Positions 1 to 64,000 of a stretch of DNA of 64,000 bases are shown here, one piece after another. The translations under genes and the position numbers were made by a program. The notes below the pieces were generated by a model, which was given only the letters and a program-made list of their open reading frames with translations, had not been told where the DNA came from and did no database searches. The stretch's first letter is position 1, and each line of letters begins with the position of its first letter. Source of the stretch: Desulfopila sp. IMCC35008 (lineage in GTDB: Bacteria; Desulfobacterota; Desulfobulbia; Desulfobulbales; Desulfocapsaceae). Where the stretch lies: the NCBI RefSeq assembly GCF_010646885.2, contig NZ_CP050700.1, positions 1,948,501-2,012,500 of the forward strand, written 5' to 3'.

Positions 1-465
1 CTTTTTCATGGGCGCACTGTTGCCGATCATACCATGGAAGGAACCTTGTTTTCGATTTATGGGGTGTTGCAGACTTTTCTTTCTTGTAGCCAGGTGCTCT
101 ACAGCATGGTTCAGGGTGATGGTCGTTTCTGCGGGCTCGATGGGAGTATGCAGGAAATATCTGATGTCTAATTGAAGCAGTTTGCCAAGGAGTTCTCGTC
201 GTTTTGTAGGAATGAGCGGGAGAATGACCGTTTCAGGTAAACTTTTGCGCAATGATTTAGCAAGTGCCAGATCAAATCCTGCACGAGCAGCATCGGTATC
301 CATTACTATTATGTCCGGACAGCCATTTTTAACAAACTTGGTTAATTCCGATGCTGAGGCGGCACGATGTACAGCTGTCTTGAATTCGGATTCGATGTGA
401 GTGACCAGGGTTCTGCTGTCCGGTGAATCTTGTGCAGCGACGAGTATGGTGAATGTGAAAGGCAT
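1..465 (-). CDS. Sigma-54-dependent response regulator, N-terminal part (cut by window edge)
   Basis: The minus-strand frame starting at the ATG at 465 stays open for 155 codons to the left edge, so only the N-terminus is visible. Residues 1-120 have the size and pattern of a receiver domain, with Asp56 in a DIIVMDTD strand. Residues about 140-155 read FHGMIGNSAPMKK, the entry motif of the NtrC-family AAA+ sigma-54 activation domain. The receiver is unusual: the usual acidic pair after strand 1 is replaced by AAQD, and the conserved Lys-Pro near the end is His-Thr-Pro. It may therefore be a pseudo-receiver. The ATPase core and DNA-binding domain lie outside the window, so the target genes cannot be judged. 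It is separated by 145 bp from the cyclic-nucleotide-binding gene behind it. Confidence 0.85.
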   Translation of the reverse strand, partial: MPFTFTILVAAQDSPDSRTLVTHIESEFKTAVHRAASASELTKFVKNGCPDIIVMDTDAARAGFDLALAKSLRKSLPETVILPLIPTKRRELLGKLLQLDIRYFLHTPIEPAETTITLNHAVEHLATRKKSLQHPINRKQGSFHGMIGNSAPMKK

Positions 466-610
466 AAATATTACCGTTATTGCATGCAATTACTGCTGGT
501 TCGATTCCTTCCTGAGACCAATTGTTGCGGTCGATATCGAGACCTGAGCAATATCCTTTTTCGGATGGGAATTAGTTAATGATGGTGGCGATTCAACAGG
601 ACACCATCGG
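466..610. other. Intergenic gap upstream of the sigma-54 regulator
   Basis: This 145-bp stretch lies between two minus-strand genes. I see no coding pattern, strong promoter or terminator hairpin in it. It presumably carries the promoter of the sigma-54 regulator. Confidence 0.5.
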
Positions 611-1096
611 TCAGGAATTTTGCATAAGGTCTGCCAGTCTGCTCGATGTTCTTCTCATATAAAGACTGAGCAGACGAGCTACTTTCTGAATAACTTTTAC
701 TCCTAATTGAGGGGATTTCTCCGTCAAAAGATCAAAACCTTTATCCGTAAGGGTAACCATGATTGTCGGTTGCTTGGCCACGACGGTAGCAGAACGAGGT
801 GATTTGTCGATAAGTGCCATTTCACCAATTGAATTACCTTTTGTGAGGCGGGCAATAACTATATTTTCACCGCTATCGTTTCGTTTAACAATTTCAAGCA
901 ATCCCTGGACGACAAAACCCATAAAATCACCTTTATCACCTTCTATGAAAAGGTGTTCGCCTCGCTGAAGTTGAACATAACTCATGTGTTGTGCAAGTAT
1001 TGATAATTCGTCCGAGTTCATGGAATCGAATATTGGTAGACCGACCAGGAAGTTACGAGTTTCTTCTTCAGTCTGGGTTAGTTTATGTTGGCTCAT
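611..1096 (-). CDS. Cyclic nucleotide-binding domain protein (no DNA-binding domain)
   Basis: The 161-residue protein is essentially one cNMP-binding beta-roll. Residues about 20-140 match the Crp/PKA regulatory fold, and the phosphate-binding cassette is recognisable as GEMALIDKSPRSATV near residues 90-104. A short helical tail follows but is too short for a helix-turn-helix, so this is not a Crp-type transcription factor. By family it would sense cAMP or cGMP and act through a partner protein. It lies between the sigma-54 regulator and the nuclease gene and is transcribed away from the latter. A link to the nearby chemotaxis operon is possible but is only inference. Confidence 0.88.
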   Translation of the reverse strand: MSQHKLTQTEEETRNFLVGLPIFDSMNSDELSILAQHMSYVQLQRGEHLFIEGDKGDFMGFVVQGLLEIVKRNDSGENIVIARLTKGNSIGEMALIDKSPRSATVVAKQPTIMVTLTDKGFDLLTEKSPQLGVKVIQKVARLLSLYMRRTSSRLADLMQNS

Positions 1097-1340
1097 GTCG
1101 ATTTATATATATAATAATAGTATGTTGCGTCGTAGGTGAAGTATGCCAGGGAAGCCAGGTTGTGAAGTGATTCCTGTATGTCTGAATTTTGACACTCTGA
1201 CTATTGCAACAATATCATATTGTAGAGGGAATTACCAAGAAGGAATTACCTGTCATCTCGATAATTATTGCATCACTTGGTGCGAACATGTCTGTTTAGT
1301 GTCAAATTTTCATCAACCATTAAAAATGTAATTACTTTCA
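1097..1340. other. Divergent intergenic region
   Basis: These 244 bp separate the cNMP-binding gene (minus) and the nuclease gene (plus), so they should hold both promoters. They are AT-rich, with an alternating TA run near 1103-1114. The nonamer GGAATTACC occurs twice in close tandem near 1229-1250. A 62-codon open frame here has no recognisable features and is not called as a gene. Confidence 0.4.
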
Positions 1341-1853
1341 ATGCAATATCTATACGTATGTGGGAAAGGGGTTTCCCAGGGTTGGTTCCTTGGTACACTC
1401 CTGTTTCTGATAATGGTGAGTCCATTATCTGCTGAGACCTTGCTAAGCGGAAAAGTAACCAGAGTGATAGATGGTGATTCTTTTATTTTGAAAACAAAAA
1501 AGGTATCTTACGAGGTTCGCTTATGGGGGATAGACTGCCCTGAGTACACCCAACCGTTTGCTTCCGAGGCCAGGGCTATCAGCCGCCATTATCTTGAGGG
1601 GAAAACAATTAAAGTACAGGTGAAGTACCAGGACCGATATGATCGATTTATTGGTCTTGCGACCTACGGCAACGTGAATATTAATCAGAGGTTGGTTGAA
1701 GATGGTGCCGCCTGGGTCTACAAAAGATATTGTCGGGCAGCTATTTGTAGAAAATGGACATCACTTGAGAAGAGAGCACGCGAGTCCGGAACAGGCTTAT
1801 GGCATAGCAGGGACCCAATACCTCCCTGGGAGTGGAGGAAAGAGAAGAAGTGA
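1341..1853 (+). CDS. Secreted thermonuclease-family protein (SNase-like)
   Basis: The 170-residue protein starts with a hydrophobic signal segment (about residues 14-31, ending near SPLSA), then a staphylococcal-nuclease-type OB fold. Family motifs are visible: VTRVIDGDSF near residue 40, VRLWGIDCPEY near 60 with the catalytic-type Arg, an acidic residue in the following helix, and YQDRYDRFIGLATY near 105, equivalent to the second active Arg. The GAAWVYKRYC segment is typical of the C-terminal half. By family it hydrolyses DNA or RNA with calcium, probably in the periplasm or outside the cell. The start ATG lacks a strong ribosome binding site. Activity is not proven by the motifs alone. Confidence 0.85.
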   Translation: MQYLYVCGKGVSQGWFLGTLLFLIMVSPLSAETLLSGKVTRVIDGDSFILKTKKVSYEVRLWGIDCPEYTQPFASEARAISRHYLEGKTIKVQVKYQDRYDRFIGLATYGNVNINQRLVEDGAAWVYKRYCRAAICRKWTSLEKRARESGTGLWHSRDPIPPWEWRKEKK

Positions 1854-1959
1854 GAGGTCGACATGTTCAGTTGACACTCTTCATAAACATATTGTAGGTT
1901 TGTGATTCATAAATAATAATAAACCATACTTTTGATAAATTGATCCGGGGTGAGGAAAT

Positions 1960-3114
1960 ATGAGAATAGCTTTACTTTGCAAATCTGCAGTTGTTGCCGG
2001 GGCATTGGTTTTAGCTTGCTCCACAGTTATGGCACAGGATGGTGCTAATGTTGAACAAAATCTTGACAGGTTGATTGAGACAAACAGCTGTCAGGCTTGT
2101 GATCTTAAGGGGGTAAACCTTAACAGGTATGACCTTTCGGGGGCCGATCTGGAGGGTGCTGATCTTACAGGTGCCAAGTGTTATCTGGCAAATTTATCCA
2201 ATGTTAATTTCCGGAACGCCACTCTGGTAAATGTAGGTTTTGGAGGCGCCGATCTTGCTGGAACTGACTTTACCGGGGCCAACCTGGAGGGAGCATCGCT
2301 ATCAGGAGCTTATCTTATCGGTGCACTGTTCGATGACGCATTTATACAGAAAGTGTCAGCTGAAACAGAAAAGCAAGAGGAAATTGCAGTAGTCGAAGAG
2401 AGTGACCATGCTGCAGTGACAGAGCAAGAAACAGTTGAACCTGTTGTGGAAGAAGTGGTTGAAGAACAGGAAGTGAGAGAAGAGCCAAAGGTTGCCGAAC
2501 AACAGGTGCCTGTTGTTGAAGAGAGTATTGAAATCGTAGAAGAACCGATTGTTGAGGAACCAGTCCAGACAGTACAACAGGAACCCATGATTCCTGTTGT
2601 TGAGGATGAACCGACAATGGCACCTGCGCCTGTTGAAAAAATGGATGAAGAAAGTGTAGAGCAGGTCGAGGTAGCAAAGATAGAAGCTGTTGAAGTTGCC
2701 AAAGAAGTAGAGCAACAAATTGATGACGTACGGGATACTGTTGTAGAGTTAACTGATACTAAAGCCGTTGCCATGGAAATGTTTCTGGACGAAAAAAAAT
2801 GTTATGGGTGTGATCTTTCAGGGCTTGATTTTTCTGGCGAAAACCTCAAAGGAGCTGATCTTGAAGGGGCAAACCTTAATAACTGTAATCTCTCGGGTGC
2901 AAATCTGAGAAAAGCTAACCTGAAAGGAGCTTCGCTACTTCATGCAAATCTGCAGGATGCTAATCTGAATGGTGTAGACCTCTATAAGGCGGATTTGTCA
3001 GGAGCCGATCTGACTGGAGCTGATCTTGAAGGTACTGTCTTTGAGGATACCCAGTTATACGGAGTTGTTGGCCTTAATAAAGAATCTGTATTATTGGAGC
3101 CGGCGTTACAATAG
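1960..3114 (+). CDS. Exported pentapeptide-repeat protein with two repeat blocks and an acidic linker
   Basis: The 384-residue protein begins with a signal peptide (residues 1-25, cut near VMAQD). A pentapeptide-repeat block of the A(D/N)LxG type follows (about 44-125), then a long Glu/Val-rich low-complexity linker (about 130-270), then a second pentapeptide block (about 280-372). Each block opens with a matching cysteine pair, SCQACDLKG in the first and KCYGCDLSG in the second, so the protein looks like an internal duplication around a linker. Pentapeptide repeats form a rigid right-handed beta-helix. Exported members have no general assigned function. A purine-rich ribosome site (GGGGTGAGG, about 1947-1955) supports the start. 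The gene ends at a strong bidirectional terminator. Confidence 0.88.
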   Translation: MRIALLCKSAVVAGALVLACSTVMAQDGANVEQNLDRLIETNSCQACDLKGVNLNRYDLSGADLEGADLTGAKCYLANLSNVNFRNATLVNVGFGGADLAGTDFTGANLEGASLSGAYLIGALFDDAFIQKVSAETEKQEEIAVVEESDHAAVTEQETVEPVVEEVVEEQEVREEPKVAEQQVPVVEESIEIVEEPIVEEPVQTVQQEPMIPVVEDEPTMAPAPVEKMDEESVEQVEVAKIEAVEVAKEVEQQIDDVRDTVVELTDTKAVAMEMFLDEKKCYGCDLSGLDFSGENLKGADLEGANLNNCNLSGANLRKANLKGASLLHANLQDANLNGVDLYKADLSGADLTGADLEGTVFEDTQLYGVVGLNKESVLLEPALQ

Positions 3115-3132
3115 AAGAATGAACGATAACAG

Positions 3133-3174
3133 AAAAAGGGGCGTTGGATGATATAATCCAACGCCCCTTTTTTT
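3133..3174. terminator. Bidirectional rho-independent terminator
   Basis: A perfect 12-bp stem (GGGGCGTTGGAT at 3138-3149 pairing with 3156-3167) with a 6-nt loop is followed by seven T on the plus strand. It is preceded by five A, which become T on the minus strand. It ends the pentapeptide-repeat gene and the convergent chemotaxis operon. Confidence 0.92.
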
Positions 3175-3187
3175 GTTCAATAAATTT

Positions 3188-3757
3188 TTATTGTTCAGCG
3201 AGGGTTCCCAGTGCTTTTTGAATTCTGACGTCTTCAGAATCATAATCGTTTTGCAGTATGGTCTCTACCTGATCGAGAACGGCCTGGATCTTTGTTACGC
3301 GCATCTCAAGGTCCTGGATAGTCGACGCGGCTTCCGTTTCGGTAACAGTCATCGCCTGTCCAAGGTCCTGGGCATTACGAAGGATATTTTTGAGGTTAGT
3401 GATCTTTTCCATCCTCAACAGGAGTTCATCAAAATTGATCGGTTTTTCGAGGTAATCAGCAGCCCCTTTTTTCATGGCGGCAACAGCTGTATCCACGGAG
3501 GAATGGGCGGTGATCAATACCACCTCTGTATCCGGTTGGATTTCCTTGGTGATCTCCAATACCTCAATGCCTCCGATATCACCAGGCATAACGAGGTCAG
3601 TAAGGACAACATCGAAATGTTCCTGCTTGAGGAAAGCTTCTGCCTGGTAACCGTCTTCAGCAACCATGACCCGGTATTCGGCATTTTTCAGTCGTTCTTC
3701 GAGAAGCCGCCGGATAACCGGATCGTCATCAACAACAAGAATGGATAGATTTTTCAT
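3188..3757 (-). CDS. CheY-like response regulator with helical tail
   Basis: Residues 1-120 form a canonical receiver: acidic triad in VVDDDP, phospho-acceptor Asp54 in VLTDLVMPG, Thr in LITAHS, and the conserved Lys in YLEKP. There is a small insertion (GDIGG) after the phosphorylation loop. Residues 120-189 are predicted helical, possibly coiled coil, with no DNA-binding or enzymatic motif. It is the last gene of the cheA-W-B-R operon and lies 15 bp downstream of cheR, so it is the likely phosphorylation target of the CheA kinase. The helical tail may bind a partner or dimerise. It is longer than plain CheY (about 125 residues), so output other than flagellar switching is possible. Confidence 0.88.
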   Translation of the reverse strand: MKNLSILVVDDDPVIRRLLEERLKNAEYRVMVAEDGYQAEAFLKQEHFDVVLTDLVMPGDIGGIEVLEITKEIQPDTEVVLITAHSSVDTAVAAMKKGAADYLEKPINFDELLLRMEKITNLKNILRNAQDLGQAMTVTETEAASTIQDLEMRVTKIQAVLDQVETILQNDYDSEDVRIQKALGTLAEQ

Positions 3758-3772
3758 GACAATCCTCCATGA

Positions 3773-4609
3773 TCACTTTTTCTGGTAGAAGATAGATCGA
3801 AGATGTCGTTTCGGAACGAACCTTGGGCAAACACCGGTAAGGGATTCTGTTGATCCGATAACGAGAAAGCCGTCGTCTGTAAGACTGTCTGCGATTTTAT
3901 TGAACAATTTTTTTCTGTCCTGCATGGTAAAATATATGGCCACATTTCTGCAAAAAATGATGTCAAACTTTCCCAGGGAAGTGAATGGTTGCATCAGGTT
4001 CAACTTCCTGAAGTTAACCATTGCCCTTATTTCGTCATTGATTTTCCAGGAGTCACCAAGCAGCTTGAAATATTTCTGCAGTGTTGGCCTGTCCAGGCCT
4101 CTTTCTATCTCAAATTTATTGTATTTACCGTAGCTTGCCTGTGCTATTGCGGTGTCTGAAATGTCTGTGCCCAAAAGTGATACGTTATATTTTGAGAGGT
4201 CGCCTAATAATTCCTTGATGATGATAGCGATGGAGTAAAGCTCCTGGCCGGTGGATGAGGCGGCACTCCAGATACGTACTTGTGTTTTGAGAGTGGGCGC
4301 TGAAGGTGTACGGGCGTCGATAACTTCAGGAAGAATCTTGTGCTTAAGTAATTCAAAAGGCCCTGTGTCACGGAAAAAAAGAGTTTCATTGGTTGAAATT
4401 GCGTCAACGATGGCACGTTCAATTTTCTTGCTTGGTTCCCTTTTGGCTTTTTGATGAAGTTCATGATATGTTTTACAACCATTTGTTTCAGCCACCGAAC
4501 TTAATCTGGTTTCAAGCAGATAGGATTTGGACTGGTCCAGAAATATCCCTGAGATATCGTGGATGTACTGGGATATTGTTTTGAGTTCTGTTGGCGAAAT
4601 CTTAATCAT
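3773..4609 (-). CDS. cheR: Chemotaxis protein methyltransferase CheR
   Basis: At 278 residues the protein has the usual CheR size: an N-terminal helical domain (1-75) and a SAM-binding Rossmann domain. Motifs include the SAM pocket SAASSTGQELYSIA (family norm GEEPYSIA), LGTDIS, and IIFCRNVAIYF near residue 220. It would methylate glutamates on chemoreceptor-type proteins, opposing CheB. No methyl-accepting receptor gene is visible in the window, so the substrate is encoded elsewhere. It sits between cheB and the response regulator with 38- and 15-bp gaps. Confidence 0.95.
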   Translation of the reverse strand: MIKISPTELKTISQYIHDISGIFLDQSKSYLLETRLSSVAETNGCKTYHELHQKAKREPSKKIERAIVDAISTNETLFFRDTGPFELLKHKILPEVIDARTPSAPTLKTQVRIWSAASSTGQELYSIAIIIKELLGDLSKYNVSLLGTDISDTAIAQASYGKYNKFEIERGLDRPTLQKYFKLLGDSWKINDEIRAMVNFRKLNLMQPFTSLGKFDIIFCRNVAIYFTMQDRKKLFNKIADSLTDDGFLVIGSTESLTGVCPRFVPKRHLRSIFYQKK

Positions 4610-4647
4610 GCGTTTCTCAAATTATACGTTCGGCCGACGTTATGTCG

Positions 4648-5763
4648 CTATTTCAATGTTTTAACTATTTCGTCGGCGATGCGGTTCAAGGGAACTACAA
4701 CGTCTGCATAGCCAAGTTCAGCAGGTGCTTTGGGCATTCCGTAGACGACACAACTGGCCTCATCCTGGGCTATGACAAAGGCCCCTTTTTGTTTAAGTAC
4801 TTGGAGTCCCAGGGTGCCATCCGAACCCATGCCGGTCATAATTACCGCCGTGGTCCTTCCCACATAGTAATCACCGATTGAGCGGAAAAGATAATCTACG
4901 GCCGGTTTACACGAATTTTCCGGTGGATCGTTGGTGATTTTGATCAATCGCTCCTTTCCGTCAGCGGCTGCAACGAGTTTCATCTGTTTTCCGCCGGGCG
5001 CGATATACACAGTATTGGGTTTGATTGGCTCCTTGTCGACCGCCTCCTTTACCGTTAGAGCACATTTTTTATCAAGGCTTGCCGCAAGCGATTTGGTGAA
5101 CACAGGCGGCATATGCTGGACGATGAGCACCGGTACGTTAATATTGCCTGGTAATTTCGGCAGCATCTGGTTGAGAGCGTTCGGACCACCGGTGGATATA
5201 CCTATAGTGACGATTTCGGACTTTCGATGCTTGACGCCGGGAGTGACAGGTTGTGCCTGGATTCTTCCTGCACGCCCCATTTTTTTTAGCGCTGGTCTTG
5301 CTGGGGTTGTAGTTGTCCGGCTTGGTAACAGTCCTCTTGTTGATTTTGATCTGGAAAATGCTTCCAGTATTGGCTGGAGTAGCGCCCTGATCTCTTTTTT
5401 TCCTGCCGCCAGGTTTGCTGATGCCTGGGGTTTTAGAATGAAATCAAAAGCCCCTAGTTCAAGCGCCTGTAAGGTCGCCTCACCACCTTCTGCCGTCAGT
5501 GTGGAGAGCATGATTGCCCCAACCTCGGGATGACTCTTTTTTAATTCGGCGAGTACCTCGAGGCCATTCATGACCGGCATCTCGATATCGAGTGTGAGCA
5601 GGTCAGGCTTGAGTGTTTTTATCTTCGCAAGTGCTATCTTGCCATTATGGGCAACACCTGCGAGTTCTACTCCCGGTATTTCTTCAATAATGTCGGATAC
5701 GGCCTTTCTGTAGACGATCGTATCGTCAACGACCAGTACCCTTAATTTTTTTTTGACGTGCAT
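4648..5763 (-). CDS. cheB: Chemotaxis response regulator / glutamate methylesterase CheB
   Basis: The 371-residue protein has an N-terminal receiver (Asp59 in LLTLDIEMPV), a basic and proline-containing linker (about 135-180), and a C-terminal methylesterase/deamidase domain. The catalytic triad is visible as Ser190 in GISTGGPNAL, His217 in IVQHMPP and Asp315 in TGMGSDGTLGL. Phosphorylated by CheA, it removes methyl groups from receptors and so resets adaptation. It is 8 bp behind cheW and transcribed in the same operon. No cheD is present in the cluster. Confidence 0.96.
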   Translation of the reverse strand: MHVKKKLRVLVVDDTIVYRKAVSDIIEEIPGVELAGVAHNGKIALAKIKTLKPDLLTLDIEMPVMNGLEVLAELKKSHPEVGAIMLSTLTAEGGEATLQALELGAFDFILKPQASANLAAGKKEIRALLQPILEAFSRSKSTRGLLPSRTTTTPARPALKKMGRAGRIQAQPVTPGVKHRKSEIVTIGISTGGPNALNQMLPKLPGNINVPVLIVQHMPPVFTKSLAASLDKKCALTVKEAVDKEPIKPNTVYIAPGGKQMKLVAAADGKERLIKITNDPPENSCKPAVDYLFRSIGDYYVGRTTAVIMTGMGSDGTLGLQVLKQKGAFVIAQDEASCVVYGMPKAPAELGYADVVVPLNRIADEIVKTLK

Positions 5764-5771
5764 TATTTATG

Positions 5772-6230
5772 TTAATCTTCAATACTGAGTACTTTATCGA
5801 CATCGAGGATACCGATCAGTTTGGCATCTGTTTTATAAACACCGGTAAAAAAATCACCCTGAATCCCACTCATGTTGGCGGGGGCTGCCTCAAGTTTTTC
5901 CATATCAGCCGGGACCACATCACCAATTTTCTTTACCAGCAGTCCGACATAGCCTCCGGGTGAGTTGACGATGATGTTTCTTGGATCAGCATCGGTATCT
6001 GTTTCTCCGAGGCCTACTTTTTTACCGAGATCAATGATGGTGACGATTTGTCCACGCAGGTTCAGGATGCCGAGTACATAATCCGGTGCCTGGGGAACCT
6101 TGGTCATCTGCATCAGTTTGTTGATCTCCTGAACCTTGAGGATATCCATCCCGCAGAGGGCTTCTCCTACGTAAAAGGTGGCCAGTTCAACAATTTTCTT
6201 ACCGCCTGTCTGTTGTGCTTGATTACTCAT
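5772..6230 (-). CDS. cheW: Chemotaxis coupling protein CheW
   Basis: The 152-residue protein consists of one CheW beta-barrel domain. Recognisable segments are ATFYVGEALCGMDILKVQEI at the start, APDYVLGILNLRGQIVTIIDL in the middle, and VGLLVKKIGDVV towards the end. It would couple receptors to the CheA kinase at the membrane. It lies 32 bp downstream of cheA, which carries two CheW-like domains itself, so this protein is the free adaptor of the same system. Confidence 0.96.
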   Translation of the reverse strand: MSNQAQQTGGKKIVELATFYVGEALCGMDILKVQEINKLMQMTKVPQAPDYVLGILNLRGQIVTIIDLGKKVGLGETDTDADPRNIIVNSPGGYVGLLVKKIGDVVPADMEKLEAAPANMSGIQGDFFTGVYKTDAKLIGILDVDKVLSIED

Positions 6231-6262
6231 GATCGCTCATATAGTGAAATTTAGGATGAGTT

Positions 6263-9193
6263 TTAGAACATTTTCTTCATGTAAGAGTGGACGCAGGCCA
6301 TCAACCGCTCTTTATCGAGCTTGATATGGTACTCGTCGACTCCGACGGCCTTCCCGCGGGCCACGTCCTCTTCACCAGCAAGGGTGGTGAGTGCAATAAC
6401 CGGCAGGCCCGTAAATCGTGGGTCACCCTTGATCTTCTCGGTCAGTTCAAAACCATCCATATTGGGCATCTCGATATCGGTGATAACCATGGAAATTGAG
6501 TCTATATTATTTTCCAGCACCTCAAAAGCGATCTGTCCGTCTTCGCCTTCAAGCACTTCATATCCTGCTTCGACCAGGTAGCCTCTCACCTGGTTGCGGA
6601 AAAAGTTTGAATCTTCAGCGAGCAGGATCGTTGGGACGTTTTCAGCACCAACTTCATCAACATCGAAAGAATCCATTTCCTCGATCCATTCCGGAAACAG
6701 AGTCTGGACCAATTCGAAAATAGAAACCAGCATTGTAGTATGCGTATCGATAATGGCCGAGCCCATGATGCCGGTCTGTTTGAGGGTTACATCGTCAATT
6801 TCTACAGAGGTCTCGATAGCGTCGATCGGGCCAATGGCGAGCAGACCGACATTCCTGTTGGCAACGGTGAAAACGATGACGAGTAAGTTGTCCTGGTCAG
6901 CAATTGGCTGGACCATAGCCACATCATCAACCCTGATGAGTGACAGGCTGCCGCCACGATACTGCATGACACGTTTGCCGCCGAGTTCCTCAATATCTTC
7001 GATTTTGATCTTTTCAATTCGCTCGACCTGATTGAGTGGAACGGCAAACTGTTCCTCTTCACTGCTTCTGAAGATAAGCAGAGCCTGCTTATCGCGTTTA
7101 GCCATAATTGCATCTTCTGCAGAAATAGATAGCTCTGCTGCTCTGTCAGTTCCGTCGAGTGACGTGAGGTTGGCCATGCGCGCCAGATTGGCAACATCAA
7201 GGATCAAGGCGATACGCCCATCACCCATAATTGTTGCACCAGCATACCCTTTGCACTGTTGGAGATGTCTGCCGAGAGGTTTAATGACAATTTCTTCTGA
7301 ATCGAGCAACCTGTCAACGACCAGGCCATATTTCATCGATCCGGTAGAGACAACAACGATATTAAGTGCACTGGATGCAGCGTATCGTCTGTCCAGAACG
7401 GAACGATTGTGTAATTCCTTGTTGAGCGGAGCATTGGTAGTGTTATTGCTGCCCGATTCAAACATAGGGGATTCCTTGCCCCTTCGGTCACTCAGCTGCT
7501 CTCTGCGATCTTCCTTAAAACACTGTTCCTTTTCATTCCAGTAAGTCCTTTCAAGACCGATAACATCAGAAAGCCTGATAAGTGGCAGGAGATTACCGCG
7601 TAAACGCACCACTTCTGCATCGCCAACACGCTCAACACGTTCTTTCACCTGGCTGGCCGGGATTCGCAGCAATTCTTCAAGGTTTACCTGTGGAATTGCG
7701 TATCGTTCGCCGCCTGTCATAATTATCTGGCAAGGGATAATGGCAAGAGTGAGCGGAAGCTTGATGGAAATGGTAGTTCCCTGCCCAACATCCGAAATAA
7801 TATCAACATGGCCGCCTAGTTGATCCAGATTGGTTTTGACCACATCCATGCCAACGCCACGTCCCGATACATCCGTAACCTGCTTGGCCATGGAGAATCC
7901 GGGCAGGAAAATAAGATTTACTTTCTCCTTTTCGGACATGGCCATGGCTTGTTCAGCTGTAAGCAAGCCTTTGTTAACAGCGCTGTCAGCTAATGCATCA
8001 CCATCTATTCCTTTACCGTCATCGCTGATCTCAATAACGACCTGACCTGCTTCGTGGTAGGCTTTTAAGAGAACGATACCGCTTTCAGATTTGCCCTGTT
8101 TTTTCCTGTCAGCCGGCATTTCGATGCCGTGATCAATGGAGTTCCGGACAAGATGGGTCAGGGGATCGTTGATAGACTCTATAATGGTCTTGTCGAGTTC
8201 TACATCCTTTCCGACAATCGTCAGGTCAATTTTTTTATTGAGCTGTTTGGAGAGATCCCGGACAACACGCGGGAATTTGTTAAATACATTGCCGATTGGC
8301 TGCATCCTGGTAAGCATGATTGCTTCCTGCAGCTCGGAGGTGATCAGGTCGATGCGCTGTCCAACTGTCTCAGCATTCTTGAAATCATCACTGCCGATCG
8401 TCTGTAACAGCTGGTTTCGGCTGAGTACCAACTCTCCTGCAAGTGTCATCAATGAGTCGAGTAGGCTGACGTTGACCCTGATCGATGTTTCGCCTTTAAC
8501 CGGAGGCTTTTTGGCATCGGTACTTTGTGCTGTCGTTGTAGATTGTGTTACAGGATCAGGAGGATCTGGAATGGCCATTTCAACTTCGAGGTGGTCCGCG
8601 TCTGCTTCGTCACCATTTTCGAATTCTTCTTCATGGTGAATCTCACTTTCATCGATGGCTTCGGGTTCTACTTGTTCCTGCTGCTCTTCATGAAGTGGGA
8701 CTTTCTCTTCAGTAGTCTCAGGTTCAGCAACAGGTTCTGGTTCTGTGGCGGGCTCTTCAACTGGGACAGTTTCTTTGGCAGGTTGTGGGACTCCGCTTCC
8801 TCCAAAGGTGCCATCTGCAATAGCATTCAGGGGATCGACGTGCTGGGTGATGTCGAAATCGTTGCTGTTTTGTACATCCTCAATCATTGACTGAAGCTGG
8901 TCGGCTGCCAGGAGCAGAACATTGACAATTTCAGGGTTGGGGATAAGTTTTTTACTGCGAATCATGCCGAGAACATTCTCTGCAGCATGCGATAATTCCT
9001 GGATTGCTGTGAGACCCATGAAACCAGCACCACCCTTAATGGAGTGGGCTGCCCGGAAGACTTTATTGACAAGATTCTCATCAATGTTGGCGCCAGCCTC
9101 CTCGATGGAGAGCAGATCGTTTTCGATATCTGCCAAGTGTTCCAGTGATTCCTCTATAAATCCTTGTAATATTTCATCATCTTCAAATTGCAT
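6263..9193 (-). CDS. cheA: Hybrid chemotaxis histidine kinase CheA with fused receiver
   Basis: The 976-residue kinase starts with an HPt domain (1-120, phospho-His50 in AAHSIKGGAGFMG). A Pro/Glu-rich acidic linker (about 130-230) follows in place of a clear P2 domain. Next come the dimerisation helices (about 235-295), an ATPase domain with HLVRNSIDHGIE, ISDDGKGID and SGRGVGMDVV, and two CheW-like regulatory domains. The first is split by an insertion of about 65 charged residues. A C-terminal receiver (about 852-976, Asp906) closes the protein. Fused receivers usually act as phosphate sinks or relay steps. It is the first gene of the minus-strand che operon, with GGGAG in front of the ATG. 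The architecture resembles alternative chemosensory systems (twitching, biofilm) more than the plain flagellar CheA. Confidence 0.95.
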   Translation of the reverse strand: MQFEDDEILQGFIEESLEHLADIENDLLSIEEAGANIDENLVNKVFRAAHSIKGGAGFMGLTAIQELSHAAENVLGMIRSKKLIPNPEIVNVLLLAADQLQSMIEDVQNSNDFDITQHVDPLNAIADGTFGGSGVPQPAKETVPVEEPATEPEPVAEPETTEEKVPLHEEQQEQVEPEAIDESEIHHEEEFENGDEADADHLEVEMAIPDPPDPVTQSTTTAQSTDAKKPPVKGETSIRVNVSLLDSLMTLAGELVLSRNQLLQTIGSDDFKNAETVGQRIDLITSELQEAIMLTRMQPIGNVFNKFPRVVRDLSKQLNKKIDLTIVGKDVELDKTIIESINDPLTHLVRNSIDHGIEMPADRKKQGKSESGIVLLKAYHEAGQVVIEISDDGKGIDGDALADSAVNKGLLTAEQAMAMSEKEKVNLIFLPGFSMAKQVTDVSGRGVGMDVVKTNLDQLGGHVDIISDVGQGTTISIKLPLTLAIIPCQIIMTGGERYAIPQVNLEELLRIPASQVKERVERVGDAEVVRLRGNLLPLIRLSDVIGLERTYWNEKEQCFKEDRREQLSDRRGKESPMFESGSNNTTNAPLNKELHNRSVLDRRYAASSALNIVVVSTGSMKYGLVVDRLLDSEEIVIKPLGRHLQQCKGYAGATIMGDGRIALILDVANLARMANLTSLDGTDRAAELSISAEDAIMAKRDKQALLIFRSSEEEQFAVPLNQVERIEKIKIEDIEELGGKRVMQYRGGSLSLIRVDDVAMVQPIADQDNLLVIVFTVANRNVGLLAIGPIDAIETSVEIDDVTLKQTGIMGSAIIDTHTTMLVSIFELVQTLFPEWIEEMDSFDVDEVGAENVPTILLAEDSNFFRNQVRGYLVEAGYEVLEGEDGQIAFEVLENNIDSISMVITDIEMPNMDGFELTEKIKGDPRFTGLPVIALTTLAGEEDVARGKAVGVDEYHIKLDKERLMACVHSYMKKMF

Positions 9194-9346
9194 AGAAAAC
9201 TCCCTACAAGCGGTAATATTTTCGGTGGACTTATAACAGGTAATACATGGCTGAACAACAATGTATAGGAAATATTTTCATAAATGGAGCTACTCTGAAG
9301 TTGGTAGCAGGTAACAGTAAGAAATACTGAGGTATTTTTGAAAAGA

Positions 9347-9372
9347 TGTGCCCCCAAGGAAAAGAGGGCACA
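9347..9372 (-). terminator. Probable terminator of the SlyD-like gene
   Basis: A 7-bp GC-rich stem (TGTGCCC at 9347-9353 with 9366-9372) and a 12-nt loop lie just beyond the stop codon of the minus-strand prolyl isomerase gene. On that strand the stem is followed by TCTTTTC, a moderate T-rich tract. It separates this gene from the che operon promoter region (9194-9346). Confidence 0.6.
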
Positions 9373-9384
9373 AAGGGAAAGGAA

Positions 9385-9834
9385 TCAGTTCGTACCTTTA
9401 ACAATATCGGTGACGGTGATTTCGTAAGTAAGGTTATGGCCTGCAAGAGGATGATTGTAATCGATCAGCACGCCCTCATCGTTTATTTCTATAACCGTGG
9501 CTGGGACTTTGACTTCCTGTCCTTCCCGCTCGGTGTTGAGATAGACGATCATTCCCGGTTTTGGTTTGATGCGCTCAATGATTTCTTTATTGGTGATAGT
9601 TTGTAAAAGGGATTTTTGGCGCGGGCCGTATCCTTCTTCGTGGCTAACGGTGAGCTTTCTCTTATCCCCAATACCAAGTCCTACAATGCCGTTCTCAATT
9701 GTTGGGGGAAGGTCATGTTCCCCGATTTTTATGGTAAGAGGGTTTGAAGCGTCTCTCACCATGAATTCCTGGCCGTCATCAAGTGTGCCGACAAAAGTGA
9801 GTGTTACCGAATCGTTAATTTCTACTTTTTTCAT
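9385..9834 (-). CDS. SlyD-like FKBP-type peptidyl-prolyl isomerase
   Basis: The 149-residue protein has the SlyD arrangement: an FKBP strand (VTLTFVGTLDDGQEF), the PPI segment LPPTIENGIVGLGIGDKRKL, an inserted chaperone-type flap (about residues 65-125), and the returning FKBP strand DYNHPLAGHNLTYEITV. By family it speeds proline isomerisation and binds unfolded chains in the cytoplasm. It lacks the His/Cys-rich metal-binding tail of E. coli SlyD (196 residues), so nickel handling is not indicated. It is a single gene with its own probable terminator. Confidence 0.93.
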   Translation of the reverse strand: MKKVEINDSVTLTFVGTLDDGQEFMVRDASNPLTIKIGEHDLPPTIENGIVGLGIGDKRKLTVSHEEGYGPRQKSLLQTITNKEIIERIKPKPGMIVYLNTEREGQEVKVPATVIEINDEGVLIDYNHPLAGHNLTYEITVTDIVKGTN

Positions 9835-10129
9835 GACAGAATGCTCCTGAATCGAGGTGTTGTATATTATTAAACGTATCGTTTATAAAATTTGGCAAAC
9901 TATAAATACTACTCGTACAGGAAACAAGTAAGCAATAAAATTAAGAGGTGAGAAGAAAATATCGCATGTTTTCTTGACAAAAAAGAAATCCCTTCGTAAT
10001 GTCCGAGGTTTCTTTAAAGTCACTTATTATTCCTGCTTATTGTGTTCCGGATCAGGTTCGGGAAATCCGGTCCTTCAAACAGCCGGTTAGAAAGGCACTT
10101 CAATTTATTATTTATATTCCTGGGGAAGT
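9835..10129. other. Divergent intergenic region between the FKBP gene and hisI
   Basis: This 295-bp region contains the promoters of the minus-strand FKBP gene and of hisI. The only clear signal is the sigma-70-type promoter at 9974-10002. No tRNA-like fold or open reading frame was recognised. Confidence 0.5.
9974..10002 (+). promoter_or_regulatory. Sigma-70-type promoter for hisI-hisG
   Basis: A perfect -35 box TTGACA (9974-9979) is followed after exactly 17 bp by TAATGT (9997-10002), a 4-of-6 match to the -10 consensus. It points to hisI, leaving a leader of about 120 nt. No attenuator with a run of histidine codons was seen. Confidence 0.65.
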
Positions 10130-10510
10130 ATGATGTTGAATTTTGCAAAATCAGCCGATGGATTATTGCCTGCTATTGTGCAGGACTATAAGACCGGTGA
10201 TGTTTTGATGCTTGCATACATTAATGAACTGTCATGGCAGAAAACTGTGGAGACAGGTAAGGCGCATTATTGGAGTCGCTCCCGGCAGAGTCTGTGGTTG
10301 AAAGGTGAATCGTCGGGGCATGTGCAGATGATTCATGACATCCTGGTGGACTGCGATGCGGACACAGTAGTTTTCAAAGTTGAGCAGATTGGTGACGCTG
10401 CATGTCATACAGGTCACAGAACTTGTTTTTACAGGCGCCTGGTAGGAGATGAACTTGTTGTTGAGGGTAAAAAGATCTTTGACCCTGAGAAAGTTTACGG
10501 AAAAAATTAG
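10130..10510 (+). CDS. hisI: Phosphoribosyl-AMP cyclohydrolase
   Basis: The 126-residue protein is a stand-alone HisI, without the HisE pyrophosphohydrolase domain found fused in enterobacteria. Typical segments are [38 protein letters not shown], the metal-binding DCDAD, and the zinc-binding [11 protein letters not shown]. It opens the ring of phosphoribosyl-AMP in histidine synthesis. Two consecutive ATG codons (10130 and 10133) are equally possible starts. hisG follows after 46 bp, suggesting co-transcription. Confidence 0.96.
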
Positions 10511-10556
10511 TTCCCATCGGGAACCTGAATAGAAGCTCTGTTGGAGGAGTCGTACA

Positions 10557-11429
10557 ATGTCACAATTGAAACTTGGGTTGCCGAAAGGCAGTCTCGAAAA
10601 AGCAACCATAGAACTCTTTGAAAAAGCTGGCTGGGCAATTAAACCGGCTGCAAGAAATTATTTCCCTGAGATAGATGATTCTGAAGTCGACTGCTCCATC
10701 TGTCGTCCCCAGGAGATGTCCCGTTACGTCGAGAGCGGAATGCTCGATGCGGGTATCACAGGGAAAGACTGGACTATGGAAAACGAGTCCGAAGCCGTAC
10801 TGGTCGGAGATCTCGTTTATTCTAAGGTGAGCCGTAAACCCACCCGCTGGGTTATCGCTGTTGCCGGAAATTCAGAGATTAAGACGCTTGAGGATCTTGA
10901 AGGCAAGAAAGTTGCGACCGAGCTGGTCAATGTTACGAGGAAATTTTTCGAAGAACGAAAAATCAATGTGGATATTGAATTCAGCTGGGGAGCCACAGAG
11001 GCTAAAGTTGTTGCTGGTCTGGCCGATGCCGTCGTCGAGGTAACTGAGACTGAGTCTACCATCCGTGCCCACGGTCTGCGAATCATCCATGAATTGATGC
11101 AGTCCAATACCCAGTTCATCGCTAATAAGGAAGCCTGGGATGATCCGTGGAAGCGTGAGAAAATTGAAAATATTTTTATGCTGCTGCAGGGGGCTCTGAA
11201 AGCCGACCGTATCGTCGGTTTGAAGATGAACGTTGCCGAAGAGAAACTTGAGGCTATTGTGGGTCTTCTGCCAAGTCTCAATGCACCGACAGTGGCCAAT
11301 CTTTACAACACCAAGTGGTTTTCTGTTGAGACGGTTGTCTCCGAGGATATTGTGCGGGACCTTATTCCCAGCCTGACCAAGAAGGGCGCTGAAGGGATCA
11401 TTGAATATCCGCTTAATAAGGTTATCTGA
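10557..11429 (+). CDS. hisG: ATP phosphoribosyltransferase, long form
   Basis: The 290-residue enzyme catalyses the first step of histidine synthesis, joining ATP and PRPP. The start is supported by GGAGGAG at 10543-10549. Catalytic-domain segments [30 protein letters not shown] and the PRPP-loop region [19 protein letters not shown] are present. The length and the C-terminal 75 residues (about 215-290) match the regulatory ACT-like domain of the hexameric long form, so it should be feedback-inhibited by histidine and should not need HisZ. Confidence 0.96.
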
Positions 11430-11477
11430 TCGGATTGATCTTGTTTACCAGAGATCACGGTCCTCATAAACTTTCTC

Positions 11478-11510
11478 AATGGCCTGCCAAGCAATGCTTG
11501 ACAGGCCATT
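11478..11510 (+). terminator. Terminator-like hairpin after hisG
   Basis: Fifteen-nucleotide arms (AATGGCCTGCCAAGC at 11478-11492 and its partner at 11496-11510) pair with a single mismatch around a 3-nt loop. The following sequence is only modestly T-rich, so termination may be partial. It lies between hisG and engB. Confidence 0.55.
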
Positions 11511-11562
11511 TATCGTTTTGCAATACTTAAAGAAAAAATCATCTTAACCTTCGGTAACAATC

Positions 11563-12147
11563 ATGCAATTTCATGACGTAAAATTTCTACTCAGTGTCCA
11601 CAGCCTCAAGCAGCTTCCTGATGAGGATCTTCCGGAGATTGCCTTCGCCGGGCGCTCCAATGTCGGGAAATCAAGCCTGATGAACAAGCTTATAGGTAGA
11701 AAGGGAATGGTGAAGGTGAGCGGCAGGCCGGGTAAGACCCAGGGACTGAATTACTTCCTCGTTGATGACAAGGTCCATTTGGTTGATTTGCCCGGTTATG
11801 GTTTTGCTAAAGTGTCAAAAGGTATGCAGGATTCATGGCAAGGGCTGATTACTGCATATCTTGAAAACAGGACCACTTTAAAATGTGTTGTTGTTATCCT
11901 CGATATTCGTCATGGACCGAAAAACCAGGACACGCAGCTTCTCACCTGGCTCAGACAACAGGGAATTCCATATCTGCCTGTCTATACCAAGGTAGATAAG
12001 CTCTCTGGAAATGAGAGGGCAAAGAACGCGAGACTTCTTGATGCAGGTCATACTATTTCAAAAGAGCAACGTATCCTCTTTTCTGCTAAAAGTGGGCTTG
12101 GAAGAGATGAATTGGTGCAAGCACTGGACAGATTTATAGAGGGATAG
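11563..12147 (+). CDS. engB: Ribosome-biogenesis GTP-binding protein EngB/YsxC
   Basis: The 194-residue protein is a small TrmE-Era-EngA-EngB GTPase. The P-loop is GRSNVGKS (residues 30-37), the switch region GRPGKTQGLNYF, the G3 motif DLPGYG, and the G4 motif TKVDK. The family assists maturation of the large ribosomal subunit and is usually essential. Its length is typical. It is the last clearly housekeeping gene before the phosphorylase-like gene, 41 bp further on. Confidence 0.96.
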   Translation: MQFHDVKFLLSVHSLKQLPDEDLPEIAFAGRSNVGKSSLMNKLIGRKGMVKVSGRPGKTQGLNYFLVDDKVHLVDLPGYGFAKVSKGMQDSWQGLITAYLENRTTLKCVVVILDIRHGPKNQDTQLLTWLRQQGIPYLPVYTKVDKLSGNERAKNARLLDAGHTISKEQRILFSAKSGLGRDELVQALDRFIEG

Positions 12148-12188
12148 AAATCTCCTTCCTGAAAGAACAATTCATATTCGGAGTCATC

Positions 12189-13904
12189 ATGCAGGAGCTG
12201 TCAAAATCCCAGAAATCCAGGGTTGCCATCCGCACCTTCAAGACCATTGCCGATGCCCTCATCCTTCAGGGGATGTATAAGCCATCCGGCACCGCGGGCG
12301 AGAACCTGAGTGAGGCCTTAAAAAACCTCAGTCCGGAAATATACGGTTCAATGGCTGATCCACGTATTGTGGAACTTAAGGGCTTGGAATATGTGATAGA
12401 CCGGATGCCGCGAGGCATAGAAAAATGTCGTAGGCTTATCCTTACAGCCCAGGAGGATTTTCACGGAACTTCGTTTGAGGAGATTGTACCACTGAAAAGG
12501 AGGCGTGTTTCCTATGCTGTTTCTGATCAGGAAATGTGTTTTGTTATCACCAGGGGGCTGAGTGAAATATATGACATTCTCACTCACATTACGTTTCTCA
12601 ACCAGGAGGCCTTTAAAGTTCATAACCAGATTTGCACCAAGGGCGTTCGAACAACACCGGAATACAAAGAGTTAGAGCGTATTGTCCTCTCGGATGTCAG
12701 TCTTGTCGGCGGGGAGTTGGACCAGGCATTATGGAATCTTTCCATCATACTCGGCAGGACGTATCGGGAGACCAAGGAAACCTATGAGTATCTCCAGAGA
12801 AGCCATGTGACAGAAGCGGCAAACTCTGGATTATTTGAAATTGTCTATAATCTCGGAAAAAGGGTAATTGAAGAGCTGGAGAGCGGGAAGGAAGAATTAA
12901 CAATCTACTTCACTCCATCACTACGGGAACTTATCGGGCAACACACCTATGCCACGGTGTGGGCACGCAGTCTCAAGGAAAGGATTGTAGAGTTGGGGCT
13001 GGACAAACGACCCATACATGTAATCAGCGCCAATATGCATTCTGTTATGAATACCTTATATGGTGCTGGCGCCCTGCAAAAGTCAAAAGTTGACGTGCCA
13101 CATGATTTTTATGAGATGGTCCGTTTGATCCGTGACAGAGGGAACGGCATTCTGGATTATGCCGGAGAATACGGGGTAGCATATTTCAAGGATATCAGTG
13201 GGTGTAGTATAGATGCCCATATTATTGACACAGAAAAGATTGATAACGGAACGGTACATCCTGGTGTGCGGGTAAACACCCATTTACTCAAGGAACAGCA
13301 GCCGGTACTGCTGGTAATTGACTATGCTTTTGGTACCCAGGCTTTTGAAGTAATGGACGAGTTGCTCTGCCCTTGCCATCTGCCGGAGAGGCTAATTCAA
13401 CTGGATATCAAATCTATATCGATTATGGGTAAAGCGGGCATACTTCCCGGTAAGATGGGTGATATTATGCTGGCAACAGCCCATGTGATGGAAGGGACAC
13501 CACATAATTATATCGTCAACAATGATCTTGAGGTGGACGATTTTGATACGGATCTGGCAGTTTACAGCGGGCCGATGGTGACAGTGCTCGGTACTTCGTT
13601 ACAAAATCGAGATGTTCTGGAAAAGTTTCATACCTCCAGCTGGAAGGCGATAGGTTTGGAGATGGAGGGTGGCCATTACCAGAGAGCTATAAATGCCGCC
13701 ATCATCCAGGGGCATATCACTGCCGATCTTAAAACCAGGTATGCATACTATGCTTCAGATAACCCTCTTCATAGCGGCCAGACCCTTGCCTCCGGTCCCA
13801 TGGGGGAAGAGGGGATTGTACCCACCTATCTGATAACCAAAGTTATCCTTGAGAAAATCTTAAACTACAGCGACGAAGGGACTGATGAGAAAACATCTGG
13901 TTAA
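12189..13904 (+). CDS. Large phosphorylase-like protein of unknown function (possibly the DUF6909 family)
   Basis: The 571-residue protein has two apparent parts. The N-terminal half (about 1-250) is mostly helical with no motif I can place. The C-terminal half (about 260-565) has features of the nucleoside phosphorylase superfamily, notably GLEMEGGHYQRAI near residue 490, which resembles the EMEaa substrate-binding motif, and the Gly-rich segment GKAGILPGKMGDIM near 415-428. I recall a family called DUF6909 with this layout but could not check it. It is not an AMP nucleosidase by direct motif match. No signal peptide or membrane segment is present. Its last 20 nt overlap the start of the sensor kinase gene, implying translational coupling. 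Confidence 0.7.
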   Translation: MQELSKSQKSRVAIRTFKTIADALILQGMYKPSGTAGENLSEALKNLSPEIYGSMADPRIVELKGLEYVIDRMPRGIEKCRRLILTAQEDFHGTSFEEIVPLKRRRVSYAVSDQEMCFVITRGLSEIYDILTHITFLNQEAFKVHNQICTKGVRTTPEYKELERIVLSDVSLVGGELDQALWNLSIILGRTYRETKETYEYLQRSHVTEAANSGLFEIVYNLGKRVIEELESGKEELTIYFTPSLRELIGQHTYATVWARSLKERIVELGLDKRPIHVISANMHSVMNTLYGAGALQKSKVDVPHDFYEMVRLIRDRGNGILDYAGEYGVAYFKDISGCSIDAHIIDTEKIDNGTVHPGVRVNTHLLKEQQPVLLVIDYAFGTQAFEVMDELLCPCHLPERLIQLDIKSISIMGKAGILPGKMGDIMLATAHVMEGTPHNYIVNNDLEVDDFDTDLAVYSGPMVTVLGTSLQNRDVLEKFHTSSWKAIGLEMEGGHYQRAINAAIIQGHITADLKTRYAYYASDNPLHSGQTLASGPMGEEGIVPTYLITKVILEKILNYSDEGTDEKTSG

Positions 13905-15681
13905 TGTCAGTCCCTGGATACTGGCCGCGGCTTGTACGCTCCTGGCCGTTATTATCGGGTCGTTTGCCATCAACAACTACAATCGTGAAAAACGATTGAT
14001 GGAAGCGGCGTTGCTGCAGAAAGGCGAATCGGTCCTACGATTCATCGATTCTGGCATGAAGGTGTCGTTTCGTGGTTATATGATGGGTATCGATGCCAGG
14101 CAGTACCGTTTTGCTGAACATATCCAGGATGTTATCAGCCAGGCACTGGAAGACGAGGATGTTCATTTTATCGAGTTGATTGATGGTCAAGGTGTCGTGC
14201 GGGCAGCAGGCGGTTCCCGAAATTTGGGTGAAAAGATAGGGGCTGATTATCTTTCATTTATCCAGGCTGGCCAACCGGGGAAACCCCATGCCCGCATGTA
14301 CTACGACAGTAATGGTGAGAGAGTCGGTTATCAGGTGTCTATGACGTATGAGCCACGCCCTTTCAGAAATAATATTCACCATGGTATGCGTGGCAGGGGA
14401 ATGGGGAACTCCCAGTTCAGGGACCGTATCGATGAGAACAAACTGCAGGAAGAACTAGATCGGTGGCGTGGTAAGCAGTTCTCATTAGTTGTTGAACTTG
14501 ATTTGGAGAAATATGATAAAGCTGTTCAACGCCAGGTCGTACAAATTGCCATACTCTCTGTGGTGTTGCTTCTGGTTGGAGTCGGTGGCTGGTTGTCGCT
14601 GTTGACTTTACAGGGGTTGAGAGGTTCCCAGAGCAGCTTGCAGCAGATGCGGGAATTTAATGATTTGTTGATTGAGACATTACCTGTTGGTTTGATCGCA
14701 ACCGATGCCAACGGGGATATCAAGATGATGAATGAAGCAGGGGGCGTGATTCTAAATGTCGACCCATCATCGCTCCTGTTAAAACAGCCTGCCGATTCGT
14801 TGCCGGAAGGAATCGGCTCCTTGTTTGGCCGTACAAGGTCTGGTGGAGACGTAGAAACATTTGAAAAAACAATCAATATTGGCGACAAGAAAAAACAGAC
14901 ATTGTTGCTGACGCTGCTGGATGTGGCCGGCAGGGAGGAAGGGCCGGTTGGAGAGTTGCTGCTCCTTCAGGATGTAAGTGAAATAAGGGGACTCGAAACG
15001 CAACTAAGGAGGAGCGAAAGACTCGCAGCACTTGGTAAGATGGCGGCAGGCGTCGCCCACGAATTGCGAAATCCGTTGAGTTCGATCAAGGGTCTGGCAG
15101 TTGTCCTGAAAGGACGGCTCACCGGTGATGATGAAGGGCGAAAAGGTGCAGATGTCCTGGTTCAGGAAACAGAGCGGTTGAACCGGTCCATCGGTGAACT
15201 GCTCGCTTACGCACGGCCCGAATCGCTGGAACAACAGAAAGTGCGTCTTTCTGCCATCGTAGCTGAGACTGTTGAATTGGTCCGACTGGATGCAGATCAG
15301 CAGGGCGTCGGTCTGGAAATTCTATCTGCCGAAGCCGAGGATGTGGTTTTTGCGGATGCGGATAAATTAAAGCAGGTATTTTTGAATATCCTGTTGAACA
15401 GTTTGCAGGCTGTCTCTGCCGAGGGGCAAATATGTGTTAACGTGGGTCGGGATGGTTCTGACGTGGTCTGCAAAATTGAAGATAATGGTACAGGAATAGA
15501 TGAAGAAAACCTGACAAGGGTTTTCGATCCGTATTTCACTACCAAAAACGATGGGACTGGTCTGGGGCTTGCTATTTCTTCAAAAATTATTGAGGAGCAT
15601 GGAGGTTCTGTGTCTATGGAGAGCAAGCCTGGGTGTGGTGCAACAGTGACCGTACGTTTGCCCGGCTATAGCCCGGCGTAA
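13885..15681 (+). CDS. Membrane sensor histidine kinase, NtrB/ZraS type
   Basis: The 598-residue kinase has a first membrane helix at about 11-30, a periplasmic sensor domain (about 31-218) containing a His/Met/Arg/Gly-rich stretch (HHGMRGRGMGN), and a second helix at about 219-243. A PAS-like domain (about 258-370) precedes HisKA, with phospho-His392 in VAHELRNPLSSIKG, and an ATPase domain with NILLNSLQAVS, DNGTGID, FDPYFTTK and GTGLGLAIS. Such kinases usually pair with sigma-54 activators. No response regulator gene is adjacent. The start overlaps the end of the upstream gene by 20 nt. The ligand is unknown; a metal or redox signal is only a guess from the His/Met-rich loop. Confidence 0.93.
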   Translation: MRKHLVNVSPWILAAACTLLAVIIGSFAINNYNREKRLMEAALLQKGESVLRFIDSGMKVSFRGYMMGIDARQYRFAEHIQDVISQALEDEDVHFIELIDGQGVVRAAGGSRNLGEKIGADYLSFIQAGQPGKPHARMYYDSNGERVGYQVSMTYEPRPFRNNIHHGMRGRGMGNSQFRDRIDENKLQEELDRWRGKQFSLVVELDLEKYDKAVQRQVVQIAILSVVLLLVGVGGWLSLLTLQGLRGSQSSLQQMREFNDLLIETLPVGLIATDANGDIKMMNEAGGVILNVDPSSLLLKQPADSLPEGIGSLFGRTRSGGDVETFEKTINIGDKKKQTLLLTLLDVAGREEGPVGELLLLQDVSEIRGLETQLRRSERLAALGKMAAGVAHELRNPLSSIKGLAVVLKGRLTGDDEGRKGADVLVQETERLNRSIGELLAYARPESLEQQKVRLSAIVAETVELVRLDADQQGVGLEILSAEAEDVVFADADKLKQVFLNILLNSLQAVSAEGQICVNVGRDGSDVVCKIEDNGTGIDEENLTRVFDPYFTTKNDGTGLGLAISSKIIEEHGGSVSMESKPGCGATVTVRLPGYSPA

Positions 15682-15693
15682 AGTTTTTACAAT

Positions 15694-16689
15694 ATGAAAA
15701 TTATTCAGTTTATGGCCTCGGCAGGGTTTGGAGGTGCGGAAAAAGTATTTCTGGAACTATCCAATGGTCTGGCGGAGCGTCATGATGTAACGGCGCTTGT
15801 GGTTCGAAATTGCCGCTACAGAAGCATGTTTTCACCCCGTGTTACAATTGTTGAGTTACAGTCAAACCCTACCTCGAATAATCCCTTACTTCATTTTGAA
15901 CTGTACAAGGTCATCAAGCGTGAACAACCCGATATTATTCATTCTCATGCTGCGAAGGGATCCATGCTTGTTCACCGTGTTAATCGATTTTTAGGCATTC
16001 CACATCTCGGTACCAAACATAATGACCGAAAAGGCCGAATATTTAATCGTTTGAAGTGGGTGAGTGCGGTTTCCCATAAAGGGTGCAGGTCTGTTGAGTC
16101 AACGGGTCACGGTACAGTAAAGGTTATTTTCAACGGAGTGCAGGCAGAAGAAACAGGGGAACCGCAAAAAAGTGATACTTTCAGCATGCTGGCCGTTGGC
16201 CGTCTTGATAAAATTAAAGGGTTTGACATCCTTATTCGGCAGGTTGCCCAGCTTGATTTCCCGTTTTTGTTACAGATTGTGGGGGAGGGGCCGGAGGAGG
16301 ATTCCTTAAGGAAATTGATAGATGAATTAGGTTTGAAAGGAAAAGTGCTCCTGCCGGGCTTTAGGAAAGACATTCCGCAACTGATGCATAATTCCGACGT
16401 GGTGATTCTGTCATCACACAGGGAAGGATGCCCCAAGGTGCTGTTGGAATCATTTTTTTACGCGCCTTTGGTTCTTGCTACAAGGGTGGGTGATGTTCCC
16501 GAGTTACTCCCTCAAGAACTACAGACCTCATGTGAGACGATGGCAGCTGATATTTCCCGGATTCAATCGGGGTATGAAGATGCAAGAAAGGTGTTTGAGG
16601 CAATCAGGGAGGAAAGGAAAGCAACGTTTTCTTTTGATGCGGTCGTGGCAGAGTATGAGAGATACTACAAAGACATCCTTTCTGCTTAG
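15694..16689 (+). CDS. GT4-family glycosyltransferase
   Basis: The 331-residue protein has a GT-B fold with a short N-terminal domain (FMASAGFGGAEKVFLELSNGL) and a C-terminal nucleotide-sugar domain (VGRLDKIKGFDILIRQV, IVGEGPEEDSLRKLI, and the retaining-GT motif SSHREGCPKVLLESFF, with the usual E-x7-E spacing). It lies 12 bp behind the sensor kinase and faces the O-antigen ligase-family gene across two REP-like palindromes. Its neighbours msbA and the late acyltransferase suggest a role in LPS core assembly. The sugar specificity cannot be read from sequence. Confidence 0.9.
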   Translation: MKIIQFMASAGFGGAEKVFLELSNGLAERHDVTALVVRNCRYRSMFSPRVTIVELQSNPTSNNPLLHFELYKVIKREQPDIIHSHAAKGSMLVHRVNRFLGIPHLGTKHNDRKGRIFNRLKWVSAVSHKGCRSVESTGHGTVKVIFNGVQAEETGEPQKSDTFSMLAVGRLDKIKGFDILIRQVAQLDFPFLLQIVGEGPEEDSLRKLIDELGLKGKVLLPGFRKDIPQLMHNSDVVILSSHREGCPKVLLESFFYAPLVLATRVGDVPELLPQELQTSCETMAADISRIQSGYEDARKVFEAIREERKATFSFDAVVAEYERYYKDILSA

Positions 16690-16710
16690 CAGGATAGTTT
16701 GCCGTCAAGT

Positions 16711-16734
16711 GGGGTCAGGCTTAAGCCTGACCCC
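16711..16734. repeat. REP-like palindrome, copy 1
   Basis: This is a perfect 24-bp palindrome with half-site GGGGTCAGGCTT, continued on the right by CGGA. It lies between the convergent GT4 and O-antigen ligase-family genes. Three further copies are at 16768, 19812 and 21985. Confidence 0.9.
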
Positions 16735-16767
16735 GGACCTCGTGGTTTGTCGACAAATTAGCACCAT

Positions 16768-16791
16768 GGGGTCAGGCTTAAGCCTGGCCCC
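16768..16791. repeat. REP-like palindrome, copy 2 (one mismatch)
   Basis: The element matches copy 1 except for one T-to-G change in the right arm. A related half-element (CCCCAGCCTGACCC, about 16798-16811) follows directly, so this copy is a compound. It overlaps the 3' end of the minus-strand ligase-family gene and contains its stop codon in the central TTAA. Confidence 0.9.
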
Positions 16792-17992
16792 TCTCAACCC
16801 CAGCCTGACCCTGAGAATCTAATTCCCATCCTGAAGCCAATAAAACCGAGGAAAGAAAAGCGTAGAAATGTCCCTGTTGTGAATCAAACAAAAACGAATT
16901 AGCAATACAACCCGCCGCCATCGCAATAACCACACCTTGAACCAGGTGTCTTTCACGGTGGGGAAGTTTAAAACTAAGGGCAAATTGCCAGCCAAGCAGG
17001 GCCAGGAACGTGAAAAGTCCCATGAGGCCAACCTGCACGCCGATAAAAAGATACTCGTTGTGAGGGTTGTCCGTACTCTTGGTTCGTTTCTTTTTTATCT
17101 CTTTTTGTACAGTTTCATAGGAGCCTGTTCCGTGGCCGGTGATGGGCGCCTGTTTAATAAGGTCGATGCTATTGGTCCACCAGTCGAATCGCATTCCAAG
17201 GGATGTTCTGGATCTCCCGGGATGGTAGTGGGTGATCTCATCATATGCGTCTATTGCACGGGTCTGCACGTTTTCTGAAGTATAAAAGATGCCGGTGATT
17301 AATCCGGCCAACAGGAGAAAACCGATCAGAATCACCTTTGGGGTACAGCGCTGAATGATTGTTAAAAGGGAAAGCAGGACGACCAGCACCATGCCGGCAC
17401 GGCCATGATTTATAAAGATCAAGTTGATGAGTGTTGCCACAAAAAGCATGGCCCAGAGATATCGATACCGACCTGCATCCATGCTCCTTTGTAGCGCCCA
17501 GAAGCCAAGCAATGCCATGAAAAAACTATGGGATATATGGTGGATGATGGAGTTTCCGTATTTAAACTCGGGAAGGATGGAAAAATATATCCCGTACGAT
17601 ATCAGCATCAGAATGATGCAGCCAGCCACAAAGGAGTTCTCTGCCAATCTGCGACCTTTTCCATGGTTGGCAAGCAGCATGAAAACCATGGGGATGAAAA
17701 TCAGCTCCCTGTACTTGGCAAGTATACGAATACCTTCATCGAGCGGTACTACTGTGTATCCGAGACCGATTGTAAAAAGAATGAAAAGAGTGGTGGAATA
17801 AAGTATGACCGCATTTTCCCGCATGAGGTTGGGCAGTTGCAGGAATTTTCCTGAAAGAAACCAGAAGAGAAGGGCAAGGACCGAACCTATCCCAAGCAGG
17901 GAAGTCGACAGGGGGATAAAGAAGCAGGTGGCGATAATGCAATAGACACCTGCAGAGATAGTAACGTCGCGGTAAGAGTGTTGTGCAGTCAT
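16778..17992 (-). CDS. O-antigen ligase-family membrane protein (Wzy_C type)
   Basis: The 404-residue protein has about ten to twelve membrane helices and the large periplasmic loop typical of WaaL/Wzy. Markers are INHGRAGM near residue 195, GMRFDWWTNSIDLIKQAPITGHGTGSYE near 265-290, and NPHNEYLFIGVQVGLMGL near 310. Its position directly behind msbA and a lipid A acyltransferase on the same strand favours a WaaL ligase joining O-polysaccharide to lipid A-core in the periplasm. A Wzy polymerase cannot be excluded. The last 13 or so residues (QGQAGVERGQA after the native end) are translated from a REP-like repeat that also supplies the TAA stop. Confidence 0.85.
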   Translation of the reverse strand: MTAQHSYRDVTISAGVYCIIATCFFIPLSTSLLGIGSVLALLFWFLSGKFLQLPNLMRENAVILYSTTLFILFTIGLGYTVVPLDEGIRILAKYRELIFIPMVFMLLANHGKGRRLAENSFVAGCIILMLISYGIYFSILPEFKYGNSIIHHISHSFFMALLGFWALQRSMDAGRYRYLWAMLFVATLINLIFINHGRAGMVLVVLLSLLTIIQRCTPKVILIGFLLLAGLITGIFYTSENVQTRAIDAYDEITHYHPGRSRTSLGMRFDWWTNSIDLIKQAPITGHGTGSYETVQKEIKKKRTKSTDNPHNEYLFIGVQVGLMGLFTFLALLGWQFALSFKLPHRERHLVQGVVIAMAAGCIANSFLFDSQQGHFYAFLSSVLLASGWELDSQGQAGVERGQA

Positions 17993-18010
17993 TTCAGTAG
18001 TTGATGCAAT

Positions 18011-19738
18011 TTATTTGTACTGCATATTGTAAAGGACCTCGTATTCACCATTGAGACTGAGCAGTTCATCATGAGTGCCTTGCTCAACTATTTTGCCTTC
18101 TTTGATTACGATGATCCGATCGCAATTCTTGATGGTAGAGAGTCTGTGGGCGATAACAAAGGTTGTCTTGTTTTTCATCAGGTTTTCGAGAGCCTTTTGG
18201 ACTTCCCGTTCAGATTCGGTATCAAGTGCAGAGGTCGCCTCGTCCAGGATCAGGATCGGTGCATTTTTCAGGATAGCACGGGCGATAGAGACACGTTGAC
18301 GCTCACCACCCGAGAGCCGTGCACCGCCTTCGCCAATGATTGTGTCGAAACCGTTAGGCAGGTTATCTATAAAATCGAGGGCGTAGGCCGCTTTGGCAGC
18401 CTTTCTTATCTCTTCAATAGAGGCGTTGAGGTCACCGTAGGCAATGTTGTTTTGAACGGTGTCATTAAAAAGGATGGTTTGCTGGGTGACCATGGCGATC
18501 TGGCTTCGCAGGGAAGAGAGGGTAACATCGCGAATGTCGGTGCCATCTATGGTGATAGAACCCTTCTTAATATCGAGAAAACGTGGAATCAGGTTGGTGA
18601 TTGTGGTTTTGCCGCCGCCGCTGTGACCGACGATTGCAAGTGCTTGCCCGGATGGGACTGAAAGGTTGACATCGGATAAGACCTGTGTGTCCTTGTCATA
18701 GCTGAAGTTGACATTTTTGAAATCAATCCGGGTTGTGAAAGGTTGCAGGGGGACAGCACCATCTTTATCCCTGATTTCGGGCTCTATATCGAGTATGGAA
18801 AAGATACGGGTCGCTGCAGCCATACCCTGCTGAATGAGGGGGTTGATCCGGCTCAGGTTCTTAACAGGTTCGTAAGCAGCAATAAGGGCAACAAGGAAGG
18901 CAAAAAATGTACCTGGTGAGGCACCATCATAAATGACCTCTTTTCCACCAACCCAGACGATAACTGAAAAGGCAACACCGCCAATAGTGTGCATCAGAGG
19001 GTGTTGCATTGAACGGTATTTTGCATCTTTGAGAACAATGGCAAAGAGAGCGTTTACCTGATCTTGAAAACGGTCAACCTCATATTTTTCCTTGGAAAAA
19101 GCTTTTACAATACGATTGCCGGTGATCGTTTCATAAAGCCTGTCACTGACTTTGGCCGTTTCTTCCTGGGTGCGTGTGCTGAACTGTCTGAAAAGTTTGC
19201 TGAACTTGACGATCGGCAGGGCAGCGGTCGGCAGGAGGATAAACGTTATGAGTGCCAACTCCCAGTTTTGGTAAAACACAAAAATGAGCAGGAAGAGAAC
19301 GAGGAAGAAATCCTTGGTAATATTAACCAGCGCATTTGAGACTGAAATCTGCATGAGCGTTACGTCAGAGATCACGCGAGAAATCAATGTCCCGGTTGAA
19401 TGCTCATGAAAAAATGAAAGTGGCTGCTTGTGGATGTGTTCAAATAAGCGAACACGTAAATTCTGGATGATTGATTGCCCGATTTTTTCAAGAAGAAACG
19501 TGTAGCAATAATTAAACATGGATATCATCAGGAAGATGAAGAAAATTGCAAATGGGAGCAATTTCAGCATATTCATATCTTTTTCAATGAACATGTCGTC
19601 GATGACCGGTTTTAATATCCAGGCCTGGGCGGTGGTGAAAGCAGAATGCAATATCATGCAGACCATCGCTATCCCGAGAAGTGGGCGATATGGTTTGATG
19701 ATCTCGTAGAGTCGTCGTAGTATTTCTTTGTTTGGCAT
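18011..19738 (-). CDS. msbA: Lipid A-core flippase MsbA (ABC transporter)
   Basis: Starting at the ATG at 19738 (MPNKEILRRL) the protein is 575 residues, the usual MsbA size. Six membrane helices (about 20-310) are followed by an ABC ATPase domain with Walker A GHSGGGKTT, signature LSGGERQRVSIARA and Walker B ILILDEATSALD. It moves lipid A-core across the inner membrane as a homodimer. The frame stays open 69 codons further upstream, but that extension runs through a REP-like palindrome and has no homologous character, so the shorter start is preferred. It lies between the acyltransferase and ligase-family genes, all on the minus strand. Confidence 0.94.
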   Translation of the reverse strand: MPNKEILRRLYEIIKPYRPLLGIAMVCMILHSAFTTAQAWILKPVIDDMFIEKDMNMLKLLPFAIFFIFLMISMFNYCYTFLLEKIGQSIIQNLRVRLFEHIHKQPLSFFHEHSTGTLISRVISDVTLMQISVSNALVNITKDFFLVLFLLIFVFYQNWELALITFILLPTAALPIVKFSKLFRQFSTRTQEETAKVSDRLYETITGNRIVKAFSKEKYEVDRFQDQVNALFAIVLKDAKYRSMQHPLMHTIGGVAFSVIVWVGGKEVIYDGASPGTFFAFLVALIAAYEPVKNLSRINPLIQQGMAAATRIFSILDIEPEIRDKDGAVPLQPFTTRIDFKNVNFSYDKDTQVLSDVNLSVPSGQALAIVGHSGGGKTTITNLIPRFLDIKKGSITIDGTDIRDVTLSSLRSQIAMVTQQTILFNDTVQNNIAYGDLNASIEEIRKAAKAAYALDFIDNLPNGFDTIIGEGGARLSGGERQRVSIARAILKNAPILILDEATSALDTESEREVQKALENLMKNKTTFVIAHRLSTIKNCDRIIVIKEGKIVEQGTHDELLSLNGEYEVLYNMQYK

Positions 19739-19811
19739 TATGTGAAGGTGTGACTGTTCCGTGGTTATATGTAAATAGGGGCGACAACACGAGGGCAGGC
19801 TTTGCAAATCC

Positions 19812-19835
19812 GGGGTCAGGCTTAAGCCTGACCCC
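19812..19835. repeat. REP-like palindrome, copy 3
   Basis: This is a perfect 24-bp palindrome identical to copy 1, in the 184-bp gap between msbA and the late acyltransferase gene. Read on the minus strand its right flank is CGGATTTGC, close to the flank of copy 4 (CCGGATTAGC), which gives the element an orientation. Confidence 0.9.
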
Positions 19836-19922
19836 ACCTGCTGCGGACCCCTCCTGCTCTTCTTGGCGAGTAGTTTTACACTACCCGCAGGTATTACTAA
19901 AGGCCATTCTTGACGGTACCCT

Positions 19923-20843
19923 TCAGGACAAAAAGATATCACCAAGATTACGCTTTATCTGCGTGTACCCCTTTTTCTTCCAGAGGCGGTGAAAGAGGCT
20001 GAACCATTGTTCCGGATACTTGCGGATCCAGGGTTCATACCAGATGATGGCGCGCTGACTGATGTCGGCAATGTTATCATCGTTGATTTCGGTATATTCT
20101 GGGAGATCAACAGTATCAAAATCTATATGTAACTTATTGTCCTTCATATAGTATACGCTCGTCATAACCGGTGCGCCTGTTCGAAGATGGAGAAGGGCCG
20201 TTCCCTTGGCACATGACAATTCTTTGTTGAAGAACTGGATCGGCGTGCCGTTGTCGGTATAATTCTGGTCCAGACTGATGATAAGGAGGCGATTGCGCTC
20301 GAGTGCTTCTTGATACGCAGCCATTTTCGACTGACTGTGAATATGCTCAAGACTTGACCCGTATCGCCCTCGCTGACCTACAAAATAATCATCTGATAAC
20401 TTGTTGGCCTGTTTCTGGTATATGAGTGAGGTGGGAAGTCCGTTGAGGTTGAACCAGGCGAAATACGCCTCGAACCAGCAGCCATGATAGGTGGTGAGGA
20501 TCACCCCTTTGCCTTTTTCCAGTTCCTGTTGTATTTTATCCAAGCCAGAGATCTGCGCATCTTCGACCAGTTTGATAAGTGCTTTTCTGTGCAGGATGAA
20601 GATGAGCCCGAATGTTTTGGCAAATTGACAGTATGTTTTTTTCAGCAAGGGGAATATTTTGTCTTTCCCCATTTCGGGAAAAACGTTGGATAAGTTCTCA
20701 TAGGCTACGTCAAGACGATATGGGAAAATGACCCATGCCAACCGCCCCAACATCCCAGAAAACCATAGAATTACCGGGACAGGAAGCAGGTTGATAAAGA
20801 AAATAATTGTGCGAAGTGCGATGTATTCCAGCTTATGTTTCAT
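19923..20843 (-). CDS. Lipid A late acyltransferase (LpxL/LpxM/HtrB family)
   Basis: From the ATG at 20843 the protein is 306 residues, near the family norm. It has an N-terminal membrane helix (about 10-30), the catalytic His-x4-acid motif as His120/Glu125 in TTYHGCWFE, and later family segments (SLDQNY, AKGTALLHLRTGAPVM, WYEPWIRKYPEQWFSLFHRLW). It adds a secondary acyl chain to lipid A at the inner membrane. An upstream ATG at 20900 is in frame, but that extension lies inside an inverted repeat that looks like an operator. The gene is divergent from the UDP-glucuronate decarboxylase-like gene. Confidence 0.9.
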   Translation of the reverse strand: MKHKLEYIALRTIIFFINLLPVPVILWFSGMLGRLAWVIFPYRLDVAYENLSNVFPEMGKDKIFPLLKKTYCQFAKTFGLIFILHRKALIKLVEDAQISGLDKIQQELEKGKGVILTTYHGCWFEAYFAWFNLNGLPTSLIYQKQANKLSDDYFVGQRGRYGSSLEHIHSQSKMAAYQEALERNRLLIISLDQNYTDNGTPIQFFNKELSCAKGTALLHLRTGAPVMTSVYYMKDNKLHIDFDTVDLPEYTEINDDNIADISQRAIIWYEPWIRKYPEQWFSLFHRLWKKKGYTQIKRNLGDIFLS

Positions 20844-20872
20844 GGATATCTGTTTGACAATGTGAGTAAAAC

Positions 20873-20920
20873 ATTCACAGGTTGAAAATGTATGTTGCAA
20901 ATATTATAAAACCTGTGAAT
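20873..20920. promoter_or_regulatory. Inverted repeat, candidate operator
   Basis: Perfect 11-bp arms (ATTCACAGGTT at 20873-20883 and its complement at 20910-20920) are separated by 26 bp in the divergent promoter region. The core CACAGG recurs as a second inverted pair at 20974-20997. The regulator is unknown. Confidence 0.5.
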
Positions 20921-20973
20921 ATACCCCTGCCTCAGATATGGGCAACAAGAAAGTATAATTTAGATATTTCAAT

Positions 20974-20997
20974 AGCACAGGAATTATAACCTGTGCT
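20974..20997 (+). promoter_or_regulatory. Hairpin or second operator pair before the SDR gene
   Basis: Eight-bp arms (AGCACAGG and its complement) flank an 8-nt AT loop and are followed by TTCTATTT, 20 nt before the GTG start. It could be an attenuator-like hairpin or an operator with the same CACAGG half-site as the repeat at 20873-20920. Confidence 0.4.
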
Positions 20998-21016
20998 TTC
21001 TATTTATAGGTGAATT

Positions 21017-21961
21017 GTGAAAAGTGATAAGAAACGTGTAGCGGTAACCGGTGGGAGTGGTTTTGTCGGTTCTCACCTTTGTGCCCGGCTGCTCAAAGAA
21101 GACTGTGAGGTCTTATGTATCGATAACTTCTTTACAGGTACGAAACAGAACATTCTACCCTTGCTGGATAACCCTTATTTTGAATGTATCCGTCATGATG
21201 TGACGTTTCCGTTGTATCTGGAAGTTGATGAAATTTATAATTTAGCGTGTCCTGCTTCACCTATACATTATCAACATGATCCTGTGCAGACCACAAAGAC
21301 GTCTGTTCACGGTGCCATTAATATGCTTGGTCTCGCTAAAAGAGTAGGAGCAAAAATATTCCAGGCCTCCACGAGTGAAGTGTATGGAGATCCCGAAATT
21401 CACCCACAGACTGAGGATTATTGGGGACATGTCAATCCTATTGGCCGACGATCATGTTATGACGAAGGAAAACGATGCGCAGAGACACTCTTTTTCGACT
21501 ACCATCGCCAACATAACCTAAAAATAAAGATAGCCAGAATATTCAACACCTACGGCCCTAACATGCACCCGAATGACGGACGAGTTGTATCAAACTTCAT
21601 CGTCCAGGCACTTCAGGGTAAAGATATCACTGTATATGGTGATGGCAGCCAGACCAGATCGTTCTGCTATGTAGATGACCTCATTGAAGGATTTATCCGT
21701 TTGATGAATTCTGCAGATGACTTTACCGGCCCAGTCAATCTTGGTAATCCTGGAGAGTTTACGATTTTAGAGCTGGCCGAAAAGGTGATCGACTTTACCG
21801 GATCTAAGTCAAAAATTGCTTTTAAAGAGCTTCCATCGGATGACCCAAAGCAACGCAGACCAGATATTTCACTGGCTAAGGAGAAGCTTGGGTGGCAGCC
21901 CTCCATCAAACTGGAAGAAGGACTAAAGCCAACAGTTGACTACTTCGCCGGACTCATTTAG
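21017..21961 (+). CDS. UDP-glucuronate decarboxylase-like SDR epimerase
   Basis: The 314-residue protein is an extended short-chain dehydrogenase. The NAD motif is [10 protein letters not shown] (11-20), the catalytic Ser/Glu segment STSEVYGDP (near 119), and the Tyr148-x3-Lys152 pair lies in [10 protein letters not shown], a segment typical of UDP-xylose synthases. It most likely converts UDP-glucuronate to UDP-xylose or its 4-keto intermediate for the glycan cluster. It starts with GTG, with AGGTGA just upstream. It is the first gene of the long plus-strand polysaccharide region and is followed by a REP-like palindrome. A plain sugar epimerase function is less likely. Confidence 0.88.
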
Positions 21962-21984
21962 ACGAAGGTTACTCACGGTTGGTT

Positions 21985-22008
21985 GGGGTCAGACTTAAGT
22001 CTGACCCC
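21985..22008. repeat. REP-like palindrome, copy 4 (compensated variant)
   Basis: The palindrome has half-site GGGGTCAGACTT: the G-to-A change in the left arm is matched by C-to-T in the right arm, so symmetry is kept. It lies between the SDR gene and the first wzm. Confidence 0.9.
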
Positions 22009-22068
22009 CGGATTAGCATGTGCTCCTAAGGGCCACAAAAAGGAATGATACATAACGGATTTAAATAG

Positions 22069-22875
22069 ATGGTAGGTGCCGGACTAGCCCGTCTTGCGGG
22101 TGACCTTATAAAATATAATCATATGTTGAGATCCCTCGCCTGGCGCGAGGTCTCATCAATGTATGTCGGATCATTTCTCGGCTTTATCTGGACGTTTATC
22201 CAGCCGGCGGTCATGATTCTGGTGTTCTGGTTTGTCTTCAGTGTCGGCTTTAAAGCGAAACCACTGAATGATGTACCATTCGTCGTATGGCTGACAGCTG
22301 GCATGGCCCCGTGGTTTGTTTTTTCTAATATAGTTACTGCTTGTTCCACTGTTATTATTCAGTATGGGCATATAATAAAAAAGACGGTATTCCCATCCCA
22401 GATTCTCGTGGCCGTAAAAATACTATCTAATATGGTTGCTCACGGGGCATTTGTTCTTCTACTCATTGTGTTGATTCTCTGTAACGGCATGGAGTTTAGT
22501 CTCTATTACCTGCAGGCTCTATACTACCTTGTTTGCCTTGTTGTTTTGGCAAGTGGCGTCGGTTGGCTGATTTCTTCAATAAATGTATATGCTAGGGATG
22601 TAGGGCAGCTTGTACCGGTTATAATCCAGGTTGGTTTTTGGGTAACACCGATATTCTGGGATATTAATATGATGTCCGAGACCATACAATTCTGGCTCAA
22701 ACTGAATCCTGCATTCTATATTGTTCAGGGCTACCGGGATTCTTTTATCAATTTTATCCCATTCTGGCACCATGGGATGTATACCATATACTTCTGGACG
22801 TTTTCAGTGTTAATGCTTCTGACCGGCGGTTGGGTGTTTCGCAGGCTGAAACCCCAGTTTGTTGATGTGTTGTAA
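22069..22875 (+). CDS. wzm: ABC-2 polysaccharide export permease (first Wzm)
   Basis: The 268-residue protein has six predicted membrane helices and the ABC-2 permease pattern, including the N-terminal amphipathic segment LRSLAWREVSSMYVGSFLGFIWTFIQP and the late segment VTPIFWDINMMSETIQFWLKLNPAFYIVQGYRDSF. It forms the channel of an O-polysaccharide exporter with the ATPase encoded 11 bp downstream. A second, different pair exists at 35.4-37.6 kb. Confidence 0.93.
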   Translation: MVGAGLARLAGDLIKYNHMLRSLAWREVSSMYVGSFLGFIWTFIQPAVMILVFWFVFSVGFKAKPLNDVPFVVWLTAGMAPWFVFSNIVTACSTVIIQYGHIIKKTVFPSQILVAVKILSNMVAHGAFVLLLIVLILCNGMEFSLYYLQALYYLVCLVVLASGVGWLISSINVYARDVGQLVPVIIQVGFWVTPIFWDINMMSETIQFWLKLNPAFYIVQGYRDSFINFIPFWHHGMYTIYFWTFSVLMLLTGGWVFRRLKPQFVDVL

Positions 22876-22886
22876 CTTCCTCTATT

Positions 22887-24191
22887 ATGGATATTTCAAA
22901 CTCTGCTATATCTTTGCAGGCTGTAACTAAAAAGTTCTGCCTGTATCGAAGAAATATACACCGTGTCTTCGAGACGCTGTTTCCCTTCGGTAAACAATAT
23001 CATACTCCTTTTTATGCGCTGACAGATGTTGATCTGGCTGTTAACAGAGGAGAAACTGTCGGTCTGATAGGACGGAATGGTAGCGGGAAGTCAACGATGC
23101 TTCAGGTCATCTGTGGAATTTTGCAACCTACAGAAGGAAGTGTGACGGTAGGTGGTCGAATTTCTGCACTACTCGAATTGGGTGCTGGTTTCAATCCTGA
23201 TTTTAATGGTCGCGAAAATATCTATCTTTCAACGTCTATAATGGGGATGTCCCGAGAGGAAACCGACGCAAAATTTTCTTCAATCGTTGAATTTGCAGAC
23301 ATCGGTGAGTTTATCGACCAGCCTGTTAAAACCTATTCCAGTGGGATGTTTGTTCGGCTGGCATTTGCTACCGCAATCAGTGTTGAACCGGATATTCTCA
23401 TTGTTGATGAGGCGCTCGCTGTAGGTGATATCTTCTTTCAGCAAAAATGTATGGAATACATGAAGAAGATGATGGCTGAAAAAACCATCGTCCTTGTTTC
23501 TCATGATATGCAGGCAGTATCCAGTCTATGTGATCGTGTAATAGTAATGGAAGGAGGAAAAAAACTCTTTGATGGACCAACAGACGAAGGAATAGCTTTA
23601 TATACCCGTCTTGTTCACAATGAACTTTTTGACAGGGAGGAGCAGAAGGCCGGATCTTGCGTGGTTCTTCCTGCTGGATTTAAGGAGAAACTGCTGGCCA
23701 TAGAACCGGATTTTTCGAGTTGGTTACCTGTTGAAGACTCAGCTCGTGGCGGGGGTGGCGCCGTTTCCATTTACAATGTCTCCATCACAAAAGACGGTCA
23801 ACTGTTTAAAACAGTAGAACGTGGTGAGAAAGTAACCATAAGAATGCTGGTATATGGTGTTCGAGAGATTGGACAGGTCATTTTTGGGTATACGGTAAAA
23901 GATCGCGTTGGAGTTGCTGTTTTTGGTGAGAACAGTGTAGCCTCAGTCGACACCCCACCTCAATTGCCTGAAGGCTTTTCTATTGTAAAGTTTGATTTCG
24001 AGTGGCCGGAGGTAGTCTCCCAGGAATATACCCTGACCCTTGGGATAGGTGAGGGGGAACATCCCTTCGACCACGTCATACAGTGTTGGGCTCATAACAT
24101 CTATTCGTTTACCGCATTAACACCTGGTGCTTACATACACGGCATTTTCAATAACCCTCTCGATTCTTTGACAATCAATAAAATCTCTTGA
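22887..24191 (+). CDS. wzt: O-polysaccharide ABC exporter ATPase with C-terminal glycan-binding domain (first Wzt)
   Basis: The 434-residue protein has an ABC domain (1-245; Walker A GLIGRNGSGKST, signature YSSGMFVRLAFA, Walker B ILIVDEALAVGD). A linker (about 250-295) and a beta-rich C-terminal domain (about 296-434) follow, in the place of the Wzt domain that in known systems reads the terminal modification of the finished glycan. It energises export of lipid-linked polysaccharide across the inner membrane. The next gene encodes a HAD-type protein that might act on the chain end, although that link is inference. Confidence 0.93.
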   Translation: MDISNSAISLQAVTKKFCLYRRNIHRVFETLFPFGKQYHTPFYALTDVDLAVNRGETVGLIGRNGSGKSTMLQVICGILQPTEGSVTVGGRISALLELGAGFNPDFNGRENIYLSTSIMGMSREETDAKFSSIVEFADIGEFIDQPVKTYSSGMFVRLAFATAISVEPDILIVDEALAVGDIFFQQKCMEYMKKMMAEKTIVLVSHDMQAVSSLCDRVIVMEGGKKLFDGPTDEGIALYTRLVHNELFDREEQKAGSCVVLPAGFKEKLLAIEPDFSSWLPVEDSARGGGGAVSIYNVSITKDGQLFKTVERGEKVTIRMLVYGVREIGQVIFGYTVKDRVGVAVFGENSVASVDTPPQLPEGFSIVKFDFEWPEVVSQEYTLTLGIGEGEHPFDHVIQCWAHNIYSFTALTPGAYIHGIFNNPLDSLTINKIS

Positions 24192-24242
24192 GTTGAGCTT
24201 CTTGCCGAAGGACGGTCGCTGCACCTGTGAGGCAGTTCCATT

Positions 24243-26354
24243 ATGGATATTTGGACAGTAGGAAAAGACAAACCCACGCAGCTTGTAGACTTTATTGTCG
24301 GGTTGGACAAATCCATCGGCGGGAATCTGCTCATATGTTTTGACTATTTCGACACGTTGATTACGAGGACCGTCTATCCGGAGCATACCAAGACGATAGC
24401 CTGTTCCATGCTCAGTAAAGCACTGGAACTTCCTCTGCCTGGAAAAGAGATTTACCATATTCGGCAGGATTTGGAATTAGCGATGACGACGGCCAACGCA
24501 GAAGTCACTGGAGAGCTTGATTTCCGACTTGATTCGCTGGCTCTTAACCTCTATGAGTCCTTAACCGCTGTATATCCGAAGCTACAAAATCAAATCAATG
24601 AAGAGCGGTTTGTCGCTCTACTGCTCAATATTGAATTGGCGGTTGAAAAAAGGGTTCAACGTGTTTGTCCGGTGATGGTTGATGTCCTAGAGGGTTTACA
24701 GCAAAGAGGATTGGAAGTTCTGCTTGTATCTGATTTTTATCTTCCAGCTTCTCATTTTTCTCAAATGGTAAACCACCAGGGACTAACCCCTTATTTCAAG
24801 GAAATACATGTTTCTGCCGATGCCGGGAAAAGTAAGGGAAGTGGTTCAATCTTTGGAGATATTTGTGCCAGGCATAATCGCTTTCCCCAGGAAGTTTTGA
24901 TGATCGGAGATAATCCCCATGCCGATATCAATATGGCAAAAAAGAGTGGTTGTGCTGCATTGAAAGTTGAGAGACCAGCCCAGCAAAAAAAGTATGAAGA
25001 GCACAAAAAAGAAAGAGAGAATATTGAAGGGAGCTATTTTGAAAAGTGGTACAAATCGTTGCCAACCCCTTCAGTTCCTTTCAAAGAGTTGGGAATAAGT
25101 CTCTGGTTATTCTGCCATCGCTTGTTTGAATCGTTACAAAAAAATCAAATTGAGGATGTGTTTTTTCTCTCAAAAGAGGGTGAGTTCTTAAAAAAGCAGT
25201 TTGATTCATACCAGGATTGTCTTTTTGGGCAAAAGATTATTCGTTCCCATTACCTGATTGCATCGAGAAAAGCCACTTTCATAGCCTCACTTCGAGCGTT
25301 GGAAGAAGAAGATTTCAGCCGTCTGCTTGATCACTATCGCGACCTCTCGATAAGAGAATTTCTGCAATCCCTTAATTTCATCGAAGATGATGTCTCAGTA
25401 ATCGTAAAATCTCTGGAATGTGATTGTGAAACCAGGATAAATAATCTTGCTGCCCATCCCAATTTTCAACGACTGATTGAAAATGAAAAGTTTATCATCA
25501 CATACGAGAGATATCGCGTTGGACAACGTGAGAACTTTAAGTCATACCTGCAGTCATTTACTATCCCTTTTGAGGAGAAGGGGCTTTCTCTTGTTGATGT
25601 TGGCTGGAAAGGCTCCATTCAGGATAATATTTATCATATATTTGAGGGGAAAGTTGCTGTTAACGGCTACTTTTTAGGATCATATAATGCCACCGAGACG
25701 TCTGCAACAAACAGGAAACAGGGGTTATTATTTGATAACAACAATTCCCTGACTGATCATTTCAATGTGTATAACAATAACCGATCACTCTATGAGATGG
25801 CCCTGGGGGCATCACATGGAAGTGCCGAGCGTTATCTGTGTTTAGCAAACGATACGAGTAAACTGGGTCAATCTTCACAAATAATTGATTATCGGAAAAT
25901 AGATGGGGATGAAATCCAGGTTGTGGTGAGTGATCATCCTGAGGAGAGAACGTTATACGTCACGAAGATTAAACCTCTTCAGGATGCCCTTTTCGAGATT
26001 TTCTTAAATTTGACCGAACATTATTTGAGAACAGGAGGTCTCACCCCGAATGCAAGGTGGTTTGCTAAACACCATGCCAGAATGGTATATCTTCCAACAT
26101 CTCAAGAGATAGAGTTTTTTGAAGAGCTGTACCATTTGGAAAATTTTGGAGTATTTGGGTTCACTGATTTCAAAACAACACATAATTTCACATTGCTCCA
26201 ACGAATAATAAATCTGAAAAACATAATTCTTGATCCACCTATCCTTGAATCCGGTATATGGCCCCCTGTCGTATTGAGACGTTTTGGTGTCGGGTTCTGG
26301 CAGAAAATTGATGGCAGGAAAAGGTTTTTTAGAGAGTTTGGAGTTTTTAACTAA
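24243..26354 (+). CDS. HAD-superfamily protein with long C-terminal region (COG5610-like)
   Basis: The 703-residue protein begins with a HAD hydrolase domain: motif I CFDYFDTLITR with presumed nucleophile Asp34, a LLVSDFYLP segment near 162, and motif IV MIGDNPHADINMAKKSG near 220. The remaining 430 residues include FFLSKEGEFLKKQF and SHYLIASRKATF, patterns I associate with COG5610 proteins found in glycan clusters. Its role is not established; phosphatase or phosphotransfer activity on a sugar is plausible from the HAD core. It follows the Wzt gene by 51 bp. A degenerate relative of its last 24 or so codons lies downstream of galE. Confidence 0.8.
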   Translation: MDIWTVGKDKPTQLVDFIVGLDKSIGGNLLICFDYFDTLITRTVYPEHTKTIACSMLSKALELPLPGKEIYHIRQDLELAMTTANAEVTGELDFRLDSLALNLYESLTAVYPKLQNQINEERFVALLLNIELAVEKRVQRVCPVMVDVLEGLQQRGLEVLLVSDFYLPASHFSQMVNHQGLTPYFKEIHVSADAGKSKGSGSIFGDICARHNRFPQEVLMIGDNPHADINMAKKSGCAALKVERPAQQKKYEEHKKERENIEGSYFEKWYKSLPTPSVPFKELGISLWLFCHRLFESLQKNQIEDVFFLSKEGEFLKKQFDSYQDCLFGQKIIRSHYLIASRKATFIASLRALEEEDFSRLLDHYRDLSIREFLQSLNFIEDDVSVIVKSLECDCETRINNLAAHPNFQRLIENEKFIITYERYRVGQRENFKSYLQSFTIPFEEKGLSLVDVGWKGSIQDNIYHIFEGKVAVNGYFLGSYNATETSATNRKQGLLFDNNNSLTDHFNVYNNNRSLYEMALGASHGSAERYLCLANDTSKLGQSSQIIDYRKIDGDEIQVVVSDHPEERTLYVTKIKPLQDALFEIFLNLTEHYLRTGGLTPNARWFAKHHARMVYLPTSQEIEFFEELYHLENFGVFGFTDFKTTHNFTLLQRIINLKNIILDPPILESGIWPPVVLRRFGVGFWQKIDGRKRFFREFGVFN

Positions 26355-26385
26355 CGCTTTGTTTCATTTTCAAAGGAATATTTGA

Positions 26386-27402
26386 ATGAATTTACTGGTT
26401 ACAGGAGGTGCTGGATATATAGGAAGCCACACCTGCCTGGAATTACTCAAACAGAACCACAATATTACTGTTGTGGATAATCTCTCGAATTCAAGTGAAG
26501 AGTCTCTAAGACGGGTTCAGCAGATAACTGGCAAAAAGCTATCTTTTTATAAAGTAGACCTGCTTGACAGAGATGCGCTCAATAACGTTTTACAATCACA
26601 GTCAAAAAAAATTGATGCAGTTATTCATTTCGCCGGATTTAAAGCCGTTGGAGAATCTGTCCAGAGACCACTCTGGTATTATCAGAATAATGTTCAGAGT
26701 ACGCTGAATCTTTGTGAAGTAATGGACGCGAATGGTGTGCGGAATATCATATTCAGTTCATCATGCACAGTATATGGAAATCCGGATGTGGTTCCCGTTC
26801 ATGAGGATTTACCATTATCCGGGACCAACCCATATGGGCGCTCGAAGGTGATGGTTGAACAGGTGCTCAATGATATATATCAAGCTGATAATAGATGGAA
26901 TATCGGTTTGCTACGATATTTCAACCCAATTGGTGCCCACGAGAGCGGTCAAATTGGTGAGGATCCTTTGGGGATTCCCAATAATCTTTTACCATACATT
27001 TCGCAGGTGGCGATTGGAAAACTCAAGCAATTGACAGTGTTTGGAGGAGATTATTCGACTGCAGATGGCTCCTGTGTCAGAGATTATATTCATGTTGTCG
27101 ACCTTGCTGTCGGGCATGTGAAAGCGTTGGAGAAACTAGAAGAGAATCCTGGAGTAGTAGCATATAACCTTGGGACCGGGCAGGGATATAGTGTGCTTGA
27201 GGTGATTGCTGCTTTTGAAAAAGTGACAGGAGAAAAAGTGCCACATATAATCTCCGGACGTCGATCTGGAGACGCCGCTGAATGTTACGGTAATCCTGAA
27301 AAAGCAAAAATGGAATTGTCTTGGCAAGCCGAGAGAAGTATTGAAGACATGTGTAGAGATACCTGGCGCTGGCAGAAAGCAAATCCTAACGGGTATTGCT
27401 GA
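26386..27402 (+). CDS. galE: UDP-glucose 4-epimerase
   Basis: The 338-residue protein is a textbook GalE: NAD motif GGAGYIGSH (7-15), FAGFKAVGESVQRPLWYYQNN, SSSCTVYGNP, the catalytic Tyr/Lys in NPYGRSKVMVE, and YFNPIGAHESGQIGEDPLGIPNNL. It interconverts UDP-glucose and UDP-galactose, possibly also the N-acetyl forms. AAAGGA at 26372-26377 supports the start. It sits between the intact HAD protein gene and the decayed fragment of a related gene. Confidence 0.95.
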   Translation: MNLLVTGGAGYIGSHTCLELLKQNHNITVVDNLSNSSEESLRRVQQITGKKLSFYKVDLLDRDALNNVLQSQSKKIDAVIHFAGFKAVGESVQRPLWYYQNNVQSTLNLCEVMDANGVRNIIFSSSCTVYGNPDVVPVHEDLPLSGTNPYGRSKVMVEQVLNDIYQADNRWNIGLLRYFNPIGAHESGQIGEDPLGIPNNLLPYISQVAIGKLKQLTVFGGDYSTADGSCVRDYIHVVDLAVGHVKALEKLEENPGVVAYNLGTGQGYSVLEVIAAFEKVTGEKVPHIISGRRSGDAAECYGNPEKAKMELSWQAERSIEDMCRDTWRWQKANPNGYC

Positions 27403-27549
27403 TGTTATTTAGTTTCCATCCGAAAACTAACTATTTTGCCAAAGGGCAGTTTTAGGATGGTAACAATTTAAATATGCTATTCCTCCAGTTTTCCGTTCTT
27501 TGCACGGGTAAAAAGGGGTAAATACTATTCCCCCCCCCAGTAGCTTTAA
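27403..27549. other. Non-coding stretch with a nine-C run
   Basis: The first half of the 296-bp gap after galE has no recognisable coding pattern. It contains a run of nine C at 27530-27538. The second half of the gap holds a decayed gene fragment. Confidence 0.6.
27530..27538 (+). repeat. Nine-C homopolymer run
   Basis: Nine consecutive C precede the decayed COG5610-like fragment by 11 bp. Such runs can slip during replication, but no intact frame spans it. Confidence 0.7.
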
Positions 27550-27654
27550 ATTGGGAATTTCGTTCTACTGCTGTTGACAATATTTGGTATGGGATTGTGG
27601 CAAAATGTTGACGGGAGAAAGATATTCATATTTGAAATTAGGATGTTCAGATGA
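27550..27654 (+). pseudogene. Remnant of the C-terminus of a COG5610-like gene
   Basis: Reading in frame to the TGA at 27652-27654 gives FGMGLWQNVDGRKIFIFEIR and three more residues. It aligns without gaps to the last residues of the 703-residue HAD protein (FGVGFWQKIDGRKRFFREFG and so on), about 12 of 23 positions identical and stopping at the same place. Upstream the frame closes at a TAA (27547-27549) and similarity fades. I read this as the tail of a second, largely deleted paralogue. Confidence 0.7.
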
Positions 27655-27698
27655 ATCACTCTTAATAAGAAACAGGCATCATAAAAGAACATGATATA

Positions 27699-29810
27699 GT
27701 GAATTCGTTATTCAGACACCGATATTTCCTTTTATATATATTGCCGATTTTCGCCCTCTTGGGTTGGTTTTATTTTACAACACCCTGGTATCCTGCGTCA
27801 CATCTTGTTATTTCAGGGAATGTGACAGGAAAAGAGGCAGGCAGGATAACTGTCAGATGGGATTCGGGCAGTGACCTGAATGGCTATGAAATGAAGCGCT
27901 ACAACCTACAGCCAGCTCCCGTTTTACAGGGGGAGGAGTGTAAGGTGACGCTAACGAAAAGCGGCCGCGGTCCTATGGGCTCAAGTAAATCCCAAGTCAT
28001 ATTAAGCGGTCTTGCAGCTGATGGTCGTGATGTCCTTCATGGTAATGGCCGATTGTCCAAAGGTGCACAATTTAAGGACAATATACTACATCTCCAAGTA
28101 GAAAACAGTTCCGCATCTTTCCTGGTCACCCCGAAGCATCATCTTCAATTCGACTTTTTCACGTACAATTTTGCGGGTGATTCTACGGTCGATATTTGTG
28201 GCGATATCGAGGATGTCTACCTCTATACATCAAACGACATCAATCAGTGGTCGCAAGAAAACAGAAAGGTGTTGGATAAATGGTATATCACCGAGGACGG
28301 AACGTATACCATCAAGTTGGACCTCCCGCGATACCGTATTGAAAATATATTGGTACAGGTTCCGGCCGGTTTTTCTGTCAGCTCATTTGACATTATAAAT
28401 GAGTTTGATTCGGTTCTTTCATTTGATGATCCAATATCAGCAGATATCGGTCTCGTATATCAACTGAGTGAGATGGATAAAAAGCGGCAGCGTCTGTTTC
28501 ATCCGCATCGCTTGTTTTGGCAATTTCTGTTTGCGAGCCTCACTGTATTTGCCATTCATTATATTTCCGGCTTTGTTCGCAATTATGATACTGCTCGATC
28601 AGTTTTAACCAGAGAAAGCCGGTGGCTGTTCTGGGGTATGTGTATAACCGGGTTCATCGTATTCGGTTTCTGGCACATTGCCTTCTGGCCTGGAATTGCC
28701 TCGACCGATTCCCTGAAGATCTGGCGGGCCGCTCAGATACCAGGTATGTATCTTGGCGATCATCCGCCTCTTAATGTGATCTTCTACATGTATCTTAGTA
28801 TGTTCTGGAACAATATGGCGATAGTCCCGTTGTTTCAGAATATCTCCTGTAGTGTACTTATCTCATCTATTTATTTTTCTATGTACCGTTGGGGCTTATC
28901 AAAGCCACTGGTGATAGTTTTTTTCTTACTGACTGTATTATCAGTACCAGTAGGAACATATAATGCGGTGTTATGGAAAGATGTGCCGTTTGCATTTGCT
29001 GTTGTACTGTTAGCGTTTCATATGGCGCGAATGTATTTTGGTAAACGTCATGAGAACAGGCAGATCCAGCGGAAAGACTGGCAGCTGGTCATAATCCTTC
29101 TTATTCTGATTGCCGGAATGAGATATAACGGGGCTGTGTACTTTCTGGTTATACCTGCCCTGATGATTGGGCTCGGAATGGTGCATATACGATGGAAATA
29201 TGTATTGTTGATAATTCCTGTACTGGTTCTTCTCGGTATTTCAGTGGCTATGGCGCCCAAGCTGTCATCATCCGCTTCTTTTGTTGGTATGCAGGTTTCC
29301 AGGTATGTTACGAGTGCTTTTGATGACATTTCACCCGAATTTGTGGGGGAAAAGTTTGACCAATACATGGGGGTCTTTGACGTGAACCAAGACGATATGC
29401 AGTGGGACCATCTGCATAACTGTTTTTGGTGGAGGTACAACAATAGTTTTCTGAAAAGGGTGAAATGGAACGATGTCTACCCGTACATATCCCTGAAAAA
29501 AGAAGGTATCCAGAAAAAAATAGCCAATCTGGCTGTAAAAATATATAAAATCAGTTATACAACTCCCTTTGTTTATTTCTCATGGAACCCTGTATACATG
29601 CTGTACCTGCTCATTATTGTCCCTTTCCTGATCAGGTGGCTTCCTATGTCGGCGGTATTTAGTTTCATTTTACTGAGCCAGGTCGCAGCCCTGGTATTTC
29701 TTGGAATATTGAACTGGCGGTACTATTATTTCGCATTTATGGGGCTCAATTTTCTTGTTCCCCTTATGATTACGGATCGTGTCAGGATGAAAACGAATGG
29801 GGCTTTATAG
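27699..29810 (+). CDS. Large membrane protein, GT-C-like (DUF6020-like), with periplasmic domain
   Basis: The 703-residue protein has an N-terminal membrane helix (about 8-26), a soluble beta-rich domain (about 30-265) and roughly ten to twelve helices from 275 to the end. The membrane part contains FWPGIASTDSLKIWRAAQI, DHPPLNVIFY and YNAVLWKDVPFAFAVVLL, a pattern I associate with DUF6020 and related GT-C glycosyltransferases that use lipid-linked sugars on the periplasmic side. The start is GTG at 27699. It probably decorates the glycan after export. Sugar and acceptor are unknown. Confidence 0.75.
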   Translation: MNSLFRHRYFLLYILPIFALLGWFYFTTPWYPASHLVISGNVTGKEAGRITVRWDSGSDLNGYEMKRYNLQPAPVLQGEECKVTLTKSGRGPMGSSKSQVILSGLAADGRDVLHGNGRLSKGAQFKDNILHLQVENSSASFLVTPKHHLQFDFFTYNFAGDSTVDICGDIEDVYLYTSNDINQWSQENRKVLDKWYITEDGTYTIKLDLPRYRIENILVQVPAGFSVSSFDIINEFDSVLSFDDPISADIGLVYQLSEMDKKRQRLFHPHRLFWQFLFASLTVFAIHYISGFVRNYDTARSVLTRESRWLFWGMCITGFIVFGFWHIAFWPGIASTDSLKIWRAAQIPGMYLGDHPPLNVIFYMYLSMFWNNMAIVPLFQNISCSVLISSIYFSMYRWGLSKPLVIVFFLLTVLSVPVGTYNAVLWKDVPFAFAVVLLAFHMARMYFGKRHENRQIQRKDWQLVIILLILIAGMRYNGAVYFLVIPALMIGLGMVHIRWKYVLLIIPVLVLLGISVAMAPKLSSSASFVGMQVSRYVTSAFDDISPEFVGEKFDQYMGVFDVNQDDMQWDHLHNCFWWRYNNSFLKRVKWNDVYPYISLKKEGIQKKIANLAVKIYKISYTTPFVYFSWNPVYMLYLLIIVPFLIRWLPMSAVFSFILLSQVAALVFLGILNWRYYYFAFMGLNFLVPLMITDRVRMKTNGAL

Positions 29811-29812
29811 TT

Positions 29813-30613
29813 ATGCGATTTAGTATCATTACGCCCAATTATAATGGTGAAATGTTTCTTGAGGAAACCATTGTCAGTGTTCTTCAACAGCGTGAACATG
29901 GTATAGACCTGGAGTATATTGTTGTTGACGGCGAGAGCAATGATCGTTCACACTCCATCCTGGATAAATACGGTAGCGGTATTGACCAGCTTATTGTTGA
30001 ACGCGATAACGGACCTGCGGATGCAATCAACAAAGGTTTGCAGACCGCAACAGGGGATATCGTAGCCTGGTTGAACGCAGATGATGTGTATTATCCCAAA
30101 GCACTCAATAGGGTTAAGGAAATATTTCATGCCGATTCTTCTGTTGCCTTTGCATTTGGGAAATGTCCAATAATTGATGAAAAAGGGAGTGAGATTCGAG
30201 ATGGGATAACCCGTTTCAAGGAGTTCTTTTTCCCACTCAATTCAAGATTTACCTATCAGTGTATCAACTATATCTCCCAACCAGCCATGTTCTTTTCACG
30301 AAAGGCCCTCTTACAGGCTGGCCCATTGCGAACCGATATGGTTGCTGCCTGGGATTATGAGTTTATCCTAAGGCTCTGGAGGCAAGGGGCCGGGGTCTCT
30401 ATCCTGGATCATCCGATTTCAGCATTCAGGTGGCACGAGCAGTCGATCAGTGGGCAGAATTTTGGCATACAGTTTAAGGAAGAGTTCGATGCGGCTGCAG
30501 CTGATGCTGGAAAATTTTCGCCACAGACATTAATACACGCTTTTGTCCGCTGGGGTATTGTTGGTGCGTATAATGGAATGCGGGTGATGCGCAATCGAAA
30601 GGTGGCGAAGTGA
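29813..30613 (+). CDS. GT2-family glycosyltransferase
   Basis: The 266-residue protein has a single GT-A domain: FSIITPNYNGEMFLEETIVS at the start, YIVVDGESNDRS, ERDNGPADAINKGLQTATGD, and the metal-binding WLNADDVYY near residue 82-90. The distal part includes SQPAMFFSRKAL and AAWDYEFILRLW, typical of GT2 enzymes. It begins 2 bp after the preceding stop and overlaps the next gene by 4 bp, so it is part of a tight operon. It would add one sugar in the cytoplasm. Confidence 0.93.
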   Translation: MRFSIITPNYNGEMFLEETIVSVLQQREHGIDLEYIVVDGESNDRSHSILDKYGSGIDQLIVERDNGPADAINKGLQTATGDIVAWLNADDVYYPKALNRVKEIFHADSSVAFAFGKCPIIDEKGSEIRDGITRFKEFFFPLNSRFTYQCINYISQPAMFFSRKALLQAGPLRTDMVAAWDYEFILRLWRQGAGVSILDHPISAFRWHEQSISGQNFGIQFKEEFDAAAADAGKFSPQTLIHAFVRWGIVGAYNGMRVMRNRKVAK

Positions 30614-31755
30614 GGCTGGGGGTTAATACACTCTTCATGGTTCCCGGCGATGTTGGTGGAACCGAGACATATTTACGTGAAACGCTTCTTGCGTCTTTAA
30701 AAGCGTATCCCGATGTGGAATTCATATTCTTTACGAATAATGAGAATGATGAATTGCTGCAATCGTTATGTTCGGGGTATGAAAACGTTGACTTTCATTG
30801 CCTCAATTTCAATGCAGCCAATAGGCCGACAAGAATCATTCTAGAACAAATCAAGCTGCCTTTCGTTGCCCGGAAATATAACCTCGATTTATTATGGTCA
30901 CCAGGGTATACAGCACCTTTCTTTGCTTTTTCTCCTCAAGCCGTGACTGTGTGTGATTTGCAATACAAGTCATATCCCGAGGATATGACTTGGCTTGAAC
31001 GAGCCACACTGGATTTTTTGGTTCGCGGTGCCTGCAGACGATGCGATATTGTGCTGGCTATTTCCGAGTTTTCACGACAGGAAATTATCAATTACGGTTT
31101 TGCCGACCCTGGTAAAGTTCACACAGTACTGCTTGGTGTTGATAAAACCTTTGGAGAACACTATCAGGAAAACGAAAAGGAACAGACTCTCAAAAAACTC
31201 CTGCCAGATTCACAACCGTTTATTCTTTGTGTCGCACATACATACCCGCATAAAAAGGTTCATGTCCTGATCGAGGCATTCCAACGTGTTATGGATGCAA
31301 TTCCCCATAACCTTGTTGTGGTCGGCCGGGCTCGTCGTGGTGAGGAGTTGGTCCTGAAATCTGCCCAGAAGTTGGCAGACAGTGACCGCCTTATCAGGTT
31401 CCAGGATGGTCTGCCCTATAAGGATTTGCAAATCCTTTATCAGGCTGCAGATATATTTGTGTTGCCGTCGGCGTACGAAGGTTTCGGTTTACCTGTTATA
31501 GAGGCAATGATGGCTGGAACTCCTGTAATCACCACCAGGGAGGCGTCCCTTAAAGAAGTTGCAGGGGGGAATGGCCTGCTTGTTGATGGTATATCTGCAG
31601 ATGATATAGCGAAACAGATTCTCAAATTCAAGAATTACTCGTACCAGGAAAAAACTGAAATGATTGAAAATGCCAAAAGGTGGGCTGAAACCTTCACCTG
31701 GCAAAGGTCGGCTCATGATATGTTCGATGCATTTTCTCAACATCTCGGTAAGTAA
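30610..31755 (+). CDS. GT4-family glycosyltransferase
   Basis: The 381-residue protein starts with GTG overlapping the previous TGA (GTGA, 30610-30613). It has the GT-B fold: N-terminal LGVNTLFMVPGDVGGTETYLRE, and a C-terminal domain with FILCVAHTYPHKKVHVLIEAF and PSAYEGFGLPVIEAMMAGTPVI, the retaining GT4 donor site. The N-terminal pattern resembles mannosyltransferases working with GDP-mannose, which would fit the Gmd gene just downstream, but donor prediction is weak. Confidence 0.93.
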   Translation: MRLGVNTLFMVPGDVGGTETYLRETLLASLKAYPDVEFIFFTNNENDELLQSLCSGYENVDFHCLNFNAANRPTRIILEQIKLPFVARKYNLDLLWSPGYTAPFFAFSPQAVTVCDLQYKSYPEDMTWLERATLDFLVRGACRRCDIVLAISEFSRQEIINYGFADPGKVHTVLLGVDKTFGEHYQENEKEQTLKKLLPDSQPFILCVAHTYPHKKVHVLIEAFQRVMDAIPHNLVVVGRARRGEELVLKSAQKLADSDRLIRFQDGLPYKDLQILYQAADIFVLPSAYEGFGLPVIEAMMAGTPVITTREASLKEVAGGNGLLVDGISADDIAKQILKFKNYSYQEKTEMIENAKRWAETFTWQRSAHDMFDAFSQHLGK

Positions 31756-31782
31756 CATGTTTAATAGTAAGGACGGTACAAA

Positions 31783-32739
31783 ATGAAAGCATTGGTGTGT
31801 GGCGTATCAGGCCAGGACGGAGCATATCTTGCCGAGTTATTACTTGCCAAGGGGTATGAAGTGTACGGAGCATCCCGGGATGCACAAATGTCTTCATTTG
31901 CAAATCTTAAATATCTCGGAATCCATGACCGGGTAAAGAAGGTGTCGTTGGCCATAAATGATTTCCGCTCAGTACTTCAGGTGATTCAGCAGGTCGAACC
32001 GGATGAAATCTATAACCTTGCCGGTCAAAGTTCCGTTGGGCTATCGTTTGAACAACCTGTGGAGACCCTTGAAAGTATAAGTATCGGAGTGTTAAACCTT
32101 CTTGAGGCAATTCGATTTACCAAAAGAAATATTAAGTTGTACAATGCTGGCTCAAGTGAAGTTTTCGGTGATACCCATGGCATACCTGCTGATGAGTCAA
32201 CTCCATTCCACCCTCAAAGTCCATATGCGGTGGCCAAGGCATCAGCTCATTGGATAGTTGCCAACTATCGTGAAGCGTATGGCTTATTCGCCTGTACAGG
32301 TATTCTTTTCAATCACGAGTCGCCTTTACGTCCTGAACGTTTTGTAACCAGGAAAATCATTTCAACTGCCTGCCGAATTGCCGCTGGGAGTGGTGAGACA
32401 TTACACTTGGGTAATATCGGCATAGCCAGGGACTGGGGGTGGGCACCTGAATATGTCGAAGCAATGTGGAAGATGCTACAGCAGGAGCAACCAGACGATT
32501 TTGTTGTCGCTACCGGCACCACAAGTAAACTTGAAGAGTTTATAGCATTAGCATTTTCGTCTCTTAATCTGGATTGGCATGATCATGTTCAGGTTGATTC
32601 GTCGCTCCTTCGGCCTTCAGATATATTGGAAGGTTCAGGAAATCCAGCCAAAGCTGGTATGGTTTTGGAATGGAAAGCCCAGTTTACTCTTCAGGATGTC
32701 GTGAAAATGATGATTGATTCTGAACAAACCACGAAATAG
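31783..32739 (+). CDS. gmd: GDP-mannose 4,6-dehydratase
   Basis: The 318-residue SDR has GVSGQDGAYLAELLLAKGYEV, the catalytic GSSEVFGD and YAVAKASAHW (Tyr/Lys), and NHESPLRPERFVTRKI, a hallmark of Gmd. It makes GDP-4-keto-6-deoxymannose, the precursor of GDP-fucose, GDP-rhamnose or GDP-perosamine. None of the usual follow-on enzymes is recognisable in the window. It is slightly shorter than many Gmd proteins (about 340-370). Confidence 0.92.
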   Translation: MKALVCGVSGQDGAYLAELLLAKGYEVYGASRDAQMSSFANLKYLGIHDRVKKVSLAINDFRSVLQVIQQVEPDEIYNLAGQSSVGLSFEQPVETLESISIGVLNLLEAIRFTKRNIKLYNAGSSEVFGDTHGIPADESTPFHPQSPYAVAKASAHWIVANYREAYGLFACTGILFNHESPLRPERFVTRKIISTACRIAAGSGETLHLGNIGIARDWGWAPEYVEAMWKMLQQEQPDDFVVATGTTSKLEEFIALAFSSLNLDWHDHVQVDSSLLRPSDILEGSGNPAKAGMVLEWKAQFTLQDVVKMMIDSEQTTK

Positions 32740-32774
32740 TAATTCCATATCTTTACAGAAACATAGTTGAAACT

Positions 32775-34748
32775 ATGCAGAATCTTTTATCATTTATAGA
32801 ACAGTGGATTGGAGGATTGTCCGGAGTTCTTATTTCGTTATCCGGTATTCTCCTATGTGTGCTGGCCGTAGGTGCATTTTGGGATAAAAGAGGACAGCTT
32901 CGTGAGTTGTTTATCTTTTTCTGTTGCGGGTTGATCCTGACTTTTAATAAGACCAGCATTGAATGTGTAACCACAATTTTTGATATACGAGAAGCGACGG
33001 CCTACTGGCTATTGCTTCCCTCTATTGGTGCAATAGGGGGAAGCATATTTTTACGGTGGTTGGTGAGGCGGTCACGGCAAGATTCGACCGGTAAGACGCA
33101 TAAAAGCTCCATCTTTACAGATGAAACGTACGGTCGATCTGTAAGAGGAACAACGATAGGCGCGCCACTCGTAATATTTATATGCGTAATGGGTGTGTTT
33201 ATAACAGGTTTGGCAACACCCCAGGTCATGATAGGCGATGAGGTAACGCACTACTATATGCTTGTCAAACAAGCCGAAGATCTGAGCAAGCCAAACTTTT
33301 TTGCCGAAATCCCCATTGCAACGGGTGAAGTAGAGGTCCGACGGTATCCACACTCCTTCCTCTGGCACTATATAGGTGCAGTGATTTTCTACCTGACTGG
33401 CGGATCATTTGTTGCGATACAGTTATATCAAACGTTTTTCCTTGTCCAATTTCTGACAGTAGCATATTTGCTGGCAAGAGATAGATATGGGGTTGAGAGC
33501 CGCTCTGCCCTTGCCTATGTCTTAGTGCTGGCCTCATTGCCCCTGACACTGATCTTTTCCGTCACGTTTTATCAGGATGTCCCAATGACGGCGCAGATTC
33601 TTACGGCCTTTTATCTGTTGCGCAAAGGTAGGTGGTTTTGGGCATCATTGTTTCTATCACTGGCGATAGGCTTCAAAGTAACGGCAGCACTCTTCTATCC
33701 ACCATTTTTCTTGCTCCTTTTCTTCTGGCAGTTAAAAGAGAGAGGCAGGGTGAGATCAATTGCCGTAACAATATGTGCCCTCTTCATAGTACTTGGTGTG
33801 ACCTGGAAGATAGGCAGGGCTATTGTTACTTATGGCGAATCAGTTTTCTATCCTCAGTATCAACTTGAGAGAGTTATCAAAAAGACAAAGGAATTCTTTG
33901 AGTCAAAGGCCCCTGTGGTAAGTAAGAAAAGTGGAATCAGCGAAGTAAATACAGATCTCTCTGCAAGGCCGCAACAGAAGACGCAGATCAAGGAGAGTAA
34001 ACCACCGATCATTGCGAATCACCCAGGTGACTTACGCATTAAAATTAACTATCTGGTTTATGGTGGATTAGTTTTGTGGATTACTGTTGCAGCCGGAGTT
34101 CTCAGTAAACTTATCAGCTTTATAGGGCTGCAAAGTAACTATTATAAAAAGTCTTCTTTTTGGCTCTACCTGGTAGGTGGGACATATACCATAATGGCAG
34201 CCTGGTATATCAGGACAGCTCCAGATGCTCGGTTTTTCCTGCCAGGGGTACCGTTTCTGATTTTACCGCTACTGGAAAAGGCCGTTCGCTTGCCCAAAAC
34301 CAAAATTTTCATTTCTGGTCTAGCTGTTCTTGCATGCTTGCAAGGTGGATATGTCTTACAAAAAGCGTATAAGCTACGCGCCTTAACATCGGGAATGAAA
34401 GAAGGCATAGCGTTTCTAGAAAAGCACCCCCCCTCAGGACATATCTTCATGTATCCAGAAGGAAATTATCGTTTTTTCCCCGCCCAGCATGAATGGTACC
34501 TGGGTTATAGGCTAAGAGATTTTTGGCGTGCTGATAATACTGCCAGAATTAACTTACTGAATAAATATGACATCAGTACGGTTGTGGTGAAAAAACACCT
34601 CATAGCTGTGGTAGATGAAAAAATTACCAATCTAGGGGTTTATCCTTCTCGATTCGTAAACGATATCAAGTCTGATCATAGATTTTCAAATGTATTTGAA
34701 AATCAGGAGTTGATGATTTTTGAATTGACTGGCATTGGTCTGAAATAG
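32775..34748 (+). CDS. Polytopic membrane protein, GT-C/PMT-like glycosyltransferase
   Basis: The 657-residue protein has many predicted helices. The first periplasmic loop carries IGDEVTHYYMLVKQAEDLS with Asp155-Glu156, in the place of the catalytic acidic pair of GT39/ArnT-type enzymes. A hydrophilic insertion (about 365-420) precedes the last membrane block, and the C-terminal 120 residues look like a soluble domain (HPPSGHIFMYPEGNYRFFPAQ). It would use a polyprenyl-phosphate sugar. Assignment rests on topology and the acidic pair, not on close similarity. Confidence 0.7.
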   Translation: MQNLLSFIEQWIGGLSGVLISLSGILLCVLAVGAFWDKRGQLRELFIFFCCGLILTFNKTSIECVTTIFDIREATAYWLLLPSIGAIGGSIFLRWLVRRSRQDSTGKTHKSSIFTDETYGRSVRGTTIGAPLVIFICVMGVFITGLATPQVMIGDEVTHYYMLVKQAEDLSKPNFFAEIPIATGEVEVRRYPHSFLWHYIGAVIFYLTGGSFVAIQLYQTFFLVQFLTVAYLLARDRYGVESRSALAYVLVLASLPLTLIFSVTFYQDVPMTAQILTAFYLLRKGRWFWASLFLSLAIGFKVTAALFYPPFFLLLFFWQLKERGRVRSIAVTICALFIVLGVTWKIGRAIVTYGESVFYPQYQLERVIKKTKEFFESKAPVVSKKSGISEVNTDLSARPQQKTQIKESKPPIIANHPGDLRIKINYLVYGGLVLWITVAAGVLSKLISFIGLQSNYYKKSSFWLYLVGGTYTIMAAWYIRTAPDARFFLPGVPFLILPLLEKAVRLPKTKIFISGLAVLACLQGGYVLQKAYKLRALTSGMKEGIAFLEKHPPSGHIFMYPEGNYRFFPAQHEWYLGYRLRDFWRADNTARINLLNKYDISTVVVKKHLIAVVDEKITNLGVYPSRFVNDIKSDHRFSNVFENQELMIFELTGIGLK

Positions 34749-34750
34749 CA

Positions 34751-34775
34751 AACGTATGATACACATATATACGTT
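34751..34775. promoter_or_regulatory. Inverted repeat upstream of the GbsR-like regulator
   Basis: Seven-bp arms (AACGTAT at 34751-34757 and its complement at 34769-34775) with an 11-bp AT-rich spacer lie about 85 bp before the regulator start. It could be an autoregulatory operator. Confidence 0.4.
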
Positions 34776-34861
34776 CAAAATATTATTGCTGATGCAGTTA
34801 TTTGCATTGAAAAATGTTCTCATTCTTAGTAACTTTTAGAAAATTGTAAAAGATGAGAATT

Positions 34862-35374
34862 ATGAGTGAGAGCAAAAAAATTCAGGAAGCAAGAGCCCGA
34901 CTCATCGAAACCGGAGGAAGGGTCTCTCAGGATTTTGGCACAGGCCGCATTGTTGGACAAGTGCTTGTGTTTCTCTATCTTTGCGAAGAGGAATCATCAC
35001 TGGACACTATTGGCCAGGAACTTGGCTTGAGCAAGGCTTCTGTCAGTATAGCAGTTCGGCAACTCGAAAAATTCGGATTGGCCAAGAAAGTCTGGAAAGT
35101 CGGAGACAAACGCAATTATTACAAAAGTGCTGATAATATCGCAAGTGCACTTCAGCAGGGAGTGCTTTCTCAGGTGAGGCAAAAAGTTCAGGTGTTTGGG
35201 GATGAGTTGGAAGGCAGTTTGAGTCTAGTAAGCGAGATTCCTAATGAATCTACCTCTTCAAAAGAGTTGGAGTTTTTGAAGAATAGAATTCAAAGAGCAA
35301 GAAAGTTGCAGAAAGGACTCGAAGTGATTTTGGGCAATCCACTAGTCAGATTATTGACAAGTATAAAAAACTAA
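34862..35374 (+). CDS. GbsR/MarR-like winged-helix regulator
   Basis: The start MSESKKIQEARARLIETGG at 34862 is preferred; an ATG three codons earlier (34853) is in frame. The 170-residue protein has a winged helix-turn-helix (about 30-100) with SLDTIGQELGLSKASVSIAVRQLEKFGLAKKVWKVGDKRNYYK, close in style to GbsR-type repressors. A helical C-terminal half follows and is likely used for dimerisation. It sits one base upstream of the second wzm, after an AT-rich leader of about 100 bp. It may control the exporter and pseudaminate genes downstream. Confidence 0.85.
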   Translation: MSESKKIQEARARLIETGGRVSQDFGTGRIVGQVLVFLYLCEEESSLDTIGQELGLSKASVSIAVRQLEKFGLAKKVWKVGDKRNYYKSADNIASALQQGVLSQVRQKVQVFGDELEGSLSLVSEIPNESTSSKELEFLKNRIQRARKLQKGLEVILGNPLVRLLTSIKN

Positions 35375-35375
35375 A

Positions 35376-36242
35376 ATGAATCAGAAAAGACACACTGCTG
35401 AATCTCAAGAATGGGATCTGCTAATAAAACCGAAATCAGGTTGGTTTGATATTAACCTGAATGAACTATGGCGGTACCGTGACCTTGTGGGTCTGTTTGT
35501 AAAGCGGGATTTCGTGACACTCTACAAACAAACGATATTGGGGCCACTGTGGTATATTATACAGCCACTGTTTACCACAATTGTTTTCACAATTATTTTT
35601 GGCAGAGTAGCGAAAATTTCTACAGATAGCCTTCCACCATTTCTATTCTATATGGCTGGTAACGTCGTTTGGGGTTACTTTTCAACGACACTGAATACAA
35701 CTGCTGGAACATTTAATACAAATGCCGCAATATTTGGGAAGGTCTACTTCCCGAGGCTGACAGTACCATTGGCAACTGTGGTTGTTAACTTTCTACAATT
35801 TTTCATACAGTTGATGCTGTTTCTTGCCTTCTATTTCTATTTTATGTTGAAGGGCGTACCTGTGGTGCCAACCTACGGTATCTTGTCATTGCCAATTCTT
35901 TTGTTACAGATGGCTATTTTAAGCTTTGGATTGGGTATCCTCCTTTCTTCTCTTACGACAAAATACAAGGATCTGAAATTTGCAATGGTATTCCTGACTC
36001 AGTTATGGATGTATGGAACACCCATAGTTTATCCTTTGAGTGAAATACCTGAGTGGTTACTTCCCTACTATGTATTGAACCCCATGGTTGCGATAGTTGA
36101 AAGTTTCAGAATGGCATTTTTTGGTGTGAGTTCTATTCAGCCGCTTCATATTGCCATCAGTTGGACTGTAACCTTGCTTTTGTTAGTAATGGGCGTACTT
36201 CTGTTCAGCCGAATCGAAAAAACATTTATGGACACTGTCTAG
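35376..36242 (+). CDS. wzm: ABC-2 polysaccharide export permease (second Wzm)
   Basis: The 288-residue protein begins with a cytoplasmic segment (LWRYRDLVGLFVKRDFVTLYKQTILGPLWYIIQP) followed by six helices, and has late motifs YGTPIVYPLSEIPEWLLPYYVLNPMVAIVESFRMAFFG. It is clearly distinct from the first Wzm at 22.1 kb and pairs with the ATPase 71 bp downstream. The ATG follows the regulator stop by one base, so expression is probably coupled. Confidence 0.93.
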   Translation: MNQKRHTAESQEWDLLIKPKSGWFDINLNELWRYRDLVGLFVKRDFVTLYKQTILGPLWYIIQPLFTTIVFTIIFGRVAKISTDSLPPFLFYMAGNVVWGYFSTTLNTTAGTFNTNAAIFGKVYFPRLTVPLATVVVNFLQFFIQLMLFLAFYFYFMLKGVPVVPTYGILSLPILLLQMAILSFGLGILLSSLTTKYKDLKFAMVFLTQLWMYGTPIVYPLSEIPEWLLPYYVLNPMVAIVESFRMAFFGVSSIQPLHIAISWTVTLLLLVMGVLLFSRIEKTFMDTV

Positions 36243-36313
36243 ACAATAAGACGGCACTAGAAAATAAATATTATTCCAATTGACGTCAGCACTTTGGTGC
36301 TGAGAGAAATCGA

Positions 36314-37597
36314 ATGACTGTAATTCAAATTGAGAACCTCTGGAAAGAATACCGACTGGGGGTTATTGGACATGGAACTCTCACGCATGATCTGCAATCG
36401 TGGTGGGCAAAGGTACGCAAGAAAGAAGATCCGAATGCCAAAATTGAGCAGAGAACTCCTGGACAAGACAAGCAGATAGAAGGAGATCGATTCTGGGCTC
36501 TCAGGGGAATTAATCTTAAGGTATCGCAAGGAGATATCGTAGGAATAATTGGCAAAAATGGCGCGGGAAAGTCAACTTTGCTGAAGGTTTTATCGAGAGT
36601 TACCGCACCCACACGTGGTGATATCAAAGTAAAAGGCAGGATTGCCAGTCTCCTGGAGGTAGGAACCGGATTTCATCCTGAGCTGACAGGACGAGAGAAT
36701 ATATTTCTCAATGGTGCGATCCTTGGGATGTCAAGGTATGAAATACGTGCAAAACTTGATGAAATCGTATCCTTTTCAGGTATTGAGGATTTTATTGACA
36801 CACCAGTAAAGCGATATTCTTCAGGAATGTATGTACGATTGGCCTTTGCAGTTGCAGCACATCTCGAACCAGAAATTCTGATTATTGATGAAGTGCTGGC
36901 AGTGGGTGACGCAGAGTTTCAGAAAAAATGTCTTGGCAAAATGAGTGAAGTGAGCAAAGAAGGGCGAACCGTATTGTTCGTCAGTCATAACCTTGCAGCT
37001 GTTAAGAATCTATGTTCACGAGCTATTTTGATCAATAACGGTGAAATTGAAACTGAGGGAGAGACCATATCTGTTGTTGAGGAATATACAAAAACTGAGA
37101 TTCAAACCATTGAGGGTGCAGTAAAAGTTTTCGACGCTGATGATGCAAAGGCCTTTCAACTCACAGAGGTCCGGTTAGTAGATGATATCGGTGAAACAAT
37201 TACTGCAGTAGATTGTGATCAGGATTTCAATGTTGAGTGCAGTTATATAGTAAGGGAGACCGTTCCAGGGCTTTATGGTTATGCAACGATCTCCACAATG
37301 GATGGCACCCTGGTGTTGGAAAGTGATAGTTTCGATAGCCAGCCAAATGTTCTTGACAATCTTACTCCTGGAGAGGCTCGTTTAATTATTAGAGTACCAG
37401 CTAGATCATTAAGTCCTGGCAGATATCAGGTCTATCTGAATTTCACAAGTATCAACAGCTTCTCTGGATTTAACGTGGACTCACCTGGAGTTGTTGGGCA
37501 ATTTACTTTGTACGATAACACCTCAAGCCGTGGAAACAATAGAAAAGGTTATTTTTCGACAGGACTTAACTGGACTACGGCATCCATATCAAAATAA
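36314..37597 (+). CDS. wzt: O-polysaccharide ABC exporter ATPase (second Wzt)
   Basis: The 427-residue protein has an ABC domain (about 1-250; Walker A GIIGKNGAGKST, signature YSSGMYVRLAFA, Walker B ILIIDEVLAVGD). A C-terminal domain (about 265-427) in the Wzt position contains a predicted beta sandwich. An N-terminal insertion of about 35 charged residues (near 28-60, AKVRKKEDPNAKIEQRTPGQ) separates the first strand from the rest, a feature common in this transporter class. The C-terminal domain differs from that of the first Wzt, suggesting another glycan. Confidence 0.93.
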   Translation: MTVIQIENLWKEYRLGVIGHGTLTHDLQSWWAKVRKKEDPNAKIEQRTPGQDKQIEGDRFWALRGINLKVSQGDIVGIIGKNGAGKSTLLKVLSRVTAPTRGDIKVKGRIASLLEVGTGFHPELTGRENIFLNGAILGMSRYEIRAKLDEIVSFSGIEDFIDTPVKRYSSGMYVRLAFAVAAHLEPEILIIDEVLAVGDAEFQKKCLGKMSEVSKEGRTVLFVSHNLAAVKNLCSRAILINNGEIETEGETISVVEEYTKTEIQTIEGAVKVFDADDAKAFQLTEVRLVDDIGETITAVDCDQDFNVECSYIVRETVPGLYGYATISTMDGTLVLESDSFDSQPNVLDNLTPGEARLIIRVPARSLSPGRYQVYLNFTSINSFSGFNVDSPGVVGQFTLYDNTSSRGNNRKGYFSTGLNWTTASISK

Positions 37598-37614
37598 AAA
37601 TTAATCACATCGAT

Positions 37615-38640
37615 ATGACACATTCATACTCAATAAAAGGTAGCAAAATTCTTATAACCGGAGGTACCGGTTCTTTCGGCAAGGCGTTCGTGAGAACATT
37701 GCTGGAACGATATCCGGATATTAAGCGCTTAGTCGTATTCAGTCGAGACGAACTGAAACAATTCGAAATGGCGCAGGAATTTCCTGAAACGAAATATCGG
37801 AACCTTAGATATTTTATCGGTGATGTACGTGATCTTGATCGATTGCGTCGAGCGATGGAGGATATTGATACCGTCATTCATGCCGCTGCCCTTAAACAGG
37901 TCCCTGCAGCTGAATACAATCCATTTGAAGCAATAAAGACGAACATCTTGGGGGCGCAGAATGTAATTGAGGCAAGCCTTGACTCACAAGTTCGTCGGAT
38001 TGTTGCTTTATCGACAGATAAAGCTGCTGCTCCTATCAATCTCTATGGAGCAACAAAGCTTTGTTCTGATAAGCTTTTTACTGCTGCCAATAATATTAAA
38101 GGGCAACGGGACATGCGGTTCAGTGTGGTTCGTTATGGGAATGTCATGGGAAGCCGGGGGTCAGTTATCCCTTTTTTCTTAGATAAAAAGAATACAGGCT
38201 CCCTGCCGATTACCGATCCTGAGATGACGAGGTTCAATATTAGCTTGCAAGATGGTGTTGATATGGTCCTCTGGGCTCTGGAAAATACCAAAGGGGGGGA
38301 GATTTTTGTCCCTAAGATTCCAAGTTACAGAATTACAGATGTCGCTTCAGCCATATGTCCAAATTGCGATACACCAATTGTAGGTATCAGGCCAGGTGAG
38401 AAGATTCATGAAGAAATGATAACGGCCAGTGATAGCTTTAATACTGTCGACTTAGGTTGTTATTTCGCTATCTTGCCATCAGCCGGTCAGTATTCTGTTG
38501 AAACATACTGTGAAGAATGTGAGGGAACTCCTGTACAACCGGGTTTTGTATATAATAGTGGAACGAACAGTGATTTTTTGACGGTCAAGCAACTTTCCGA
38601 ACTTATTTCAGAGCATATAACACAGGAAGACCAAAAGTAA
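37615..38640 (+). CDS. pseB: UDP-GlcNAc 4,6-dehydratase (inverting), PseB
   Basis: The 341-residue SDR has ILITGGTGSFGKAFVRTLL, VFSRDELKQFEMAQEF, HAAALKQVPAAEYNPFEAIKTN, and the catalytic region LSTDKAAAPINLYGATKLCSDKLF, all typical of PseB/FlaA1. It converts UDP-GlcNAc to the 4-keto-6-deoxy-L-arabino sugar, the first step to pseudaminic acid. The C-terminal region has Cys residues (ICPNCDTP, EECEG), an uncommon but known extension style. It opens the pse gene block. Confidence 0.95.
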   Translation: MTHSYSIKGSKILITGGTGSFGKAFVRTLLERYPDIKRLVVFSRDELKQFEMAQEFPETKYRNLRYFIGDVRDLDRLRRAMEDIDTVIHAAALKQVPAAEYNPFEAIKTNILGAQNVIEASLDSQVRRIVALSTDKAAAPINLYGATKLCSDKLFTAANNIKGQRDMRFSVVRYGNVMGSRGSVIPFFLDKKNTGSLPITDPEMTRFNISLQDGVDMVLWALENTKGGEIFVPKIPSYRITDVASAICPNCDTPIVGIRPGEKIHEEMITASDSFNTVDLGCYFAILPSAGQYSVETYCEECEGTPVQPGFVYNSGTNSDFLTVKQLSELISEHITQEDQK

Positions 38641-38700
38641 GGGAAACAATTCTATTGGACGGCTTCAGGTCATGCAATTGAATATAGGGAATGCAGATCT

Positions 38701-39861
38701 ATGATACCATATGGACGTCAAGATATATGCCAGGAAGACATTGATGCGGTGGTACGTGTCTTACAGTCTGACTATCTAACTCAGGGGCCTATGGTTCCGA
38801 CATTTGAGAAAAAGATGGAAAGATATGTCGGCGCCAAACATGGTGTTGCTGTCAATAGCGCTACGTCAGCTTTACATTTGGCTTGTCTTGCTCTAGGGCT
38901 TGGTAAGGGGGACTGGCTTTGGACGACCCCTGTTTCTTTTGTTGCCTCTGCAAATTGTGGTCTATATTGTGGTGCAAAGGTTGATTTCGTAGATATTGAT
39001 CCCATTACATATAATTTATGCCCTAGAAAATTAGAGAATAAGCTACTACTTGCCGCAAAAGAAGGGCGGATGCCAAAAATTGTTGTAGCCGTTCATTTAT
39101 GTGGTCAGGCATGTGATATGAAGGCGTTGCATACCTTAGCCGGTCGCTACGGTTTTAAGTTGATAGAGGATGCTTCACACGCTGTAGGTGCAAAATACTG
39201 TGATGAGTTTATTGGTAACTGTAGTTATAGCGATATTACAGTATTTAGTTTTCATCCAGTCAAAATTATCACAACCGCTGAAGGAGGGATTGCGCTGACC
39301 CAATCCGCCGATCTGGCACAAAAAATGGCATTGCTGCGTAGTCATGGGATTACTCGCGACACAGACTTGATGACTCACGTAACTGACGGTAGTTGGTATT
39401 ATCAGCAACTAGACCTCGGTTTTAATTACAGAATGACAGACCTGCAGGCGGCGTTGGGGATTAGCCAACTCGATAGGCTGACCAATTTTATTAAAAAAAG
39501 GCATGCTATTGTTGGTAGGTATAATTCCCTTCTTGCAGATTTGCCAGTTGTAACCCCCTGGCAACATCCTGATACATATTCAAGTTATCATCTTTATGTT
39601 ATCCGTTTGGAGTTAGATAGGATTCAAAAGACTCATAGACAGGTTTTTGATAAATTAAGGGAAGCTGGAGTAGGTGTTAACCTTCACTATATACCAATAC
39701 ACACCCAACCATTTTATCAACAGATGGGCTTCGCCCAAGGTGATTATCCCGAAGCTGAAAAATATTATTCAGAGGCCATCAGTTTGCCTGTTTTTTCCAC
39801 GATGACTGAAGATCAGCAGGACACTGTTGTAAAAGCTCTAAAAGAGGCCGTGGGCTATTGA
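38701..39861 (+). CDS. pseC: PseC aminotransferase
   Basis: The 386-residue PLP enzyme belongs to the DegT/DnrJ/EryC1 class. PLP contacts include LIEDASHAVGAKY and the Schiff-base Lys188 in FSFHPVKIITTAEGG, and RSHGITRD and LGFNYRMTDLQAALGISQL follow. It transaminates the PseB product to the 4-amino sugar. Its stop overlaps the TTG start of pseF. Confidence 0.95.
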   Translation: MIPYGRQDICQEDIDAVVRVLQSDYLTQGPMVPTFEKKMERYVGAKHGVAVNSATSALHLACLALGLGKGDWLWTTPVSFVASANCGLYCGAKVDFVDIDPITYNLCPRKLENKLLLAAKEGRMPKIVVAVHLCGQACDMKALHTLAGRYGFKLIEDASHAVGAKYCDEFIGNCSYSDITVFSFHPVKIITTAEGGIALTQSADLAQKMALLRSHGITRDTDLMTHVTDGSWYYQQLDLGFNYRMTDLQAALGISQLDRLTNFIKKRHAIVGRYNSLLADLPVVTPWQHPDTYSSYHLYVIRLELDRIQKTHRQVFDKLREAGVGVNLHYIPIHTQPFYQQMGFAQGDYPEAEKYYSEAISLPVFSTMTEDQQDTVVKALKEAVGY

Positions 39862-40544
39862 ATATCGCAATAATCCCTGCACGAGGTGGCAGTAAAAGGA
39901 TTCCTCGAAAAAACATACGATCCTTTTACGGCAAGCCAATGATTTCCTACGCTATTGACTGCGCCAGGGAATCAGGCCTTTTTGAACATGTCGTGGTGTC
40001 TACCGAAGACCATGAGATAGCTGAGATAGCACAAGACTGCGGGGCAGAAGTGCCATTTTTTAGACCGGAACAGTTAGCAGATGATCACACTACGACAGTC
40101 AAAGTTGTTGAGCATGGGATTCAAATGTGTTGCGACCTTGGTTGGAAAATAAAGTATGTCTGCTGCATCTACCCCTGTACTCCTTTTATCCGAAAAGAGG
40201 ATTTGAAAGGTGCGTTCGATCTTTTGGTAAAAAGAGATGGCAAATTCTGTTTTCCTGTAACACGGTTTCCATCAGCAGTCCAGCGATCGCTGAGGTTAAC
40301 GGTTGATGGAAAAGTTGAACCGTTTTTTAAGGAGTATGTGCAAACCCGGACTCAGGATTTAGAAGTCCTTTTCCACGATACTGGACAATTTTACTGGGGA
40401 AACTGTGAGGCATGGCTACATAATGATTGTATTCACAGTGAAGGGATCGGTTATGAAATACCTCAATGGAGAGTCATTGATATCGACGAAGAAGCGGATT
40501 GGAATCGCGCTGAAAAACTCTATCAGGTAATCACTCACAAATGA
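39858..40544 (+). CDS. pseF: Pseudaminic acid cytidylyltransferase
   Basis: The 228-residue protein opens with the CMP-sugar synthase motif AIIPARGGSKRIPRKNI and continues with VVSTEDHEIAEIA and CCIYPCTPFI, characteristic of PseF rather than NeuA. It activates pseudaminic acid with CTP. The start is TTG, overlapping the pseC stop (TTGA), and the end overlaps the next ATG (ATGA), so the three genes are translationally coupled. Confidence 0.94.
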   Translation: MNIAIIPARGGSKRIPRKNIRSFYGKPMISYAIDCARESGLFEHVVVSTEDHEIAEIAQDCGAEVPFFRPEQLADDHTTTVKVVEHGIQMCCDLGWKIKYVCCIYPCTPFIRKEDLKGAFDLLVKRDGKFCFPVTRFPSAVQRSLRLTVDGKVEPFFKEYVQTRTQDLEVLFHDTGQFYWGNCEAWLHNDCIHSEGIGYEIPQWRVIDIDEEADWNRAEKLYQVITHK

Positions 40545-42070
40545 AGAATAGTCGTCAAATTGCTATTCGTGTTGATGCTTCAGAGGTTATAGGCACCGGG
40601 CATTTCATGCGATGTCTGACATTGGCAGACAGCCTGAATGCTTACTACAATGATATTACTTTTATCTGCCGCCACATGCCTAAACACTTTCAGGCGGAGA
40701 TAACGACCAGGGGATATCATTTTTCCAAACTTGATGGTGGCAGCAAAGAGGAAAGCTTCCAAGAGTCTTCTTATTATTGTGATTGGCTTGGAGTTGATCA
40801 GGTTGTTGACGCTAAGGCGACAATGAGGTTTCTTTCTCAAAACAAATTTGAAACCTTGATAGTCGATCATTACGCTCTTGATAATCGATGGGAATCAGCA
40901 GTGCGGCCTATGGTTGACCGGATTATGGTTATTGATGATCTTGCCAACCGCACCCATGATTGCGATATATTGCTGGACCAGAACTATTATCAGGATATGG
41001 AACAGCGATATCGAGATTTGGTGCCATCTTGCTGTACTAAGCTGTTGGGGCCTCGTTTTGCGTTACTTCGCAAGTCTTTTCTTGCAATGAGGAAAACGAC
41101 TGAAGTCAGATCTGGTCAGGTAAAAAGGCTCTTATTGTTTTTTGGTGGTGTGGATTTCCACAATTATACAACTTTAGCAATCAACGCATTGTTGTCACTT
41201 GATGTCAAGGGCGTAGATGTTGATGTCGTCATTGGTCGGCAACATCCTTTCAAGAAGGATATTTATCGAGTCTGCGAGGAATATGGTTTTACATGTCATA
41301 TTCAAACAGATGAAATTGAGAAATTGATGGCTTCAGCTGATCTATCAATCGGTGCCGGAGGTACAGTGACTATGGAACGATGCTGTCTTGGGTTGCCAAC
41401 AATGGTGGTGAGTACCGCTGAAAATCAGAATCAACAGGTCGGAGATGCTGCAGCAGCTGGGCTGGTTTATCTGATCTCGGGCTATGATGATTATACCGAA
41501 GCAATGAAATGTCACTTGAGATCTCTGTTCCAAAACGAGCACCTGCGAGAGCATATCTCACATACTGGGATGATGCTGGTCGACGGTAAGGGCTGTCAGA
41601 GGGTGACGAGTTTTCTCAATGGACAGTCGATAAAAATCAGGGAGGCTGACTCCAGCGATTTAGAGAAAATATATGAGTGGCGGAACCATCCAGATGTTCG
41701 TTCCGTATCACGGGAAACAGAAGCGCTATCGTTTGAAGCTCATAAAGAGTGGTTTGCAAAGGTTTTAGAATCACAGAAACGATTATTGCTGCTTGGTTTT
41801 CTTGGTGATATCCCTGTGGGCGTAGTGCGTTTTGATATATATGATACATCGGGCGAAGTATCAATATATCGTACTCCAATCAGTGACAGCGGTCTGGGAC
41901 ATGGACTTTTGATGGCTGCTGAGAATTGGTTAATTACGAATCGCCCTGACATTTCCGTCCTTATGGCCTGCGTGCTTGAAAACAATGTATCATCACATAG
42001 GCTGTTTGCAAATGCAGGGTATTGCATTGATCAAACAAGCTACAGGAAGAGAGTTAACTCAGATGAGTGA
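40541..42070 (+). CDS. pseG: PseG-PseH fusion: nucleotide-sugar hydrolase plus N-acetyltransferase
   Basis: The 509-residue protein joins two pathway enzymes. Residues 1-355 match PseG, the UDP-sugar hydrolase with a MurG-like GT-B fold (IAIRVDASEVIGTGHFMRCL at the start, LIVDHYALD, LLFFGGVDFHNYT, SIGAGGTVTMERCCLGLP). Residues about 360-509 are a GNAT domain like PseH (IKIREADSSDLEKIYEWRNHP, PISDSGLGHGLLMAAENWL, ENNVSSHRLFANAGY). Together they would acetylate the 4-amino group and release the free sugar. It overlaps pseF by 4 bp and pseI by 8 bp. Confidence 0.92.
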   Translation: MKNSRQIAIRVDASEVIGTGHFMRCLTLADSLNAYYNDITFICRHMPKHFQAEITTRGYHFSKLDGGSKEESFQESSYYCDWLGVDQVVDAKATMRFLSQNKFETLIVDHYALDNRWESAVRPMVDRIMVIDDLANRTHDCDILLDQNYYQDMEQRYRDLVPSCCTKLLGPRFALLRKSFLAMRKTTEVRSGQVKRLLLFFGGVDFHNYTTLAINALLSLDVKGVDVDVVIGRQHPFKKDIYRVCEEYGFTCHIQTDEIEKLMASADLSIGAGGTVTMERCCLGLPTMVVSTAENQNQQVGDAAAAGLVYLISGYDDYTEAMKCHLRSLFQNEHLREHISHTGMMLVDGKGCQRVTSFLNGQSIKIREADSSDLEKIYEWRNHPDVRSVSRETEALSFEAHKEWFAKVLESQKRLLLLGFLGDIPVGVVRFDIYDTSGEVSIYRTPISDSGLGHGLLMAAENWLITNRPDISVLMACVLENNVSSHRLFANAGYCIDQTSYRKRVNSDE

Positions 42071-43118
42071 AAGTATACAGATTGCTGACAGGGCTGTTGG
42101 TATAGAAGAACCTCCTTTTATTATTGCTGAAATGTCTGGTAATCATAACCAGTCTTTGGAACGCGCTCTCGAGATTGTGGAAGCCGCTGCAAAAGCAGGT
42201 GCTCATGCTTTAAAAATTCAAACGTATACACCTGATACCATGACCCTTGATGTGAAGGGTGAAGGGTTTGTGATAAGGGATGGTGAAAGCCTCTGGGATG
42301 GCAGATCCTTGTATGATTTATATCAGGAGGCGCATACGCCATGGGAATGGCATAAGGCGATCTTTGATAAATCCAGAGAATTAGGCATGATTCCATTCAG
42401 TACACCTTTTGATGAATCATCGGTCGATTTTCTTGAGGAGCTAGATACTCCCTGCTATAAAATTGCTTCTTTTGAAAATATTGACATACCCCTCATCAAG
42501 CGTGTCGCACAAACAGGTAAACCACTGATTATTTCTACGGGAATGGCATCTGTTGCTGAATTGGACGAAGCTGTCAGCACTGCTCGAAGTGCTGGTGCTA
42601 AAGAGCTGGTTTTACTAAAATGCACAAGTACATATCCTGCTTCTCCAGCTGATACGAATATCTCGACCATTCCTCACATGAAGAAGCTTTTTGATTGTGA
42701 GGTAGGGTTGTCTGATCATACGCGGGGCTTGGGTGTTGCTGTCGCAAGTGTTGCGTTGGGAGCCACCGTGATTGAAAAGCACTTTACAGTAGACAGGAGT
42801 GCCGGAGGTGTTGACAGTGCTTTTTCGTTAGAACCGGCTGAGATGCAAAATCTCGTTGAGGAAACAGCGAGGGCTTGGGAATCTCTGGGAAGTGTAATGT
42901 ATGGACCAACAAGTAGAGAAAAGAAGTCTCTTAATTTTAGACGCTCCCTCTATGTTACGAAGGATATGAAGGTTGGTGAGGTATTAACCTCTGAAAATGT
43001 TAGAGCTATTAGGCCGGGGTATGGATTGGCTCCCAAATTCCATGATATTGTTATAGGAAGGAAAGTAACTAAAAATGTTAGCATTGGAACTCCTCTATCT
43101 TGGGATCTAATTTTGTAG
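42063..43118 (+). CDS. pseI: Pseudaminic acid synthase
   Basis: The start MSESIQIADRAVGIEEPPF at 42063 overlaps the end of the fusion gene; a longer in-frame extension reads through coding sequence of that gene and is rejected. The 351-residue protein has the NeuB-type barrel (FIIAEMSGNHNQSLERALEI, FSTPFDESSVDFLEELDTPCYKIASFE, LKCTSTYPASPADTNI, GLSDHTRGLGVAVASVALGA, EKHFTVDRSAGGVDSAFSLEP) and a C-terminal antifreeze-like SAF domain (about 285-345). It condenses the 6-deoxy-2,4-diacetamido sugar with phosphoenolpyruvate to give pseudaminic acid. Confidence 0.95.
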   Translation: MSESIQIADRAVGIEEPPFIIAEMSGNHNQSLERALEIVEAAAKAGAHALKIQTYTPDTMTLDVKGEGFVIRDGESLWDGRSLYDLYQEAHTPWEWHKAIFDKSRELGMIPFSTPFDESSVDFLEELDTPCYKIASFENIDIPLIKRVAQTGKPLIISTGMASVAELDEAVSTARSAGAKELVLLKCTSTYPASPADTNISTIPHMKKLFDCEVGLSDHTRGLGVAVASVALGATVIEKHFTVDRSAGGVDSAFSLEPAEMQNLVEETARAWESLGSVMYGPTSREKKSLNFRRSLYVTKDMKVGEVLTSENVRAIRPGYGLAPKFHDIVIGRKVTKNVSIGTPLSWDLIL

Positions 43119-43179
43119 ACTTTGTAGATTGATATAAATCAATTTTATTTGTAAAAAATTATCATCATGGCCATACCTT

Positions 43180-44169
43180 ATGAAAATGGATACATTTGAT
43201 TATAAAGGTTATTCGGAAGATGAATTACTATTGTTATGTAATGAAAATGCTACAAAAAATAATGAGAAATGCTATAAGTATTGGGTATCAGAAGTATATT
43301 CTATAGGCCGATTGATTAGAGATTATGGATTCTATCCACAGTTTCTTCCACTTTATGTATATTCAAATCATGGTGTTACTTTTGATTACAAAGATAATGG
43401 CATACCTGAGCATGAAAGAAATAATGATGCTTTCTGCATGTTTTGTTACGATAATGATAACACCAAATACTATAGAAAAAATACAGGTAAGAGATGCTAC
43501 ACCTTATTTTCTCCCTTTGTTTTTTATCGGAGAAAAATGAAAATACAGCAGGATGCTGATAGTTCAGGAACACTGGTTTTTCCAGCTCATACTACACCTA
43601 ATATTAGCAATGTTTCTAATGTTTCAAAATTTATTGATGACTTAAATGAGTTGCCTGATTCACATCAACCAGTTTGTGTGTGTCTCCATTACCATGATAT
43701 TGTAAATGGAGATTATAAAATATACTTAGATAATAAAATTCCAGTGTACACAGCAGGGAGTCCTTATGATCCTATTTTTGTTGAAAGATTATACAGCTTG
43801 TTGAAGATGTTCAAATATAGTGCATCTAATCAAATAGGTACATATACTTATTATAGTATTGAAATGGGTATTCCATTTTTTATTATTGGAGAGCGTCCTC
43901 GATTGATAAATCATAATGACATGCAGATAAAGAAGGGTGTTTTAGAATTGACAGAACATGATAAGTATAGTGATATGTTTAATAAAGATGTATTAGAATT
44001 ATCTAAAGATAAGATAGAGCTTTGTAGAGATAAATTAGGTCTTGATTATGGTGTTAGTCGTATCAAAATGGCCCTGATTTTATACTCTTCTGTCTTGGAA
44101 AGATATTGGAGAAAGATTCGTTTTAATATGAGAAAAAGCTTTGTGAATGTGATTGTACATATTGAATAA
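43180..44169 (+). CDS. Unknown protein, possible GT-B-type glycosyltransferase
   Basis: The 329-residue protein is coded in very AT-rich DNA. I do not recognise a named family. The C-terminal half has an order of segments seen in some capsule and sialic-acid-type GT-B enzymes: VCVCLHYHDI near 165, IPVYTAGSPYDPIFVERLYSL near 188, then SASNQIGTYTYYSIEMGIPFFIIGE near 213-240, which resembles the donor-site pattern S-x2-G-x4-A-x3-G-x-P. No signal peptide or membrane helix is apparent. Its place right after pseI suggests it may transfer a nonulosonate, but this is inference only. Confidence 0.65.
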   Translation: MKMDTFDYKGYSEDELLLLCNENATKNNEKCYKYWVSEVYSIGRLIRDYGFYPQFLPLYVYSNHGVTFDYKDNGIPEHERNNDAFCMFCYDNDNTKYYRKNTGKRCYTLFSPFVFYRRKMKIQQDADSSGTLVFPAHTTPNISNVSNVSKFIDDLNELPDSHQPVCVCLHYHDIVNGDYKIYLDNKIPVYTAGSPYDPIFVERLYSLLKMFKYSASNQIGTYTYYSIEMGIPFFIIGERPRLINHNDMQIKKGVLELTEHDKYSDMFNKDVLELSKDKIELCRDKLGLDYGVSRIKMALILYSSVLERYWRKIRFNMRKSFVNVIVHIE

Positions 44170-44429
44170 AATGTCCTAATATGGGCAGTGTTTTTTTAGT
44201 CTGAGGTAATATGATTTTGATTAAAAAAGTGGAATACATCAAGCTGTGCAGAACATTGTATTAAAACTAGATAGTTAACTATGTAGATGTTTGTAGTGCT
44301 AATCATTGGCGGATATTGTTTCGGAAAGGGTAGAGATGTATGTGAGTAAACATAATTTTTGTCAACACTGAACCTAAAGCATTTCATAACCTTAATGATT
44401 TTTATATTAAACAATAAGTACAATAATAT
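44170..44429. other. AT-rich intergenic stretch
   Basis: These 260 bp between the unknown protein and the FkbM-type gene contain no recognisable gene, hairpin or repeat. A promoter could be hidden in the AT-rich sequence, but no single candidate stands out. Confidence 0.5.
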
Positions 44430-45233
44430 ATGGTTTTAAATATGTTTAGAAAATACTTCTCACTTTTGAAAAATACTGAAAAGGCATTATCTTTCAAAGA
44501 GTGGCGAAAGCTTAAATCTATGCCGAGATACACTCCTGTAGAGACTAAACTGTACGGAGTTGTTATTAAATCTAATGATTCTTGTACATTGTTGGGAGAT
44601 ATTGATGGTATACTTAATAAGGGTGTATACCAATTCATGTCAGAATCTAGTCGTCCAGTTATTGTAGATTGTGGCGCAAATATTGGTATGAGTATAGTTT
44701 ACTTCAAACGATTATATCCTGGTGCCAAAATAATTGCTTTCGAACCAGACCCAAACCTTTTCGACATACTTTCTTGTAATATCGATAGTTTTATGTTTAA
44801 CGATATTGAATTAGTTCAAAAAGCATTATGGGTGCACAATGATGGAGTATTGTTTGATGTTGAAGGTGGCCATTCTGGGGCTATTCATATGCAAGGTCAA
44901 AATGATAATAATACCGTTAAGGTTCAATCTATACGACTAAAAGATGTTTTATGTGAGTATGAAAAAATTGATATGCTCAAAATTGATATAGAGGGAGCTG
45001 AAAATGAAGTCATATTTGATTGTGATAATGAATTATCAAGATGCGATCATATTTTTATTGAATATCATTCAAGGAATGGCTCTGAACAACGGTTACATGA
45101 AATATTATATTTATTAAACAAGTTGAACTATCGTTATCACATTCACGAGGCGTTTACTAGATACCAACCTTTTGTGGATCGAAACTGTATGGTAGGAATG
45201 GATTTGCAGCTTAATTTATTCTTTTATAAATAA
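44430..45233 (+). CDS. FkbM-family methyltransferase
   Basis: The 267-residue protein has the SAM-binding core of FkbM-type enzymes: VIVDCGANIGMSIVYFKRLYPGAKIIAFEPDP near residue 75-107, a KIDIEGAENEVIFD segment near 185-198, and IFIEYHSRNGSE near 208. The family O-methylates sugars and polyketides. In this setting it probably methylates a glycan residue. An ATG four codons downstream (44442) is also a possible start. Confidence 0.9.
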   Translation: MVLNMFRKYFSLLKNTEKALSFKEWRKLKSMPRYTPVETKLYGVVIKSNDSCTLLGDIDGILNKGVYQFMSESSRPVIVDCGANIGMSIVYFKRLYPGAKIIAFEPDPNLFDILSCNIDSFMFNDIELVQKALWVHNDGVLFDVEGGHSGAIHMQGQNDNNTVKVQSIRLKDVLCEYEKIDMLKIDIEGAENEVIFDCDNELSRCDHIFIEYHSRNGSEQRLHEILYLLNKLNYRYHIHEAFTRYQPFVDRNCMVGMDLQLNLFFYK

Positions 45234-45239
45234 CTGATT

Positions 45240-46067
45240 ATGGAAGAATTAGTAACAGTTGTTGTGCCTATATGGAAGGATAATTTGTCCAAATTTGAAA
45301 AAATATCACTAGAGCAAAATTCAACCATACTTAACAAGCATCACTTTACAATTGCAACAAACAAGAATGTTGACCTAGAACGTGTTGAAACAATCTTAAG
45401 TAAAAATAATGTAAATTATTCAGTAAAATACTTTCACAAGGATTACTTCACAAATATTGAAGGTTACAATAGATTGCTATTGTCATTAAGATTTTACTTA
45501 AAATTTGTAAATTTTAAATATATATTGATATGCCAGCTTGACACATTTGTTTTCAAAGATGATTTAGTTTATTGGGTTAACAACGGTTATTCATATATAG
45601 GGGCTCCTTGGCTTGAATGTTACGAAAGTGCCGATGAACGGTCATCAATTATTGGTATAGGTAATGGTGGTCTGTCATTGAGAAATGTGACTGACCAATT
45701 AAAAGTACTATTAACATTTAAATATATCGAAGATGTTCACATATATAGAAATAACATACTCAACACTGAAGGAACATTGCCAGGCAGGATCTTATTGTTT
45801 TTGAAAATGACTATTTTTAGAAATAATACATTCTTTCTTTTTAATAATTGGAAAAAAAATGAAGATATATTCTGGTGCACAATTGGCTCAAGAAATACTT
45901 GGTACAATCTGCCAAACGCAGAAATAGCTTCACAGTTTAGTGTAGAACTTCAACCTGAAAGGTTTATAAAGGGAGATGAAACCCTGCCGTTCGGCTGTCA
46001 TGCATGGTGGAAATATGATCTGGAATTTTGGAAACCATATATTAATTCTTATGGACATGATGTATAA
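45240..46067 (+). CDS. DUF5672-like protein, putative glycosyltransferase
   Basis: The 275-residue protein starts with VTVVVPIWKDNLSKFEKISLEQ, then FKYILICQLDTFVFKDDLVYWVNNGYSYIGAPW (near 97-125, with a possible metal-binding Asp) and GIGNGGLSLRNV (near 140). These are the features I know from DUF5672, a family commonly found among polysaccharide genes with a GT-A-like fold. Catalytic activity is not proven. It sits between two methyltransferase genes in the AT-rich island. Confidence 0.82.
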   Translation: MEELVTVVVPIWKDNLSKFEKISLEQNSTILNKHHFTIATNKNVDLERVETILSKNNVNYSVKYFHKDYFTNIEGYNRLLLSLRFYLKFVNFKYILICQLDTFVFKDDLVYWVNNGYSYIGAPWLECYESADERSSIIGIGNGGLSLRNVTDQLKVLLTFKYIEDVHIYRNNILNTEGTLPGRILLFLKMTIFRNNTFFLFNNWKKNEDIFWCTIGSRNTWYNLPNAEIASQFSVELQPERFIKGDETLPFGCHAWWKYDLEFWKPYINSYGHDV

Positions 46068-46087
46068 AACAACTTTTAATAAATGAT

Positions 46088-46855
46088 ATGTTAAATAAAG
46101 ACCTTACTCATAAGTATAATAGTGTATATAAAAATAACTCCAAAATGTTTTACACTTACAACTCATATCCTGAATCAAAATTGATAATGGAAATGCTTCC
46201 ATCATGGAATAATAAAAAGGTATTAGAGATTGGTTGCGGAGAAGGACGGCTTGCAGCGATGATAAGTTTTGCAGGTGCAAAAACAGTTGATGCAACAGAT
46301 TATAGTGAAGAAGCAATAAAGATTGCTAGGTCAAATTTTCATATTGAAAATGTTACTTATCAATGTTCGGATTATCGTGATTTTAAACAAAAATATGATG
46401 TTGTTGTTTTACAAGGGGTGCTTGAACATTTAGATAATCCGTTTGAAGAATTAAAAAATATTTTCTACACATGTGTGAATGAAGGAGGATGGCTGATCAC
46501 TTCCTCACCTTCATTTATCAATCCACGAGGGTATGTGTGGATGGCACTCCAACTTCTTTTAGATGTACCAATGTCACTAACAGATCTTCATTTTCTATGT
46601 CCCTTTGATTTTGAAGAGTTTGCATCAAGGTATGATTTAGAATTGGAATATAAATCAACAGATTTTGATTGGGCGAGTGGAGACAGGTTAATAATTGATT
46701 TTGAAAAGAGATTAAGAAACGCACTTAGAGATGCAAATTTGGATAACTCTAAGGTTGATCGTTTTCTTAAATGGTTAGAGAAAGCCGCTCCATGTCATTT
46801 GCATGATGATAGGAGTGGAACAACAATAGCGTATCGTTTTAAAAAAAAATCATAA
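46088..46855 (+). CDS. Class I SAM-dependent methyltransferase
   Basis: The 255-residue protein has motif I VLEIGCGEGRLAAMISFAG near residue 39-58 and motif IV YDVVVLQGVLEHLDNPFEELKNIF near 101, the Methyltransf_11/23 pattern. The remainder includes FLCPFDFEEFASRYDLELEY. Its substrate is unknown but is probably a sugar of the exported glycan. It is the last gene of the strongly AT-rich block. Confidence 0.88.
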   Translation: MLNKDLTHKYNSVYKNNSKMFYTYNSYPESKLIMEMLPSWNNKKVLEIGCGEGRLAAMISFAGAKTVDATDYSEEAIKIARSNFHIENVTYQCSDYRDFKQKYDVVVLQGVLEHLDNPFEELKNIFYTCVNEGGWLITSSPSFINPRGYVWMALQLLLDVPMSLTDLHFLCPFDFEEFASRYDLELEYKSTDFDWASGDRLIIDFEKRLRNALRDANLDNSKVDRFLKWLEKAAPCHLHDDRSGTTIAYRFKKKS

Positions 46856-46864
46856 GAGACCTTA

Positions 46865-47551
46865 ATGTTGAAATGTTTAGCTATAATTCCTGCTCGCGGT
46901 GGCTCCAAAGGTATCCCTGGTAAAAATATCATACCAATAGGGGGACACCCTTTAATATATTACAATATACATGCTGCTCAGAAGTCACGATATATAGAGA
47001 GACTTATTGTTTCAACAGATGATCATGAGATTTCGGAAGTAGCGCTAAAAGAGGGTGCTGAAGTTGTAATAAGACCTTCTGATATAAGTGGTGATTTGGC
47101 TTCTTCTGAGCTCGCGCTGATATATACACTCGATGAGTTGTATAAAACAGAGAATTATCAACCAGATATACTCGTTTTTTTGCAATGCACATCTCCACTT
47201 ACCACTACGGAAGATATTGACCAGACTATAGGTAAACTTATAGAGGAAGATGGCGATTCAGCACTGACTGTTGCCCCCTTTCACTATTATTTATGGAAGA
47301 ATGATCATAACGGCGAACTTGTAGGTATAAATCATGATAAATACCATCGTCCGATGAGGCAGGAGAGAGAAAAACAGTACATAGAAACTGGAGCGGTTTA
47401 CGTAATGAGAGTACAGGAGTTCTTACAACGTAAATACCGTTTTTTTGGAAAAGTTGTAATGTCTGTCATGCCTGAAGAACGATGTTTTGAAATCGACGTG
47501 CCGGCTGATTTGCTCATAGCAGAACAATTGCTTCATCAACAAAATAAATAA
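46865..47551 (+). CDS. Acylneuraminate cytidylyltransferase-like protein (second CMP-nonulosonate synthase)
   Basis: The 228-residue protein begins LAIIPARGGSKGIPGKNIIPIGG and contains IVSTDDHEISEVA, FLQCTSPLTTTEDIDQTI and YIETGAVYVMRVQEF, closer to NeuA/legionaminate-type CMP transferases than to the PseF upstream. It would couple CMP to a nonulosonic acid made by the synthase 19 bp downstream. Two CMP-nonulosonate synthases in one cluster point to two different acidic sugars. Confidence 0.92.
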   Translation: MLKCLAIIPARGGSKGIPGKNIIPIGGHPLIYYNIHAAQKSRYIERLIVSTDDHEISEVALKEGAEVVIRPSDISGDLASSELALIYTLDELYKTENYQPDILVFLQCTSPLTTTEDIDQTIGKLIEEDGDSALTVAPFHYYLWKNDHNGELVGINHDKYHRPMRQEREKQYIETGAVYVMRVQEFLQRKYRFFGKVVMSVMPEERCFEIDVPADLLIAEQLLHQQNK

Positions 47552-47570
47552 TGGTATTAAGGTTCTGGGC

Positions 47571-49820
47571 ATGATTATAGATAGAGAAATTTCAAAATAC
47601 ATTGTTTTTAGTGAAGACCCCATAGTTCGTGGCTTGGAGAAGATGGATGCGAACAACATGAGGATAATCTTTATTGTGTCTGAAACTGGCGTACTAGAAG
47701 GTATTGTCTCAGACGGAGATGTTCGAAGATGGTTGATAGAGAAGCAAAATAATACAGATATCCAGAAGCCAATAATAGATATTTGCAATAAAAGCTTTGA
47801 ATATTCTTCTGTTAATGAACACCCTGCCGATTTAAGCAAACGTTTTTCAAGCAGGATTGAATATGTCCCCCTTGTTGATGACAAATTTCATCTCATTGCT
47901 ATAGCTAGTAAACGCGTTCCATCTTTGATTATTGATTCTACCGAAATCTCTAATGAAAGTAATACATTCATAATTGCTGAAATCGGCAACAACCATAATG
48001 GGGACATTGCATTTGCAAAGAAACTTGTAGATGCTGCTGTAGATGCTGGTGCTGACTGTGTAAAGTTTCAAATGCGGGACCTGACTGAGCTCTATAGCAA
48101 TACCGGCAATGCTAATGATGCAAAGGAAGACCTAGGTTCTCAGTATGTCCTCGATCTACTCAGTAAATATCAGTTATCCAATGACGAACTCATAGAAATA
48201 TTTGATTATTGTAAACAGGTAGGCACAATTCCTTTATGCACTCCGTGGGATCAGCCATCTATAGATTTTCTTGATGAATATGGAATGCAGGCTTTTAAAA
48301 TAGCATCTGCAGATTTCACCAATCATGACTTTTTGAAAAGTATCGCAGAAAAAGGGAAAGTGATGATTTGTTCCACCGGTATGTGTAATGAACAGGAGGT
48401 AAAAGCAGGTGTTGATATTCTAAAAAGAATAGGTGCTAAATTCATATTGTTACACTGTAACTCAACGTATCCTGCTCCTTTTAAAGACATAAACCTTAAC
48501 TACCTAGACCGACTAGGTGAGTTGAGTCCTTTTCCTGTTGGCTATTCAGGTCACGAAAGAGGAGGGAGTATTGCGCAAGCTGCTGTTGCTAAGGGTGCTA
48601 AGGTAATAGAAAAACACTTTACTCTTGATAGATCAATGGAGGGAAATGATCATAAAATAAGCCTCCTTCCTCATGAATTTAAAGAAATGGTTCAAGGAAT
48701 CAGATCTATTGAGTTGGCTTTAGGGACCTCTGGCAATCGTGATATTACTCAAGGAGAACTTATAAACAGGGAAAGTTTAGCAAAAAGTCTTGTTATTAAT
48801 CAGGAATTGAAAAAGGGGGAACGTATTCTTGAGGGGATGGTTGAGGTTAAAAGTCCTGGCAAGGGGCTGGCCCCCTACAAAAAAAATGAACTGATCGGAT
48901 TAGAAGCCTCACGTGATTTTAAAAAAGGTGATTTTTTCTATCCTGAGGATATTGAAGGTTTGGAGGTAGAACCAAGAGATTTTAAATTTACTCATAGATA
49001 TGGTGTGCCTGTCAGGTATCATGATGCAGTTCAAATTGCCTCCAGTTGTTCCTTAGACTTACTCGAAATTCACCTTAGTTATAAAGATTTGGAAGAAGAT
49101 TTTGAAAAATTCTTCAGTGAAGCTTTTTCTCATGACTTAGTGGTACATAGCCCAGAACTTTTTGAAGGTGATCATATTTTGGATCTTTGTACCCCTGATC
49201 ATGATTATCGATCTAGATCGATAACTGAACTTCAAAGAGTCGTAGATATAACTAGGAAATTGAAGTCGTATTTTCCTAGCTCTGATTGCCCTTTGATAGT
49301 ACTAAACCCAGGTGGTTTTAGTGCTGATGGGTTTATCGCAAAGGAAGTGAGGAAAGAGTACTACGAAATTCTTATTGATAGTCTGAACCAGGTAGATCAG
49401 GACGGAGTTGAAATTATACCGCAAACCATGCCTCCGTATCCTTGGCATTTCGGAGGACAGAGATTTCATAACTTGTTTATTGATTCTAGTGAAATACTAG
49501 ATTTTTGTACATCACACGGGTTTCGAATTTGTTTAGACTTGTCCCATTCAAAATTGGCATGTAATTTTACCAAATACCCATTTTCTAGATTTATTGAAGA
49601 TATTGCCCATGTTACTGCTCACATGCATATTGCGGATGCAAAGGGCCTTGATGGAGAAGGGCTCCAGATAGGAGATGGAGAAATAGATTTTGGTATGTTG
49701 ATGAAAGTACTTCAAGAAAAGATACCACATGCATCCTTTATTCCAGAAATTTGGCAGGGACATAAGAACGGTGGCAAGGGATTCTGGATAGCATTAGATC
49801 ATCTAGAAAAATATAGTTAA
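47571..49820 (+). CDS. CBS - NeuB-like synthase - SAF - TIM-barrel isomerase fusion
   Basis: The 749-residue protein appears to hold four modules: a CBS-domain pair (about 1-120; GIVSDGDVRRWL), a NeuB-type condensing barrel (about 130-385; FIIAEIGNNHNGDIAFAKKLV, KIASADFTNHDF, HCNSTYPAPFKDINL, EKHFTLDRSMEGNDHKISL), a SAF domain (about 395-465), and a C-terminal xylose-isomerase-like TIM barrel (about 470-749; CLDLSHSKLA, HMHIADAKG and PEIWQGH as likely metal-site strands). The NeuB part should join PEP to an N-acyl hexosamine. The last domain could supply or modify the substrate, since no NeuC-type epimerase is seen. The CBS pair may bind a nucleotide regulator. The module order is clear; the combined activity is inference. 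Confidence 0.85.
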   Translation: MIIDREISKYIVFSEDPIVRGLEKMDANNMRIIFIVSETGVLEGIVSDGDVRRWLIEKQNNTDIQKPIIDICNKSFEYSSVNEHPADLSKRFSSRIEYVPLVDDKFHLIAIASKRVPSLIIDSTEISNESNTFIIAEIGNNHNGDIAFAKKLVDAAVDAGADCVKFQMRDLTELYSNTGNANDAKEDLGSQYVLDLLSKYQLSNDELIEIFDYCKQVGTIPLCTPWDQPSIDFLDEYGMQAFKIASADFTNHDFLKSIAEKGKVMICSTGMCNEQEVKAGVDILKRIGAKFILLHCNSTYPAPFKDINLNYLDRLGELSPFPVGYSGHERGGSIAQAAVAKGAKVIEKHFTLDRSMEGNDHKISLLPHEFKEMVQGIRSIELALGTSGNRDITQGELINRESLAKSLVINQELKKGERILEGMVEVKSPGKGLAPYKKNELIGLEASRDFKKGDFFYPEDIEGLEVEPRDFKFTHRYGVPVRYHDAVQIASSCSLDLLEIHLSYKDLEEDFEKFFSEAFSHDLVVHSPELFEGDHILDLCTPDHDYRSRSITELQRVVDITRKLKSYFPSSDCPLIVLNPGGFSADGFIAKEVRKEYYEILIDSLNQVDQDGVEIIPQTMPPYPWHFGGQRFHNLFIDSSEILDFCTSHGFRICLDLSHSKLACNFTKYPFSRFIEDIAHVTAHMHIADAKGLDGEGLQIGDGEIDFGMLMKVLQEKIPHASFIPEIWQGHKNGGKGFWIALDHLEKYS

Positions 49821-49897
49821 ATAACATTTAAGAAAAGACCAACAGTTATTTATTCCAGTATAAATTATTATATAGCTAAGACTCATCATCACTTCAC

Positions 49898-50653
49898 ATG
49901 TTCCCAAAAAACCGCCCACTTGTTTCCGTAGTTACAGTATGTTTCAACGAAGAAGATCGCATTAGAGACACTGCAGAATCAGTTGTATCTCAGATATCTA
50001 ATAATTACGAATGGATTATAGTTGATGGTGGGTCCACTGACAATACCCTGGAAGTTTTAAAAGAATATGGTGATAAAATTGATGTGATGATATCCGAGAA
50101 GGATTCTGGTGTTTACAACGCTATGAACAAAGGAATCCGAGCATCAAGTGGGGAATTTTGTATATTTATTAATGGTGGGGACAAGTTTTACGATAAAGAT
50201 GCTATTGAGAAATTTGAATGTGAAAAGGAAAAGGCAGATATAAATTACGGGGGCATATACGAAATCAATAAAGTTAAGAATAACGTGAAAGTTAAATTCT
50301 TACAGCCAGTTGAAGATTATGCATACTACCTGTATCATCGTTGTTTGCCACATCAGTCAACATTTATAAGTAGAAAATTGTTAGAAGAATTAGCCTGTTA
50401 TGATGAGAGTTATGTCGTCAATTCAGATTGGGACTTTTATTCAAAGGCTATCGTTAAGAATCAATCAACCGTTAAACATTTATCTTACATAGTTTCAGTA
50501 TTCTATTTTGATGGCTTGAGTGCGCATACTAAAGGCAGTTTAGCTAATCAAGAAGAATCAAAAAAAATCAGAAAAAAATACTTTAATTTAATGTTTAGAA
50601 TTAGATTATTCGTTAATATCTTAATCAGCAGGTTGATTGGACGAAATATATGA
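49898..50653 (+). CDS. GT2-family glycosyltransferase
   Basis: The 251-residue GT-A protein opens VSVVTVCFNEEDRIRDTAES and has WIIVDGGSTDNTLEVLKEY and EKDSGVYNAMNKGIRASSGE, a pattern typical of WcaA/WcaE-like colanic acid transferases. The usual DXD is represented by INGGDKFY. Its stop overlaps the start of the next gene (ATGA at 50650-50653). The sugar is unknown. Confidence 0.92.
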   Translation: MFPKNRPLVSVVTVCFNEEDRIRDTAESVVSQISNNYEWIIVDGGSTDNTLEVLKEYGDKIDVMISEKDSGVYNAMNKGIRASSGEFCIFINGGDKFYDKDAIEKFECEKEKADINYGGIYEINKVKNNVKVKFLQPVEDYAYYLYHRCLPHQSTFISRKLLEELACYDESYVVNSDWDFYSKAIVKNQSTVKHLSYIVSVFYFDGLSAHTKGSLANQEESKKIRKKYFNLMFRIRLFVNILISRLIGRNI

Positions 50654-51525
50654 AGACCAAGTCACGCGAAGATAAAAGCAGTATCATATTAATGTGTGCT
50701 TATATGGGGCCGTTACCTTATTGGATGCCAGCATTTATGGCATCTTGTCGGAAAAACCCTGATGTCAATTGGCTCATCGTTACGAATATGGATCAATCTG
50801 CTTTGCCTGATGGTCCATCTAATGTTCGTTTTTTGAATATAGATCTGAAAGATTTTAATGATAGGGTTTCGTCATCTTTGAAAATACCGGTAAATGTTAA
50901 ACCGGAATATGCCTATAAGATTAACGATTTCAAAGTGGCATATGGAAAAATATTTTCAAAAGAATTCGAAGGTTATGATTTTTGGGGTTACTGTGATCTT
51001 GATGTTGTTTGGGGTGATATCAAGAAATTCATCACCCCTGAAATTCTTTTAAAATATGAAATGATAACTTCCAGAATTGACCGCATATCTGGACATTTCT
51101 GCCTGTTCAAGAATGAAAATAGATTTAATGAGATGTATAAGGACATTCCTAATGTAAAAACCATGATGGCAGCAGAAAGGAATTACGCCATTGATGAGGA
51201 ATTTATTACGAATTATTTATACATGGTCCATAAACCAAATTGGGTAATACGGTTAAAGTATTTCAATAAATTTGGTGGTTTTGTTAAGCCCAATGTCTAT
51301 TGGAACAAGGTATTGACCACCAGCGGTGCCCACCAACGTGCGTTAGGAGATGGTACGAAAAGACATTTCTTGTGGAAAAATGGACAGGTATTCGATGCTG
51401 ATGAGACTGAATTAATGTATATCCATTTTCATAAAATGAAAAAAGATATGCACACAATTAATTTCGACTACAATGATAGCGTAAACGAATTTATCATCAA
51501 CAGAGAAGGTCTTTTTCTTTCATGA
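50650..51525 (+). CDS. DUF6625-like protein, putative GT-A glycosyltransferase
   Basis: The 291-residue protein has SIILMCAYMGPLPYWMPAFM near the start, NDFKVAYGKIFSKEFEGYDFWGYCDLDVVWGD near 90-122 with an Asp-x-Asp pair (CDLD), and a TSRIDRISGHFCLFKN segment. I recall these as DUF6625 features, a family in capsule and LPS clusters that is probably a glycosyltransferase. It is coupled by 4-bp overlaps to both neighbours. Confidence 0.82.
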   Translation: MKTKSREDKSSIILMCAYMGPLPYWMPAFMASCRKNPDVNWLIVTNMDQSALPDGPSNVRFLNIDLKDFNDRVSSSLKIPVNVKPEYAYKINDFKVAYGKIFSKEFEGYDFWGYCDLDVVWGDIKKFITPEILLKYEMITSRIDRISGHFCLFKNENRFNEMYKDIPNVKTMMAAERNYAIDEEFITNYLYMVHKPNWVIRLKYFNKFGGFVKPNVYWNKVLTTSGAHQRALGDGTKRHFLWKNGQVFDADETELMYIHFHKMKKDMHTINFDYNDSVNEFIINREGLFLS

Positions 51526-52886
51526 ATCATTCACAAAAGATACCAGTAATTATCCCTGTAGAGACAAAATCTCGGGAGTTCCATGGAAAACTCTTTCTCG
51601 CACTAGAACTGTTACGACGTGGACACCCTGTTCTTTTCGGAGACCAGGTTCGCTTATGGGATTATTGCGATTTAATTGAACCATCAATATATCTCGACAA
51701 AAGTGTTGCTGCTACAAGAAAAGATTGGTTTGAGCGATGTCTGTCTATGGGCCATAAAGTTGTTTCATGGGATGAAGAAGGGCTTGTATTCTTCAATACC
51801 TGGATGTTTAGGAAGCTGCGCATAGATCCACAAGCATTTAATCAAGTAGAAAAATTCTTTGCCTGGGGCTCAGTACAAAAAGATGCAATATGTGAAGAGT
51901 ACCAGGATTTTAGCAGTAAGATTGTTATTTGTGGAAATCCGAGATTTGATTTTTTAAGGGAAGAACTACGTAAATTTTATTTGCCTAAGGTTCAGGAGTT
52001 AAAGAACAAATTTGGAAAAATGTTACTGGTCAATACGAATTTTGCATTTTTCAACCATTACAAAACACAAGATGAATTAAAGACAATGCTCGCCCACTAT
52101 CCACTAGCCGATGAACCGGGTTATTTGGATGGTTGGATTGAAATGCATAGGGTTGCTCATAATTCATTTATTGAAATGGTACCTGAACTATTATCCAGGT
52201 ATCCTGATTATACTATTGTGGTAAGGCCACACCCTTCTGAGAGCCATAATCCATGGTTGGAACTGGCAGAAAATAATCAAAGACTTCATGTCGATGCTAC
52301 CGGTAATGTACACGAATGGATACTTGCATCAGAAGCAGTTATCCATTTTAACTGCACAACAGCTGTTGAGTCATACTTGCTAGGGATTCTACCCATAGCA
52401 TATAGAGCTGAGGAGTTTCCTCGTTATGAAAATGATCTTCCTAACTCGCTAAGTACTAATGTCTATAATCTTGATGAGCTTTGGGATGCCTTAGAAAGTC
52501 GAAATGATCAATCCTTTAAAAACGAATTTTGGAATGATGGGAGAAGAAGAATTATAGAAAAACATATTATCAGCCAATCAGGTGAAAGTGCAGCAGAGAG
52601 AATCGCAAATGAAATTACCGGGATTGCTGAAAACTTCGAAGGGGAGGGTACAGGCTCGCTTGTGAAGTTTTTAAGAAAAATTAAACGGTTTTGGCGTATC
52701 AATCTCCATTGCTACAGAGAAACTGTCAATCCGCCTGATGGTTATACGGACCAAAAATTTCCAGGGATGAGAAAAAGTGAGATAGAGCAAGATTTGAAAA
52801 GAATGAAACAATTATCTTCTATTGAAACTCAGTTCAGCGTTAGTAAATATGCAAAAAATTGTTATTGGTTAAAACCAATTGTTTAA
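51522..52886 (+). CDS. Surface carbohydrate biosynthesis protein, GT-B-like
   Basis: The 454-residue protein resembles the surface-polysaccharide family that begins IPVIIPVETKSREFHGKLFLALELLRRGHPV and continues with KVVSWDEEGLVFFN, GNPRFDFLR and VVRPHPSE. A donor-site-like stretch HWILASEAVIHFNCTTAVESYLLG near 270-290 is also typical (first residue approximate). Related proteins are thought to transfer sugars or polyol phosphates. It overlaps the upstream gene by 4 bp. Exact chemistry is unknown. Confidence 0.82.
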   Translation: MNHSQKIPVIIPVETKSREFHGKLFLALELLRRGHPVLFGDQVRLWDYCDLIEPSIYLDKSVAATRKDWFERCLSMGHKVVSWDEEGLVFFNTWMFRKLRIDPQAFNQVEKFFAWGSVQKDAICEEYQDFSSKIVICGNPRFDFLREELRKFYLPKVQELKNKFGKMLLVNTNFAFFNHYKTQDELKTMLAHYPLADEPGYLDGWIEMHRVAHNSFIEMVPELLSRYPDYTIVVRPHPSESHNPWLELAENNQRLHVDATGNVHEWILASEAVIHFNCTTAVESYLLGILPIAYRAEEFPRYENDLPNSLSTNVYNLDELWDALESRNDQSFKNEFWNDGRRRIIEKHIISQSGESAAERIANEITGIAENFEGEGTGSLVKFLRKIKRFWRINLHCYRETVNPPDGYTDQKFPGMRKSEIEQDLKRMKQLSSIETQFSVSKYAKNCYWLKPIV

Positions 52887-52948
52887 CCCTTTTACGATGA
52901 GTCTCTTCAATTTAACCACTGTTATAGATAGTGGTGCTAGATCTTAAG

Positions 52949-53929
52949 ATGCAATTATCAAAAAAAGTTTCTGTTATTATACCGACATATAATCGTTCCA
53001 GGGTTTTAAAGGATTCCATAGAATCGGTTCTGAAACAAAGATATCGCCCTCTGGAACTTGTGGTAGTTGATGATGGTTCAAAAGATTCTACGAGAGATCA
53101 TGTTGAAAAATTCTCAAAATCTGCTTCGGACAGTGGAATCTCATTAAAATGGCTAACACAGGAGAACAAGGGAGTGTCAGCCGCTAGAAATTATGGGTTT
53201 AAAGAGAGTAGTGGTGACTATGTATTGTTTCATGATTCAGATGATTTGCTAGGTGAAAACAGAATTCAACTGCAGGTCGATAAATTAGAATCTACCAATT
53301 GTGAATTATGTGCCGCCAGTATAGTGAGATTCAAAGGTAGTGATGAAATCATTAGTCACTATACTCCAAAGGCTCATGATAACGATAAACTTACCCCAGT
53401 TGAAATTGCTCAAGTGCATTGGGGCACACAGATTTTCATGTATAGAAGGTCTATTATAGAAAGTTTTATGTGGGATGAGAATATCTCATGTGCGGAGGAT
53501 GTTGATTATAATTTCAGGGTATTGTATCAAGGCAACGTTGGGGTTTGTCTAGAACCTGAGGCCTATACAAAAATCCGGGAGACCGATGATGGGTTGAGAT
53601 TGAGTCATATGCCAAGTGGTATGGACTCGCATATCGCAGTCAGAAAACGTGTTCTCGATTATTATCGTAATAACAACCTGGCAGACAATATCCCTGTCGC
53701 TCAATCTATTCTGTTACGAACAACCACTATGTTATGGAAAAACGGTTCAAAAAAGAAAGCCAAGGAACTGTTCTCTTATATTCAACCGTTTCATAAAAAT
53801 GTTATTTATGGTGGAATTGGAGAGCGGCTTTCTTTAATACTTAAGTCGTGTAGGTTATTCTGTACTATCAGGCTTGCTAATGAGTGGTATGGTTCTTTGA
53901 GGAGAGGTTTACTGTCGTTTCGACAGTAA
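52949..53929 (+). CDS. GT2-family glycosyltransferase
   Basis: I place the start at the ATG at 52949 (MQLSKKVSVIIPTYNRS); an in-frame GTG six codons upstream is possible. The 326-residue protein has VSVIIPTYNRSRVLKDSIES, LVVVDDGSKDSTRD, NKGVSAARNYGFKESSGD and the metal-binding HDSDDLL, a canonical GT2 pattern. The C-terminal 90 residues are helical and basic. It would add one sugar at the inner leaflet. Confidence 0.92.
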   Translation: MQLSKKVSVIIPTYNRSRVLKDSIESVLKQRYRPLELVVVDDGSKDSTRDHVEKFSKSASDSGISLKWLTQENKGVSAARNYGFKESSGDYVLFHDSDDLLGENRIQLQVDKLESTNCELCAASIVRFKGSDEIISHYTPKAHDNDKLTPVEIAQVHWGTQIFMYRRSIIESFMWDENISCAEDVDYNFRVLYQGNVGVCLEPEAYTKIRETDDGLRLSHMPSGMDSHIAVRKRVLDYYRNNNLADNIPVAQSILLRTTTMLWKNGSKKKAKELFSYIQPFHKNVIYGGIGERLSLILKSCRLFCTIRLANEWYGSLRRGLLSFRQ

Positions 53930-53987
53930 AGATAGTATTACTCAACAAACATTTAATTTTATATTTATAAATCAATTTGAGGTAAGT

Positions 53988-54716
53988 GTGGCATTTTCAC
54001 CAATTATCAGTAAAGGGCTCAGCGTTCTTGGTCTAAGACTTGTCAACAAGAAACTCTACAGATCTGGCTATTTCCAGCACGAATCTGAGAAGCTGATGGC
54101 CTCAATTCAAGAAGAATACCTGGGATTATTATCAAAGTATCCAACAACTGAAGATCGAAGGAAAGGTTTGGAAAATCAAATCCTTTTTGTTGAAATGGTT
54201 CACTGGTTAGGAATTGAAAAAAGTAAACCATTAAAGATACTTGATATTGGAGGAAGAGGAGGTTTGTTTGCCTATTTTTGCAAAAAATATGGGCACCAAT
54301 CCTATGTTTCCGACATTCCGGGAGTACTGCAGAAATCTCCAAATAAAGAGTTGCTCCAATTATTGAATGTAGATTCTCTCGACCTGAAGATCGAACCTTT
54401 TACGCCAGTAGATACAGATGGTGAAAAATTCGACCTCATCACTGGATTTAGGACACGGTTTCACTCAAAACTTACCTTTGAGACTGGGAAGGATTATGAG
54501 GAGCATTGGGGTGTAAAAGAGTGGGAGTATCTGCTCAATAATCTTGCATCAAATATTCTTAATGAGAACGGCAAAATATTTTTTATGTTAAACCGATTAC
54601 AGGAGAAAGAAAAAAAGGGATATGTCCCTCAGGAGATTGCTGATTTTTTTTCTGAAAAAGGTGGGATCCTTAACGATCAGTTTCTTTACTTTCCTCAATT
54701 ACCTGGCCCTTTTTGA
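53988..54716 (+). CDS. Putative SAM-dependent methyltransferase
   Basis: The start is GTG at 53988 with GAGG at 53979-53982. The 242-residue protein has a Rossmann-type motif I LKILDIGGRGGLFAYFCKKYG near residues 83-103. A helical N-terminal region and a C-terminal part with WEYLLNNLASNILNENGKIFFML follow. This resembles the putative methyltransferases labelled TIGR04325, but I cannot confirm the family. It lies 3 bp ahead of the P-loop gene. Confidence 0.75.
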   Translation: MAFSPIISKGLSVLGLRLVNKKLYRSGYFQHESEKLMASIQEEYLGLLSKYPTTEDRRKGLENQILFVEMVHWLGIEKSKPLKILDIGGRGGLFAYFCKKYGHQSYVSDIPGVLQKSPNKELLQLLNVDSLDLKIEPFTPVDTDGEKFDLITGFRTRFHSKLTFETGKDYEEHWGVKEWEYLLNNLASNILNENGKIFFMLNRLQEKEKKGYVPQEIADFFSEKGGILNDQFLYFPQLPGPF

Positions 54717-54719
54717 ACA

Positions 54720-55472
54720 ATGCCTGTGATTGAATGTTACGGCCTCCCCGGTTCAGGTAAAACGTATCTCGAAGAAAAACTGCAGAATGGTTTAAGAAGA
54801 GAAGGTTTTAGGGTCTATAGCAGAAAGGAAGTTGTTGATACAGGTCTCAGAGTGCGAGATGATGGATGGGCAACTGCACTGGTTAAAACCCTTGTTCCTA
54901 AAACGATCTGGCGACGAATAATTCACGAAGATTATTGTCTGCAGGAACTGCTGAACCATTTTGCTGAGTGGCCTGAATTTATAGAACAGGTAGTGCATAC
55001 GATTCATACATCACAAGTGTCAGCAGTTCATGCGCGGTCGATAATTGGTGCCGTAGCAAAAACATGTGTAGAAGCGCAATTGCTCAAATCAATGACTTTT
55101 AAAAACAGTGTGTTTATTGCCGACGAATGGTTTTGCCACCGGATGCATACTGTGCATGGGAATTGTCAGTGTGCTGTGAATAGTGATGACGTTGAAAAAT
55201 ACCTTACGACCATCCCACTTCCGGATATAGCGATTTTTGTTGCAACTTCTCCGAGAGACTGTATCGCGAGAATGGGTCGTCGCAGTAGGTTTCCTGAATA
55301 TATTGATGGCCTCTCTGAAAGGGAGATGGTGCTGAATCTGGAAATATCGTATCAGAATTTACGATCCATGACTCGGCAGTTGAGTAAACTCTCAGTAAAA
55401 ACAATAGAATATGATGGTGTCTCTGTTCAACATGTTGTGGATGAATGTGCAGAAGCGGTTCGAGGTCAATGA
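54720..55472 (+). CDS. P-loop NTP-binding protein, possible sugar or nucleotide kinase
   Basis: The 250-residue protein has a Walker A motif GLPGSGKT (residues 8-15, Lys14) at its very start and an aspartate in NSVFIADEWFCHRMH near 126, in the place of a Walker B or catalytic base. The part IAIFVATSPRDCIARMGRRSRF near 168-188 resembles the lid of small-molecule kinases. I do not recognise a named family. Its position among glycosyltransferases suggests phosphorylation of a glycan or its lipid carrier. Confidence 0.7.
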   Translation: MPVIECYGLPGSGKTYLEEKLQNGLRREGFRVYSRKEVVDTGLRVRDDGWATALVKTLVPKTIWRRIIHEDYCLQELLNHFAEWPEFIEQVVHTIHTSQVSAVHARSIIGAVAKTCVEAQLLKSMTFKNSVFIADEWFCHRMHTVHGNCQCAVNSDDVEKYLTTIPLPDIAIFVATSPRDCIARMGRRSRFPEYIDGLSEREMVLNLEISYQNLRSMTRQLSKLSVKTIEYDGVSVQHVVDECAEAVRGQ

Positions 55473-55475
55473 GTT

Positions 55476-56720
55476 ATGCGTATATGTATGCTTGTGTACT
55501 ATTATTGGCCAGAGAAGGCGGGTGGAGCAGAAAGCCAATGTAGAAAGCTCTCCAAAGCGTTGGTGGACAGGGGGCATCAGGTCACCGTTCTTACTTCGTT
55601 AGGAGATAGTAGCCTTCTACGCGAGGAATTTGATGATGAAGTACATGTCATCCGTTTACCCATATTTGAATCATGGTTTAAAAGCCGGAAAGCATCAACC
55701 AGCAGTAAACACGATAACTGCTTTGAATATAGTGGAGGAAATGTCGGTGGTGATAGCGAGGGTGGTGGCAAGCCAAGTTTTGTTCGGTCTTTCCTCGGCC
55801 AAATTGCCGCCAATAGTGTTCGTTACCTGAATATTCTCGTCTTTTATTGTTCTCTTGTTCTCTGTTTAAAGAAGCGGAAAAATCAGTTTGATACATTACA
55901 TGTTCATACCGCAGACTGGATAGCAGGTACCGCTACTCTTGCAGGGAAAATATTTGGTATAGCCGTTATATGTAAGGGTGCTGATACGCCGGTGTTCCCC
56001 GAATTGGTTTGTGTCCCAGCCAGATCGTTTATTGATAGATACAGAAAGCGGCCTCAGTTTATAGCACTAACAGATGCTATGGCTGACGATCTTTGCGCAA
56101 ATGGAGTTTATGAAGATAAGATTACTGTCATACCGAACGGGGTTAAGATTCCAACAACGATCGCTGATCCTTCGAGCAACTCCAATTTCCTTTTTCTTGG
56201 TAACTTTTCACAAACTGCCGCTCATAAAGGCTTTGATATCATCGTTAAAGCTTGGCGCAACGTTATAGCTCAGGAACCTAACGCTCGGTTGATAATGGCT
56301 GGTGGTGGCGACTACGCCGAATGGCAGGAACTGGCCTATCGGTATAAAATCGAGGACTCTATATCTTTTCCGGGATATTGCTCAGATATTCAAAGTCTTT
56401 TTATGAAGTCATGCTGCCTTTTGCTTCCCTCAAGAAAAGAAGGCATCTCAAATGCGCTATTGGAAGCGCAGAGCTTTGGCCTGCCAGCGATCGTGTCAGA
56501 CTTGCCAGGTAATCGTGAAGTTGTAATCAGCGGGAAAACAGGTGTTATAGTCCCGGTTAATAGCAGCAGCGCATTAAGTGATGCGATTCTAACTATGTAC
56601 AGGGATGCTACAATGCGTGGAGCCTATGGCCTGGCAGCCAGGGAAAGAATAGAAACAAACTTCTCAATCCAATCTGTTGCGGAAAGGGTTGAGGCGGTCT
56701 ACTCCAGGTTTCTGATGTGA
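55476..56720 (+). CDS. GT4-family glycosyltransferase (paralogue 1)
   Basis: The 414-residue GT-B enzyme starts MRICMLVYYYWPEKAGGAES and has HVHTADWIAGTATLAGK, VICKGADTPVF, VIPNGVKIP, and the donor site LPSRKEGISNALLEAQSFGLPAIVS. A Ser/Gly/Asp-rich insertion (about 72-108) is unusual. It is similar along its length to the GT4 at 60851, so the two look like paralogues. It overlaps the next gene by 4 bp. Confidence 0.93.
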   Translation: MRICMLVYYYWPEKAGGAESQCRKLSKALVDRGHQVTVLTSLGDSSLLREEFDDEVHVIRLPIFESWFKSRKASTSSKHDNCFEYSGGNVGGDSEGGGKPSFVRSFLGQIAANSVRYLNILVFYCSLVLCLKKRKNQFDTLHVHTADWIAGTATLAGKIFGIAVICKGADTPVFPELVCVPARSFIDRYRKRPQFIALTDAMADDLCANGVYEDKITVIPNGVKIPTTIADPSSNSNFLFLGNFSQTAAHKGFDIIVKAWRNVIAQEPNARLIMAGGGDYAEWQELAYRYKIEDSISFPGYCSDIQSLFMKSCCLLLPSRKEGISNALLEAQSFGLPAIVSDLPGNREVVISGKTGVIVPVNSSSALSDAILTMYRDATMRGAYGLAARERIETNFSIQSVAERVEAVYSRFLM

Positions 56721-58087
56721 AATACTATTCAGACATATCTTTAGAAGACTTCCTCAAACAATACTTGTGGGCTTTGTTTTGCCTAACTATTGTCTTTCTG
56801 TCTCTCTACTGTTTGCCAGAAGGAAGGCTCAGTTTAACCCTTCCCGATCAGATTAACGGAGGTTGGCATCCATGGAATGGTAGTGATATCATGAGCTATG
56901 TGGAGCCGGCACGAAATTTTCTGGACACAGGAACGTTTAGTCGACAGGGAGAGCCCGACCTGCATCGTACCATTGGGTATCCAGCATTCCTGGCCGTAAT
57001 GATGTATGTCTTTCATGATCATTGGATACTGGCCGCATACATATGTCAACTGTTTGCTTTTGCGTTACTCTTTCCTTGCAATAGTATACTTGTTCGATGC
57101 TGGTTTCCTGAATCCGGGAAAAATACAACGGTGATCATCGCTCTTTTGCTATTTTTAGGTGTGGGAACGGCATATACCGGTCTGTTGATATCTGATCAGA
57201 TGTTTACGAGTCTTCTGTATGCCGGATTAGCATGCGGTGCGTTGGCCGTACGAAACGAATCGTGGGGATATACACTATTACAGGTTGTATTGCTCGGGGC
57301 GGCAGCGCAAATCCGTCCTACTCTTGGATTATTTTTCCCAGCTGTTTTTTTTCTATTGCTCTATTCTTCCCAACTGTATCGAGACAAGATCTCAGGACGT
57401 GTGAAGGCGATAGTTGTTTTTTCAGTGGCTGTTATGGCCATAACCGGGAACGCACCTGCTTTTCGTAACTATATACACCATGGTACATTTACTCCTACTT
57501 CAATTCTTTCTGATAATCTTGCCCGGTACTTAGCGGGTCCGGTTCTGATAGCAAAAGATAGAGGCGCTGAGTATGAAAAAGAACTTAAAACATTTAAAGA
57601 AGCCCGTGGTGTAACAAAAATCAGAATCCAAAGGGAGTTCGCTGTTTCGGTTGTTCGAGAATACCCGATTGAGACAGCAAAAAGAATGACGTATCATGTT
57701 GTATGGAATCTCTTTGAGCCGCACTGGGAGTATGTACTGAACGTTTTCGGCCAAGGATTTTATTTAAACAACATCTTTACTACTGAGGGTAAGGTTAATT
57801 TTGGTATTTTAAAAAATTTGCCTTTCTGGCTGATATATATTTTAGCTTACTTGTTGGTCTTTCTTGCTCTTCTTCGTGCCGTTGTCCGAGGCGACTGGAT
57901 GTTGCTTGGAGGTCTTGTCATATTCTCACTTCCCCTCTGTGCTTCTCTGCTCAATGGGCAGGGCGCCCGCATGCGATTATATGCAGAGCCTTTGATAATT
58001 GACCTCGCTGTTATCGAGATTTGTCGCAGGTTATACTATTTACCAAAAGGGCCTGGCACTAGGTTCCCCAAATTAGGATTACATTGA
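56717..58087 (+). CDS. Polytopic membrane protein, GT39/GT-C-like
   Basis: The 456-residue protein has about ten helices and a first loop NGSDIMSYVEPARNFLDTG (Asp57), followed by LHRTIGYPAFLAVMMYVF, the D-x3-Y and P-x-Y-P pattern of GT39/ArnT-like enzymes. It starts with GTG overlapping the previous TGA. It probably transfers a sugar from a polyprenyl carrier on the periplasmic side. A polymerase role is possible but the GT-C pattern is stronger. Confidence 0.75.
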   Translation: MKYYSDISLEDFLKQYLWALFCLTIVFLSLYCLPEGRLSLTLPDQINGGWHPWNGSDIMSYVEPARNFLDTGTFSRQGEPDLHRTIGYPAFLAVMMYVFHDHWILAAYICQLFAFALLFPCNSILVRCWFPESGKNTTVIIALLLFLGVGTAYTGLLISDQMFTSLLYAGLACGALAVRNESWGYTLLQVVLLGAAAQIRPTLGLFFPAVFFLLLYSSQLYRDKISGRVKAIVVFSVAVMAITGNAPAFRNYIHHGTFTPTSILSDNLARYLAGPVLIAKDRGAEYEKELKTFKEARGVTKIRIQREFAVSVVREYPIETAKRMTYHVVWNLFEPHWEYVLNVFGQGFYLNNIFTTEGKVNFGILKNLPFWLIYILAYLLVFLALLRAVVRGDWMLLGGLVIFSLPLCASLLNGQGARMRLYAEPLIIDLAVIEICRRLYYLPKGPGTRFPKLGLH

Positions 58088-58088
58088 A

Positions 58089-59978
58089 ATGTGTGGAATT
58101 GCAGGTTTTTCCGGTTATGTTTCCGGTGATACTGAAACAAAGCTTCAAGCGATGTGTACGAGCTTGTCACATCGGGGGCCTGATGCTGCTGGAATGCTCC
58201 AATTACGAAGTGATGGCAAGAGGTGTTCTCCCGGAGATACTGCGTTCATGGGATTGGCTCACCGCCGTTTAAGCATTATTGACCTGACAGATGCCGGCCG
58301 GCAACCAATGCCGAATGAGGATGAGGCAATATGGATCGTTTTTAATGGGGAGTGTTATAATTATCAATCGCTGGTTGATGAACTCGTGCGTGAAGGCCAT
58401 GCAGTACGTTCCTGCAGTGACACTGAGGCCCTTATTCATGGTTACGAAGAGTGGGGAGTAGAGAAATTGCTCCCCTGTTTGAATGGCATGTTTGCTTTTG
58501 CCCTGTGGGACCAGAAAAAACGATGTATGGTCCTTGCACGTGACAGGCTGGGTAAGAAGCCGCTTTATTATATTCTAACTGATGAAGGAACTCTTGTTTT
58601 TGCTTCTGAAATTAAGGCGCTGATTGCAGGCGGTTTTGTCGATACAGGTGCTCTCGATTACGCGGCACTGGCCGAATTCTGGTTGTATGGCTACACTTCC
58701 GGTGAACGAACCGTCTTTAAGCAGGTAAAGCGTTTAGAGCCCGGGCATTTTGCTGTTTTTCAGGATGGAAGGTTTACGAAGACAGAATATTGGGATTGCA
58801 TTTTTACTCCAGAGGAGGACGGGCAGCGAAGTATCGATGATTATTGCGATGAGTTAGAAGAACTCTTGACCGATTCGATACGGCTTCGGTTGATTTCAGA
58901 CGTTCCAGTGGGTGTCTTTTTGTCCAGTGGTATTGATTCAAGCCTTATTTCAGCCCTAACAGCCAAATTGACTGGAGGCTCGGTAGATTCTTTTTCAATT
59001 GGATTTGATAACGACACATTTGATGAATCCAAGGTAGCACATGAAATAGCCAATCACATTGGTATGAGAAATACACGACTCATGGTCAATGTGGATTTCG
59101 CACCATATTTTAAGCCTATCGCCACTCATTTTGATGAATTGTTCGGAGATTCATCTGCTATACCCACATTTTTTGTATGCCGTGAAGCGAGGAAACACGT
59201 AACAGTCGTTTTAACAGGCGATGCCGGTGATGAACTCTTTGCAGGTTATGACAGTTATACAAAAGCTATGAGTCTGTGGGGTAGCCCTAAGCAAAAATGG
59301 TTGATGCGTAAGAGGACATCTCTTTTTCAATCAATAGTTGATTTTGCGCAATTGGGTTTTAAAAGAGGTGATGAACGTTTTCTTTCCCTTGAAAGAGTGA
59401 TGCCTATTTCACATCTAAAGCATGTGTTTAATGAAAAACTACTTTCAAAAGTAGAGCTGGATGAGGTGTTCAGTGAGCGACAGAAATGGTTTTCACGTGT
59501 AAGTGAATATGATTTATTAAGTGCATTTCAATACTTAAGTATAAAGACGTATTTGCCCGATGATGTTCTTGTGAAAGTCGATCGGATGAGTATGTATCAC
59601 GCACTTGAATGCAGAAGCCCGTTTCTTGACTATAGAATAGTAGAATATGCAGCAAAGCTACCGTTTTCCCTAAAAATAGATCCACATGGAGAGAGAAAGT
59701 ACCTCCTCCGCAAACTGCTTGGACGGTACGTACCCAAGTCGATAACAGAAAGGCCTAAAATGGGATTCAGCGTCCCTTGGTCAGACTGGTGTACCGGTAG
59801 AATGAAAAAATCATTGCAAGAGGAATGGTTTGCTATGAACTCCCCATTGTTCAAGAAAGAGGCAGCCTATTATCTTTTCCCAGAGAATAAGCCGGGTTGG
59901 CCTGCTCGTCAGTGGAATTCTTTGTGCACAAGATATTTTTTTGAAGAAATGACAGGTAAGCACCGACCTTTTTTATAG
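58089..59978 (+). CDS. asnB: Glutamine-hydrolysing asparagine synthetase
   Basis: The 629-residue protein starts MCGIAGFSG with the N-terminal nucleophile Cys2 of class-II glutamine amidotransferases. It has the synthetase pyrophosphate loop FLSSGIDSSLISALT and LTGDAGDELFAGYDSY. The order and length are typical of AsnB. Members in polysaccharide clusters may amidate a sugar acid instead of making asparagine. The start is one base after the preceding stop. Confidence 0.93.
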   Translation: MCGIAGFSGYVSGDTETKLQAMCTSLSHRGPDAAGMLQLRSDGKRCSPGDTAFMGLAHRRLSIIDLTDAGRQPMPNEDEAIWIVFNGECYNYQSLVDELVREGHAVRSCSDTEALIHGYEEWGVEKLLPCLNGMFAFALWDQKKRCMVLARDRLGKKPLYYILTDEGTLVFASEIKALIAGGFVDTGALDYAALAEFWLYGYTSGERTVFKQVKRLEPGHFAVFQDGRFTKTEYWDCIFTPEEDGQRSIDDYCDELEELLTDSIRLRLISDVPVGVFLSSGIDSSLISALTAKLTGGSVDSFSIGFDNDTFDESKVAHEIANHIGMRNTRLMVNVDFAPYFKPIATHFDELFGDSSAIPTFFVCREARKHVTVVLTGDAGDELFAGYDSYTKAMSLWGSPKQKWLMRKRTSLFQSIVDFAQLGFKRGDERFLSLERVMPISHLKHVFNEKLLSKVELDEVFSERQKWFSRVSEYDLLSAFQYLSIKTYLPDDVLVKVDRMSMYHALECRSPFLDYRIVEYAAKLPFSLKIDPHGERKYLLRKLLGRYVPKSITERPKMGFSVPWSDWCTGRMKKSLQEEWFAMNSPLFKKEAAYYLFPENKPGWPARQWNSLCTRYFFEEMTGKHRPFL

Positions 59979-60015
59979 CAGAGCATCACGGAAAATATAT
60001 TTACAGCTATGAGCT

Positions 60016-60609
60016 ATGATTCAATCTAAAAAAGATTATCTAAAATATTTGGCAGCAGACAGTGTCGCATTGGGAATAAATATCAGTAGTTTCAGAGAGA
60101 AGCTCAATGAATTTGTTTATCCCAATCCTATCTGGGGCTTCCAGAAAAATCTGAGAAAATTAGAATATTATTATAATTGTAAGAAAGGTTTTATTGGTAA
60201 ATTATTTTATTATTACTTGTTACATAAGTTTCGACGCAAATCAATATCTTTAGGTTTTTCAATACCAGAGAATGTTTTTGGCCCAGGTTTGGCCATAGTT
60301 CACTATGGAACAATAGTCGTCCATCACAAAGCGAGAATTGGTAAGAATTGCAGAATTCATGCAAATGTAAATATAGGTGCATCTGGTGGAAGCCCTCAAG
60401 CGCCTCAAATTGGTGATAATGTATATATTGGACCAGGAAGCGTAATTTATGGAGATATAAAAATTGGAAATAATGTCGCCATAAGTGCTAACTCTACCGT
60501 GAATAAAACATTTGATGAAAACAATATTTTAATTGCGGGATCACCAGCAAAAAAAATCAAGGAATATGATATTTCCAAAATAATCGAGCATGCTGGAGAG
60601 AATTTGTGA
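60016..60609 (+). CDS. Left-handed beta-helix acetyltransferase (serine acetyltransferase-like)
   Basis: The 197-residue protein has a helical N-terminal part (1-90) and hexapeptide repeats (about 95-180) with FGPGLAIVHYGTIVVHHKARIG and NVNIGASGG, then QIGDNVYIGPGSVIYGDIKIG, as in CysE-like enzymes. The His in VHYG is a likely catalytic residue. Because cysteine genes are absent here it more likely O-acetylates a glycan. Confidence 0.88.
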   Translation: MIQSKKDYLKYLAADSVALGINISSFREKLNEFVYPNPIWGFQKNLRKLEYYYNCKKGFIGKLFYYYLLHKFRRKSISLGFSIPENVFGPGLAIVHYGTIVVHHKARIGKNCRIHANVNIGASGGSPQAPQIGDNVYIGPGSVIYGDIKIGNNVAISANSTVNKTFDENNILIAGSPAKKIKEYDISKIIEHAGENL

Positions 60610-60850
60610 TTACATTAATACGTTATGACCTCTTTTGCAGAATTCGTATGCGAATTGATGAACGTAAATATATTACACTTCATCAAAGAATAGACTTGAT
60701 ATGCGGGAAATGAAAAGGTAAAGGGCTGGAGTCAATCGAAGACCGGATAACCTTAAAGATGTGATTAGTAGGCTTTGGTTTACCCAGTTAAGAATTTGAG
60801 AGTGTACTTATGAATCTGTTCTGCCTCCTTTATACCTGTTCTTATTTATT
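60610..60850. other. Intergenic stretch with a short palindrome
   Basis: These 241 bp hold no gene I can support. A 6-bp palindrome (AATTCG at 60641-60646 with 60651-60656, spacer TATG) is the only structured element. Short open frames exist but stop quickly and match nothing I recognise. Confidence 0.5.
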
Positions 60851-62080
60851 ATGAAAATATGCATGGTAATCTGGAAGTACTACCCCTCTCTAGAGGGTGG
60901 GGCTGAGCGTCAATGCAGGAAACTGGTACATGAGTTAACCGGACGAGGACATGAGTGTACAGTCATCACAGCATATAATGAGAAGAATCTAGATCGTGAT
61001 GGAAAAGGGCTGAGTGGTGAAAGAGTTATAAGGCTAGGTGACTTTGCCTGGGTGGTCATTGAGTTTCAGAATCTATTAACGTCGGTTATCAAGATACTCT
61101 CACCTTCAAGGAAAATACCTGCGAGTATGCTTTTCTGGTTGTCATTACCATTCACATGGCTCTCCAGGCTGTCATTTATGTGGTCTGCGAAAAATTACTT
61201 TTGCAAGAATCATTCTGGGTATGATGTTATACATGTTCATGAAGCGCACTGGATAGCAGGTGCTGTAGAGTGGGCATGTCAGGGGTTGGATGTACCGATT
61301 ATATGTAAGGAGGCAGATTATCCTCATAAAAAAACAATCAGTTATGATACTCCGATGAGAGAGAAACTGTCAGGTTTGAGGAAAGAATCAAGCTTTATTG
61401 CTATAACGGAAGCTATTCGGCAGAGTATGCTGGCCACTGGTATAGGTCGTAGTAGAGTCAGCCTGATACCGAATGGTGTTGAAATACCTGAAAAAAGAGC
61501 TTCTGTACTTGAGTCTAAAGCAATTGTATACATAGGCAACCTGACGCAGGGAACTCATCGCAAGGCATTTGATATTTTATTTGAATCCTGGGTAGAGGTC
61601 CAGAAACAGCGACCTGATTTGAAGCTCATTGTTCTGGGTGGGGGCGATTCTTCTGTCTGGGAAAACTACCTCAAAGAGAAACAATGTGTGGGGTCCGTTG
61701 ATTTCAGAGGTTCAGTCAGTGATGTCGGTTCATATCTGCAAAAAGCGAGGCTATTTGTTCTACCATCAAGAGTCGAAGGGCTGTCCAATGCACTTCTGGA
61801 AGCTATGAGTTGGGCTGTTCCTGTTATCGTCTCGGACATACCGACTCATCAAAGCCTTGTTCAGAGCGGTGTGAATGGCATTGCCGTGCCCGTAGGTGAC
61901 AGCAATGCTTTAGCAAGAGCGATAGTTGATTTGTACGATAATGACCAATTATCCGTTTCGTTGGCGATTGAAGGACGAAATACAATCGTTTCAGAGTATA
62001 GTATCGAGCATGTTGTAAATTTATTGGAAGAGCTCTACACGGGAATGATACGTGAAGGGAGCAGTAAAAAAGTGCAATAG
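60851..62080 (+). CDS. GT4-family glycosyltransferase (paralogue 2)
   Basis: The 409-residue GT-B enzyme starts MKICMVIWKYYPSLEGGAER and follows the same segment order as the GT4 at 55476: HVHEAHWIAGAVEWACQG, IICKEADYPHKK, LIPNGVEIP, and donor site LPSRVEGLSNALLEAMSWAVPVIVS. It would use a nucleotide-sugar donor in the cytoplasm. The gene follows a 241-bp gap, so it may have its own promoter. Confidence 0.93.
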   Translation: MKICMVIWKYYPSLEGGAERQCRKLVHELTGRGHECTVITAYNEKNLDRDGKGLSGERVIRLGDFAWVVIEFQNLLTSVIKILSPSRKIPASMLFWLSLPFTWLSRLSFMWSAKNYFCKNHSGYDVIHVHEAHWIAGAVEWACQGLDVPIICKEADYPHKKTISYDTPMREKLSGLRKESSFIAITEAIRQSMLATGIGRSRVSLIPNGVEIPEKRASVLESKAIVYIGNLTQGTHRKAFDILFESWVEVQKQRPDLKLIVLGGGDSSVWENYLKEKQCVGSVDFRGSVSDVGSYLQKARLFVLPSRVEGLSNALLEAMSWAVPVIVSDIPTHQSLVQSGVNGIAVPVGDSNALARAIVDLYDNDQLSVSLAIEGRNTIVSEYSIEHVVNLLEELYTGMIREGSSKKVQ

Positions 62081-62087
62081 TACCTAT

Positions 62088-63230
62088 ATGCGAATTCTCA
62101 TTTATAGTGACCCCGTCGTCTTTGGAGGCCATGAAAGGACCCTCTGTGAAGGAATCCAGGCTCTGATTGAAGACGAAGATATCGTTGTATCAATAATTGT
62201 GTCTGAGAAAAATGATCGATTTATTAATGAGTTGTCCTTAATCGATTCAGGCCTCTCAGTCATTGCGACGAAGTTTGAGACTAGACCGGGTGATATTTTT
62301 AGGGCTCTTTTCAAGACTAAGACAGTTCAAGAGATCTCCAACTTAATGAGAGATTTAGAGCCAGAAATGATACTCGTATCACAAGGCGCTATAGGTCTTT
62401 CCAATTGCGGTTTGAGGGCAGCCAAGATGCTTGGCGTAAAAACCATGAGTTTTATTCCGATGGCACATCCGGTATCTCTTGTCAGAGGGAAAAGCTCTTT
62501 TGATGTTTTTGTGCAGGAGTCATTATACCGATGGTTGTATTCTCTTCCTGATTTTTTTCTTACGACAAATAAAACATCATCGGATTATCTTCATCATAGA
62601 TATCATGTACGAGATGAACGTATTCTTGTTTCATATTACGGTGTCAAAAGTGAAGATGTGTCACCGCCTTGTTACATGTTTGAAAAGGGCAAAAACAAAA
62701 GAATACAGCTGGGAATTATCGGCAGGGTCGAATTTTATCAGAAACGTCATGATTTGTTCTTTCAACTTATTACCCAACACCCTCTGGTAAAAAACTTTGA
62801 CATTCACATACTAGGTGATGGACCCGATCTGGATGCATGTCGTGAACTCGCTATCCGTCAGGGAATTCAAGATCAGGTAACGTTTCATGGTTGGATTAGT
62901 GATATCAGGGATTGGTACAGGAAGCTTGACTTGATTGTCATGCCATCCAGGTTTGAAGGATTTCCACTTGTTATACTGGAGGCAATGCTTTACGGAGTGC
63001 CTATTGCTGCCTCTAAGGTGGATGGCATGAAGGAGGTTCTACCCGAACATTGGCTTTTCCCTGAGGGGGATGGTTTAGGTATGAATAAAGTGATTGAAAA
63101 GATATTAGAGAATGACCAAACGGCATTTATCAACGACAATTACAACATTATCTGTACGCAGCTGAATCGTGAGGCGTACAAGAAATCCTTTAAAGAAAAT
63201 ATAATCAACGCATACCAACAATCCGTATAG
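62088..63230 (+). CDS. GT4-family glycosyltransferase
   Basis: I choose the ATG at 62088 (MRILIYSDPVVFGGHERTLC), 7 bp after the previous stop; an in-frame start 12 codons earlier overlaps the previous gene. The 380-residue protein has LGIIGRVEFYQKRHDLFFQL, ILGDGPDLDACRELA and MPSRFEGFPLVILEAMLYGVPI, the GT4 donor site. It differs clearly from the two paralogues upstream. Confidence 0.92.
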   Translation: MRILIYSDPVVFGGHERTLCEGIQALIEDEDIVVSIIVSEKNDRFINELSLIDSGLSVIATKFETRPGDIFRALFKTKTVQEISNLMRDLEPEMILVSQGAIGLSNCGLRAAKMLGVKTMSFIPMAHPVSLVRGKSSFDVFVQESLYRWLYSLPDFFLTTNKTSSDYLHHRYHVRDERILVSYYGVKSEDVSPPCYMFEKGKNKRIQLGIIGRVEFYQKRHDLFFQLITQHPLVKNFDIHILGDGPDLDACRELAIRQGIQDQVTFHGWISDIRDWYRKLDLIVMPSRFEGFPLVILEAMLYGVPIAASKVDGMKEVLPEHWLFPEGDGLGMNKVIEKILENDQTAFINDNYNIICTQLNREAYKKSFKENIINAYQQSV

Positions 63231-63276
63231 CGGGGTAGCATATTATCCACTATGACGATTATCTCTCTGTGTGAGA

Positions 63277-64000
63277 ATGAAATCAACCTGTCTACTTCCA
63301 TATTGCCCAACCCCTGTTAACAGCGGAGCCCGCTCAATTTTTAGAAAGCATTTAGATCTGCTCAAACAGATGGGTGACTGTTCCATCCTGTCGGCAAAAG
63401 CTCGCCCGGTCGGTTTCGGATGGAGTCAGAGTGCGATACAGGAGTTAATCGGCCAGGGTTATTCTGTCTCGTTTACAGAGAGAGGGCTGCGTAATGTAAT
63501 ACAAAGGTATTACGGATTGCTATATGCTTCTTTTTTTAAGTTATTGAAGTTTGAGAGAGCGTTTGGACACTCGAATCCATATCACCGATATGCATTTGAC
63601 CCCGAGTGGCTCTACGACAATACTATGGGCAAAGATCTTTGTGAAATTCACTATTCGTATTGGGCAAGATTCCGAACTGCATGTCCCAAGGTCGTCATCG
63701 TTCATGACTTGTGGTCGGATATTATGTGGGAAGGGCCTACCCAGGAAACAAAAGAATTAGCAGAGGCTGACCTGCTTGTTACTGTATCATATGATGATTT
63801 GAAAAAACTGGTTGCCAGGGGATTAAAGAACGTTCATTGGAGTCCTCCATGTGTTGCAGAAAAACAATTTCCTGATACTAGTGATGTCTGCGTTGTAGGT
63901 TCAGCAAACAGGCACAATATTGAAGGCTTGCAATGGTTGCGGAAGGGGTTGAACAATGGCGTAGGTGGTAGTGTAAAATGCTATGGAGAAATCGGTAAAA
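63277..64000 (+). CDS. GT4-like glycosyltransferase, cut by the right edge
   Basis: The frame from the ATG at 63277 is open for 241 codons to the window edge. The visible part starts STCLLPYCPTPVNSGARSIF, has VVIVHDLWSDIMWEGP (near 140) and ADLLVTVSYDDLKKLV, and then VVGSANRHNIEGLQWL near 210, where the donor domain of a GT4-type enzyme would begin. The donor motif is beyond the edge. It follows the preceding gene by 46 bp. Confidence 0.75.
   Translation, partial: MKSTCLLPYCPTPVNSGARSIFRKHLDLLKQMGDCSILSAKARPVGFGWSQSAIQELIGQGYSVSFTERGLRNVIQRYYGLLYASFFKLLKFERAFGHSNPYHRYAFDPEWLYDNTMGKDLCEIHYSYWARFRTACPKVVIVHDLWSDIMWEGPTQETKELAEADLLVTVSYDDLKKLVARGLKNVHWSPPCVAEKQFPDTSDVCVVGSANRHNIEGLQWLRKGLNNGVGGSVKCYGEIGK

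Follow-up and report, generated by a model that had tools for sequence, protein, structure and literature searches.

A predicted GT-B protein encoded behind pseI is a candidate CMP-nonulosonate transferase of an unnamed sequence family

The attachment of pseudaminic acid (Pse), Leg and related sugars is among the least-known parts of nonulosonate biology, and one paper describes pseudaminic acids, and the responsible enzymes especially, as underexplored (PMC7910423). The window, by which we mean the whole 64,000-nucleotide stretch of Desulfopila sp. IMCC35008 DNA analyzed here, raises the question of this step at a single gene. An ATG-initiated open reading frame for a 329-residue protein (43180..44169, + strand) begins 62 bp behind the pseudaminic acid synthase gene pseI, and the original prediction saw in its product a candidate for transferring a CMP-activated sugar. 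What does this protein do? Below, the label FAM is used for the unnamed family to which it belongs.

The gene lies, as claimed, between the pse genes and a second synthase, all of which are identified by Pfam and NCBIfam matches. Upstream, pseB, pseC, pseF and a fused pseG-pseH gene (37615..42070, +) score over the cut-offs of TIGR03589, TIGR03588, TIGR03584 and TIGR03590, and the PseH domain of the fusion matches TIGR03585 with an E-value of 4.5e-15, which is below the cut-off of that model. The pseI gene (42063..43118, +) matches TIGR03586 over its cut-off with an E-value of 1e-150. Judged by these profiles, the CMP-Pse pathway beside the FAM gene is complete with pseI, as it is in two other FAM loci (L018 and L022), and therefore no synthesis step that needs a GT-B enzyme is left for FAM. 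This speaks against the possibility that FAM makes or modifies the sugar as a GT-B-fold hydrolase of the PseG type or an epimerase of the NeuC type and is no transferase at all. NeuC and UDP-GlcNAc 2-epimerases are among its structural matches, but the PseG step is already present in the adjoining PseG-PseH fusion, the PseG equivalog profile does not match FAM and no profile comparison links the two, so that we regard this as the least probable of the explanations considered. The fusion itself (40541-42070) is 509 residues long, and L018 contains a matching open reading frame of 508 residues.

Downstream of the FAM gene are an FkbM methyltransferase (44430..45233, +; PF05050, 1.2e-20), a DUF5672 protein (45240..46067, +; PF18922, 7.5e-46), a further methyltransferase and then, for a second nonulosonate, a second CMP-sugar synthetase with its synthase (46865..49820, +; Pfam and NCBIfam). 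This second synthase (47571-49820) is a 749-residue fusion of CBS, NeuB, SAF and xylose-isomerase-like TIM-barrel domains. Farther along, a TIGR04396 protein (51522..52886, +; E-value of 4.5e-109) is the probable partner of the second synthase; it also matches the BFO_1060 glycosyltransferase model at 9.5e-32, below the cut-off of that model. The original prediction held that no other gene here clearly transfers a CMP-activated sugar, and this part of it fails, as the TIGR04396 protein is a second candidate.

The absence of a named domain was borne out. Searches of Pfam, NCBIfam and PHROGs with the window protein gave nothing significant, and phmmer against the PDB sequences gave no match. An HNH nuclease match in NCBIfam (E-value of 0.065), a PHROG match (0.13) and a MOB1 match in the PDB (0.0087) were dismissed as noise, the last of which was not recovered with a larger profile. 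A chance reading frame is ruled out by the homologues that the protein and profile searches returned. Fourteen members, gathered by these searches without the use of motif patterns, are alignable across the greater part of their length and have invariant residues in common, and hence 43180-44169 is a true gene.

FAM is thinly but widely distributed. The host genome has a single copy, and matches were found in 2 of 58 relatives, 6 of 395 genomes of the phylum and 5 of 257 genomes of the order, each count including the window's own genome; E. coli genomes gave no DNA match to the gene. One scan of genome contigs with a six-member alignment yielded 38 loci whose record titles name cyanobacteria, Bacteroidota, Chloroflexi, actinomycetes, Planctomycetes, Verrucomicrobia, Ignavibacteria, KSB1, Firmicutes, a Treponema and delta-proteobacterial groups. 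A Nonomuraea record has a member as well (found with the L018 relative as the query), and three copies, all annotated as ‘hypothetical protein’, are on plasmids, two in Azospirillum and one in Aureibacter. As far as the sequences go, FAM is a coherent unnamed family with a patchy presence across many phyla. No paper among those listed by the literature searches describes it. As far as these searches show, FAM is thus new as a sequence family within the libraries and literature covered, whereas the kind of enzyme is already known.

The patterns used in the 38-locus scan contained FPxHS and AGH. As the conservation of these two motifs is therefore partly a matter of construction, we also quote the 14 pattern-free members, all of which have Y40, H64, H137, D173, G193, F200 and G287, numbered as in the window protein. 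Two rows were dropped before alignment A5 (L030 for a masked run of N, L052 for a short reading frame). An alignment of 37 rows has H64 and H137 in all 37, D173 in 35 and Gly65 in 31. His64 (codon at 43369..43371, +) belongs to an (E/P/N)HG motif. His137 belongs to FPAHTT (43579..43596, +; FPxHST in the family), a mid-protein strand and loop with which the presumed donor domain starts, and Asp173 to CLHYHD (43681..43698, +; CLYWKD in the family) at the end of a strand of that domain. The window protein is the only one of the 37 rows that lacks His140, Trp171 and His194. The same three residues are missing from the pattern-free relatives L002, L015 and L016, which group with the window copy, a long-branch member, in a poorly supported part of the family tree. 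Because these residues are missing, the window subgroup may have diverged functionally.

The predicted fold is GT-B. AlphaFold2 produced confident models of two members, the window protein (37 rows, pLDDT of 87.8, pTM of 0.87) and its L018 relative (38 rows, pLDDT of 94.2, pTM of 0.91). The segment SNQIGTYTYYSIEMGIPFFI (residues 216-235; 43825..43884, +), which the original prediction had likened to the donor sites of GT-B enzymes, forms the end of a strand (213-216), a helix (221-228) and another strand (233-235) in the model of the window protein. Its place is the usual one, as GT-B enzymes commonly hold the donor in the matching region.

All the top VIA rows are GT-B proteins; the first five align 240-255 residues at Z-scores of about 10-11. 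For the window model TagF comes first (Z of 10.5, 242 residues aligned, 4.4 Å). For the L018 model the order is TarL (Z of 11.2, 240 residues, 3.9 Å), TagF (Z of 11.1, 245 residues, 4.1 Å), the CMP-bound capsule multienzyme 8a0c (Z of 10.7, 255 residues, 4.4 Å) and a UDP-GlcNAc 2-epimerase (Z of 10.5). The best neighbors are hence enzymes that release CMP (TarL, TagF and 8a0c), but the margins are small: differences in Z of less than 1 are ties, and so the epimerases match nearly as well. The best Foldseek matches are likewise GT-B enzymes, many of which carry UDP sugars, but their TM-scores are low (about 0.3-0.4). The polysialyltransferase 5wcn, a bacterial enzyme, is in 28th place with an E-value of 4.7e-3. 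Other sialyltransferase folds and those of WbbB and KpsC are not among the best 50 Foldseek or VIA rows, which excludes nothing. A shared fold alone says nothing of function.

In the profile comparison, the TagF-like set was the best with a score of 33.9 at an hhalign probability of 17%, followed by the GT4 and PseG sets at up to 25.9, the unrelated sets at up to 21.2 and the PF05159 set at 19.9; the FkbM rows (scores of 55 and 350) were set aside, as the FkbM set contains FAM-FkbM fusions. The weak alignment places His64 of FAM on the WHG histidine of TagF-type enzymes, which is His444 of TagF (the residue replaced in the H444N chain).

TagF and TarL are CDP-alditol phosphate polymerases, the donor of which releases CMP, and could FAM be an enzyme of this type, which moves an alditol phosphate from CDP-glycerol or CDP-ribitol onto a glycan? 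The fold, the closest structural matches, the best profile score (33.9 against at most 25.9 for the other GT-B sets) and the HG histidine are all shared. However, the hhalign probability is low, PF04464 matches neither the window protein nor any of the 14 members to an E-value of 1, and the motifs of the donor domain differ. Furthermore, FAM keeps company with the genes of CMP-nonulosonates, as counted for NeuB-type synthases, and its presumed reaction is a glycosyl rather than a phosphoalditol transfer. Such a phosphotransferase is, in our estimate, highly unlikely.

Profiles of known transferases of CMP-activated sugars gave no significant match either. The Pfam profiles of the GT29, GT38, GT42, GT52 and GT80 sialyltransferases do not match the window protein to an E-value of 10 or the 14 members to an E-value of 1. 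PF07922 (GT52) returned nothing from the window's genome or phylum, nor from its 14 controls, so that this search says nothing either way. PF01973, which we take to be the Maf profile, does not match the window protein and finds one of the 14 members at an E-value of 0.06 only; of 11 Pse-type genomes with FAM, 10 lack a match to it. In the window's genome, profile searches with PF05159, PF04464 and PF01973 returned no match. Maf flagellin glycosyltransferases, which transfer Pse according to two papers (PMC4065374, PMC11339370), would resemble FAM in the presumed sugar and differ from it in these matches.

PMC12887879 assigns modified GT-B folds to WbbB and KpsC and describes two motifs of retaining Kdo transferases, QXXXD with the nucleophile and (K/R)XHP. 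With these Kdo transferases (GT99, GT107 and GT140) and with KpsS1, a retaining Pse transferase (GT118), FAM would share the use of CMP-activated keto-acid sugars, but it has neither (K/R)XHP nor a conserved QXXXD; from KpsS1 it is set apart by description. At the place of (K/R)XHP, as equated by the order of strands and not by superposition, FAM reads YWKD, with exceptions such as L002, which reads LIHPD. The window protein contains a literal QQDAD (residues 122-126), which is not conserved in the family. Membership in the PF05159 group (GT99, GT107 and GT118) was rejected on the profile score of 19.9 and on the motifs. The missing CMP-binding motif (K/R)XHP counts against a CMP-nonulosonate transferase.

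Evidence for such a transferase comes from the company that the family keeps. NeuB or PseI is encoded within about 10 kb of 21 of 30 FAM loci and of none of 40 GT4 control loci (Fisher p of 3.7e-11). The 30 loci, which come from many phyla, are non-redundant, extend at least 8 kb to both sides and were sorted and de-duplicated by hand, with the near-copies L019 and L020 both counted. The controls, chosen manually among the top matches listed and mostly one per genome, all come from the window's phylum and lie on stretches of up to 20 kb, of which 11 were shorter than 19.9 kb. NeuB was called in both sets by phmmer against the two synthases of the window (E-value of 1e-10), by which distant NeuB proteins may be missed in either. 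At the level of whole genomes, a strong NeuB (E-value of at most 1e-40) is present in 40 of 43 FAM hosts as compared to about 103 of 297 genomes in a sample of the window's phylum (a hand count that took in 224 of 225 rows). The three other hosts are G647, G648 and G048, the last with a partial match that spans 88 of 241 positions; the virus contig G669 was not counted. In eight loci (the window, L017, L018, L019, L020, L022, L034 and L058) the FAM gene directly follows pseI, within about 220 bp or, in L018 and L058, overlapping it; for L034 this was judged from the start of the FAM domain. Homologues thus occur mainly in nonulosonate clusters, and as it accompanies their genes, FAM is a good candidate for attaching a sialic-acid-like sugar to the surface. 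With the GT-B fold and the counts of 21 of 30 against 0 of 40, neither of the two refuting outcomes named in the original prediction occurred and its proposal of a CMP-sugar transferase is supported. We infer from the models and the gene neighborhoods that FAM is rather likely a new sequence family of CMP-nonulosonate transferases.

The main competing explanation is that FAM is a GT-B enzyme of nonulosonate glycans that uses a UDP or GDP sugar, for example to add the residue before or after the nonulosonate, while transfer of the nonulosonate itself falls to the TIGR04396 protein or another enzyme. The presence of a TIGR04396 protein in the window, the many UDP-sugar enzymes among the GT-B matches and the 9 of 30 loci without a NeuB nearby agree with this. 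In two of these nine (G376 and G266), the contig carries a NeuB at a distance of 14-18 kb. On the other hand, the order pseI-FAM recurs across phyla, and TIGR04396 is found in only two of nine tested FAM genomes (the window's and G513), several of the other seven having the Pse set. In addition, L005, L018 and L024 already contain GT2 and GT4-type genes. We typed eight neighboring reading frames with Pfam in L018, two in L022 and five each in L005 and L024, and the recognized transferases among the 18 neighbors in L005, L018 and L024 (5, 8 and 5) are of the GT2 and GT4/GT1-domain types, which are not known to use CMP sugars. Two of these neighbors, L005:6060-7106 and L024:8972-9991, had no Pfam match; they could be unrecognized transferases, which would be a point against FAM as the nonulosonate transferase. 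On balance, we consider the use of a UDP or GDP sugar unlikely. L024:8972-9991, from Chitinophaga polysaccharea, encodes 339 residues and lies directly upstream of the FAM gene.

If FAM does transfer nonulosonates, the donor need not always be Pse, since 10 of 20 neighboring NeuB-type synthases are below the cut-offs of both PseI and NnaB, at least three of these ten being short reading frames; eight are over the PseI cut-off and two over the NnaB cut-off. FAM seems to serve more than one sugar. The type of synthase did not cluster beyond shuffled assignments on the FAM tree, the bootstrap of which had not converged.

Which of the two candidates in the window would move which sugar? In G513 the FAM gene adjoins pseI, and TIGR04396 is encoded on another contig behind a second NeuB and a CMP synthetase. 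G503 (78% complete) has the order pseB-pseC-pseF-pseI-FAM-FkbM-DUF5672, and its pseI product is its sole NeuB. From these two arrangements we infer that FAM serves Pse and the TIGR04396 protein the second sugar. The two families show no profile similarity (probability of 0.3%): both adjoin nonulosonate synthases, but TIGR04396 goes with the second one. The base composition admits another assignment. The GC content of the window falls from 43% in the pse genes to 30% at FAM, and as the second nonulosonate pathway shares this low-GC stretch, the donor of FAM could be the second sugar. G503 shows the same fall at the corresponding place (from 41% to 32%), which suggests that FAM, FkbM and DUF5672 form a cassette that was added behind a conserved Pse block. 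The low-GC stretch (43100-54700) starts behind pseI and has about 31-40% GC per kb against a background of mostly 40-49%.

Between the window and G503, FAM is the most diverged of the seven genes with 30% identity, as compared to 52-54% for FkbM and DUF5672, 48-60% for PseB, PseC and PseF and 67% for PseI. One may expect such divergence of a transferase that is specific for its acceptor. FkbM adjoins FAM also in G503 (L058) and in L035, and the DUF5672 protein is possibly a partner enzyme of the two. The trio of FAM, FkbM and DUF5672 genes occurs in both the window and G503, and a DUF5672-like reading frame is present in L035.

Several members are fused to other enzymes: to TylF and Methyltransf_24 domains (L020 and L032), to Methyltransf_24 (L041 and, with the domain just below its cut-off, L023), to Methyltransf_11 (L038), to FkbM (L029 and, by phmmer only, L031) and to a sulfotransferase (L037). 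Fusion of a transferase with finishing enzymes is in keeping with a role in glycan assembly. The long fusions L020:10007-12844 and L032:9953-12865, from a cyanobacterium and an Ignavibacteria metagenome-assembled genome, also contain weak TPR matches.

The putative mechanism would then be as follows. FAM, a cytoplasmic GT-B enzyme, would accept a CMP-activated nonulosonic acid as its donor and transfer the sugar to a growing surface glycan. In the window this donor would most likely be CMP-pseudaminic acid, the product of the upstream pse genes. The putative C-terminal donor domain with the motifs FPxHST, CLYWKD, AGHxxDPxF and SNxxGS would bind the CMP donor, with His137, the YWKD and AGH segments and the SNxxGS loop arranged around CMP and the sugar acid. 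The general base is proposed to be His64, from the HG motif of the N-terminal domain. The reaction is probably inverting, as no conserved aspartate is found at the place of the nucleophile of the retaining Kdo enzymes. The FkbM methyltransferase encoded behind FAM probably methylates the product, because methyltransferases are repeatedly fused to FAM.

A system with a similar gene order is described in two papers on Tannerella forsythia (PMC6120980, PMC6388019), where GtfS, a transferase of a Pse derivative, is reported to be of the GT-B type with 445 residues and a DXD motif, its gene number follows that of pseI (Tanf_01240, Tanf_01245) and its deletion mutant lacks both the Pse derivative at the terminal position and one methyl group. 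By these descriptions, GtfS resembles FAM in the GT-B type and in the position behind pseI and differs from it in length (445 versus 329 residues) and in the reported DXD motif. The joint loss of the methyl group and the Pse derivative is a parallel to the FAM-methyltransferase fusions and no more.

More tentatively, at just short of an even chance, we propose that FAM founds a family of CMP-nonulosonate transferases that arose from a TagF-like, CMP-releasing branch of the GT-B enzymes. In this family the HG histidine would act as the base, FPxHST and YWKD would take the place of (K/R)XHP, the donors would include Pse, Neu/Leg-type and unassigned nonulosonates in many phyla, and the repeatedly fused O-methyltransferases or a sulfotransferase would finish the sugar. 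A family with a single sequence signature would offer a testable candidate for the attachment step in many genomes, supply new enzymes for glycan synthesis and mark nonulosonate glycans in environmental bacteria.

Viral sequences were searched as well. The window protein alone gave no match there, and phage records gave none with the L018 protein. With a query alignment (A3), one member was found on an IMG/VR contig classed as viral (L055:10016-10894); NeuB is absent from this record, and the member is 41% identical to the first sequence of the query.
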